39,161 nt of DNA, taken from NCBI GenBank assembly GCA_013153145.1, contig JAADEY010000014.1:1-39161 (forward strand), read 5' to 3'. Below, in pieces: positions 1 to 39,161 of the stretch (position 1 is the stretch's first letter; each line of letters opens with the position of its first letter). This stretch comes from Thermoproteota archaeon. GTDB taxonomy: Archaea; Thermoproteota; Thermoprotei_A; Sulfolobales; Pyrodictiaceae. Both the position numbers and the translations under genes were made by a program. A model generated the notes under the pieces. It worked only from the letters and a program-made list of their open reading frames with translations. It was not told the DNA's origin and made no database searches.

Positions 1-1192
1 TCACACTAGGAGGCGAGGTTAATGAATAAGCCTGCTCCCTGCCGATGAGCACCGCCAAGACGAGGGACGAAGCCATTATAGCTATCGCTGCAGGCACAGA
101 GAGTAGGATCATATTTAGTACATGTGTCTTCACCGACTGATATACGAGGCCTGCAGTCAGACTACTAAGCATGACACCAAGACTACGAGCAGCTGATACA
201 TATCCAACACCTTCAGCCTGCCTATAGGTTAACGCGAGCTTCCTTGAGAGCGGTGTCAGGCAATTACCACCCATTATCAGTAGGAAGAGACCACAGCATG
301 ACACTATGAAGTCCGGAGACGAGAACGCCAGCAGCCCGAGCATGGCAAACATCCCCGTAAGAATGACGGCCAGCTTATCCGATACCCTATCCGCAAAGAG
401 GTTGAGCAGTATACTTGCAGGTATGGCGATCGCCGATGCAAGAGCAAAGAGCCTGGCCACAGCAGCTTTGCTCAAACCATAGGTCTCCTTCAGATATACA
501 TACGTTATATCACTCAGCACAAAGGCGGTGCAAAGCCCCATCATAAACACGAAGAATACCGTAGCAGCCAGCACCCCAAAGGCCAGCCTAGCAGCCCTAG
601 CATCCCTAGACGCACGGCGCATAACCACACGTGGAGCATCCATCAAAGCAACAAGGATACCACACACCGTGAAGCCGACAAGCGATATGGACAGTATCAT
701 GACTGGTGTAAGGAATGCTAGTGCAGCATAAACCGCGTTAGCTATCGAAAAAGCCACAACACCACTCGCAAAATACACTGCGTAGACAGTACCACGTATC
801 CTTCTGGGAACAGAAGCGCCCAGGACTATCTGGACTATGGTCCAGGCAAACCCAAGCAACAGTCCCTGCAGAAAACGCAGGAACAAGACGAATACGACGG
901 AGCCAGCCCAAGCATAGCATAGAGTGACAACACCAGAGAGAATCAGACAAATAGAAGCTGCAACAATACTACCCTTGTCACGGTAAACTCTGCCAGCAAC
1001 GATCGAGGCTGGCGTCCTAGCGGCGAAGAATACCGCCATCAACGCACCAATACTAATTGCAGACGCCTCAAGCACAAACCTAGTATAAAACGCCACAACC
1101 GGAATACTAAGCCTGAACGCAAACACACCCATAAAGGCAGCTGCTAACGCAAGCCACACATTCCTCATACTCCTCGCACCGCTAACACTCAT
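1..1192 (-). CDS. MFS transporter (3' end outside window)
   Basis: Minus-strand reading frame open from an ATG at 1192 to the window edge with no stop, so the C-terminus is missing. About 397 residues are visible, close to a full 12-helix major facilitator. The translation begins MSVSGARSMRNVWLALAAAF and alternates hydrophobic helices with short basic loops. An R-x-(Y/D)-x-D-K-G loop after helix 2 (AGRVYRDKGS) resembles the MFS loop 2-3 motif, and a second copy of the motif type (NLFADRVSDKLAV) lies in the second half, as expected from the internal duplication of MFS proteins. MFS carriers are secondary transporters driven by ion gradients; the substrate cannot be read from sequence, and drug or metabolite export is only a guess. 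A TATA-like element overlaps a 15-bp palindrome just upstream, so this gene probably has its own regulated promoter. Confidence 0.8.
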   Translation of the reverse strand, partial: MSVSGARSMRNVWLALAAAFMGVFAFRLSIPVVAFYTRFVLEASAISIGALMAVFFAARTPASIVAGRVYRDKGSIVAASICLILSGVVTLCYAWAGSVVFVLFLRFLQGLLLGFAWTIVQIVLGASVPRRIRGTVYAVYFASGVVAFSIANAVYAALAFLTPVMILSISLVGFTVCGILVALMDAPRVVMRRASRDARAARLAFGVLAATVFFVFMMGLCTAFVLSDITYVYLKETYGLSKAAVARLFALASAIAIPASILLNLFADRVSDKLAVILTGMFAMLGLLAFSSPDFIVSCCGLFLLIMGGNCLTPLSRKLALTYRQAEGVGYVSAARSLGVMLSSLTAGLVYQSVKTHVLNMILLSVPAAIAIMASSLVLAVLIGREQAYSLTSPPSV

Positions 1193-1210
1193 CAACAACA
1201 CCACCCTCCC

Positions 1211-1229
1211 TATCGGAACCCGATATACT
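1211..1229 (-). promoter_or_regulatory. Promoter with palindromic operator for the MFS gene
   Basis: A perfect palindrome TATCGG-AAC-CCGATA (1211-1225) overlaps a minus-strand TATA-like element GTATATCGG (about 1221-1229). With about 26 nt from TATA centre to start site, transcription would begin near 1199, a few bases ahead of the ATG at 1192. A site overlapping the TATA box would suit a repressor. This is inference from sequence only. Confidence 0.4.
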
Positions 1230-1401
1230 ATGCGTCAAACACAAAACGTGCAATAACCAGAAATATTGTTTTCCCTGCACCGCTTACGATAATGGAAGTA
1301 GAAATAAATCAGAATAAAAACACAACGCAACCCATAAAACCAGCAAGTATAAGAAAAGCCCAAGACACACGGAGGCCTCAAGGGGGACTCCTCCCCCGGG
1401 C

Positions 1402-1477
1402 GCCGCCGTAGCTCAGCGGGTAGAGCGCCGGGCTGTTAACCCGGTGGTCGGTGGTTCGAATCCACCCGGCGGCGCCA
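1402..1477 (+). tRNA. tRNA-Asn (GTT)
   Basis: Complete cloverleaf. The acceptor stem GCCGCCG (1402-1408) pairs with CGGCGGC (1467-1473), followed by discriminator G (1474) and encoded CCA (1475-1477). The D arm contains TAGCTCAGCGGGTAGAGC. The anticodon stem is CCGGG/CCCGG with loop CTGTTAA, giving anticodon GTT at 1435-1437. The T arm is GGTGG-TTCGAAT-CCACC. There is no intron at the usual site after position 37. Confidence 0.97.
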
Positions 1478-1617
1478 CACCTCCTATTCTATCCAAGACG
1501 CTCCTCTAACACCAGGCTAATCCTCAGGATCAAGAAGAAGAGAGTTAGCGTTTCAGAGAGAAAACATCCCTTCTTTCTGCCGTGTACTGTGGCAGGGTAA
1601 AAGGGGAGGTTCGCGCA

Positions 1618-1684
1618 GTGCAGTGATGATGTCGGTGCCTCGCTGACGGCCTCCGTATGATGTTAGACCAAGCAGCTGAGCCGC
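1618..1684 (+). ncRNA. Candidate C/D box guide sRNA
   Basis: In the gap between tRNA-Asn and the DUF505 gene the plus strand carries, in order: a C box GTGATGA (1623-1629), a 13-nt gap, a D' box CTGA (1643-1646), an 11-nt spacer, a C' box TGATGT (1658-1663, one mismatch to TGATGA), a 12-nt gap, and a D box CTGA (1676-1679). Box order and guide lengths fit archaeal C/D sRNAs, which direct 2'-O-methylation of rRNA or tRNA through L7Ae, Nop5 and fibrillarin. The D'/C' spacer is longer than common and the terminal stem is weak. No target was confirmed. Confidence 0.4.
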
Positions 1685-1694
1685 CTCGTGCCTC

Positions 1695-3401
1695 TCAGAG
1701 CTCCTCTGCGGTCTTGCTCCTCTGTAGTAGGTCTACTGCTTCGAGTAGTGCCTTTCCTGCTGCTGTTAGTGAGGCTCCGCGGCCTATGTATTTGCATGCT
1801 CTCGCGAGTATTAGTGCGTCCTTTAGTGCTCCGAGGCTTAGCCTCGTCTTTTTGACTAGTTTTGCTACGTCGTCTGTCTTCTCCTCGCTGAGCGCGCGGA
1901 GGAGTCTTATTATGTGCGGGTGTACCGGCGTCGCTACGCCGGTTGGCACGCCCATTACTGCCTCCTTTACTAGGCGTCCTGGCTCGGTTAGTTCTATTCT
2001 GCCGTCTGGCCTGGTGGCGACTAGGCCTTTGGTTTCTAGCTTGTCTAGTGCTAGCTGGGCGTCTGCCTCACTGCCCTTGAAGCTGTTTACGATATAGCTC
2101 CTTGGTATGGTCCGGTTCTCTGGGAGCCTCTTGAGTATGAGTGCTTCGAGGCTTGTGACGAGTATGCTTCGCTCGGCGGTCCTTGATGCCTTTGCTAGGA
2201 GGATGCCGCGGCGGGTGGGGCCTCGTGGGCCTAGTAGTCCTTCCTCGCGGCTCTTCGGTATCCAGTCCTCCGCGGGGCTTCTCATGGAGTCTGCCTCTAT
2301 GAGGGTTCTTGAGCCTAGTGCTGTTGTTTCTGATAGGCCGAAGGTGTCCAGGACTTGTTCGCCTAGCTTGGTGAATCTTACTACTTGCTTACCCTCCTCG
2401 TCTATCTCCTCCCTTACGAGCCCCAGGGCTTCTAGTTGGTAGAGGAGTAGTCCTACCGTGTAGTAGCGTGAGTTCTGTGGCTTGAACTTCTCTGATAGGA
2501 GTTTCCTCGTCGGCTTGATCTCCGGGTTTGTCTTTGACTTCTCCCAGTAGTCTCTCACCGTCTTCATTAATGCCAGCTCGTCCCTGCTCAGCGCCGTTGG
2601 TGTTGTCTCGAAGGGTTTGTTGAGTATCCTCCACGCCTCTAGTACCAGTCTGCCGGGTCTTGTAAGGTTGCGGGCGGGGGTGAGGTAGCCGATTGCCTTG
2701 AGGGCCTCCTCTGTCTCTGGCTCTACCTCCTCTCCCTTCTCGGCTGCCTCCAAGCCCCTGTAGATCTTCTCGTTGACGAGCGCGGTGTACGGCGCGTCTA
2801 GGTTGACTCGCTGGAATGCCTTCCTCAGCATGCGTGCCGGCCTTGTTAGTGCTATGTATGCTGCCCTTGGTATGCTCTTGACTATGAGCCCCATGGCCTC
2901 CATAACGTCGAGCCACTTGGTCGAGTAGTACTGCTTCTCGGCCGGGCCCTCCGGCACCTCTAGGAGTGCTGCCGCAACCGCCTTCGTGACTACTAGCCTC
3001 TTAGGGGATTTCTCGAATACTTCAACGACGGCGTAGCCTGCGGGGGATAGCTCGCCTTCTATGAGGAAGCCCCTCTCGGCCAGTATGCTGGCCCACTGGC
3101 TCGGCAGCCTCCCGCCAGCCCTGACGCTGTAGTAGAGCATCCAGTACACCCTGCTATCTATCCATGGCCTGGCGTCTGGCTTGCCGAGGCTCCTCCAGAC
3201 CTCTACCAGTCTCCTGCCAGCGTCTGAGACCAGGAAGACGTCGCCGCTCCTATACTCTAGCAGCCCCTCACAATACATGTCTAGTAGTAGTCTTAGTGCC
3301 TCTGCCTCTCCCCCTACAAGCTCCCTGAACTCCTTGTAGCTGAACCATCCCTCGTCGACCTTCCTGTCTAGTACCTCGAGCATCTCGGGGCTCACGTACA
3401 T
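1695..3401 (-). CDS. DUF505-like protein with repeated winged-helix units
   Basis: 568 residues without signal peptide or membrane helix. The sequence is built from repeated units of about 80-100 residues. Each ends in a wing-like segment of the form (F/L)(S/T)xxGRxLxEaWRxL, for example LVSDAGRRLVEVWRSL near residues 57-72, LTRPGRLVLEAWRIL near 245, FTKLGEQVLDTF near 345, LTEPGRLVKEAV near 470 and LTAAGKALLEAV near 550. This is typical of the DUF505 proteins of Crenarchaeota, which are tandem winged-helix proteins of unknown function. I infer nucleic-acid or chromatin binding, possibly gene regulation, but no partner is visible. The ATG at 3401 follows a minus-strand TATA element (3441-3446), and a hairpin-like repeat covers the expected start site, so self-regulation is possible. 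Family assignment is from memory of the repeat pattern. Confidence 0.7.
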   Translation of the reverse strand: MYVSPEMLEVLDRKVDEGWFSYKEFRELVGGEAEALRLLLDMYCEGLLEYRSGDVFLVSDAGRRLVEVWRSLGKPDARPWIDSRVYWMLYYSVRAGGRLPSQWASILAERGFLIEGELSPAGYAVVEVFEKSPKRLVVTKAVAAALLEVPEGPAEKQYYSTKWLDVMEAMGLIVKSIPRAAYIALTRPARMLRKAFQRVNLDAPYTALVNEKIYRGLEAAEKGEEVEPETEEALKAIGYLTPARNLTRPGRLVLEAWRILNKPFETTPTALSRDELALMKTVRDYWEKSKTNPEIKPTRKLLSEKFKPQNSRYYTVGLLLYQLEALGLVREEIDEEGKQVVRFTKLGEQVLDTFGLSETTALGSRTLIEADSMRSPAEDWIPKSREEGLLGPRGPTRRGILLAKASRTAERSILVTSLEALILKRLPENRTIPRSYIVNSFKGSEADAQLALDKLETKGLVATRPDGRIELTEPGRLVKEAVMGVPTGVATPVHPHIIRLLRALSEEKTDDVAKLVKKTRLSLGALKDALILARACKYIGRGASLTAAGKALLEAVDLLQRSKTAEEL

Positions 3402-3410
3402 GGTTTTGGT

Positions 3411-3447
3411 GCCCTCTCGGGAGGGGCTTGTATTGGAGAGATATAAC
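3411..3447 (-). promoter_or_regulatory. Promoter and inverted repeat for the DUF505 gene
   Basis: Minus-strand TATA-like TTATAT (3441-3446) predicts a start near 3417. The inverted repeat CCCTC-TCGG-GAGGG (3412-3425) spans that point, ahead of the ATG at 3401. It could be an operator or a short leader hairpin. Confidence 0.35.
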
Positions 3448-3627
3448 CATTATCCAAACACGCATAGATAACACCAAGTAAGGGGAGACCACGATACACC
3501 GTCACGGGGATGACGAGTGCACGTCAGCCCGACAAGGAGATGAGGAACACGGCCGTGAGCCGACCCTCCCCTGGGAAGGATTTATGCCCCAGGCCCGGGA
3601 AGCAACGGGATAACTCACACTGGGCAC

Positions 3628-4272
3628 GTGTTGGCGCGGCGGAGGATAGCAGTAGTCCTCGAGGGAGGGCCCGGGGCCGGGAAGACCAGCACCGCCAGGA
3701 TGCTCGCCGAGATACTCCGTAGGCAGGGGTTGAGGCCATGCATAGTCGATGACGCGGCCAGGACACTATCAAGCATATTTACACGCCTGTTCGGCGAGTG
3801 GCACAACGCGCCACGAATGCTGATTGAGTACGTGTTCCTCGGGTACCAGTTATGCAGGCTCAGGGCCTGCAGTGACGCAGATGTCGTGATACTCGACTAT
3901 AGTATCGAGGCGCCACTGGCATACATGGAGGCCGACGGCATAGACTACCCCGGGGAGCTCGATGACATAGGCTTTGAGGTGCTGCGGGGCTTTGACGAGG
4001 TATACTTCTTCGTCCTCGAGCAGCCCTGCAGCTACGGTCTGGATGAGGCGAGATGGGAGCCTCCCAGGAGGGCTGCGAGGTACGCGAGGGCGTTGTTTAG
4101 GAGGGCTGCCGTGCTTGCCCGGAGGCTAGATGCACCCCTCTACGTCCTGCCTGAGAGGAGTGATGCCGGTGAGAGGGCTAGGCTCATAGCTGAAATACTT
4201 GCTGCACATAGCCGCTCCCCGAGGGGAGGAGCCGGGGGCGTTGGGGTGGAGGGAGGCACTAAGAGAGGTTAG
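3628..4272 (+). CDS. P-loop ATP-binding protein, AAA_28/NadR-like kinase fold
   Basis: 214 residues. The N-terminus VVLEGGPGAGKTSTARMLAE has a clear Walker A motif (GGPGAGKT, residues 13-20). Further on, ADVVILDYSIEAPLAYMEADG has a Walker-B-like hydrophobic strand ending in D and a nucleoside-kinase-like arrangement, and FDEVYFFVLEQP is a core strand. The size and order resemble the AAA_28/NadR-type nucleotide kinases, which phosphorylate small molecules, but no substrate-specific residues are recognisable to me. The start is GTG 3628, with TTG 3631 equally possible. The last residues overlap the start of the next gene, so the two are probably co-transcribed with the lipid kinase-like gene. 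The C-terminal 15 residues are Gly-rich and lie over that gene's ribosome site. Confidence 0.6.
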   Translation: MLARRRIAVVLEGGPGAGKTSTARMLAEILRRQGLRPCIVDDAARTLSSIFTRLFGEWHNAPRMLIEYVFLGYQLCRLRACSDADVVILDYSIEAPLAYMEADGIDYPGELDDIGFEVLRGFDEVYFFVLEQPCSYGLDEARWEPPRRAARYARALFRRAAVLARRLDAPLYVLPERSDAGERARLIAEILAAHSRSPRGGAGGVGVEGGTKRG

Positions 4273-4849
4273 GCGGAAGTCCATACACATGATACCAGGC
4301 TTCTTCGCGATACCATTCATCTACTGGCTTGGCAGGGGCGTCGCGGCTGCTGTCTCAGCCCTCTTCTTCACGCTCTACGCGTTGAATGAGCTAAGCCTCC
4401 GCGGAGTCATAAGGGTCAGGGTTCCGATAGCATACCATACCTACATGTTCATGGCTAGGAGATGGGAGCTGGAGAACAAGACGTTCATAGGGACGGTCTA
4501 CTTCTGGGGCGTAGCAACACTAGCAATAATCCTCCTACCACCCACCGCCTCAGCCGCCGCGATAATGGTCTCAAGCTTCGGCGACGCAGCCGCAGCGATA
4601 ATAGGCAAGCTGGTAGGAGGCCCCCTCAACCCCATCAACCCACGCAAGACCCTTGCAGGCTCCGCCGCAATGCTCCTAGTATCTACGCTCTCATGCATGG
4701 TAGCAGGCTATGATGCAGCCGCCAGCCTAGTGATAGCGCTTGCCGCGACGCTGGTTGAGGCGGCCACGCGCCGAAGCCTGGACGACGAGTACAGCGTGCC
4801 CATAGCCGCAGCCATAACCGCGGCAGCTGCATCCGCACTCAGACTATGA
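4241..4849 (+). CDS. SEC59/dolichol-kinase-like CTP-dependent polyprenol kinase family
   Basis: About 200 residues with five to seven hydrophobic helices. The key segments are the N-terminal EVRRKSIHMIPGFFAIP, with the RK-x-x-H-x-x-P pattern of COG0170, and the C-terminal SFGDAAAAIIGKLVGG...NPRKTLAGSAAM. The latter matches the S-x-GD-x-x-A-x-x-x-G...K-T-xx-G-S signature of dolichol, phytol and geranylgeraniol kinases and of related cytidylyltransferases. It is probably a membrane enzyme phosphorylating an isoprenoid alcohol (for example geranylgeraniol or dolichol) for lipid or glycan-carrier synthesis; the exact substrate is unknown. I chose the TTG at 4241, about 10 nt after GGAGGA (4225-4230). 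The frame also opens at a TTG at 4199 inside the preceding gene, but without a ribosome site. Confidence 0.75.
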   Translation: MGWREALREVRRKSIHMIPGFFAIPFIYWLGRGVAAAVSALFFTLYALNELSLRGVIRVRVPIAYHTYMFMARRWELENKTFIGTVYFWGVATLAIILLPPTASAAAIMVSSFGDAAAAIIGKLVGGPLNPINPRKTLAGSAAMLLVSTLSCMVAGYDAAASLVIALAATLVEAATRRSLDDEYSVPIAAAITAAAASALRL

Positions 4850-4887
4850 CCATGGGAGAGGATACCGCACCCCCTCAGCCCGCAAGC

Positions 4888-4896
4888 CTATATACC
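4888..4896 (+). promoter_or_regulatory. TATA-like promoter for the AEC permease gene
   Basis: CTATATACC lies in the 129-nt gap before the permease. It predicts a start near 4918 and a leader of about 65 nt ending in the ribosome site GGAGGGG (4973-4979). Confidence 0.4.
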
Positions 4897-4984
4897 GGTT
4901 CATTGGCAGGAGGAGACCCACCGTACACCCGTCCAGCAGGCATACCTAGCCGCCTCAGTTGGGCTGAGGGAGGGAGGGGTGTCG

Positions 4985-5854
4985 ATGGATGCCTCGAGGC
5001 TGCTTGCAGCCCTCCTAGTCGGGCTCGCCGGATACGCTGCCGCTAGGAGGTTTGGGGGCGGCTGGGTAGGCCGGTTCACGAGGATACTGTTCTACTATGT
5101 AATCCCACCAACAATATTCATGGCCGTCGCCTCCGCACCGGCGGCAAACATCCTCCTCATACTAGTCGCCGTATCATGCATCCATATGGCGCTGCTCCTA
5201 ACCCCGCTACTAGCACTGAGCAGCCGCGAGCCCTCCAGGACGACCATGGCGCTGCTGTCGGGGCTTCCAAACGTGGTCTTCCTCGCCTTCCCACTCTCCA
5301 TAGCGTTATACGGGACGGTTACCCCAGTCCTACCATACGCCATAGCCCTCAACATGCTCCTCCCAGTACTCCTAGCGGTTCTAGGCTCATGGTATGGAGG
5401 CGATGCCGACGCCCCCAGCGCGTATCCTCATATAGCGGCATTCACAGCAGCACTCATAGTCAAGCTCTTTGCCCCGGGCCTGGCCTCGACAATAGCCTCC
5501 ATAGAGCCCCTGCACGCCCTGCTCTCAGCCGCAAACCTCTCGGCCTTCGCCGCTATAGGCGGGGAGCTGGCAGGCTGTAGCCACATACTAGAACCCGGAG
5601 TCGAGAGGGTCGCGTTTCTTAGGCTGGTGGCCTCGCCGCTCCTAATGCTTGCACTCCTCACACCCCTCTCCATGCTCGTCAAACTACCACACGTAATGAT
5701 TGCAGGCATGCTCATCCAGAGCGTGATGCCGCCGGCAGTCGCCAACGTTATTCTTGCACGTGTCTACGGGCTTGACTCTAGGCTTGCAGCCTCCTCAATA
5801 GCGGTGCTGACCCCGGCATCACTGGTGCTGGCCGTAGCAGTGGCCATGGCCTAG
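4985..5854 (+). CDS. Auxin efflux carrier (AEC)-family permease
   Basis: 289 residues and almost wholly hydrophobic, with about nine or ten helices. Helix content and motifs fit the AEC/membrane transport family: RFTRILFYYVIPPTIFMAVAS resembles the family N-half motif (N..ly.v.lPa..F), the TMALLSGLPNVVFLAFPL segment resembles the conserved 'N.gf.g.Pl' of the first repeat, and the second repeat carries ...HVMIAGMLIQSVMPPAVANVILARVYGLD. Bacterial relatives carry malate, malonate or other organic acids; the substrate here is unknown. The ATG at 4985 follows GGAGGGG by 5 nt; an in-frame GTG at 4979 is less likely. The gene ends convergent to the hydrogenase operon. Confidence 0.72.
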   Translation: MDASRLLAALLVGLAGYAAARRFGGGWVGRFTRILFYYVIPPTIFMAVASAPAANILLILVAVSCIHMALLLTPLLALSSREPSRTTMALLSGLPNVVFLAFPLSIALYGTVTPVLPYAIALNMLLPVLLAVLGSWYGGDADAPSAYPHIAAFTAALIVKLFAPGLASTIASIEPLHALLSAANLSAFAAIGGELAGCSHILEPGVERVAFLRLVASPLLMLALLTPLSMLVKLPHVMIAGMLIQSVMPPAVANVILARVYGLDSRLAASSIAVLTPASLVLAVAVAMA

Positions 5855-5890
5855 GGGAGCTGGGAGAGGAATAGGGGAGAACCTGTGTCT

Positions 5891-5917
5891 TTTCTTTCAG
5901 GGGGTTCCCTGGAAAAA
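5891..5917. terminator. Candidate terminator between convergent genes
   Basis: Hairpin CAGGG-GGTT-CCCTG (5898-5911), flanked by T-rich TTTTCTTT on the plus strand on one side and by GAAAAAG (T-run CTTTTTC on the minus strand) on the other. It sits between the permease stop and the isp2 stop. The minus-strand T-run would serve the hydrogenase operon. Confidence 0.4.
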
Positions 5918-5933
5918 GAGGGGGAGGGAGGGG

Positions 5934-7340
5934 TTAGGCTATCTTGTCGACTATGTACTCGGCTAGGTGGATTACCTTGACCTTGGGGCCGTAGAGCTTG
6001 GCTCCGAGCTGTATGGTGTGTATGCAGACCGGGCAGGCTGTTACTACTATCTCTGCGCCCGACTTCTCTATGTCCTCCATCTTCCTCTTTATCGCTGCCT
6101 TGTACGCCTTCTCGGTCTCCTCTAGGAACCTCCGCTCCTTCTCACCGCTCACGAACATGCTTGCCGGTGCTCCTATGAACTTCGCCATCATTTCTATCTC
6201 GTCCTTTGTTAGGCATCCCATTCCACTGCCTCCGCCGCAGCAGTAGGCCTCAAGCCCGTGGTGAGGCAGCCTCCTGAACCCCCTACTGACCCTGCTGAGC
6301 ACGTATGCAGGCTCTACTGTTAGCCCGGCCCTCCTAGTCATCTGGCATGGCGGGTGCCAGGTGACCTTGTCATCCACTTGCTTGAATCTCAGCTTGCCTT
6401 TCTCCATTGCCTCCACTAGTACCTCGACTAGGTGCTTGACCTTGAACTTGGGCTTCTTGTTTAGTAGTGGCGGCATCTTGAACCTTAGCCACGGGTATGG
6501 GAAGCCGCCGTCGATCATCACGACCTCCTTTACGCCTAGGTTGGTCACGTACTCGTATATCTCGGAGAGCACCTTCTTTGCACGGTCATACCTGCCTAGC
6601 ACCGCTGCTACTGGGGGCCTCACGCCGAGTGGGCTGGAGGGCATCGTCCAGTCGAGGCCCAGCTTGTCTAGTATCTTTGCGCCTGCCACGACGGCGTTGG
6701 GGGTGTATAGGGCGTCTATCAGTGATGGCAAGTAGAGTACTTCTGCACCCTTCTTGTCTAGCTCGACCTTCCTGCCTAGCTCCCTCTCTATCGCGTCTAG
6801 CGTCTGCTGCCATAGTGCGCCGAACGCTGGTATCATCTTGTAGAAGCCCTCTGTCTCTATCATCTCGAACGCCGCCATCATCGTCGGGACTCTCTTAGTG
6901 AACGTCATGAATCCACGCATTAGGTTTATCAACACGCCGCTATCGACACCGAAGGGGCAGGCTGTATAGCAGGCGCCGCAGCCGCTACACCTCCAGACCA
7001 TCTCAACTATCCTATCCAGATCCTTGTCGCTCTTAGGCAGCCTCGCCTCTACCAGCGGCCCAAGTATCATACCCGCTATCGTGAACTTCTTACGGTATAC
7101 CCTCCTTGCCTCCTCAGCCTTGTTCACCGGGGAGTACTTCTCGTCGACGAAGTAGTAGGGGCATGACGGGGCGCAGGCGCCGCAGCCGACGCAGTTCTCT
7201 AGGTAGTGCAGCCTCACCACGTCTATGTTTGATATGAAGTAGTCTACTGCTGCCTCCACCTCCTCCTTGCTATAGCCCTCCCAGCGCACCAGCTGCTTCA
7301 TCACCTGGGCCATTTTCTGCATGAACTCGGGCGCGGCCAT
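5934..7340 (-). CDS. isp2: Isp2-like iron-sulfur subunit (HdrD/DsrK family) of the HynSL hydrogenase
   Basis: 468 residues, soluble. Two [4Fe-4S] motifs are near the N-terminus: C50-x2-C53-x2-C56-x3-C60-P and C118-x2-C121-x2-C124-x3-C128-P. The C-terminal half has one complete CCG-type cysteine domain: C332, CC367-368 in YCCGGGSGMGC, and C436-P-V-C439. The region where a first CCG domain would be expected (about residues 200-290) has the fold-like sequence but no cysteines, as in DsrK-type proteins. In hydrogenases of the HynSL-Isp type this subunit sits on the cytoplasmic face and takes electrons from the heme b subunit Isp1, possibly passing them to a thiol/disulfide or sulfur pathway. It starts at ATG 7340, 13 nt downstream of the isp1 stop, behind GGGGTGA. 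It is the last gene of the operon hynS-hynL-isp1-isp2. Confidence 0.85.
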   Translation of the reverse strand: MAAPEFMQKMAQVMKQLVRWEGYSKEEVEAAVDYFISNIDVVRLHYLENCVGCGACAPSCPYYFVDEKYSPVNKAEEARRVYRKKFTIAGMILGPLVEARLPKSDKDLDRIVEMVWRCSGCGACYTACPFGVDSGVLINLMRGFMTFTKRVPTMMAAFEMIETEGFYKMIPAFGALWQQTLDAIERELGRKVELDKKGAEVLYLPSLIDALYTPNAVVAGAKILDKLGLDWTMPSSPLGVRPPVAAVLGRYDRAKKVLSEIYEYVTNLGVKEVVMIDGGFPYPWLRFKMPPLLNKKPKFKVKHLVEVLVEAMEKGKLRFKQVDDKVTWHPPCQMTRRAGLTVEPAYVLSRVSRGFRRLPHHGLEAYCCGGGSGMGCLTKDEIEMMAKFIGAPASMFVSGEKERRFLEETEKAYKAAIKRKMEDIEKSGAEIVVTACPVCIHTIQLGAKLYGPKVKVIHLAEYIVDKIA

Positions 7341-7353
7341 GGATGTTCACCCC

Positions 7354-8187
7354 CTAGATTGCACCCTTCTGAACCCTTAGATCCCACCACTCGTGGAGCT
7401 TGCCGTACCAGTAGCCGAAGATGAAGTGCCAGTACTTCGTGAAGGGCAGTAGCGCCAGTAGCGTTGAGGCCCCCAGTACGTGTAGGCCTAGCAGCGTGTC
7501 GTATACCGCCACGTTGGTGCCGGCGGCTGTTGTCGGGAAGTGCCTTGCTGCTAGGTAGCCGGTGAAGAGTATCTCCAGCAGCAGTGCGTAGACCAGTATG
7601 TCTGTTATCCTTGCATTCCTCAGCTTCTTCACGCACCTCTCGTATATCTTCGTGCCGACCTTGAATGATGCACCGACTATGGCTAGTATTGCCAGCACGT
7701 CACCGTTCAGTATTACTGAGAGCGGGCCCCAGAAGTTATTGACGAACGTGAACCTCATCGCAGTGACTGGCTTCAGGGGTGATGTTATGGTCAGCGTCGC
7801 CGAGGTCACTGATAATGGTAGTGCGAAGGGCCATAGTATCCTATATGGTGGTATCAAGTAGGCGAAGAACGCCATGTGCTGTGCTAGTAGGAAGATTATT
7901 GGTATGACGCCGAGTAGGTGCAGGAATATTAGTCCAAATACGAAGTCCCACTTCTTGTGCTTGGCGCTGAATATTATCGGGTCAAGGAACGTCTTTATCA
8001 GCCCCTTGAAGGAGGCGCCGCCACCCCTATACCTAGGCTCAGCCTTCACTGGGCGCCGCCACAGCGCCACCATTCTCAGGAAGCGGTAGGCGCAGCCGAA
8101 CACGAAGACTGTGAACGCCGCTGGGAAGTAGTAGTATATTGCGAAGCTAAAGAGATCGGTGGGCGCGCCACCCAGCACGGCCATCAT
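7354..8187 (-). CDS. isp1: Isp1-like cytochrome b subunit (NarI/DsrM type) of the HynSL hydrogenase
   Basis: 277 residues with about five or six membrane helices. Histidines suited to bind heme b lie within or at the ends of helices: H90 and H104 (FLHLLG, AQHMAFF), H216 (ARHFP), H236 (GLHVLGA) and H254 (PFTKYWHF). The PFTKYWHF segment matches the NarI/DsrM 'P-x-x-K-x-x-H' helix end. Isp1 anchors the periplasm-facing hydrogenase and conducts electrons across the membrane to Isp2. It lies between hynL (41-nt gap) and isp2 (13-nt gap) in one transcription unit. The start is ATG 8187; a second ATG directly follows it. The order hynS-hynL-isp1-isp2 differs from the bacterial order I recall, in which the isp genes lie between hynS and hynL. 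Confidence 0.85.
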   Translation of the reverse strand: MMAVLGGAPTDLFSFAIYYYFPAAFTVFVFGCAYRFLRMVALWRRPVKAEPRYRGGGASFKGLIKTFLDPIIFSAKHKKWDFVFGLIFLHLLGVIPIIFLLAQHMAFFAYLIPPYRILWPFALPLSVTSATLTITSPLKPVTAMRFTFVNNFWGPLSVILNGDVLAILAIVGASFKVGTKIYERCVKKLRNARITDILVYALLLEILFTGYLAARHFPTTAAGTNVAVYDTLLGLHVLGASTLLALLPFTKYWHFIFGYWYGKLHEWWDLRVQKGAI

Positions 8188-8228
8188 TCACCACCTCTCC
8201 ATCCCATAACCTTTATGGGGGTTGAGGG

Positions 8229-10238
8229 CTAGAAAGAGTAGCCTACGGGCGCCAGTATCCTCTTAATCCTCTTCACCACGTGGCCGCGGCCTATCTGTAT
8301 GTGTGCTGCGCATGCGAGGCATGGGTCGAAGGATCTTACAGCCCTGGCTAGGTCTAGGCCTGTCCACATGTCGGGGCTTGTCTCCTCGGTCACCACCGTC
8401 TTTATCACCGACATCTCATACGGCGATACACACTCGCCTACCTTGCCTGGCTCGCTCGCATCATAGCCCTCGGTACAGATCTTGTCTCCCCTCGGCGACA
8501 CGTTGGGCGTCGTCGGGGCGTGCACCTGGTAGTTGACTAGCTTCTCGTTCTCCTGCACCAGCCAGTGTGCCACCATGCCGCGCGGCGCCTCTATGAAGCC
8601 GCAGCCCAGCGTCTTCTTGCCGAGCCCCCTGCCGCGCCAGTCCCTGGAGGTCTCTATCGGCTGGCCTGCCTGCCTAGCCTTCTTGTAAAGTATCATGGCC
8701 TTTACTAGGTTGTACCATGCAGCTACAGCGTCTATTGCTAGGTTTATCGCCCTCGCATATACCCTCGTTATCGTGGTGCTGAACGGCGGTAGCTCGAACT
8801 CCATCTCCACCTCCTTCCACGTGCCTGGCGGCAGGTCGGCCATCACTACAGTTGTGGCGCTCCTGGGCAGCCATATCTTTATCTTGCCGCCGCCTGCCTC
8901 GAGGCCAGCGCCTGCTATGTTTGGTATCTTGCCGCCGATGTATGCCAGTGCATACATCCTGGCGTATGGGCCTACCTCGTATGGCGATATCTCGTAGACG
9001 CCCGGCCACACCTTCCTTACATGGGTGACCCATGTGTACTTGCCGTTCCAGTCTATCTTCTGTGGTGCAGGTATCGTCATCATGTTCCACGGGTGATACG
9101 CTACGTCGTACTTGCCGTAGTGTATCGGCGTGCCGTTGGGGTCTTTGTCGGCTAGTATTGGCTGGACTCCCTTCCAGTCCTTGAAGAACGTGTGCATTGG
9201 ATGCTCTATCTCGCTGACGTTTATGTCGCTATACTTCTGCGAGACGACCTTACCCTTGTACACCATCGCTATCGGTATTAGCCTCTCCTTCGCTGCGCGA
9301 TCCATGCAGGCGTAGAACTCCTCGGCCGACTTGTAGTCTCCGCACTCCGCGTAGCTGCCCTCGGGCTCGTCGAACAGCCCTGCAGTGACTAGTATGCTGT
9401 TGTAGTATGTCAGCCCGTTGTACAGGTAGGAGTCCTTAGGCACCTTGCCCCAGGCCGGCCTCGGGAACTCGTACATCCTGCCGTCGGGCAGCCCTACTGC
9501 GTAGGTGTAGAACCTCCATAGGTCGTGCCAGACCGCTGCCACGAACTTGACCCATGCCGTGAGGTGTACTAGGCGGCCAAGGTACGCAGTGAAGAGGTAC
9601 TCTGCGTTTGTCAGGTCGGTGGCTATGCCTCCGGGTATCAGTGTGGCCGGGTGCGAGTGCCTGCCGTAGATGAGTACTCCGGCCTCCCTGGCTATACGCT
9701 GGTACTTGACCGTCAGCCTCCATATCTTGCCCGTTATCGGGTTTAGATCCCTCATTATGTCTGCCGCTGTCTTGTAGCCGTGTATGTCTACGAAGACTAG
9801 GTCGTCGTACTTCTTCGCCTCCTCCCACACGCTTGGAGTCATCCTACTGACTAGCATCTCGCTGTAGTCGGGGCCCTCAAGCATGTTGAGTATCAGCGGG
9901 TGGTCGTAGATGTGGTCTGTCATGGCGAAGGCCATGTTCCTCAGCGCTATGCCGAGAGGCGTCGGGCTAACGCCGTAGGCCATGTCATTAGCGATTGTTG
10001 ACGCGTTGGCGTGGGAGGCTCCGCAGACACCACAGATACGCGACGTTATGTGTATAGCATCCTCCGGAGGCCTACCCCTAAGGAATACCTCGAAGCCGCT
10101 AAACATGGTCACGAATGTCCTTGCACTCGCAGGATCCACGGCGCCCGTGCTTACATCAACCACTGCCCTTATGCCGAGGTGACCCTCTATCCTGGTTACG
10201 GGGTCTATGAAGAGGAGCTTCTTCATGCCCATAACCAT
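8229..10238 (-). CDS. hynL: [NiFe] hydrogenase large subunit, group 1 (membrane-bound uptake type)
   Basis: 669 residues. The N-terminus has the family motif IDPVTRIEGHLGI. The L1 Ni-binding motif is R67-I-C69-G-V-C72-x3-H76. The L2 motif near the C-terminus is D638-P-C640-x2-C643-x2-H646, so all four Ni-ligand cysteines are present. A tail of 23 residues after H646 (ending GYSF) should be removed by a maturation protease once nickel is inserted; a candidate protease gene lies at 12151-12708. The protein would be exported together with HynS, since it has no signal of its own. It starts at ATG 10238, 27 nt after the hynS stop, preceded by GGGGGTGG. At 669 residues it is longer than the usual 550-600, with the extra sequence in the middle. 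Confidence 0.95.
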   Translation of the reverse strand: MVMGMKKLLFIDPVTRIEGHLGIRAVVDVSTGAVDPASARTFVTMFSGFEVFLRGRPPEDAIHITSRICGVCGASHANASTIANDMAYGVSPTPLGIALRNMAFAMTDHIYDHPLILNMLEGPDYSEMLVSRMTPSVWEEAKKYDDLVFVDIHGYKTAADIMRDLNPITGKIWRLTVKYQRIAREAGVLIYGRHSHPATLIPGGIATDLTNAEYLFTAYLGRLVHLTAWVKFVAAVWHDLWRFYTYAVGLPDGRMYEFPRPAWGKVPKDSYLYNGLTYYNSILVTAGLFDEPEGSYAECGDYKSAEEFYACMDRAAKERLIPIAMVYKGKVVSQKYSDINVSEIEHPMHTFFKDWKGVQPILADKDPNGTPIHYGKYDVAYHPWNMMTIPAPQKIDWNGKYTWVTHVRKVWPGVYEISPYEVGPYARMYALAYIGGKIPNIAGAGLEAGGGKIKIWLPRSATTVVMADLPPGTWKEVEMEFELPPFSTTITRVYARAINLAIDAVAAWYNLVKAMILYKKARQAGQPIETSRDWRGRGLGKKTLGCGFIEAPRGMVAHWLVQENEKLVNYQVHAPTTPNVSPRGDKICTEGYDASEPGKVGECVSPYEMSVIKTVVTEETSPDMWTGLDLARAVRSFDPCLACAAHIQIGRGHVVKRIKRILAPVGYSF

Positions 10239-10265
10239 CCACCCCCACTACCTCACGAGCCTGGA

Positions 10266-11666
10266 CTAGGAGCCTCCCCCACTCTCCTTCGCCTTCTCGG
10301 CGTGCTTCTCATGGAGCTTGGAGAGCCCATAGGCGACCACCGCGCCGCCTATCACGGCAGCCGCGCTAAGACCTCCCATCGACTCAACGCCCAGAGGCTG
10401 CGGCGCTGGCAGAGGCTTCCAGAAGGGCTCGAACGCGTCCGTGAAGCCCGGCATTGTACAGCCCGTGCATACGCCGCCGGTCCTCGTCGGGCCGCCTATA
10501 CCGTTAACCCAGCCCAGCTTGTTCCATGGACAGTTCGATGCCGGTCCCTTGCAGCCGACGGCAAAGAGGCAGCGATAGTCCGGATCGCCGGGGTGCTTTC
10601 TTAGGTCGCCGGCGGCGTAGCTGGCAGCCCTCGGGCACTGCTCGTGCACGGTTGCACCGTAGATGAAGAGTGGTCTCCAGTACTTGTCCAGCTTCGGCAG
10701 CGGCAGCAGGCCCTTCAGCGCCAGCACTACGCTCACCAGCGTCCTTAGTATACCCTCGCCGTTCGCCGGGCAGCCTGGCACCGCTATCGCCGGCTTACAC
10801 TCGCCCAGCGTACACTTGCCATAGCTGTAGACGAACTTCCTGAAAGGCTCAGCTGTGTCAAGGAGGTCTACTAGGCCGGGCCTCTTCCTCACGGGGTCGG
10901 GGAAGAAGCCTACCGCTCCAGTGGCGTTCTCCAGCATGCACTTGAAGCCGGGCGGCGTCTGCAGAACCTTGTCTGCACGCATGCCGCCGTAGCATGCACA
11001 GTTCCCTACGGCGACCACGGCGAGTGCGTTCTTGAGCAGGCGGCGTAGCCACTCGGTGCATGTGACTAGCTCGCCGTTCTCCTCGCCTATGTAGCAGTAG
11101 AGAGCCTCACTCCTACCCATGCAGGTTACGTCGCCGCCGGGCTTGGTGCTGCAGACGGGGAAGGAGCCCTCAAGCACTAGTGCATAGCCCTTGCTGAAGT
11201 CCACTACCGTATGCTCCTTCGGTATGACGCCAGCCTCGACTAGCTCGAGATAGTACTGACCGAAGGGCGACTTCTTCGCCAGCTCTACGAGGTTCAGCTT
11301 CTCGCCCTTTATGGCCGCCCTCAGTATGTCTAGCGCATACTCGCCGAACTCCGGCATTATGGTCTCGTGGAAGAGCAGCTTAACCGTGCCAGGGCCTGCA
11401 GCCGACGTGAAGCCCGCAAGTACATCAATGAGGTCGGGGTCGACCGCCTGTATTATCGCTGTTGTCTCGCCGGCACAGTCCTGCGACTCGAACCATATTA
11501 TTGGTAGCTCGAAGGGCGACGCCGACTTCGCGAATGCGCCGACGACCCTGGTCCAGTCGACGGCGGCGAGCAGTGCTGTGGCGGATACACCAAGCTTTAG
11601 GAAGTCACGGCGAGTGAGCTTCAGATCCCGCAAGCTGTCAAGCAAACCGTGGAACCCCCTTTCCAC
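10266..11666 (-). CDS. hynS: [NiFe] hydrogenase small subunit with Tat signal; proximal-cluster Cys replaced by Glu
   Basis: 466 residues. A Tat signal T18-R-R-D-F-L-K24 is followed by a hydrophobic stretch, so the folded enzyme should be exported. The first proximal-cluster motif, normally C-x-x-C, reads D63-C64-A-G-E67, so the second Cys is Glu (codon GAG). The other proximal ligands are present: C223 in AVGNCACYGG and C299 in VPGCP. The distal cluster has His and Cys in GATVHEQCPR and two Cys in CLFAVGCKGP. The medial cluster Cys lie in NCPW and GVCTGC. A C-terminal membrane helix (SAAAVIGGAVVAYGL) and a basic end anchor it. Several further Cys (172, 182, 191, 203, 225) are unusual. The start is GTG 11666; nearby ATGs at 11673 and 11679 are out of frame. 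First gene of the operon. Confidence 0.95.
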   Translation of the reverse strand: MERGFHGLLDSLRDLKLTRRDFLKLGVSATALLAAVDWTRVVGAFAKSASPFELPIIWFESQDCAGETTAIIQAVDPDLIDVLAGFTSAAGPGTVKLLFHETIMPEFGEYALDILRAAIKGEKLNLVELAKKSPFGQYYLELVEAGVIPKEHTVVDFSKGYALVLEGSFPVCSTKPGGDVTCMGRSEALYCYIGEENGELVTCTEWLRRLLKNALAVVAVGNCACYGGMRADKVLQTPPGFKCMLENATGAVGFFPDPVRKRPGLVDLLDTAEPFRKFVYSYGKCTLGECKPAIAVPGCPANGEGILRTLVSVVLALKGLLPLPKLDKYWRPLFIYGATVHEQCPRAASYAAGDLRKHPGDPDYRCLFAVGCKGPASNCPWNKLGWVNGIGGPTRTGGVCTGCTMPGFTDAFEPFWKPLPAPQPLGVESMGGLSAAAVIGGAVVAYGLSKLHEKHAEKAKESGGGS

Positions 11667-11680
11667 TATTCATGCGCATG

Positions 11681-11709
11681 GATAATATATAATCCTGGCG
11701 TTATAAATT
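11681..11709 (-). promoter_or_regulatory. Promoter of the hynS-hynL-isp1-isp2 operon
   Basis: Two minus-strand TATA-like elements occur: TTTATAA (11701-11707) and ATATATTA (about 11685-11692). The first predicts a start near 11678 and a 12-nt leader to the GTG at 11666. The second would start transcription at or inside the start codon. The 204-nt divergent gap also holds the promoter region of the plus-strand genes. Confidence 0.5.
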
Positions 11710-11870
11710 CTATTCGCCGATAGTCCGATACCCTTAAACCTTGATAACATAATCAATATGCAGCAAATACATGGGAAAGGTGCACATCAATCTACTGCCC
11801 CTGGGGGAGCAAGCTTACAAGGCAGCTGCAAGCACACCTTATACCTAGCGGTTCCCCGGGGGCAGGAGTC

Positions 11871-12221
11871 ATGGCCGAGCTTCTAAGAGGGCTTGGCAAG
11901 CTATTAGGGCTCATCAACTACACGAGGAAGACCATAGAGGATGCTGTGAAGGACACCTTCCTAGAGATGTTTAGGAATATAGGTGGCGACGCGCTTCTGA
12001 AGGTTATCTACACGTTCCCGGAACCCGTGAACAGCATTGAGGATGAGCTTGCACCCCTAAGGCTTGGTGATCTTGAGAGGCTCTGCGGGGGCAGGGTGGA
12101 TGTCGATTGTCTTCTACGAATACTAGGGGTCTCGGAGGCCTCCGGGACGGGTGGTGGACAAGGTGGAGGAGAGGAGCGGGGTGCTGATACTCGGGGTAGG
12201 GAACCGTCTCAGGGGGGATGA
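11871..12221 (+). CDS. Unknown small protein in the hydrogenase maturation operon
   Basis: 116 residues, soluble. The first 90 residues are a mixed helical sequence (LLGLINYTRKTIEDAVKDTFLEMFRNIGGDALLKVIYTF) with Cys 74 and Cys 80 near RLCGGRVDVDCLLRILG. The last 28 residues are a Gly/Glu/Arg-rich tail that exists only because the frame runs 71 nt into the next gene. I do not recognise the family. The start ATG 11871 is preceded by GCAGGAG, and a TATA-like CTTATAC (11838-11844) lies close upstream, giving a very short leader. Its position ahead of the maturation protease and divergent from hynS suggests a hydrogenase assembly or chaperone role; this is inference from context. Confidence 0.6.
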   Translation: MAELLRGLGKLLGLINYTRKTIEDAVKDTFLEMFRNIGGDALLKVIYTFPEPVNSIEDELAPLRLGDLERLCGGRVDVDCLLRILGVSEASGTGGGQGGGEERGADTRGREPSQGG

Positions 12222-12708
12222 CGGCTTCGGCTCTTGCCTCGCCGAGGCCTTGTCGTGGTGCGGTGTTAGGGGCGCCGATGTCGAGTGGCTTGACACTATG
12301 CATGTCTATGCCGTGGAGTATCTTCGGGGCCGTAGACTGGTTGTAGTGCTTGACGTGGTCTACGTTGAGGGGGCTGAGCCGGGCACGATAGTATTCGAGG
12401 AGTATGATGTATCGAGCCTCACCGAGGATATCGCCTCTGAGGCCTTGGAGACGATGGCCGCACACGTATTCACACCATTACACATGCTCATCATCGCCAG
12501 GGAGCTTGGAGTATTCAACGGCCGCTTCATACTAGCAGGCATAGTCCCGGAGAGCCTTGAGCCGAGGAGAGAGGTTGTCACCGAGACGCTTAGGAGGAGG
12601 CTGCCGGAGTACTATGGGAGGCTTAAAGCGCTCCTGGAGGCCGAGGGCGTGTCAATGCCGTCGACTAGGTGTGTGCTGGAGGCATTTGATAGGGCTTGTA
12701 GGGTCTAA
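12151..12708 (+). CDS. Hydrogenase maturation protease (HybD/HyaD/HycI family, M52)
   Basis: 185 residues. The N-terminus VLILGVGNRLRGDDGFG carries the family signature (GxGNxLxxDDGxG). D24 corresponds to the first Ni-sensing acid, D68 in VVLDVVYVEGAEPG to the second, and H105 or H111 in AAHVFTPLHML to the histidine ligand. These endopeptidases recognise nickel in the large-subunit precursor and cleave after the last His of the DPCxxCxxH motif. Both hydrogenase large subunits in the window retain such tails. The start is GTG 12151, or more likely GTG 12181, which is closer to the family N-terminus and follows GGAGGAG. Either way it overlaps the preceding gene, indicating translational coupling. 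Confidence 0.92.
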   Translation: MVDKVEERSGVLILGVGNRLRGDDGFGSCLAEALSWCGVRGADVEWLDTMHVYAVEYLRGRRLVVVLDVVYVEGAEPGTIVFEEYDVSSLTEDIASEALETMAAHVFTPLHMLIIARELGVFNGRFILAGIVPESLEPRREVVTETLRRRLPEYYGRLKALLEAEGVSMPSTRCVLEAFDRACRV

Positions 12709-12753
12709 AAGGACTCCCCCGGGTTCTAGGCCCGGCCGGATGGGGCGTGGTGA

Positions 12754-13344
12754 GTGTTGGCCGGCCTCTTTGATAGGGTCGTCGCAGTGCTCTTCGCGCG
12801 TGCCTGGGCTGATGGATTCCCGGTGGAGTATAGACTGCTTGGTCAGAGCCTTGAGATCGGGTTTAGGGGTAGGTGGCGGCGCTACTACCTTGTCTTGAGG
12901 AGGGCTGCTGATGGGGGAGATCTATATTCTATGACTTTGACTGGCACCGATTTCTATGACTTCGCCGTCTCCAGGGAGGGGAGGCTGGAGTTTCAGGCTC
13001 CGTTGCTGCCCAAGTATATAGGGGAGGTTGGCGGCCAGCTCGGCGTCCATGAGGCCCTTGTATGGAGTGAGAGGATGCGTGACTTTGAGGAGGGTTCATT
13101 GGAGGAGTTGAAGCACCCGCCGGAGCCTCTCCGGAGGGCATATAGAGACTTGAGCAGGCTCGTTGATGCTGAGCCGGTGTATCTGAGGAGGCCCTACCTG
13201 CCGGAGCACCTGCTCGCTCTACGCGTCGGCGACATGATCATAGCCGTTGCATGGTATAATGCTATCAGCGGCAGGGTTGAGGGCCTTATCGAGAACCCCT
13301 CCCTTCTGAAGAGCTGCCTTGCATCCCTCCACCTGCTGAGATGA
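12754..13344 (+). CDS. Uncharacterised protein
   Basis: 196 residues, soluble, from TTG 12754 with GTG 12751 immediately before. It is rich in Arg, Glu and aromatic residues (FRGRWRRYYLVLRRA, GTDFYDFAVSREGRLEF) and looks like an alpha/beta protein with an N-terminal beta-rich part. I recognise no family or catalytic motif. It follows the maturation protease by 45 nt and may belong to the same unit. Its last 59 nt overlap the end of the convergent winged-helix gene. Confidence 0.65.
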   Translation: MLAGLFDRVVAVLFARAWADGFPVEYRLLGQSLEIGFRGRWRRYYLVLRRAADGGDLYSMTLTGTDFYDFAVSREGRLEFQAPLLPKYIGEVGGQLGVHEALVWSERMRDFEEGSLEELKHPPEPLRRAYRDLSRLVDAEPVYLRRPYLPEHLLALRVGDMIIAVAWYNAISGRVEGLIENPSLLKSCLASLHLLR

Positions 13345-13636
13345 GGCTGTGGAGTAGCTGCACGTACCTCACCGTCTCCCGGACACCCTCCTCCGTCGCT
13401 TCGAGGAACGTGCGGGGGCCGTGGAGCGTAAACCCCTTCCTAATCCTCAGGAGACCTTCCCTCTCAAGCCTCTCCACGTGATGCCAGAGCGTCCCCGGCT
13501 TCACGCCGAGCGCTCTTGCAGCGCTGCTGAACTCTATCCTACGCCTATTTACTAGGAGCAGCATTAACGCTAACCTGACCGGAGTGCTGAGGACGTGGCC
13601 GCGGAGTGCACGCAGCGCATCATCTATGCCCCCCAT
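13286..13636 (-). CDS. Winged-helix transcriptional regulator
   Basis: 116 residues. The N-terminal two thirds form a winged helix: LSTPVRLALMLLLVNRRRIEFSSAARAL (helices 1-2), GVKPGTLWHHVERLEREGLL (recognition helix) and RIRKGFTLHGPRTFLEATEEG (wing). This pattern, beginning with a 'TPVRLALM' helix and a 'GTLWHHVERLE' recognition helix, is that of the archaeal HTH_34/ArsR-like regulators. It probably regulates the neighbouring membrane protein and ABC genes. The start ATG 13636 lies 17 nt inside the preceding membrane-protein gene, so the two are coupled. No metal-binding Cys is visible. The tail is Gly/Ser-rich. Confidence 0.8.
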   Translation of the reverse strand: MGGIDDALRALRGHVLSTPVRLALMLLLVNRRRIEFSSAARALGVKPGTLWHHVERLEREGLLRIRKGFTLHGPRTFLEATEEGVRETVRYVQLLHSLISAGGGMQGSSSEGRGSR

Positions 13637-14252
13637 CTCTTCCAGCCTCTTCAGCTGCGACGGTTACGAGGGCCTCGTGGAGGTAGAGTGTCGCAGCCAG
13701 GCTGTACGACACCATCAACGCCGCCAGGGCGACGTACCACGCCTCTGTGACCGAAGTCTTTGACAGGGTTGCGGGGAGCACGCACCAGAGTACTGCGTCG
13801 GCGAGGCCGCTGTAGATCGCCGACTTCTTGTCATGCTTGAGGCTGATCAGTACTATGGATAGGAGCCCGATGCCTATCGAGATTAGGAGGCTTGCAGCGC
13901 CCAGTGACTGTCTCGACGCCAAGCCGGCCATGCAGAGCATTGAGGCGATGATGGGGCCGAGTATGAACGCCAGCACCCACGCCGCTATATGCCATCCCAC
14001 GCGCTCCAACGATAATGCCTCTATACGCTTCACTATACTCCTCTCAGCATATACTATACCGGCTATCGAAACAATCCAGAACACTATGAGCGCCTGCCCC
14101 ACAATGCTTGGGGGGAGAAGGACTCCAAGTATGGCTGCCGCGCCTGCCGGGATCAGCCATACTATGTAAGAGTAGGCGTAGAACACGTACCGCGAGGACT
14201 CCAACGCCCTAAGCGTTCTTGCGAGGAGCTCCCTTAGACTCTCACTACCCAT
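13620..14252 (-). CDS. Uncharacterised integral membrane protein coupled to the regulator
   Basis: 210 residues with about six hydrophobic helices after a short basic N-terminus (ESLRELLARTLRALESSRY). There are no recognised transporter motifs. It overlaps the winged-helix gene by 17 nt. Gene pairs of a winged-helix regulator and a small membrane protein are common in archaea, where the membrane protein may sense a signal. A minus-strand T-rich TATA-like element near 14287-14297 predicts a start near 14266, so the pair probably has its own promoter, separate from the ABC genes upstream. Confidence 0.7.
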   Translation of the reverse strand: MGSESLRELLARTLRALESSRYVFYAYSYIVWLIPAGAAAILGVLLPPSIVGQALIVFWIVSIAGIVYAERSIVKRIEALSLERVGWHIAAWVLAFILGPIIASMLCMAGLASRQSLGAASLLISIGIGLLSIVLISLKHDKKSAIYSGLADAVLWCVLPATLSKTSVTEAWYVALAALMVSYSLAATLYLHEALVTVAAEEAGRDGGHR

Positions 14253-14344
14253 GCCAGCCTACACACCCCCATGCTCTCCTCAAGGGGCTTAAAAACGAGG
14301 TGAATCCCCGGGCTTGGGGCTCTACCACCTGATATGCCGCGGTG

Positions 14345-15163
14345 CTAGAGTAGCCTTATCTCCTCGGCCCCGACACCTCTCTGCAGCCTTAACAGTACTA
14401 TCCCTATGCAGCTCAGCAGGCCCGTCCACGCGATCACCGAGGCCCAGAGTAGTGCTGGGTCTAGCTTGACACCGCTCATCGGTTCTACTATTGCGGCTGT
14501 TGTTGGCGGCATGCCGGTGTAGTAGCTGAAGAGTAGTGCTGTTGCAGCATTTATCGGTGATGCTAGGATGAAGAGTTTGCCGAGGCTCGTGTTCAGCTGG
14601 AGCATTGTGAGGGCCATTCCGAGTATCAGGGGGAGGTATGCAACGTACTCTGCTGATCTTGCCGCCCTGGCTAGTATCGCTGCACATGTCGTTACAACGT
14701 CTATTGAGAAGTAGAGTGCTCCTAACCCCGCTACCGCGGCGGCGAGGCCGAGGGGGTTCTTGGGTGCTACTGCTCCCAGCTTGCTGCTGTATAGTGGTAG
14801 TAGCATTGCTGCCAGCACTGCGGCTGTTATGAGGCATACTATTATGAAGCCCGTGAACATGTAGGCGTACAGCTTCCTGCTGGTAAGCATGCTGTATTTC
14901 GATAGGTATCTTACCGGTATCGAGGAGTAGAAGAGCAGCCTGCTCAGCCCGACTGCCGCTGCTGCGATGCCTATACCGACTATGACAACGTACCAGCCGG
15001 CCGTGTATGCTAGCCTCGCCTCCAGCGGTGCGGCTGCAAGCCTATCTGCGCTCACGTAGCCTAGGGCCATCCAGATAGTCATGAAGGCTACTGACCAGAA
15101 CCAGTAGGGCTTACTCGTCATCCATGACTTCATATAGTACTTCATGTAGACGAGCGTGCTCAT
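14345..15163 (-). CDS. ABC transporter permease subunit
   Basis: 272 residues, mostly hydrophobic, with six or seven helices. The start ATG overlaps the stop of the ATPase gene by 4 nt, so the two subunits are made together. No substrate-binding protein gene is adjacent, which favours an exporter of the ABC-2-like type rather than an importer. The assignment rests on the coupling to the ATPase and the helix pattern; no permease motif (such as an EAA loop) is evident. Confidence 0.75.
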   Translation of the reverse strand: MSTLVYMKYYMKSWMTSKPYWFWSVAFMTIWMALGYVSADRLAAAPLEARLAYTAGWYVVIVGIGIAAAAVGLSRLLFYSSIPVRYLSKYSMLTSRKLYAYMFTGFIIVCLITAAVLAAMLLPLYSSKLGAVAPKNPLGLAAAVAGLGALYFSIDVVTTCAAILARAARSAEYVAYLPLILGMALTMLQLNTSLGKLFILASPINAATALLFSYYTGMPPTTAAIVEPMSGVKLDPALLWASVIAWTGLLSCIGIVLLRLQRGVGAEEIRLL

Positions 15164-15954
15164 AGCGCGATCACCTCGTATAGCCTATCTAGACTATCTA
15201 TGTTCGAAATGGGCATTCCAGCCCCCTGGACTAGGCTGACATAGCTCCCGTCAACCTCTAGGACTAGCTCCGCCTTGCTAGATCTGCCCTTAACCAGGCC
15301 TAGCCTCGGCAGTTTTGACGCCTCTATGGGGCCGTAGAGCTTCCCCGAGACCATTATATATGCCTTCCACCCCTCCAGCCTCTCCAGCAGCCACGTAGCA
15401 TGAGTATTGATTATGAGACGGCCGCTGTTTGATAGTAGCAGCTTCATGAGCCTGGCACGGCTGCGCGGATCCAGATTCTCGAAGGGCTCATCTAGGAGTA
15501 CGTACTTACTCTTTATGCTGAGGGCAAGCAGGTTTAGCGCCATTCTCCGCTCTCCTGCAGACATCTTATGCAGTCTGGCCGCGAGGATCCTGCCGAAGCC
15601 AAGCTCATCCATCATATTGACGAACCATTCGTAGTCGCCGTTGCAGATCGCGGTGTATAGTTTCGCTATATCCCTCAGGGGGAGGCTCAGCAGCGTGTAT
15701 ACCTCCCTGAGGTTCGTTGAGACTAGGCCGACTGCGCCTACGAGGCTATCTATGTCCCTGCCATCTATCGTCACTCTCCCGCTTGACACTGGCGTCAAGC
15801 CTAGGATGACTCGGAAGAGTGTTGTCTTGCCGGCGCCGTTGGGCCCGAGTATTATGCAGGGTGGTTTGAGGGATGCCGTGATGCCTCGCAGTACTGGCCG
15901 CCCCTTCACGTATCCTGCAACGACGCCCTCGAAGACGATCATTGAGCCCTGCAC
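15160..15954 (-). CDS. ABC transporter ATP-binding subunit
   Basis: 264 residues. Walker A is GPNGAGKTT (residues 37-45), the signature is M131-SAGER (canonical LSGGQ, here SAGER at 132-136), Walker B is YVLLDEP (151-157), and the switch His is in IINTHATWLL (near 184). The Q-loop region (GLVSTNLREVYTLLSLPL) lacks the usual Gln and has Asn instead. The start GTG 15954 is four codons ahead of an ATG that begins MIVFEG, the usual family start. A TATA-like CTTTAAAC on the minus strand near 16020 predicts a start near 15997, so this unit is likely separate from the CARF genes upstream. Confidence 0.88.
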   Translation of the reverse strand: MQGSMIVFEGVVAGYVKGRPVLRGITASLKPPCIILGPNGAGKTTLFRVILGLTPVSSGRVTIDGRDIDSLVGAVGLVSTNLREVYTLLSLPLRDIAKLYTAICNGDYEWFVNMMDELGFGRILAARLHKMSAGERRMALNLLALSIKSKYVLLDEPFENLDPRSRARLMKLLLSNSGRLIINTHATWLLERLEGWKAYIMVSGKLYGPIEASKLPRLGLVKGRSSKAELVLEVDGSYVSLVQGAGMPISNIDSLDRLYEVIAL

Positions 15955-16026
15955 CGGTTCTGATATGCTGTGTACTTGTGTCTGATAGGAGTAGTTGGTT
16001 TTCTGCGGCGCCGAGCACCGCTATGT

Positions 16027-17496
16027 TTAAAGAGGGGTAGGCGTTATTGAGGCGTGAAGCCCTATGCCTGTACCTCTATATACCTCCTTGCTTGTCTTAG
16101 AGAGGAGCCTTATGAGTGCTACCAGCTGGTAGACTGCATAGGCTGCACTAGCAGCAAGCCTCCTCCTGTCATCCGTGTCCATCTCGGTCAATCTCCGCAT
16201 CCTGGCGTAGAGCGGCTTGGCTATCCTTCCTGCAGGGTGCTCGCACCAGAGCCTGAAGGCCCCAGTGTCGCCCGTTGCTATGTACCTTGACTCGAGCAGG
16301 ATGGGGTCTATGGATGGTATTGCTGTATCGGCTGGCGGGGAGGGTGATGGTATCAGTGGTGCCTTACATGTTCTCCGCAGCTCCTCCAGCGCGTATAGCG
16401 CTGCTACGTCTTCTAGGCTGCTGGCCGGGTTTCTCGGGTAATTCTTTAACGCTTCTGCGTATCTGCGGTATAGCTCTGCCTGCACCGCGTACGGTATCAC
16501 GGGTCTCAGCCTCCTAAGGGAGTCGGTGCAATCGTTGTGTATGCCCCAGTAGACCAGGTTCGTGTCTATGATTACCTCGTCCTCTATATTCTCCATGTCC
16601 TTCTCCATGCCGTCCCTGTCGTAGAAGACTATCCTGTAAAGCCCCGAGAGCCTCGCAAGGCCTGTGAGTAGCCCGCCTAGCCTTGTGCCCCTACTCGCCT
16701 CCACTGTGTCGAGGATCTTCCGTGCAGCCTTCACCCACTCCTCCTCTGAGCACCAGTTATTGACTATAGCCTCGATGTTTACTTGCTCGCCTCCCTGGCC
16801 ATGCAGGCTGGCCCTGAACTCTATCCTTAGACCACCACAGTCTGTCTCCACCTCTGCCCCGGTGTAGGTTCTCCTGACGACTGGCTTCACGGCCTGCGAC
16901 GCGTTAGTATTCTTAACCTGCTCGGCCACCATGCGCCTCAGCGCTGCTTTGCTGTGTATTCTGTCCATCATGGCCGCCGCGACCTTATTGATTACCTTCC
17001 TGGCCTCCTCTCGGTCACTTACAGGGGTTGGGGCATGGTTGCAGTGCAGTATGTAGAGGGGCTCGAAGACGCGTGGCACAAGAGGGAAGGGGAGGCCGGT
17101 CCACGGCCCCCAGTAGAAGTCTATGTGGAGCACGCATGCATCCTCCCGGTAGCCCGCCATGGAGACTGCCGCCGCGAGCCTCCTTGACCCCGGCGTTGGG
17201 ACAACGTATACCTGGACCGTGCCTTCTCTGGAGAGTTTCTCTATAAGCCTCCTTATCTCGCGCTCGGCATCGCCTGGCTCCTCTGGGACGAGCCTTGGCT
17301 CTATCCTTAGTGGCGTGTCATGGAATATCCTGGTGAGGATTCTTACCGTTTGTGGTCCTGCGCGTGTCGTGTAGAGTACTTCGAACCTCTTTGCGCCGGT
17401 CTCCTCGTAGATCCTTGTAATGCTTGAGACCGCTGCTTCTAGGGCTCCCGGCCCTATTGTTACCGGTATGACTACCGCCTTCTCCTCCATGGTCAC
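16027..17496 (-). CDS. CARF-like protein with C-terminal PIN-like nuclease domain
   Basis: 489 residues. The first 155 residues look like a CARF-type Rossmann domain: strand AVVIPVTIG with a glycine-rich turn, and later VYVVPTPGSRRLAAAVSMAGYREDACVLHIDFYWGPWTGLPFPLVPR. That later segment parallels the NPTGG...AAxMAGA...LPILP segment of the neighbouring CARF protein. A central region (about 160-300) is unassigned. The C-terminal part resembles a PIN nuclease: V308-I-I-D311-T-N313, E341 in VQAELYRR and D410 in YIATGDTGAF give the usual spaced acids. I infer a ribonuclease switched on by a cyclic oligoadenylate or similar ligand. It starts with GTG 17496, overlapping the CARF gene stop by 4 nt. 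Domain calls are by eye; the PIN call is the less certain. Confidence 0.6.
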   Translation of the reverse strand: MTMEEKAVVIPVTIGPGALEAAVSSITRIYEETGAKRFEVLYTTRAGPQTVRILTRIFHDTPLRIEPRLVPEEPGDAEREIRRLIEKLSREGTVQVYVVPTPGSRRLAAAVSMAGYREDACVLHIDFYWGPWTGLPFPLVPRVFEPLYILHCNHAPTPVSDREEARKVINKVAAAMMDRIHSKAALRRMVAEQVKNTNASQAVKPVVRRTYTGAEVETDCGGLRIEFRASLHGQGGEQVNIEAIVNNWCSEEEWVKAARKILDTVEASRGTRLGGLLTGLARLSGLYRIVFYDRDGMEKDMENIEDEVIIDTNLVYWGIHNDCTDSLRRLRPVIPYAVQAELYRRYAEALKNYPRNPASSLEDVAALYALEELRRTCKAPLIPSPSPPADTAIPSIDPILLESRYIATGDTGAFRLWCEHPAGRIAKPLYARMRRLTEMDTDDRRRLAASAAYAVYQLVALIRLLSKTSKEVYRGTGIGLHASITPTPL

Positions 17497-18311
17497 TCTG
17501 TTGCCGCCTCCATTAATGCGTCCAGGTAGCCTTTAAGGTGTATGAGGTGCTTGCAGTCGATCCTGGCCACGCCATGCTCTACTTCTACTGGGCCTGCGGC
17601 GGCTGCCGCGTGCAGCACCGATGCCATGCTTCCAACCATGTCGAGCGGTATCCTTGCTATCCCTCCTTCCCTGCACTGGCGTCTTATGATCTCCTTGAGC
17701 GTGTTTATGTAGCTCTTCATCAGCTCAGTATCCGGCTTTACTGGTAGTATTGGGAGGCTTACTGGTGTGCGCATGTACTCGTGTATGTAGTATACTGCGT
17801 GTGCGCCCGCCATGCTGGCCGCCATTATCGCGGCCGCTGTCTCTGGCTTGAAGCCCCCCGTCGGGTTTAGGTAAACTAGGTGCGTGGCCTTCAGCTTCTT
17901 TACATCGCTTGCAACTCTCTTTACGAGGTTTATTATGCCCTCCCAGAAGTTCTTGCCGAGGTTTGGTATTGTCTCCACCTCGACTACGCGCACCCCTCTA
18001 TCGGCCAGGTATCTTTGGAGGAGCTCCGCTGCCAGCCTGCCTGCAGGCGTGTCTGTCGCGTAGAGCCTAACTATGTCGACCACTGCCTCCCCCTCGAGGA
18101 AGCCCTTCATGGCGTTGAGCTCGGCTGACAGCTGGTAGGGGGATGATACGAGCGCTTGGTAGATCTCATCCCTGCACTCCTTGCTCAGCTTCACCTCCTC
18201 GCCGCGGAGCAACCTCTCTATCGCGTCCCTGCATTCCGCCCCTACCAGGCCCCTCCTCGAGGCGTTGCTGAGTATGCTGGTGCCAACCGTGACTAGGTGT
18301 GCCTCCTTCAA
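17493..18311 (-). CDS. CARF protein, APE2256 family (Crn1-like ring nuclease candidate)
   Basis: 272 residues. VTVGTSILSN (residues 7-16) is the first CARF strand with its ligand-binding turn. LYATDTPAGRLAAELLQRYL (84-102), NLGKNFWEGIINLV (117-130) and YLNPTGGFKPETAA (147-160) are hallmarks of the APE2256 CRISPR-associated CARF family. That family includes Sulfolobus ring nucleases which cleave cyclic tetra-adenylate. S12 and K155 occupy positions like the Ser and Lys implicated in that activity. The region after residue 195 is helical and could be a small winged-helix-like end. It is the first gene of a two-gene unit with the CARF-PIN gene. No cas gene or CRISPR repeat is near. It would degrade or sense the messenger that controls its partner. 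Confidence 0.85.
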   Translation of the reverse strand: MKEAHLVTVGTSILSNASRRGLVGAECRDAIERLLRGEEVKLSKECRDEIYQALVSSPYQLSAELNAMKGFLEGEAVVDIVRLYATDTPAGRLAAELLQRYLADRGVRVVEVETIPNLGKNFWEGIINLVKRVASDVKKLKATHLVYLNPTGGFKPETAAAIMAASMAGAHAVYYIHEYMRTPVSLPILPVKPDTELMKSYINTLKEIIRRQCREGGIARIPLDMVGSMASVLHAAAAAGPVEVEHGVARIDCKHLIHLKGYLDALMEAATE

Positions 18312-18340
18312 AACTGATGCCCGTCTATTGGAGTGATTAC

Positions 18341-18364
18341 GCGCTACGTTTAAGCGTAGTGCGC
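18341..18364 (-). promoter_or_regulatory. Inverted repeat around the TATA element of the CARF operon
   Basis: CTACG (18344-18348) and CGTAG (18355-18359) flank TTTAAG, whose minus-strand complement CTTAAA is a TATA-like element about 40 nt ahead of the ATG at 18311. Outer bases extend the arms (GCG...T-GCGC, with one bulge). A protein binding here would block the TATA box. The predicted start site is near 18325. Confidence 0.45.
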
Positions 18365-18400
18365 CTCTAGGCCGTATCCCTTTCTTGAGCCGGCCTACGC

Positions 18401-19582
18401 GTGGATGGGGTGTGCTTTGTGACGTGTAGGGGCAGGCTAGTAGTGGCTGGTGTTGTCCTGGTTGGATTGTTTACGCTGCCTACATTTATGATGAGGGCTG
18501 TCCTGCCCTATGTTACTGGTAGCGCTGGTGTTCATGGAGAGTGGATGTCTAGGATACTCTATGCGGGCTTCATCATGCTTGCCGTGGCCTCGCCTCTTGC
18601 CGGCTGGGTGTGTGATCGGCTTGGCGCGTGGAGGGTTGCACTCGTATCTGCTGTCCTCCTGGCTCCACTAACCCTCATCTATCTACTTGTACATGGCTTC
18701 TGGGGTTTGCTTGTGGTTAGACTCGCTAATTCATGCATCGGAGAGATGTTGATTGCAGCCGCCAATACGATTGCCGCCCATGCCACCGTATCTGCCGGCC
18801 TTGGCTTCGGCGTTTTAAGGTTTATTGAGGGTGTCGGTATAGCTGTTGGGCCCTACCTGGGCGGCTTTCTTGCCGAGATAAGCCTGCCGCTAGCCGTCTC
18901 CGCGGCCGCGGCGTTGATGACTCCCATCGCGCTGGGGGCTCTCGTGGCCGGGAGGTGCAGCGGCGGGGGAGGGGATGGGAGGAGGGGCTTGCTGGAGTCG
19001 CTTAGGGGTTCTGCTATGGTGCTCTCAGCCCCCCGGCTGCTCGTGCTGCTTGTTGCCGCATGCGGGCAGGTTGCTGGCTTCGCCATACTCTTAAGCTACT
19101 ATACTACGCTGCTCGTCGAGGAGCTCCACTTAGGGCCCTCGATGTATGGTGTCTTTCTTGCTGCTGAGTCTATCGGGTATAGTCTTGGGAGCTTGTTCTC
19201 GGAGAAGCTCTATCCGCGGCTCGGCGTCCCCGTTGTGGCTATGTCGTCGCTTGTCCTCGCTGCAGTCTATTTCACCCTATCGTGTAGCCGTAACGTCGCC
19301 GTCGTGCTGGCCCTGGCGCCGGTGCTTGGTCTTAGTGCTGGTGAGGCCTTCAACCCCGTCTACATGGAGGCTGCCAGGAGGGCGGGGGAGTGGGGGAGGG
19401 GCGTGGTCGTCAACACGGTCGACATGATTGTGAATATCTCTATGGCTGCCGTGAGCCTCCTCCTAGACCCCCTGGTTCCGCTGATAGGTTTGAGGGGGGC
19501 CGTGGTTGTTGCGGCCTTGATAAACCTCGGTGCTGGACTCCTTGCTATCCTCTACCTGGTGAGAGCCTACCTACCGCCTTGA
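18401..19582 (+). CDS. MFS transporter
   Basis: 393 residues with about 12 hydrophobic helices. The loop after helix 2 reads GWVCDRLGAWRVAL, matching the MFS G-x-x-x-D-R-x-G-x-R motif. RLANSCIGEMLIAAANTIAA and FIEGVGIAVGPYLGGFLA resemble helices 4 and 5 of drug:H+ antiporters. The substrate is unknown. It starts at GTG 18401, though the GTGs at 18410 and 18419 are also possible; it is divergent from the CARF operon with 89 nt between. It ends 38 nt inside the convergent hydantoinase-like gene. Confidence 0.82.
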   Translation: MDGVCFVTCRGRLVVAGVVLVGLFTLPTFMMRAVLPYVTGSAGVHGEWMSRILYAGFIMLAVASPLAGWVCDRLGAWRVALVSAVLLAPLTLIYLLVHGFWGLLVVRLANSCIGEMLIAAANTIAAHATVSAGLGFGVLRFIEGVGIAVGPYLGGFLAEISLPLAVSAAAALMTPIALGALVAGRCSGGGGDGRRGLLESLRGSAMVLSAPRLLVLLVAACGQVAGFAILLSYYTTLLVEELHLGPSMYGVFLAAESIGYSLGSLFSEKLYPRLGVPVVAMSSLVLAAVYFTLSCSRNVAVVLALAPVLGLSAGEAFNPVYMEAARRAGEWGRGVVVNTVDMIVNISMAAVSLLLDPLVPLIGLRGAVVVAALINLGAGLLAILYLVRAYLPP

Positions 19583-21128
19583 CTCTAACCTTCACCGCGT
19601 TGCCTGGCAGGTAGGGCATTGCTATCTCCTCGACCTCAACTATCTCTACTGTTGATGGGTCTGCGCCCGCCTCTATCGCCTTCCTTATCGCCTCCCTCTT
19701 TGCATCCTCTAGTGCCTTTTCTCTTGGTATCTGCTCGTACGAGTATGCCTTGTCTATTGTTGCGCCTACGAGCGCTGTTGCGGCTCCTATAGCGTTCGCT
19801 GACTGGGCGTGTTCTGGTCTGATCACCTCCCTTGCTCCACGTAGCCTGCGCGGCCACATCGCTGAGCCTCCGCCAACAAGTATCACTATCTCCGGCTCCG
19901 GCCTCGTCTTTATCCTGTCTATTGCGTCTTCGAGCATCTGCACCATCTTTGCATATGCTTTTTCTACGAGCCAGGCTGGTATCAGCTTCTTCGCCCTCTC
20001 GGGGTTGCATCGTGGATCATCTATCTTCATGACGCCCTTCGCCAGGGCTATGTCCGTCGCTGTCACGGTGTTGCCGCCCCATGCAATGCCCTCCTCTACT
20101 AGCCTGTACCCCACGCTGTCTGGGCCTATCCTCACCTCCCTTGTCTCCTCGTCCCAGCGGATGATGCTGCCTCCTCCGAGACCTATTGCTAATACATCGG
20201 GGGCCCTTATGTTGGTCCTCACACCCGCTATATCCACCTCAAGGGCCTCCCTCGGGTAGCCGTTGACAAGCACACCAATGTTCGTCGTCGTGCCGCCGGT
20301 ATCGGCTACTATGGCGTTGGGGATCCCGGTGAGGACGTATGCCCCCCTTATACTATTCGATATCGGGGCTATGACCGTGAAGACGGGGTACTTGGCGACA
20401 TAGTCTTCGCTTGCCGTTGTCCCATCATTCTGCGCGAAGTACATCTTTGCGTGCGGCATGCCGAGCCTCTCCAGGGCCTCCCTGAGCGCCCTGATAGCTC
20501 TACGCATCACGGGGAGCGTCGCCGCGTTCAATATGGTTGCATTCTCCCTCTCGAGGAGCCCTATTGAGCCTATCTCGTGGCTTAGGACGACTGGTATGCC
20601 GGGGGCATACTTTGAGGCTAGCTCGCGTACCCTGAGCTCGTGCTCCGGGTTCACTATCGAGAAGACGGATGTGACTGCTATGGCGTCGACCTTCTTCCCA
20701 GCGAATGTCTTCAACGCCTTCACTGCTGCGTCCTCGTCGAGGGGTGCTATCTCCTCCCCGGTGTACTCGTGGCCGCCGCGTATCAGCACGGTTCCTGCCG
20801 ACACTTTTTCACGGAGGTCCTGTGGCCAGTCCAGCATCGGCTCTATCGCGGCTGTTGCCGGGAGCCCTATCCTTATGACCCCGACCCTGGCGAGGCCCTT
20901 CCTCTGGACTATAGCGTTGATGACATGCGTAGTCCCAAACATTACTGCGTCTACTTCCGCAGGATCCACACCGCTCTCCTTCACAACCCGCTCAAGCGAC
21001 CGCACTATGCCCGTGGTTACATCCGGGGTTGTCATCGTCTTTACTGCGTGGACTAGCTTGGCTGGCGGCTCTATGACTACTGCGTCTGTATGTGTGCTGC
21101 CTACATCAACCCCTATCCTGTACACCAT
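19545..21128 (-). CDS. Hydantoinase/5-oxoprolinase (HyuA-like) family protein
   Basis: 527 residues. It belongs to the ASKHA fold: phosphate-1 motif IGVDVGSTHTDAVVI (residues 5-19), GTTHVINAI (near 90), the strong ADTGGTTTNIGVL (near 285) and GLGGGSIIR (near 325), then ILVGGGSAMWPR. The family hydrolyses cyclic amides such as hydantoins and 5-oxoproline, with ATP in the best-known members. It is shorter than two-domain HyuA (about 680 residues), like many archaeal members. It follows the DUF917 gene by 6 nt. With the NCS1 permease close by, breakdown of an imported hydantoin- or pyrimidine-like ring is a reasonable inference. The ATG at 21128 is preceded by GGGGAGGTGAAGC. Confidence 0.88.
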   Translation of the reverse strand: MVYRIGVDVGSTHTDAVVIEPPAKLVHAVKTMTTPDVTTGIVRSLERVVKESGVDPAEVDAVMFGTTHVINAIVQRKGLARVGVIRIGLPATAAIEPMLDWPQDLREKVSAGTVLIRGGHEYTGEEIAPLDEDAAVKALKTFAGKKVDAIAVTSVFSIVNPEHELRVRELASKYAPGIPVVLSHEIGSIGLLERENATILNAATLPVMRRAIRALREALERLGMPHAKMYFAQNDGTTASEDYVAKYPVFTVIAPISNSIRGAYVLTGIPNAIVADTGGTTTNIGVLVNGYPREALEVDIAGVRTNIRAPDVLAIGLGGGSIIRWDEETREVRIGPDSVGYRLVEEGIAWGGNTVTATDIALAKGVMKIDDPRCNPERAKKLIPAWLVEKAYAKMVQMLEDAIDRIKTRPEPEIVILVGGGSAMWPRRLRGAREVIRPEHAQSANAIGAATALVGATIDKAYSYEQIPREKALEDAKREAIRKAIEAGADPSTVEIVEVEEIAMPYLPGNAVKVRVKAVGRLSPGRG

Positions 21129-21134
21129 GGTGCT

Positions 21135-22208
21135 TCACCTCCCCATGAGCTTCTCTATTGGGATGTACTCATAGTCGTATCCAAAGTACTTCGGGCCTAC
21201 GACCTTCAACCCCTCCGGCGTCCTCCACTTCTCGCTACACGGTATACCGATGACCGCCACCCGGAGACCGTACCTCAGCCTCTCGGTGGTTATCGGCCTC
21301 GCAGTCTCCTGGTCGACGACGACTATTATGTCGGGAACCATTGCTACGGGCTCGCCGTCGCGGAGGGCTATGAGGTTCTCGTTCTGGAACTTTATCACCA
21401 TCTTTGAGCCGCTGAACGAATCCATTCCATCTATTACAGCCTCCCCCCGGGCGAAGCCCCCGACATTGAACCTCTTCACGTCGACGATTTTTCCGCGGAA
21501 GAGCAGGAATCCGTTGGAGGCCTCAGTCAACGCGTCTATAGGGTTCTTACCTCTCTCCTTTGCCTCCCTTATCGCGCGCCCTATCTTTATAGCCAGGCTC
21601 ATCGTCCTCCAGACGGCCGCCCGCTTGTAGTCGGATCCCTTCATGGCATAGATTGCTATCCATGCCGTGCCGCCGAACTTTATCGTCACGACCCTGGCTA
21701 TCTTCTCCGCCCAGTAGTTGTCAATCGTATCAAGGACTATCCTGTTACCCTTCTCATCAGCCATCGACATGGGTGTCGCCTTTATCCCATAGAGGTGGAA
21801 GGTTGTCATCTGCAGCTCAGGGAACGCCCTCCCCATTCCATCGCCATCTATGACTGGTAGGCCGCGCCTAGCGGCCACAACGAGGGGGATTGTGGAGTTT
21901 ATGCCTCCAGCCTCTATGGGTGTGAGGAAGTCGGCCTCACGGTTATAGTATTCCTCGAGGGCCTTCAATGCATAGACCAGCTCTGAGCCGGAGGGAATCT
22001 TCTCTATGAGTACTGTTGGTGTACCCATCCCGGCCACGGGGACGACGAACGAGTCATCGGGTACTTCCTCGGGGTCTGCCACGCGTATTTCACGGCCTTT
22101 ATCGAGCTCTTGTAGAGCCATGAGCATCCCGATGTAGGGGTCGCCTCCCCCACCTGCACCGAGGATTGCCGCCCCCACCGCTAGGTCTAGGATGTCCTGG
22201 CGGCTCAT
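21135..22208 (-). CDS. DUF917 family protein
   Basis: 357 residues from the ATG at 22208. The N-terminus MSRQDILDLAVGAAILGAGGGGDPYIG is the family start, and PIEAGGINSTIPLVVAARRGLPVIDGDGMGRAFPELQMTTF is the central conserved block. DUF917 proteins accompany hydantoinase/oxoprolinase genes and include relatives acting on thiohydantoins; they are thought to act on cyclic amide substrates. The frame stays open upstream to a GTG at 22295 (29 more residues, overlapping the previous gene), but those residues look unlike the family, so I place the start at 22208. It is transcribed with the hydantoinase-like gene 6 nt downstream. Confidence 0.85.
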   Translation of the reverse strand: MSRQDILDLAVGAAILGAGGGGDPYIGMLMALQELDKGREIRVADPEEVPDDSFVVPVAGMGTPTVLIEKIPSGSELVYALKALEEYYNREADFLTPIEAGGINSTIPLVVAARRGLPVIDGDGMGRAFPELQMTTFHLYGIKATPMSMADEKGNRIVLDTIDNYWAEKIARVVTIKFGGTAWIAIYAMKGSDYKRAAVWRTMSLAIKIGRAIREAKERGKNPIDALTEASNGFLLFRGKIVDVKRFNVGGFARGEAVIDGMDSFSGSKMVIKFQNENLIALRDGEPVAMVPDIIVVVDQETARPITTERLRYGLRVAVIGIPCSEKWRTPEGLKVVGPKYFGYDYEYIPIEKLMGR

Positions 22209-22285
22209 CTTCCACAAGGCTGCCACCAAAACGTAGGGGTCTGGGGCTGGGGGCTGGTGGTGGGAAGCTTTGAGCATTGCCCCAA

Positions 22286-22738
22286 TTACTTCCACTCTAT
22301 GTTCATCCCCATTGATACGAGCTTCTTGAAGACCTCGTCTACCTTCTTCGGTGCCATAATGACGTACTCGCCGTTCTTGAGCTCAACTACTATGTATTTC
22401 TCCGGCGCACCGGCGACCGCTAGGAATGCCTTCGCGCCGTTCTCGAGCTTAAACCACCCCCACCGGAAGCCCGGTAGGCTCATCCCCCATACCCTCATGA
22501 CGGGCTTGAGCCCGTCGTCAAGCTTGTCGACTATCTTGACTCCCTTGACGTCCTCGACGCAGAATGTTGTTGATGATGCTACGAGTGCTTTCAGGGAGAC
22601 GCATGGTGGTTTTATCACTAGTCTGCATGTCAACATGGGGGCCAGGATCATGATGAAGACCGCTATTATTACGGCGGCTAGTATCGCGACTATGATCCAT
22701 GCTATTGGTGGTATGCTGAAGTAGTATATCTCCGTCAA
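22286..22738 (-). CDS. Membrane-anchored bacterial PH-like domain protein
   Basis: 150 residues from TTG 22738. One membrane helix (about residues 10-33) is followed by an extracytoplasmic or cytoplasmic beta-rich domain: VMRVWGMSLPGFRWGWFKLENGAKAFLAVAGAPEKYIVVELKNGEYVIMAPKKVDEVFKKL. The pattern 'G-(F/Y)-xx-G-W-F-x-L-xN-G-xKA...K-(Y/V)-x-V-(V/I)-x-L' is that of the bPH_5 domain family. The function is unknown; in some bacteria such proteins are stress or envelope factors. It is the first gene of the unit with DUF917 and the hydantoinase-like gene, and is divergent from the NCS1 permease. Confidence 0.65.
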   Translation of the reverse strand: MTEIYYFSIPPIAWIIVAILAAVIIAVFIMILAPMLTCRLVIKPPCVSLKALVASSTTFCVEDVKGVKIVDKLDDGLKPVMRVWGMSLPGFRWGWFKLENGAKAFLAVAGAPEKYIVVELKNGEYVIMAPKKVDEVFKKLVSMGMNIEWK

Positions 22739-22812
22739 GCCGGGGAGCCACCGTGGAGGCCTACGTGTATGCTGAGCCTATTTACTGGGATCGGTATATC
22801 TTTATGAGTATG

Positions 22813-22821
22813 CTTATATAG
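22813..22821 (+). promoter_or_regulatory. TATA promoter for the NCS1 permease
   Basis: CTTATATAG predicts a start near 22844, about 14 nt ahead of the ATG at 22858 and 32 nt ahead of the ATG at 22876. Confidence 0.45.
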
Positions 22822-22857
22822 TGTCCTATACTCAGCCCACTCCCCAACAGTCCCACA

Positions 22858-24231
22858 ATGGGGAGGGCCGCCCCCATGACTGAGGATATGTCCACAAGAG
22901 AGAAGGAGAAGCACGAGAGGTTTGAAGACGAGTACGCGCTCAAACCAATACCACTCGAGCTGCGGAAATCCTGGAAGTACCATGCAGCCGTATGGGCAGG
23001 AGTGGCCTTCGTAGTAGCAGCACTCATGGGTGGCGCCACACCCCTAACGATACTGCCCTTCTGGCCAGCGCTCGCAACCATAATAATCGGCAACCTCATC
23101 CTATGGACCATCTTCACACTAACATCATACATGGGTGCTAAGACTGGGCTCAACACGTACGTGTTGGCTGAGCACGCCTTCGGCCGCTACGGTGCACGTG
23201 TCCTCATTAACCTGGTTGCCTCGGGCATCCCCAGCTTCGCGTGGTATGGTATCGAGACGTGGCTTGCTGCCGCCGCCATAGCCGTGGTGCTGGGCTGGAA
23301 TGTTGGTGGGCCTGGCCGCTTAATGGATCTCCCCACAGCAGTGTTCACTATGGCGAGCGGCATAATAATGGCTATACCGCCGATACTCGGCATAGTGTCT
23401 ATGGCGTTGATAGACTTCGTAGCCATACCGGTCATGGCGCTGCTGACCGCCTACGGCCTCTACCTCGGCATACAGCTCGGCATCGCCGGAGAGCTCTTCC
23501 GCTATGTGCCGCCCGGCTTCACGCCGGCGAAGCTTCTCCCGGACTTCATGATAGCCCTTAACGCCGTCATAGGGCTCGTGATAGTCGGTGCCACGATAGC
23601 CGCTGATACCGCCAGATGGATAAAGCCGGAGAAGCGGGGGGTGATCCTCGCCGGCCTACTGGGCTTCTTCAGCGTGGCCGTCTTCATGGAGATTGTAGGG
23701 ATGTTCTTCGCAATAGCAGCGGTAAAGGCCGGGCTGAACGCCTCGCTTGCCTGGAACATAATACTCGTGCTTAAGCAGCTGGGAGTCGCCACTGGCCCGT
23801 TATGGCCGCTGCTGGTGCTCGTCTACGTCCTACAGTTCACAACGAACATGCTGAATGCCTATAGTGGGGGCCTTGCACTAACGGCCACCGTGGGCAAGCC
23901 CAAGCTAAGGCCGTGGCTGACCCTTGCAGGCGCTATAGTCGGCTCGCTTGTCGCGGTTCTCGGCATCGTCTGGTACTGGATACCATTCCTAACAACACTC
24001 GCAAACTGGATAGCACCTATAGCAGCGGTGCTGCTCGTAGAGTTCTACCTCATATCGAAGGGCAGGCTCACCGAGAGACCCGCCATACGGCCCGAAGCAA
24101 TAATCGCCTGGTTCCTAGGCGGCCTAACCTCATACCTGCTGACGGTACATGCACCCTACTTCGTGCCGTGCCTTGCCGGCATGGCTGTAGCTGCAGCAAT
24201 ACACTACATCGCTAGGAGGCTACGCAGGTAA
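22858..24231 (+). CDS. NCS1 family nucleobase/hydantoin:cation symporter
   Basis: 457 residues. After a charged N-terminus ending in FEDEYALKPIPLELRKSWKY, about 12 helices follow. Family features include WAGVAFVVAALMGGA, the NLILWTIFTLTSYMGAKTGLNTYVLAEHAFGRYGARVL block with the NCS1 G-x-x-T-G-(L/ x)-x-x-x-x-x-x-x-x-x-FG pattern, and SFAWYGIETWLAA. It resembles cytosine/purine permeases and the hydantoin carrier Mhp1. It imports nucleobases or related rings with Na+ or H+. The divergent hydantoinase/DUF917 genes point to a hydantoin or reduced pyrimidine as substrate (inference). The start may be ATG 22858 or ATG 22876, the latter preceded by GGGGAGGG. Confidence 0.88.
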   Translation: MGRAAPMTEDMSTREKEKHERFEDEYALKPIPLELRKSWKYHAAVWAGVAFVVAALMGGATPLTILPFWPALATIIIGNLILWTIFTLTSYMGAKTGLNTYVLAEHAFGRYGARVLINLVASGIPSFAWYGIETWLAAAAIAVVLGWNVGGPGRLMDLPTAVFTMASGIIMAIPPILGIVSMALIDFVAIPVMALLTAYGLYLGIQLGIAGELFRYVPPGFTPAKLLPDFMIALNAVIGLVIVGATIAADTARWIKPEKRGVILAGLLGFFSVAVFMEIVGMFFAIAAVKAGLNASLAWNIILVLKQLGVATGPLWPLLVLVYVLQFTTNMLNAYSGGLALTATVGKPKLRPWLTLAGAIVGSLVAVLGIVWYWIPFLTTLANWIAPIAAVLLVEFYLISKGRLTERPAIRPEAIIAWFLGGLTSYLLTVHAPYFVPCLAGMAVAAAIHYIARRLRR

Positions 24232-24263
24232 GGAGCCATCAGCGCCCTCGACGTCCAAGCCAG

Positions 24264-24292
24264 GGTTTTTAGTCCCCTTGAGTGAAGGGGAG
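24264..24292. terminator. Candidate terminator between convergent genes
   Basis: Perfect hairpin CCCCTT-GAGTG-AAGGGG (24274-24290), preceded on the plus strand by GTTTTTAG. It lies between the NCS1 permease stop and the peroxiredoxin stop and could serve either gene. Confidence 0.4.
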
Positions 24293-24353
24293 AGGAAAAC
24301 GCGTGTATAGCTATAGTTCAGGTTCCTTCCCCTGCTCCAGGGTGGGTCGTCTC

Positions 24354-25055
24354 TTACTGGCACTTGGCGATTCTCCTTAGGAATCTTAGTGCTTGCTCCT
24401 TCTCCTCCTTTGTGGCGTTGTCGTCGTGGCAGAACCACCAGTCGAAGCACTGGTACTTGCTTAGCCTCTCCTTCGCCTCCTTCTGGGTTGATGGCGGCGG
24501 GACTATCAGCCTGTCTCCTATTAGCTCGTTGTTGGGCCAGTTTGCTGGTACTGCGCGGCCGTACTTGTCGCTCAACTGTAGTGCCTCAACGAGCCTCAGT
24601 ATTTCGTCGATGTTCCTGCCGACGTTGAGTGGGTAGTAGAGTATGGCCCTTATTATTCCCTTGTCGTCGACTATGAAGACAGCCCTTACTGTTACGACGC
24701 CGCTCTCTGCGTGCAGCATGCCTAGTTTCTTTGCGACCTCCCCCATGGGGTCTGCTATGATTGGGAATGGGATCTCTACTCCGAGCTTCTCCTTTATCCA
24801 CTCCTTCCACTTCATGTGGCTGTATGTGTTGTCGACGCTCAGTCCTATTAGCTCTGTATTGAGCTTCTTGAAGTCCTCATACCTCTTTGCAAACGCTACG
24901 AACTCTGTAGTGCAGACCGGTGTGAAGTCTGCTGGGTGGCTGAATAGCACGAACCACTTGCCCTTGAAGTATTCTGGTAGCTTTATCTTGCCGTGGTCCG
25001 TGGAGACGGTCATCTCGGGGAATGGTTCGCCTATTGAGGGTATGCTTAGGGGCAT
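24354..25055 (-). CDS. Peroxiredoxin (archaeal Prx6-like thioredoxin peroxidase)
   Basis: 233 residues. The peroxidatic motif is P41-A-D-F-T-P-V-C48-T-T-E. The C-terminal Cys pair C203-x5-C209 in [11 protein letters not shown] is typical of the archaeal hyperthermophile enzymes (for example the Aeropyrum type), in which these Cys take part in the disulfide cycle. C232 is near the end. It reduces H2O2 and alkyl peroxides in the cytosol, as expected in an organism with oxygen-sensitive hydrogenases. The start is ATG 25055. A TATA-like element and a 13-bp palindrome lie upstream. Confidence 0.95.
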
Positions 25056-25074
25056 TTTCTCGACCCTTGTAACT

Positions 25075-25100
25075 AGAAACAGTTTCTGGTCTAATAAGCC
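25075..25100 (-). promoter_or_regulatory. Peroxiredoxin promoter with 13-bp palindrome
   Basis: AGAAAC-A-GTTTCT (25075-25087) lies between a minus-strand TATA-like CTTATTAG (about 25092-25099) and the ATG at 25055, ahead of the predicted start near 25070. The perfect symmetry and position suit a repressor or a redox-responsive regulator. Confidence 0.4.
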
Positions 25101-25195
25101 TACCCACTATGGGCGCCTTATGAAGCCTCTCCCCTGCGGAGTTAACGCTGCCTATATTTCCCTCACCCATCGCCAAACGCTGAGGGAAGACAAGG

Positions 25196-26533
25196 GTGCT
25201 GACGAGGAGAGGGGGCAAGCTAGGGCTCTGGGAGGCAGTCTCGATCGCTGTAGGCATAATAATCGGTGCTGGCATCTTCTCGATCCTCGGCGTCGGCGCG
25301 GAGGTAGCTGGAAGGAACCTGCCATTGGCATTCATATTCGCGTCTGCTGCTGCAGTCCTCGTGGCATACTCCTATGCCAAGCTCGGCTCAAAGTACATCT
25401 CCAATGCCGGCCCAATAGAGTTCATACTCAGGGGCTTCGGGGACAACATCTTCACCGGCACGATGGCGTTCCTGCTATGGTTTACATACGTTGTCTCAAT
25501 CTCGCTCTTCGCTAAGGCGTTTGCAGGCTACCTGCTCGCGCTCATAGGAGCTCCACTTACATGGATACATATGAGCATAGTGGAGGTTGCAATCATAGTC
25601 GTGTTCATGTTGCTCAACTTCTACGGCGCCAGGGCCGTAGGCAGGGCGGAGGACGTCATAGTGGCTGTGAAGCTGGGCATACTGGGCGTGTTCATCCTTG
25701 CAGGTATATGGAGTGTAAGGGTTCAGTGGATAATCCCGCTGCTCGACTCCAGGCATTTGATGGGCGCACTCTACGCTGCATCGATATTCTTCTTAACCTA
25801 TACGGGTTTTGGGCTCGTTACAAACGCCTCAGAGGACATCGAGAACCCGGAGAAGAACGTGCCGAGGGCCATATACATAAGCCTCGTAATAGTCACCATA
25901 GTCTACGTGTTAATAGCGATAGTTGCCGTGGGTAACCTACCCATACGCGAGCTCGTTGCAGCAAAGGACTACGCACTGGCTGAGGCTGCAAGGCCCTTCC
26001 TTGGAGAGCTGGGCTTTGTATTAATAGGGGTTGGTGCACTCTTCTCTACGTCATCCGCTATAAACGCTACGCTCTACGGCGGCGCTAACATAGCGTATGC
26101 GTTAGCGAAGAAGGGGGAGCTTCCAAGGGTCTTTGAGAGGAAGTCGTGGTTCGGTGAGCCGGAGGGGCTCTACATAACCGCTGGGCTTGGTATACTCTTC
26201 GCGGTGTTCCTCAACCTGGACGGCATAGCTGCTGTGTGCAGCGCCACGTTCATCATAATATACCTTGCTGTTATAGCCGCCCATTATAGGCTCGCCGACG
26301 TCACTAGGGGTAATAGGCCGCTCATAGTAGTCAGCTTCATAGTCGTCGCGATAATATTCGTTCTGCTTATGTATCACGAGTACGTCACCAGTCCCTCGAC
26401 ATTCTGGGTCATCTGGTGCACGTTCGCTGTCTTCGCAGCCGTCGAGGTGGTGTATAGGAGGTTGACGGGCAGGGTGATAAGGTATAGGACTGAGAAGAGG
26501 CCGGAGCTGGCCAGGTATTTTAGGCGTGGTTGA
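25196..26533 (+). CDS. APC family amino acid permease
   Basis: 445 residues with about 12 helices. The N-terminus GLWEAVSIAVGIIIGAGIFSILG is the APC hallmark (unwound helix 1, G-x-x-I-G-x-G-I-F). FFLTYTGFGLVTNASEDIENPEKNVPRAIYISLVIV is the conserved helix 6 / loop region (YTGF...E...NP-x-x-x-xP-xAI). It imports amino acids or amines; the substrate is unknown. The start is GTG 25196, following GAGGGAAG, with a TATA element CCTATATTT (25151-25159) predicting a start near 25181. It is convergent with feoA, overlapping by 14 nt. Confidence 0.9.
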   Translation: MLTRRGGKLGLWEAVSIAVGIIIGAGIFSILGVGAEVAGRNLPLAFIFASAAAVLVAYSYAKLGSKYISNAGPIEFILRGFGDNIFTGTMAFLLWFTYVVSISLFAKAFAGYLLALIGAPLTWIHMSIVEVAIIVVFMLLNFYGARAVGRAEDVIVAVKLGILGVFILAGIWSVRVQWIIPLLDSRHLMGALYAASIFFLTYTGFGLVTNASEDIENPEKNVPRAIYISLVIVTIVYVLIAIVAVGNLPIRELVAAKDYALAEAARPFLGELGFVLIGVGALFSTSSAINATLYGGANIAYALAKKGELPRVFERKSWFGEPEGLYITAGLGILFAVFLNLDGIAAVCSATFIIIYLAVIAAHYRLADVTRGNRPLIVVSFIVVAIIFVLLMYHEYVTSPSTFWVIWCTFAVFAAVEVVYRRLTGRVIRYRTEKRPELARYFRRG

Positions 26534-26765
26534 TCCTCCTCACGATTATCTTTCTGGCGACGCCTCTCCCAAGCGCGATGACCGCCCCGCGGACCAGCAC
26601 TAGTATCGGCCCCCTGTTCGATAGGAGCACCTCCACTACCGTGCCAGGGGTGAAGCCCATTTCGAGCAGTCTCCTTCTAAGGCCATGGCCGGCTCTGATG
26701 TCTATTATTAGGCCTCTGTTGCCCACTCCTAGCTCCTCTAGTGTTGTTGTCTCGCCCTGCTGCAA
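26520..26765 (-). CDS. feoA: FeoA domain protein (ferrous iron transport or iron-linked regulator)
   Basis: 81 residues, an SH3-like FeoA domain. EELGVGNRGLIIDIRAGHGLRRRLLEMGFTPGTVVEVL has the family pattern (L-x-x-G-x-x-x-x-I...G...LxxMG-x-xPGxxV), and ALGRGVARKIIVR is the last strand. FeoA assists the Fe(II) channel FeoB; no feoB is within the window. The start is TTG 26765, six nt after GGAGGGG. A site very close to the DtxR/IdeR consensus lies 29-47 nt upstream, so iron repression is expected. Confidence 0.9.
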   Translation of the reverse strand: MQQGETTTLEELGVGNRGLIIDIRAGHGLRRRLLEMGFTPGTVVEVLLSNRGPILVLVRGAVIALGRGVARKIIVRRINHA

Positions 26766-26793
26766 CCCGCACCCCTCCGGGGATCCCTAGGTG

Positions 26794-26812
26794 TTAGGTT
26801 AGCCTAATCTAC
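26794..26812. promoter_or_regulatory. DtxR/IdeR-type iron box upstream of feoA
   Basis: On the minus strand the site reads GTAGATTAGGCTAACCTAA. This matches the classic DtxR/IdeR box TTAGGTTAGGCTAACCTAA at 17 of 19 positions by my count. It sits just upstream of the feoA start, where a metal-bound repressor would block initiation. Confidence 0.6.
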
Positions 26813-26886
26813 CGTTTTTTCAGAGCTGTTGAGCCCCCGCATTTATTCGTCTCCCATACACCTGGTTAAGCATAGCCTATGGTGAG

Positions 26887-27537
26887 TTGTTGAAAGGCGT
26901 GTACATAGTTGTTGAGGGCATAGACGGGGCTGGCACGACGACGCATGCCAGGCTCTTGGTGGAGAAGCTGAGCGCGCTGGGGGAGCCCGTCGAGTACGTG
27001 CAGGAGCCTAGCACCGGGCCTATAGGGAGGCTGATCAAGAGGCTGCTCGCCGAGCACCTATACGACCAGGAGGTCTACGCACTGCTCTTTGCAGCTGATA
27101 GACTGCACCAGTATAGGACACGTGTCGAGGGCCTGCTTGCCGGCGGCGTGCATGTAGTGTCGTGCAGGAGTGTTGTGTCAAGCCTTGCGTATCAGTCGAT
27201 GGATGGAGACGAGCTGGTCGAGTGGATACTCACGCTGAACAAGTACATCCCCTTACCCGACGTGGTCGTCTACCTTAACGTTCCCCTTGAAGTCGCACTC
27301 GCCAGGATAGCCAGGAGGAGGGGGGTTCGTGATGTCTTCGAGAAGCCCGGCTTCCTGCGGGAGCTGAGGTCACGGTATGCGGAGATACTCCGCCTTCTTG
27401 AGCGGTGCTTTAGGGTTACTGTTATCAGGGTTGATGAGGCTCCGGGGGGCCTTGTTAGGAGTGTTGAGGATGTGCATAGGGAGGTCGTAGTGAAGGTTTT
27501 GGCCGCAATAAATTATCTACGCGGCGTGTGGGCGTAG
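26887..27537 (+). CDS. tmk: Thymidylate kinase (dTMP kinase)
   Basis: 216 residues. The P-loop is VEGIDGAGTTTHARLL (residues 9-24). YVQEPSTGPIGRLIKRLL is the substrate-proximal EP-(S/G)-T-x-P-x-G motif, LLFAADRLHQ is the DR(Y/L)-like motif, and LARIARRRGVRDVFEK is the LID region. The enzyme phosphorylates dTMP to dTDP for DNA synthesis in the cytosol. The start is TTG 26887 or TTG 26890. A TATA-like CATTTATTC near 26840 predicts a start about 20 nt upstream. It ends 5 nt from the convergent hydrolase gene. Confidence 0.92.
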   Translation: MLKGVYIVVEGIDGAGTTTHARLLVEKLSALGEPVEYVQEPSTGPIGRLIKRLLAEHLYDQEVYALLFAADRLHQYRTRVEGLLAGGVHVVSCRSVVSSLAYQSMDGDELVEWILTLNKYIPLPDVVVYLNVPLEVALARIARRRGVRDVFEKPGFLRELRSRYAEILRLLERCFRVTVIRVDEAPGGLVRSVEDVHREVVVKVLAAINYLRGVWA

Positions 27538-27542
27538 GATTC

Positions 27543-28223
27543 CTAGAACTCGTACTTCTCGCCTGGCTTGAGGATTACGACCTCTATCCCCTTGCCGCTG
27601 AGTAGTTCGCGCAGCTTCTCCGGATCCGCTCTTATCAGCGGGAATGTGTTGTAGTGCATTGGTATCACTACCTTTGGTTTTAGCAGCTCGGCGGCCTTCG
27701 CTGCCTGGACGACATCCATCGTGAAGTGGCTCCCGATAGGCAGCATTGCTATATCGGGCTTGTATAGCTCGCCGAGCAGCGATAGTTCAGCGAAGAGGCC
27801 GGTGTCCCCGGCGTGGTATAGGCTCTTCTCCTTCCCTCTAACGATGAAGCCTACGGGGGCTCCGCGGCTGGATGTGTGGAGCGCTGGTGTGAGTATTATC
27901 TCCAGGTCGAGGCCCTCGATGTTGACTGGGCCGCCGATGTTTGCTCCGACGATTCCCTTCTCCCTGCCGAGCCTTCCTGCAACGTAGTTCGCGAGCTCAT
28001 ATGTTGACACGAAGTATGCGTCGGGGTTCTCCCTGAGTATCTCTATTGCCTCGCCTAGGTGGTCTCCATGATCGTGGGTCACGAGGACCACGTCGACCTT
28101 GCCGCTGTAGTCGCTAGGCTTCACTGGCGAGAGGGGGTTTGTGAGCCAGGGGTCGATCAGGATTAGTTTGTCGTCGAGCTTTACCTCGAAGGCTGAGTGG
28201 CCTAGCCAGCGTACATACCCCAT
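27543..28223 (-). CDS. UPF0173 metallo-beta-lactamase-fold hydrolase
   Basis: 226 residues. The first block is VRWLGHSAFEVKLDDKLILIDPWLTNP. The metal motif is T49-H50-D-H52-x-D54-H55, followed by LHTSSRG, H-A-G-D-T (YHAGDTGLF) and PMHYNT. Length and sequence match the UPF0173 family of archaea and bacteria. These bind two metal ions and hydrolyse an unknown substrate. ATG 28223 lies close to a minus-strand TATA-like TATTTAAC, so a leaderless or very short leader is likely. Confidence 0.9.
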   Translation of the reverse strand: MGYVRWLGHSAFEVKLDDKLILIDPWLTNPLSPVKPSDYSGKVDVVLVTHDHGDHLGEAIEILRENPDAYFVSTYELANYVAGRLGREKGIVGANIGGPVNIEGLDLEIILTPALHTSSRGAPVGFIVRGKEKSLYHAGDTGLFAELSLLGELYKPDIAMLPIGSHFTMDVVQAAKAAELLKPKVVIPMHYNTFPLIRADPEKLRELLSGKGIEVVILKPGEKYEF

Positions 28224-28293
28224 ACACTTTCACCGTTAAATACTAATCCAGGATATCGCAGCCGTTATTTCAACATAGCCCTCTAGGTGGAAG

Positions 28294-29214
28294 GTGGAGC
28301 AGGGAATGGAGCAGGTAGAGGTCGAGAAGCTACTCAGGGCGGGGGAGATAGCTGCGAGGGTTAGGGAGGAGGCCGAGAGGCTTGTGAAGCCCGGGGTCCC
28401 GGTTATAGAGATCTGCGAGACCGTTGAGAGGAGGATAAGGGAGCTTGGAGGCGAGCCTGCATTCCCCTGCAATGTATCCATTAACCAGGTTGCTGCCCAT
28501 TACACCTCGCCTATAGGCGATGAAAGCCTCATACCGGATGAGGGGGTTGTGAAGGTTGATATAGGTGTTCATGTTGACGGCTACATAGCGGATACAGCGA
28601 CAACCATCGCCCTAAGTCCACGGTATGAGGGGCTGCTCGACGCTGCAAGGGAGGCTCTTGAGAGGGCCCTCGAGTTCATAAAGCCGGGTACTCCGTTCAA
28701 GGCTGTGAGTAGGCTTATAGAGGATGTTATCCGCCGGAAGGGGTATAGGCCTATCGGTAACCTCGGCGGCCATAGTATAGGTAGGTATAGGATACATGCG
28801 GGGGAGAGTATACCAAACTCCTACGAGCCCTTCCTCCCTGGAAGCTTTAAGCCTGGAAGGGTTTATGCTATAGAGCCGTTCGCGACCAATGGGAAGGGCG
28901 TCGCCGTTGATGCCCCTGAAGTCTACATATATGCATTGTCGCAGTCGAGGCTGAGGAGGAGGATGAAGGATGCTGAGAAGAAGCTCCTAGCTGTTATAGC
29001 CTCCAGGTACCGTACACTACCATTCACGGAGCGTTGGCTCAGCGATGTCGTGGGTGATGTGGAGCAGCTGCGCAGGATCCTTAAGAGGCTGAGCAAGATA
29101 GGGATGCTCACGTCGTACCCCGTGCTTGTTGAGGCGGGTAGGGGGCTGGTGTCGCAGTTTGAACACACGATAGTCGTCCTTGAGAAAGAAGTATTAGTGA
29201 CGACGAGGCGTTAG
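28294..29214 (+). CDS. map: Methionine aminopeptidase, type II
   Basis: 306 residues. The pita-bread fold is recognisable and all five metal ligands are present: Asp in VKVDIGVHVDGY, Asp in IADTATTI, His in GGHSIGRYRIH, Glu in AIEPFAT and Glu in FEHTIVVLE. The insert between His and Glu is of the archaeal type II pattern. It removes initiator Met from new proteins. The start is GTG 28294, or ATG 28306 four codons on. It is divergent from the UPF0173 gene, with a TATA-like GTTATTTC near 28263. Confidence 0.95.
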   Translation: MEQGMEQVEVEKLLRAGEIAARVREEAERLVKPGVPVIEICETVERRIRELGGEPAFPCNVSINQVAAHYTSPIGDESLIPDEGVVKVDIGVHVDGYIADTATTIALSPRYEGLLDAAREALERALEFIKPGTPFKAVSRLIEDVIRRKGYRPIGNLGGHSIGRYRIHAGESIPNSYEPFLPGSFKPGRVYAIEPFATNGKGVAVDAPEVYIYALSQSRLRRRMKDAEKKLLAVIASRYRTLPFTERWLSDVVGDVEQLRRILKRLSKIGMLTSYPVLVEAGRGLVSQFEHTIVVLEKEVLVTTRR

Positions 29215-29256
29215 CCGCCTACACGGGCGTTTAGGGGGCTGTATGTAGTACTCTGT

Positions 29257-30435
29257 GTGATGGGGGTGTGGATAATACACCCGGCTTTCATGGCCTCAGC
29301 TAATCCCCTGCTCGGCCTGGGTAAGAGTAGTGATATTGCAACGTGGATAATAGCGATAGGCTTCATTGTATCAACGATATTCTATATACTGGCGATGATG
29401 GGGTATATGCAGAAGTTCCAGATGAGCTTGTGGAAGAGGAATATAGAGGCTAAGCTAGCGATACTGGAAACCTATGCTACTAGGAGCAGGGAGAGAACCA
29501 AGAGGTTCTTGGAGAGGATGAAGGCTGAGAACCCGGATGAGATTATAGAGCTTGCATGCAACTACTTCGTCATAGACCCCGTGTCGATAGAGCCGATAGA
29601 CATCATACGCAGGATGGAGAGGATCCTACGGACTGCTGAGGGCAGGATGGAGGAGCTCGTCGAGAAGGCTGCCGCAAAGGCTAGCGAGGCCGAGAAGAAG
29701 ATAGCTGTCACCCTCCTAGGTATAACGAACGCGCTGAACCTGCTATATAAGTACGTTAGGCATCTACTCCTCTGGAGCCTTAAGACGGAGAACCCGCTCC
29801 TACTGGCGCAGCTGATGTGGCAGCTACCATACATAATAAGGCTTGCAAAGACATACTATGAGGCTTCGAAGGATATCGAGGAGGGGAAGCCCATCGGCGA
29901 CTCCGCAGGCCCCTATGCGGCGTACCTGCTAATAAACAAGTTAACAAGGCAGGTGCAGCCGCCGACGGAAATAGCTAAGGACACCGTCTACTCTGTGCAG
30001 GAGTATAAGGGCCGCAAGGTGATCGTGGTGAAGGCGAAGGGGCCCGGAAGCAACGTCGGTAGGCCGGGGGAGGCTGTTGAGAAGCTTGCGACTATCTACG
30101 GCAAGGAGCTTGCGGCGATAATCACCATAGATGCCATGCTGAAGTTCGAGGGCGAGGAGACCGGTATAACTGCCGAGGGCGCCGGCGCTGCAATAGGTGA
30201 TCCGGGCCCGGAGAAGATCAGGATAGAGAGGGCTGCCGCTAAGCTTGGAGTGCCGCTCCACGCCATAGGTATAAAGATGGGGCTCGAGGAGGCGATAAAG
30301 ACTGTGAAGAAGGAGATACTCGACGGAGCCATGGATGCCGCCAAGAAGGCACTAAGGTTCATCGAGACAATGATACCCGAGGGAGCCGCAGTGATAATTG
30401 TCGGGGTCGGGAACAGTATAGGGGTCGCACAATAA
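29257..30435 (+). CDS. DUF1512 family membrane-anchored protein
   Basis: 392 residues. One N-terminal helix (ATWIIAIGFIVSTIFYILAMMG, about 28-49) is followed by a long helical cytoplasmic part and a C-terminal alpha/beta domain (VKAKGPGSNVGRPGEAVEKL, AIITIDAMLKFEGEETG, GAAVIIVGVGNSIGVAQ). These are conserved blocks of the archaeal DUF1512 family. The function is unknown. It may start at GTG 29257, ATG 29260 or the in-frame ATG at 29290. The zinc-ribbon gene follows after 22 nt and is probably in the same operon. Confidence 0.85.
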   Translation: MMGVWIIHPAFMASANPLLGLGKSSDIATWIIAIGFIVSTIFYILAMMGYMQKFQMSLWKRNIEAKLAILETYATRSRERTKRFLERMKAENPDEIIELACNYFVIDPVSIEPIDIIRRMERILRTAEGRMEELVEKAAAKASEAEKKIAVTLLGITNALNLLYKYVRHLLLWSLKTENPLLLAQLMWQLPYIIRLAKTYYEASKDIEEGKPIGDSAGPYAAYLLINKLTRQVQPPTEIAKDTVYSVQEYKGRKVIVVKAKGPGSNVGRPGEAVEKLATIYGKELAAIITIDAMLKFEGEETGITAEGAGAAIGDPGPEKIRIERAAAKLGVPLHAIGIKMGLEEAIKTVKKEILDGAMDAAKKALRFIETMIPEGAAVIIVGVGNSIGVAQ

Positions 30436-30457
30436 CAGCCCGAAGAGGAGATGGGGC

Positions 30458-30742
30458 ATGGAGCCGCCGCTGGTAGAGGGGCTGAACCCGCTCTACATAG
30501 TGCTAGCCGTGCTTTTCGCAGCCGGCATGCTCCTCGCCGCCGTCCAGATACTCAATATCAGGAGGAGGCAGGCTAGGAGCAGGGTGGTGACGGAGATTGA
30601 ATGCCCCCACTGCAGCTACCACGCTACCAGGGAGTTCCGCCGGGGCGACTACATCGGCATGAAGACTAGGTGCCCCTCCTGTGGAGGCGATGCATATGTT
30701 ATCCGAATATACCAGGAGTCCACCGGTAAGGAGAAGCCATAA
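30458..30742 (+). CDS. Membrane-anchored zinc-ribbon protein
   Basis: 94 residues. A helix (YIVLAVLFAAGMLLAAVQIL, about 13-32) is followed by a basic linker and a zinc ribbon: E-C-P-H-C-S-Y near residue 50, and R-C-P-S-C-G-G near 72. The four Cys should bind one Zn. The start ATG 30458 follows GAGGAGATGGGGC. The function is unknown; small archaeal proteins of this build often accompany a membrane complex, and the preceding DUF1512 gene is the likely partner. Confidence 0.8.
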   Translation: MEPPLVEGLNPLYIVLAVLFAAGMLLAAVQILNIRRRQARSRVVTEIECPHCSYHATREFRRGDYIGMKTRCPSCGGDAYVIRIYQESTGKEKP

Positions 30743-30749
30743 CGCAATA

Positions 30750-30758
30750 CACTTAAAC
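30750..30758 (+). promoter_or_regulatory. TATA-like element for 5S rRNA
   Basis: ACTTAAACC is centred about 26-28 nt before the 5S start, the expected archaeal distance. Confidence 0.4.
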
Positions 30759-30782
30759 CCCCATGGGATGAAACACGGTCTC

Positions 30783-30916
30783 GGCGGCCCGACCCGGCCA
30801 TAGCGGCCGGGCAACACCCGGACTCATTTCGAACCCGGAAGTTAAGCCGGCCGCGTTGGGGGTCGCCGTGGAGTCCGCGAGGCTCCGCAGCGCCCCCAAG
30901 CTGGGATCGGGCCGCC
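30783..30916 (+). rRNA. rrf: 5S ribosomal RNA
   Basis: The ends GGCGGCCCGACC and GGATCGGGCCGCC form helix I. The universally conserved core CGGAAGTTAAGCC lies at about 30835-30847 and the loop CATTTCGAACCCGG just before it. About 134 nt by helix I; exact ends may differ by a few bases. No 16S or 23S gene is in the window, consistent with the unlinked 5S genes of Crenarchaeota. Confidence 0.9.
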
Positions 30917-30966
30917 AAATCGGCGGTTGATCCCTCCTACTTCTCCTCTCAGTTGATGCCCCGAAG

Positions 30967-31545
30967 CTAAGAGCTGCAGGCCTTGCGTCCTCTCCTCCAT
31001 TGCTCGTAGGCGTGGCCTGCCAGTATGTCTGCTAGCTGTATCCCGGGGATCTTCCTGCTATCCCGGAATGTTATCGTCTCGATAATGTTTCTCCCGATGG
31101 CCTTTCTCAGGCCGCCGACTATACTGTTCTTAACGGGCACTAGGTTTACATCGAAGACCACAGTTATCCTGCGGCCTCTCAGCGATAGATCCTTGACTGC
31201 TGCGAGTAGCGCTGTGTATGCAGCCTCTATCTTGGCCTCCTCAACGTCCTCCACGTGGATACACTCCGTCTCCGCCACAACCGCACCTCTACGTATCATG
31301 CCGACTAGCTGATCGACGCACACCCCATGTCTTCTGGATATTTTCCTTAGGACACGCCATTTCAGCTCCTTTAACCTCCTGCCAGGAGCTCCTAGGGCAC
31401 CCAGTAACTCCATGTAGAGGCTCCGGGCAACCCTGTGCAGCCCCTCACCACTCCCCTTCTCGAAACACACTACCGCGACACAGATACCAGAACACACTTG
31501 CAGAAGGCCGGACTCATCAGCAAAACACACCAGCCTCTCACCCAC
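30967..31545 (-). CDS. DUF3800-like RNase H-fold protein
   Basis: 192 residues. An N-terminal F-A-D-E-S-G (first Asp, strand 1), ITVVFDVNLVP in the middle and C-terminal TFRDSRKIPGIQLADILAGHAYEQW match the DUF3800 pattern, in which D-x-S..(G/S)xQLADxxAG is the hallmark. The family is predicted to have an RNase H-like fold with acidic active-site residues and is found near mobile elements and defence genes; its role is not established. I chose GTG 31545, seven nt after GGGGAGG. The frame is open to a TTG at 31584 but a TATA-like AATTAAT near 31595 fits the shorter form. It is alone, with no adjacent partner on its strand. Confidence 0.65.
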   Translation of the reverse strand: MGERLVCFADESGLLQVCSGICVAVVCFEKGSGEGLHRVARSLYMELLGALGAPGRRLKELKWRVLRKISRRHGVCVDQLVGMIRRGAVVAETECIHVEDVEEAKIEAAYTALLAAVKDLSLRGRRITVVFDVNLVPVKNSIVGGLRKAIGRNIIETITFRDSRKIPGIQLADILAGHAYEQWRRGRKACSS

Positions 31546-31836
31546 AGCCACATCCTCCCCTAGCCCATGCAGCGGCAAGACCAACCAGCTTAATTAATGA
31601 GTATAGACACGACTACTCCTACCCGGGCACCTGGGTAGCCCCTCAAGGATGAACTATGAGGCCCCGGATGCCCCCCCGCGCAGGGGGTCGAAGGAGGGGC
31701 CGAGGGAGAGAAAAAGGGGACTAAGACACTACACCTCGCACCTCAACACAATCATCTCCCTCGTCGCCTGGACTCCACGCTTTAGACCCCTCTTCTTACT
31801 ACCACGTCACCGGGGGCTGCGGAGGTCGTAGGAGGG

Positions 31837-32202
31837 GTGTCGTTGGTGCTGCCTTATGGCGGGTGGCTGCTCAGCGTACCGCTTCCGTGTGACCGTGAGG
31901 CGTTGATAGGCTTGTTGAGGAGGGTTAAGGCCAGCCTGCAGCTCGGGATGCTCGCGTCTCTCGGCGTGCTCGCGGCCGGGATTGTCTTTCTCCTATGGTT
32001 CTCTAGGGGGTTCGGGGTGCTGGGTGGCTTCTCGACCGTGTTTGCATTGTTCTTCCTCTTCTTCCTCGGCGTTGGCCTACTGGCATTCATTAATGAGTAT
32101 CAATGGTATGAGTATGTATCGTGGCTTCTCGAGGCTGTTGAGTCCGGCAGGATCAGTGTTGAGAGCGTCTGCGGGAGGAGTTTGAGGGAGGTTAGGAGGT
32201 AG
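31837..32202 (+). CDS. Small membrane protein, unknown
   Basis: 121 residues. There are two long helices, LGMLASLGVLAAGIVFLLWF and STVFALFFLFFLGVGLLAFI (about 33-52 and 60-80), with a charged, Glu/Arg-rich end (LLEAVESGRISVESVCGRSLREVRR). I recognise no family. The start is GTG 31837 or, given the spacing to GGAGGGG (31830s), TTG 31843 or GTG 31846. It is followed by a T-rich stretch that probably ends the transcript. Confidence 0.55.
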   Translation: MSLVLPYGGWLLSVPLPCDREALIGLLRRVKASLQLGMLASLGVLAAGIVFLLWFSRGFGVLGGFSTVFALFFLFFLGVGLLAFINEYQWYEYVSWLLEAVESGRISVESVCGRSLREVRR

Positions 32203-32447
32203 GTTCATGGCCTCAGAAGGGTCCGGCGTCCCCACACCTCCCTGGTCGGCTGACCGATGGCCTTCATCACTGCTGCATGTTGGTTTTCTGCTGTGTAAGG
32301 TTTTTTGCATTCCCTCCTCGGGGGCTGTGGTTTTGTTTGCACATTCTTGTAGCTTATAGTTTGTCTCTGTTCTACGTTACACCTATTTCTAACATTTTAG
32401 GGGGATGATGCGTTGCTCTGTGTTTTTCTACCCCTACTAGCGATATT
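32203..32447 (+). other. T-rich intergenic region with probable terminator and promoter
   Basis: 245 nt, unusually T-rich for this window (for example AGGTTTTTTGC at about 32299-32309 and TTTTGTTTGC near 32332). The first part probably terminates the small membrane-protein gene. The second part must hold the promoter of the cytosolic hydrogenase operon; TTTCTAACATTTTAG and GATATTTTG are the most AT-rich sections, but I cannot choose a TATA box with confidence. Confidence 0.35.
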
Positions 32448-33440
32448 TTGACTCGGTGCACACGTTTCATGGTACTCGGAGCGTTGATAGGAGCTGTAGA
32501 GGGCAGTGAATCGGATGCTGCGAGGATAGGGCTTCTTGCAAGGATTAAGGCGCTGGCCGCTGTTGCAGTCGGCTTCGAGAAGGCTGTAGGCAGAATGCAG
32601 GTTGGTGGACTCGCCAACCTGTTCGCAGGCCGGCTCTATAAGAGGCTCGGGCTTGAAGGACTGGGGCTGCAGGAGGCTTTTGAGAAGCTGAACAACGAGA
32701 CCGTGTTCCGTATGGATACGTACACGGGGTGGGGAGGACTAGTAAGGGACGAGGGCGGCGAGAAGGCCTTCTACCTGATAGGGAGGGAGTGCCCGGTAAG
32801 ACAGATACTCTACCAGGAGGAGCTGCCGGCCGGCTGCGCCCTATGCAGGCTCATGATGAGGTTTCTTGAGAGGGTGTTCAGGGAGAAGCTGGGCGGAATG
32901 TACAGGGTGTGCCTGAGGAGGTATGGGCCTAACGCATGCCTCCTCCGAGTAGGCATTGTCAGGGGGCAGGAGCCTCCTGCAAGCTTCAGCCTCGAGTCGA
33001 GGGAGCCGAGCCTCGACGAGTACATAGAGAAGCTGAGGATAATGTATGATGAGATGCTGCACGCGCTCAGCGATGCACTATACATGGTTCTCGGCGGCAA
33101 CGCGGCGATGAGCTACCGTATGGGTAAGGCTTACGGGGCTATTGATGGGAGGCATATACTGGCTAACTTCGGCTCAACCATGAGCCTCGAGGAGGCCATA
33201 AGCGTTGTTAATGAGAGCCTCCGTGTACTGGTGAGGCTGGTCAAGGAGGATGACGGCCTCCGCCTCGAGAGATCAATATTCCACGATATAGTCGAGGGCC
33301 TCGGGATAAGGCACCCGGAGGCCGTCTACTACGCCGTGCAGGGGTACATTGCAGGCATCCTTTCAACACTCACGGGCCGCAATATAGACCTACGCCTCGT
33401 CGACCTCGCCTCAAGGAGGTACAAGATATACGTGAGGTGA
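32448..33440 (+). CDS. Unknown protein leading the cytosolic hydrogenase operon (V4R-like region)
   Basis: 330 residues from TTG 32448, with an ATG at 32469 as an alternative. The centre has five Cys: C115 (GREC), C130 and C133 (AGCALC), C155 and C164. The stretch from about 105 to 170 resembles the end of 4-vinyl reductase (V4R) sensor domains (…C…G…C.L.V.I), which bind small ligands or metal clusters. The C-terminal 140 residues are helical. No catalytic motif is recognised. It ends 7 nt before the hydrogenase small subunit, so it is in the same operon and probably acts in assembly, sensing or electron transfer for that hydrogenase. Confidence 0.6.
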   Translation: MTRCTRFMVLGALIGAVEGSESDAARIGLLARIKALAAVAVGFEKAVGRMQVGGLANLFAGRLYKRLGLEGLGLQEAFEKLNNETVFRMDTYTGWGGLVRDEGGEKAFYLIGRECPVRQILYQEELPAGCALCRLMMRFLERVFREKLGGMYRVCLRRYGPNACLLRVGIVRGQEPPASFSLESREPSLDEYIEKLRIMYDEMLHALSDALYMVLGGNAAMSYRMGKAYGAIDGRHILANFGSTMSLEEAISVVNESLRVLVRLVKEDDGLRLERSIFHDIVEGLGIRHPEAVYYAVQGYIAGILSTLTGRNIDLRLVDLASRRYKIYVR

Positions 33441-33447
33441 CCCCTGC

Positions 33448-34416
33448 ATGGCGAAACTCACCCTAGCCGCGGTCACGCTCACCGCGTGCGGCGGCTGCGA
33501 CGTACAGATCATGAGAGCACTCCTACACCCCGATATAATGGAGTCGTTCGAGATCGTCTACTGGCCCTTCGCAGTCGAGGAGACAAGGCTCCCTGAGAAA
33601 GTAGACGTGGCGCTCGTAAACGGTGTCGTGAGGACAGAGGAGGACCTGGAGAAGCTGAGGGAGGTGCGGAAGGCCGCCCGCCGCCTAATAGTCGTCGGCT
33701 CCTGCGCAGGCTTCAGCGGCATAGCTGGGCAGGCAGACTACTGGCCGACCGATGCAAGCCTACGCGCGGTATACGGCAAGCCCCCAGAGAACACTGTTAA
33801 AGTCCTCCGGAGGGTGTTCTCGCCAGCAGACCTAGTACCCGTAGACTACATAGTCTCAAGGTGCCCGCCACTAGTCCCCTCCATAGTGAGCGCGCTGAGA
33901 GCCGTCCTCGGGAAGACCAGTATAGAGACTGTCGAGTCCACCGTATGCTCCCAGTGCCCCAGGAGGATCAAGGAGATCAAGGAGATCCACTTCAAGAAGG
34001 GCATGCCGAGGGACGCGGATCCAGAGACATGCTTCCTAAGCCAGGGCTACCTCTGCATGGGCTCGGTAACCCTAGTAGGCTGCGGAGCCCCATGCACGAG
34101 GTTCGGCCTACCATGCTTCGGCTGCAGCGGGCCAAGCCACGAGGTGGCGCTCAGGAGGGACTCCGACATAGTGATAGCGCTTGCACGCAAGATAGCAGTG
34201 CTTGCAGGCCTAGACCCCGTCGAGGGCGCCGAGACCGTGAAGAAGAAGCTCCTCGAGACATATGGGCCAAGGAGATTCTACGTGTTTACAATGGGGTCGG
34301 AGGTGATAAGGACGAAGCCAAACGCATACGCTGTTGAAGCAGCGGCCGAGACCAGGCTAAACCCCGAGCTATGCGAGAAGATGATCGAGACACGCAAGAA
34401 GTACCTTAGGAGGTGA
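33448..34416 (+). CDS. [NiFe] hydrogenase small subunit, cytosolic group 3-like (Mvh-type)
   Basis: 322 residues without a signal peptide. The proximal cluster motif is T12-A-C14-G-G-C17-D, with partner Cys in VGSCAGF and SRCPPL. The second half carries extra Cys for further clusters: CSQCPR, TCFLSQGYLCMGS, GCGAPC and LPCFGCSGP. The start ACGGCDV and cytosolic form resemble the F420-non-reducing (MvhG-type) hydrogenases, but no HdrA or MvhD gene is adjacent. A TGA at 34414-34416 ends it, 5 nt before the large-subunit ATG. The start ATG 33448 follows GAGGTGA. Confidence 0.88.
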   Translation: MAKLTLAAVTLTACGGCDVQIMRALLHPDIMESFEIVYWPFAVEETRLPEKVDVALVNGVVRTEEDLEKLREVRKAARRLIVVGSCAGFSGIAGQADYWPTDASLRAVYGKPPENTVKVLRRVFSPADLVPVDYIVSRCPPLVPSIVSALRAVLGKTSIETVESTVCSQCPRRIKEIKEIHFKKGMPRDADPETCFLSQGYLCMGSVTLVGCGAPCTRFGLPCFGCSGPSHEVALRRDSDIVIALARKIAVLAGLDPVEGAETVKKKLLETYGPRRFYVFTMGSEVIRTKPNAYAVEAAAETRLNPELCEKMIETRKKYLRR

Positions 34417-34421
34417 AAAGC

Positions 34422-35840
34422 ATGGAGGGACGCAAACTCCTCATGACACTACTGGAGGGACACGCAACAGTATACATAAAGACCGAGGGCGACAAGATAG
34501 TCGACGTGCTCTACCAGGGAGTCGACGTAAGGTTCTTCGAGACGTTCTGGGTAGGCAACCTGGTAGACGAGATGCCCAGGATAACACCAATGATCTGCGG
34601 TGTCTGCAGCGCAACACACCACGTCTGCAGCGCCAAGGCAGTAGACATGGTGCGGGGAGTCGAGCCACCCGAGACCGCCATAAGGATCAGAGACGCGATG
34701 AACTATGGTCTACACCTAAACAACCAGGCAATGCACCTAGTAGCCCTAGGCCTGCCAGACTTCCTCCCACCAGACACGCCAAGGAGGAGCCTAATACAGC
34801 TCTCCAAGGCCAGGCCCGAGCTAGTCAAAACGGGCCTAGAGCTGGTAGAGCTTGGCTTCCAGGTAGTCAAGGTGTTCGGCGGGCGCGACGTACACCCCAT
34901 AAACGCTATAGCCGGCGGAGTGGCAAGACCCCCCAACAAGAGTGATGTAGAGAAGCTTGCAGCACTCTTCAGGGAGAAGGAAGCCACACTCAAACGCTTC
35001 GTCGAGGAGGCATGGAGCCTCCTCCAGGAGAACCACTCCAAGATAGAGAAGTACAAGCCAAGCTACAAGTACATGATGGCCATAGACCCTGGCAAGCCAC
35101 CATACAACCCGAGCCACGGCACAGTAAAGATAATAGATGAGAAGGGAGGAGTGAAGACAACATTCCCCGACAAGGGCCCAGAATACCTCCACGCACTAGA
35201 CGAGCACACAGTAGACTACAGCTACATCAAGATGGTGACGCCGAAGGGAGGAGACCTACGCAGCGACAGCATCATGGTAGGAGCACTTGCACGCCTAAAC
35301 ATAGTCACCGACTATGGAGTCGAATGGGCGAACGAGCTAAGAGACAAGATATTCGAGGAATGGGGCAAACCAGCCCGCCACACACTACTAACACACTACG
35401 CACGCATAGTCGAGACAGTAGCCCTCTACGAGATACTCAAAGAAAAGCTGGCCAGCGAGGACTACTACACACCACCACACGCAAACCCACCAACACGCGG
35501 AGGAGGAGAAGGAGCCGGCATAGTAGAGGCACCACGCGGACTACTAATACACCACTACGCAGCAGACGAGGCAAGCCGCACAGTCTTCGTAAACATAATA
35601 ACACCAACAGCAATCAACGCAGCAGCAATAGAGGCAGACCTACGCAACCACCTCGTAGGAAAAACACTAACCGAGCTCGGAGACAAGCTCTACGCAGAAG
35701 TAGCAGCAATAGTCCGGGCATACGACCCCTGCATGTCATGCTCAACCCACACAGCACTACAACCAGCACCAATAACAATACGCATAGTCGACGCAAACAC
35801 CCCCATCAAACTACCCCTAAAACCACCCAGGAGGAGGTGA
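34422..35840 (+). CDS. [NiFe] hydrogenase large subunit, cytosolic group 3-like
   Basis: 472 residues. L1 motif: I54-T-P-M57-I-C59-G-V-C62-S-A-T-H66. The Arg that normally precedes I-C-G (RxCGxC) is Met here. L2 motif: D435-P-C437-x2-C440-x2-H443, followed by a 29-residue tail ending in RRR that should be cleaved in maturation. All four Ni-ligand Cys are present. The start is ATG 34422, six nt after GGAGGTGA; an in-frame GTG at 34413 is less likely. The last third is rich in A and C, with codons ACA, CCA, ATA and GCA, unlike the HynSL genes. The probable partner is the ferredoxin 5 nt downstream. Confidence 0.92.
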   Translation: MEGRKLLMTLLEGHATVYIKTEGDKIVDVLYQGVDVRFFETFWVGNLVDEMPRITPMICGVCSATHHVCSAKAVDMVRGVEPPETAIRIRDAMNYGLHLNNQAMHLVALGLPDFLPPDTPRRSLIQLSKARPELVKTGLELVELGFQVVKVFGGRDVHPINAIAGGVARPPNKSDVEKLAALFREKEATLKRFVEEAWSLLQENHSKIEKYKPSYKYMMAIDPGKPPYNPSHGTVKIIDEKGGVKTTFPDKGPEYLHALDEHTVDYSYIKMVTPKGGDLRSDSIMVGALARLNIVTDYGVEWANELRDKIFEEWGKPARHTLLTHYARIVETVALYEILKEKLASEDYYTPPHANPPTRGGGEGAGIVEAPRGLLIHHYAADEASRTVFVNIITPTAINAAAIEADLRNHLVGKTLTELGDKLYAEVAAIVRAYDPCMSCSTHTALQPAPITIRIVDANTPIKLPLKPPRRR

Positions 35841-35845
35841 ACACC

Positions 35846-36112
35846 ATGCCCGTAAAACCCCCAACAATAATCATAGACTATGACCGCTGCAAGAAATGCC
35901 TAAACTGCATAAGAGCGTGCACAGCCTTCGAAGGAGTATACGAGAAAGGAGAAGACGGCTACCCCAAGGTAGTAAGACCCGAATACTGCGTAGAATGCCT
36001 CATCTGCCACCTAGTATGCCCATCAAACGCGATCACACACAAGAACTACAGGGAGACACTAGTCCTCGACCTAAGCGGCCTACCAATAGAAAGATACAAA
36101 CACATAGTCTAG
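35846..36112 (+). CDS. 2[4Fe-4S] ferredoxin
   Basis: 88 residues. Two motifs: C15-x2-C18-x2-C21-x3-C25 (RCKKCLNCIRAC) and C48-x2-C51-x2-C54-x3-C58-P (YCVECLICHLVCP). It would carry electrons to or from the adjacent hydrogenase. The start ATG 35846 is preceded by GAGGAGGTGA. The last gene of the operon that starts at 32448. The frame is open upstream through the large subunit in another register, but that part is the shadow of a real gene. Confidence 0.92.
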   Translation: MPVKPPTIIIDYDRCKKCLNCIRACTAFEGVYEKGEDGYPKVVRPEYCVECLICHLVCPSNAITHKNYRETLVLDLSGLPIERYKHIV

Positions 36113-36259
36113 CCCAATCGCAGAACCCTCCCGAGACTACGTCTTTTTACTTCCTGCGTGATGCCAGGGAAGCCTCTCCCACACATGAGATGTTTGCCGC
36201 TGCGAGTTAGCACGAGAAGAAGGCACAGCCTAGAAAAATGAAGGGGGTTCAAGAGGAGC

Positions 36260-36958
36260 TTAGCCGTGCCAGTTATGCCCGTGGTGGCCTGGGCCTGCCG
36301 GGTATGCCGGCGGGTATGGATATGGGTATGGATATCCCGCGTTCTGGCATGCACAGTGGCAGTGGTGGTGGCAGCAGTGGTGGCCCCAGCCTGCATGCAT
36401 CCATGGCATCGGCATGCCGGTTGATCCTGGCGGCACCTGGTTGCAGCATGGTGGCTGCGTGGGTGGCTGCTGGTAGGGCATCGGGGGCTGTGCTGGTATC
36501 TGTGGGGGCTGTGTCTGGCGGTACATCATTGGATGGGTGTATGTTTTCCCGTTCGCGGTGAGCTCTAGTGCTATGATCATTGTCGTGTTCGTGTACCATT
36601 GTATGTGGGTGTAGCCCTTGACGGTGATCTTGGTGTTTGACGGTATGTTTGCTATGATTGTTGCTGCTGGGACTAGCTTGCCGTCGGATACCATGTACTG
36701 AGGGAGTACGACCAGGTACTTTGCACCATTAGCCTCTATTTCAAGGACTCTCGGCGGCATCTTCTTCGTCACTACGCCGGTTACCGTTATGGGCTTCTGT
36801 GTGAACGGGGGCTGCCTGCCCTGCGGGGCGTAGGGCGGCATTTGCTGGCTGTTCCAGGGCATTGCCGCGGGGTGTGTTGCGGCTATCGCGACGCCTATTA
36901 TCATTAGGACTGCTAGGCTGACTCCTACAGCCAGGAGTATCGTCCTCGAGGTCTTCAT
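36260..36958 (-). CDS. Exported Cys/His-rich protein, likely metal-binding
   Basis: 232 residues. An N-terminal hydrophobic stretch (residues 6-27, ending AIAA) is a signal peptide or anchor. Residues 58-140 form a beta-rich, OB-like domain (ITVTGVVTKKMPPRVLEIEANGAKYLVVLPQ). A Pro/Gln/Met-rich linker leads to a C-terminus with CC171-172, GHHCCHHHCHCAC (192-204), a Tyr/Pro repeat (YPYPYPYPP) and a final HHGHNWHG. Cys and His clusters like this bind Ni, Cu or Zn. I recognise no family. The position next to the hydrogenase operon (convergent) makes a nickel role worth testing, but copper or mere protection is equally possible. The start ATG 36958 has a clear TATA element upstream. Confidence 0.7.
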   Translation of the reverse strand: MKTSRTILLAVGVSLAVLMIIGVAIAATHPAAMPWNSQQMPPYAPQGRQPPFTQKPITVTGVVTKKMPPRVLEIEANGAKYLVVLPQYMVSDGKLVPAATIIANIPSNTKITVKGYTHIQWYTNTTMIIALELTANGKTYTHPMMYRQTQPPQIPAQPPMPYQQPPTQPPCCNQVPPGSTGMPMPWMHAGWGHHCCHHHCHCACQNAGYPYPYPYPPAYPAGPGHHGHNWHG

Positions 36959-36990
36959 ATTGCTGGCACCGTGTTTGACGTGTAGTGTAT

Positions 36991-37033
36991 GGCTTTATAG
37001 GGCATGCTCATGAGGAGTACTCACTTCATGAGC
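36991..37033 (-). promoter_or_regulatory. Promoter with inverted repeat for the Cys/His-rich protein gene
   Basis: The minus-strand TATA element CTATAAAGCC (36991-37000) predicts a start near 36971 and a 13-nt leader. Directly upstream lies a perfect 8-bp inverted repeat GCTCATGA (37006-37013) and TCATGAGC (37026-37033), with a palindrome GAGTACTC (37015-37022) between. Placement upstream of TATA suits an activator. Confidence 0.45.
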
Positions 37034-37154
37034 GCAAAACTCATAACCGGTAGGAATGCCGGCCGCAGCCATCCACGGCTCGGACGCTATCACCAAGACA
37101 GACTTCATAGTCTTAAACGCCTCCACATTTCTAGCACTACAGTGGCTATGAGCA

Positions 37155-37688
37155 GTGCGGGAACAATCTGGCCATAAGTATAGGCTGCTGCCATGGCTCG
37201 TGATCTACGAGGCTGAGTCACTGCTCGTAATGCTTACAGCCGGGCTACTGGAGCTCCTCTTCGGCCACCCACACCCTGTCGGATCGATAGCATTCATACT
37301 CAGCCGCAGCCCCGTCGAGGCCGCCCTGAGTATATGGTTGAGCAACCTCTCCTCGTTCTTCCTGGGGGGTGTTCTTGTAGTTGTTAGCCCGTTCCTCGGA
37401 GCCCTATCGGTAGCCGCTGTCTCGGCCTCGCAGGCTGATCTGCTTGCATCCCTGCTCGCAGGCCATTGCCCACCAGCACACTTCGCCTACGGCATTGCCG
37501 AGACACAGGCATACATACTCTTATGGACCGCGTCGCTAGGGATATACTTTGAGCAGAAGTCATGCAGAGACCTTGAATGCAGATGGAGAGCGACAACCAG
37601 GTACCTTGCAAGGATACTGCCGATAGCCACGCTATGCTTCCTCGCCCTCTCGGTAGTAGAGGTCGCCGAGGTGCATGTCTATGGTTAG
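37155..37688 (+). CDS. SpoIIM-like integral membrane protein (DUF95-like)
   Basis: 177 residues with about five helices. The segment NLSSFFLGGVLVVVSPFLGALSVAAVSA and then PAHFAYGIAETQAYILLWTASLGI resembles the SpoIIM/DUF95 pattern, in which 'N-x-x-G-x-P' and 'HG-(I/ x)-x-E-x-x-A' are conserved. The exact role is unknown. The start is GTG 37155; a TATA-like CTTAAAC near 37113 predicts a start near 37139. It overlaps the methyltransferase gene by 14 nt. Confidence 0.5.
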   Translation: MREQSGHKYRLLPWLVIYEAESLLVMLTAGLLELLFGHPHPVGSIAFILSRSPVEAALSIWLSNLSSFFLGGVLVVVSPFLGALSVAAVSASQADLLASLLAGHCPPAHFAYGIAETQAYILLWTASLGIYFEQKSCRDLECRWRATTRYLARILPIATLCFLALSVVEVAEVHVYG

Positions 37689-38214
37689 ATCCTCAACCCT
37701 TCGCAGACTAATCGTCGGAGGAAGCCTCACAGCAGCCACCATAGCCTCAATACTCACACCCGGCTCCATACATATTGCCAGCCTATACGGCCACGTACTC
37801 GAGGCCTGCAGCACCGCAGTACTCTTCACCTCCACCTCCCTGGCACTAGCAATCCACAGATCCTACCCCAAGAAGCACGACAAGCCAAGCGACTTCGAAA
37901 AACTATTCACAAGAGGCCCCTACAAGGCTTGTAGACACCCCTTCTACCTCCTCCTCATAATCGCCACGTTTTCCCTCCCATTAGCAATGCTCAGCCTCTG
38001 GGGGCTAGCAATAGCAGCACTATCAACACCACTATGGATACTCCTAATGAGGCTCGAGGAGAGGGAGCTCATAGCCTACTGGGGAAAGAAATACATAGAC
38101 TACATGAAGAACACACCAATGCTAATACCAATACCCAGGCCAAGGAGGAGACAACCAGAGAAACAACGAGTCGAAAACACAAACTCTACTAGGAAGGACA
38201 GCCCAAAAACCTAA
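37675..38214 (+). CDS. ICMT/PEMT-like membrane methyltransferase family protein
   Basis: 179 residues with about four helices, and a Lys/Arg/Asn-rich C-terminal tail. The motif RGPYKACRHPFYL (G-x-Y-x-x-x-RHP-x-Y-x) and, later, RLEERELIAYWGKKYIDYMKNTP (EE-x-x-(L/ x)...GxxYxxYxxxxP) match the isoprenylcysteine / phospholipid methyltransferase-like family. These use S-adenosylmethionine; the substrate here is unknown. It overlaps the preceding membrane-protein gene by 14 nt and has ATG at 37675 and 37681. Confidence 0.8.
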   Translation: MSMVRSSTLRRLIVGGSLTAATIASILTPGSIHIASLYGHVLEACSTAVLFTSTSLALAIHRSYPKKHDKPSDFEKLFTRGPYKACRHPFYLLLIIATFSLPLAMLSLWGLAIAALSTPLWILLMRLEERELIAYWGKKYIDYMKNTPMLIPIPRPRRRQPEKQRVENTNSTRKDSPKT

Positions 38215-38792
38215 TAACACAATTACCGCCAAAAACCAAGAACCCTCCAAACCACATGGAAAGCAGCCACTACGACAGCCTTGAATTCCCCGCGGACTGC
38301 AGTCGAGACTCGAACAAGGGCAATGGTTCTAGCACCCCTTGAGCCCAAAACGGATCTACTACTTGCTGAATCTTGCTGATGAGCACGACACAAGAAACCT
38401 AGCCAAGCATACTAGACACTTGGCTATTGGTTGGTTATGGCAGATCTGTTGATTTGAACCCCAGAGCCTCCAGCCCCGGAGACCAGAGAGACTTGCAAAG
38501 AGGTGTTTCAGTGCCTAAGATTAATAGCGCTTAGTTTACCAGCACTTGACCTATTGGATAAACTATCTGGCCTATTTTTCAAGGCATGACTTTGCTGGGA
38601 ACTTACCAGAAATATAGCCTTAAGGTGCCTTGAGGAACCTTCTTGAAGGAGGCTTAGCCAGCATATTTAGGCTGTGGGTTAACAGCATCAGCTGTAAAAT
38701 ACATGAGATTGTTGTGGTTGTTCGATCGTTATAAGGCAGCATGGATTAACGTGATACACTAGGTTAAGGAACTGGTAGCTGAAGGTAAGAAG
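38215..38792. other. Long gene-free stretch with tRNA-derived remnant
   Basis: 578 nt without a convincing gene. It is more AT-rich than the neighbours and contains a decayed tRNA fragment (38451-38488, minus strand). Otherwise I see only weak features: a CTGA and TGATGA pair at 38365-38381 that is not a complete guide RNA, and a TATA-like GTTATAAGG (near 38729) ahead of the small gene at 38793. It may be what remains of an integrated element. Confidence 0.45.
38451..38488 (-). pseudogene. Decayed tRNA fragment (anticodon arm to T loop)
   Basis: The minus strand aligns with the middle of the intact tRNA-Arg at 39074-39152. In the first 22 aligned positions 17 match, then GGAGG is followed by one extra base and a conserved GGGTTCAAATC. 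It has no D arm, and its T stem and acceptor do not pair, so it cannot be functional. It could be an ancient integration scar or a degraded tRNA of similar type. Confidence 0.5.
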
Positions 38793-38975
38793 TTGCCCCG
38801 GGAGGTTGTGGTTAAAGTTCGTGTGCCATCTCATTATGCTGATGATGTTGAGAGGGAAGTTAAGCTAGCTTATGCTATAGACCTCTTTGTCCGTGGGATT
38901 GTTAGTGTTGAACATGCAGCTGGCTTCAGAATATCCGACAAAGTAGTACGGGAAGTCCTAGAGAGATTAAAGTAG
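38793..38975 (+). CDS. Small HTH antitoxin-like protein (UPF0175-like)
   Basis: 60 residues. The core KLAYAIDLFVRGIVSVEHAAGFRISDKVVREVLERL resembles UPF0175-type antitoxins, where 'A..L(Y/F)..G.(L/I)S..-AA.la..' is the helix-turn-helix core. The first residues are a beta strand (VVVKVRVPSHY). These proteins usually accompany a PIN-type toxin, but none is adjacent within the window; 100 nt downstream is the tRNA-Arg. The start is TTG 38793, the first possible in frame after a TAG, or GTG 38808. Confidence 0.5.
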   Translation: MPREVVVKVRVPSHYADDVEREVKLAYAIDLFVRGIVSVEHAAGFRISDKVVREVLERLK

Positions 38976-39073
38976 AAGCGCGGATGAGATCACTCTCTTC
39001 TAATAAGGATAGCTCTCCGATAGCCTAGTAGTTCGGGACAGCCAAGAAGTGCATGATGACAGTTATCATCGTG

Positions 39074-39152
39074 TGGCGGGCCCGCCGGGATTTGAACCCG
39101 GGACCTCCGGCTCCGGAGGCCGGCGCTCTAGTCCTGGCTGAGCTACGGGCCC
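39074..39152 (-). tRNA. tRNA-Arg (CCG)
   Basis: Complete cloverleaf on the minus strand: acceptor GGGCCCG/CGGGCCC, D arm TAGCTCAGCC...GAGC, anticodon stem CCGGC/GCCGG with loop CTCCGGA (anticodon CCG, plus-strand 39114-39116), T arm CCGGG-TTCAAAT-CCCGG, discriminator G and encoded CCA (39074-39076). No intron. Confidence 0.95.
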
Positions 39153-39161
39153 AGCCGTGTT

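Follow-up and report, generated by a model that had tools for sequence, protein, structure and literature searches.

Two CARF proteins encoded by overlapping genes, on a stretch of archaeal chromosome with no cas genes beside them, raise the question of which signal they answer and whether they work together. The window analysed here is the whole of a 39,161-base contig (C34) from a draft genome of 1.19 Mb (47 contigs, 79% complete), and both of the minus-strand ORFs described in a first-pass annotation exist at exactly the coordinates given there. The first gene, P0002 (17493..18311, minus strand), starts at TTG and encodes a 272-aa protein of the CARF7/APE2256 (Crn1-type) family, a probable cA4 ring nuclease. 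The second, P0001 (16027..17496, minus strand), starts at GTG and encodes a 489-aa CARF_m3--CARF_PIN protein, a probable cyclic-oligoadenylate-activated nuclease. The 4-nt overlap described between the two ORFs is GTGA (17493..17496, minus strand), which holds the TGA stop codon of P0002 and the GTG start codon of P0001, and probably couples their translation; use of an alternative in-frame ATG two codons into P0001 would still leave no gap to P0002.

The sequence CTTAAA (18349..18354, minus strand), 38-43 nt upstream of the P0002 TTG start, is by its letters a possible archaeal TATA box. A divergent MFS transporter gene on the opposite strand starts 89 nt upstream of the pair. The transcript of the pair may run on into ABC transporter genes, because an ABC transporter ATPase gene on the same strand starts 72 nt downstream; this gene and two unassigned genes directly follow the pair on its strand (13620-15954). 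No cas family was matched among the proteins scanned from the 39,161-base window, and no CRISPR repeat array was seen in it, in agreement with the first-pass annotation. Elsewhere the window is ordinary chromosomal DNA, with hydrogenases, permeases, a 5S rRNA and two tRNAs. We rejected a mobile island as the setting of the pair: base composition is uniform along the whole window, and neither tRNA gene lies within 14 kb of the pair. This one 39 kb contig carries two separate clusters of NiFe hydrogenase genes (5934-11666 and 33448-36112), and positions 19545-24231 hold hydantoinase/oxoprolinase-like and S-Me-THD-like (thiohydantoin desulfurase-like) genes and a cytosine/purine permease, possibly a cluster for hydantoin uptake and breakdown.

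We consider the pair to be, probably, an ancillary module of type III CRISPR that consists of an activated PIN nuclease and a Crn1 off-switch and is located apart from the cas genes. The CARF domain of P0001, as a dimer, would bind a cyclic oligoadenylate, most likely cA4, which Cas10 would make in this cell; the ligand-bound CARF domain would turn on the C-terminal PIN domain, and the PIN domain would cut RNA via D311, E341 and D410. P0002, as a Crn1-type ring nuclease, would also bind this cyclic molecule and degrade it slowly, turning the P0001 nuclease off once signalling ends, and translational coupling would keep effector and off-switch in step. An activated nuclease with a ring nuclease had been one proposal of the first-pass annotation; we judge this mechanism the most likely one, and the family calls behind it were right.

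P0002 and the Crn1 family

P0002 matched Pfam PF09651 (Cas_APE2256; E=7.3e-35), TIGR02619 (2.2e-33) and PADLOC CARF7--CARF (PDLC01926; 5.3e-59), all of which agree with its earlier assignment as an APE2256/Crn1-type CARF protein, and also two structures solved for this family, PDB 3qyf and 7pq2 (E=2e-16 to 4e-15). The CARF domain spans residues ~1-195 and is followed by a small C-terminal domain (~196-272). All three motifs initially reported, VGTS, NLGK and NPTGGFK, are present, the first at residues 9-12 and not 10-12. Across 36 aligned sequences the conserved positions are VGT-S12, N149, T151, G153, K155, E157 and Y175; Ser12 is found in 34 of 36 CARF7 family members and Lys155 in every one (36/36), and P0002 keeps both.

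In Sso2081, the solved Crn1 enzyme, Thr10 and Ser11 make phosphate contacts, and the Ser11Ala variant is impaired in cleavage (PMC10018336). The Thr-Ser of motif I (T11, S12) and the active-site Lys (K155) are present in P0002, with Ser12 corresponding to Ser11 of the phosphate-contacting site. At motif I, P0002 therefore appears equipped, as judged from residues, with what a ring nuclease requires. The picture is less clear for motif II: where Sso2081 has the basic pair Arg105-Lys106, P0002 reads LGKNF, at a place that is variable within the family. P0002 thus resembles Sso2081 in its CARF fold by profile, the Thr-Ser of motif I, the conserved Lys and the positions kept family-wide; it differs in being paired with a CARF-PIN effector, in lying outside a cas locus and in that its activity is predicted. 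CARF7 is the Crn1 family, found mostly in crenarchaeal type III loci (PMC12409355).

The CARF and PIN domains of P0001

P0001 is named by PADLOC alone, Pfam and NCBIfam profiles having returned nothing usable. The match to CARF_m3--CARF_PIN profile PDLC01984, a name taken from the CARF classification, covers the protein essentially end to end (residues 7-462, E=1.5e-84), and a second profile, PDLC01983, matched at 3.6e-34. P0001 shares with this family the full-length profile match, the domain order and the invariant acids, and differs in having no Cys pair and in the CARF7 gene in front. Searches of PDB sequences with P0001, its family profile and its relatives matched nothing real, and a scan of viral contigs returned no relatives, only two short peptide patterns. 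Neither P0001 nor P0002 is new in kind, both belonging to catalogued CARF families linked to type III CRISPR.

We modelled P0001 with AlphaFold (AF2) on 11 sequences (whole chain: pLDDT 84, pTM 0.88). The best Foldseek matches of the model are CARF effectors, including Thermus Csm6 and Can2, and the ring nuclease Sso2081 was also matched; alignments to Csm6 have very large rmsd and low TM, and only the CARF part draws support from them. Over the whole chain, the TM scores are modest. The best whole-chain structural match is cA4-bound SiRe_0806 of Sulfolobus islandicus (PDB 9jxx, 9jxw; TM 0.51 by target, full chain), to which the complete model aligns, as does the PIN part by itself, although the two proteins have no detectable sequence similarity; we found no paper on SiRe_0806. 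The N-terminal CARF domain (residues ~7-152; 17041..17478, minus strand) matched the CARF domains of Cam1 (TM 0.64-0.70), Can2 and Sso2081. Profile and model therefore agree with the earlier reading of this part of the protein as CARF, and the segments VPTPGSRR and LPFPLVPR on which that reading drew are present. The domain carries the family signature FYWGPWTGLPFPLVP at residues 127-141, in which F127, G130, W132, P138 and P141 are invariant or strongly conserved among relatives. The ligand-loop motif TPGSRRL (101-107) is divergent, the usual T-G-G-x-K motif being absent.

The PIN-like nuclease domain (residues ~296-489; 16030..16611, minus strand), modelled alone with a pLDDT of 69, matched the PIN proteins 3i8o, 3ix7, PAE2754 and SMG6, the PIN-like FEN1/EXO1, and SiRe_0806. 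In two alignments, every relative (28/28 and 35/35) has D311, E341 and D410. In the model, D311 is placed at a strand end, E341 in the helix that follows P335, and D410 in a TxD motif beyond strand 405-408, positions that correspond to the usual PIN layout as predicted; D390 is likely to be the fourth acid of the domain. Conservation and predicted placement agree with the triad proposed from the letters, with the exception of N313, which had been listed beside D311: relatives have N, S or T at this position, and because it is not invariant we read it as outside the catalytic core. A Cys pair (residues 337 and 389) is found in 33/35 relatives, and P0001 and its relative in G167 have Ala-Ala instead (A337, A389 in P0001). 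Because both positions are replaced together, the alignment suggests that a disulfide in the PIN domain was lost as a unit in these two proteins.

The PIN domain has the VapC fold, and PAE2754 is among its matches. In VapBC operons the neutraliser gene comes first, as the probable neutraliser does in this GTGA-coupled pair. These features would suit a toxin-antitoxin-like arrangement, in which P0001 would be a PIN toxin that is on by default and P0002 would restrain it either by binding to P0001 or by removing a basal ligand. We think this improbable, however: P0001 has a CARF regulatory domain of its own, P0002 belongs to a large conserved enzyme family and is not a small DNA-binding antitoxin, and a CARF7 neighbour within 20 kb at only 1 of 50 CARF-PIN places indicates that an adjacent antitoxin is not required.

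Neighbourhoods and recurrence of the pair

Profile searches of 214 genomes of the window's order matched CARF_m3-PIN in 71 genomes, CARF7 in 58 and Cas10 in 88. The CARF-PIN matches divide into a strong class, to which P0001 belongs, and a second class that is weaker and longer (CARF_m12 or unassigned); profile comparison relates the two with 99.8% probability. Among strong CARF-PIN places, a CARF7 gene lies within 20 kb at 1/50, namely this window, and a cas10 gene at 3/50, whereas Cas10 lies within 20 kb of 16/61 CARF7 places, all three counts being lowered by contig breaks. Therefore, the CARF7 gene is often at type III loci and the CARF-PIN gene is usually alone, and the window joins both away from cas genes. 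At the level of whole genomes, CARF7 and strong CARF-PIN co-occur in 29/214 (odds ratio 6.8, p=6e-8), and in the same sample strong CARF-PIN is also associated with Cas10 (odds ratio 3.3, p=5e-4), both values being uncorrected for shared phylogeny. A conserved third partner was sought by clustering 384 neighbour genes and was rejected: no family occurs at many loci except ABC ATPases, at 7 loci. Named relatives returned by sequence include genomes of Pyrodictiaceae, Acidilobaceae (Aeropyrum) and Desulfurococcales, and in a tree the CARF-PIN genes largely follow family-level taxonomy.

Outside the order, the pairing recurs. In a phylum sample of 398 genomes, 12 genomes outside the order have a strong CARF-PIN gene, and in three of them (G288, G524 and G404) CARF7 lies beside or near it. 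In G288 (L126), another Thermoproteota genome, the two genes are part of a complete type III-A operon that reads, on one strand, csm2, csm3, csm4, csm5, cas10, CARF_m3-PIN, CARF7 and CARF9-HEPN. G524, of the same genus, has CARF-PIN followed by a CARF7 gene with a broken frame, with a cmr4 gene ~6 kb away; in G404, CARF-PIN and CARF7 are ~1.5 kb apart on the same strand. The G288 operon and the window have the same two families adjacent on one strand; in G288, however, the pair lies downstream of cas10, with PIN before CARF7 and with a Csx1/Csm6 effector in addition, whereas the pair in the window is detached and has CARF7 first. A looser case is found in the window's own family, in G159, where CARF7, a weaker-class CARF-PIN and CARF_m13 lie in a row (L113, 8007-11215), adjoining cas4-like and cas1-like genes and 12-14 kb from a Cmr-type cas10. 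This G159 CARF-PIN protein carries a classical DITGGTK loop. The survey of homologue neighbours proposed in the first-pass annotation thus finds the CARF7 pairing unusual within the order and recurrent elsewhere.

In a maximum-likelihood tree, P0001 groups with its relative in G167 (94/86), apart from the group of G288, G524 and G404 (100/99), in which the gene order is reversed relative to the window. Because of this separation and the reversed order, we conclude that the two genes came together, or their pairing was rearranged, on more than one occasion, and we regard this repetition as the strongest evidence for joint action of the two proteins. The same evidence bears on whether the genes lie together by chance, as what is left of a type III locus that was lost and is decaying, and no longer act jointly. 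No other strong CARF-PIN place in the window's order has this neighbour, and some relatives, among them G159 and G110, have CARF-PIN genes that look split or broken, both of which would suit such a remnant; but the two frames in the window are intact, with invariant active sites and a 4-nt overlap, and the pairing is found again on separate branches in differing gene order, such that we consider chance adjacency very improbable. The split genes lie over two reading frames at 9002-10568 of L049 (G159) and 9073-10743 of L068 (G110), in genomes that are otherwise near-complete, and may reflect effector decay.

A functional parallel for the ancillary module that we favour is the HEPN effector with Crn2, in which effector and off-switch are likewise tied together; the window differs in having two overlapping genes, PIN in place of HEPN and Crn1 in place of Crn2.

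Source of the signal

The window's genome encodes CRISPR adaptation genes on another contig. A family search located cas1 on contig C10 (L125; 7.4 kb), alongside what read as a cas2 gene and two cas4-like genes, in the order cas4, cas2, cas1 and second cas4-like. C10 also has a short array of ~26-base repeats, cut by the contig end, and a HerA-like ATPase gene of a type labelled 'Type III coevolved' by PADLOC. The suggestion that the pair forms a new, self-limiting, CRISPR-free module is therefore not borne out: both parts are catalogued, the pair stands in the type III-A operon of G288, and its own genome has adaptation genes and an array. No Cas10 was found in this 79% complete genome, either by profile or with a Cas10 query from a relative in the family, and no RAMP was found; their absence is not established, because C10 stops in the array and the draft lacks a fifth of the genome. 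The Cas10 profile (PF22335) is weak even for true Cas10s of the window's family, such as that of G159 (1.5e-6).

Several observations weigh against an ancillary role in type III CRISPR: no Cas10 or RAMP in the genome, only 3/50 CARF-PIN places near cas10, the divergent ligand loop and the modest TM scores. Neither the window nor the 79% complete genome places the pair beside cas10 or other type III genes, and it is relatives that are found in type III loci, in the G288 operon and, in G159, 12-14 kb from cas10. A housekeeping second-messenger system, also suggested in the first-pass annotation, is possible in a genome with no detectable Cas10 or RAMP, yet that genome is 79% complete.

Six near-complete or closed genomes (G011, G012, G013, G115, G118 and G119; 96-99% complete) carry a strong CARF_m3-PIN and have no match to Cas10 palm or RAMP profiles. 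It seems that the effector persists in these genomes without type III CRISPR, or that their Cas10s are very divergent. The pair in the window might likewise answer a signal not made by type III CRISPR, as a free-standing stress or defence circuit whose CARF domain reads another ligand, a reading that we regard as rather unlikely. The lack of detected Cas10 and RAMP in the window's genome and in these six genomes is consistent with it, as are the divergent ligand loop of P0001 and the occurrence of CARF-PIN genes with no conserved neighbour, largely tracking family-level taxonomy. There are precedents: damaged tRNAs regulate RtcR, whose CARF domain is divergent (PMC7790460), and many Csa3-bearing genomes are without Cas10 (PMC8699464). 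However, the partner P0002 is of Crn1 type with its catalytic residues, and cA4 is the ligand for which that family is known so far; the same pairing also occurs inside the G288 type III-A operon; and divergent Cas10s can escape Cas10 profiles. We similarly doubt the more specific proposal of a CARF_m3-PIN circuit, in the window with a co-translated Crn1-type off-switch, that runs without type III and is driven by another cyclic-nucleotide maker or by an RNA-damage or stress signal.

The ancillary-module reading remains the one that we prefer, and two features of the locus remain of interest: the tight coupling of effector and off-switch outside a cas locus, and the retention of CARF-PIN in genomes where type III machinery was not detected. 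If the species truly lacks Cas10, the locus asks what makes or senses the messenger where archaea have retained CARF effectors but not type III CRISPR. Because we found no paper on the activity of CARF-PIN effectors, the coupled pair offers a compact test case from a hyperthermophile lineage, in which one protein is predicted to be switched on and the other is predicted to destroy the switch.
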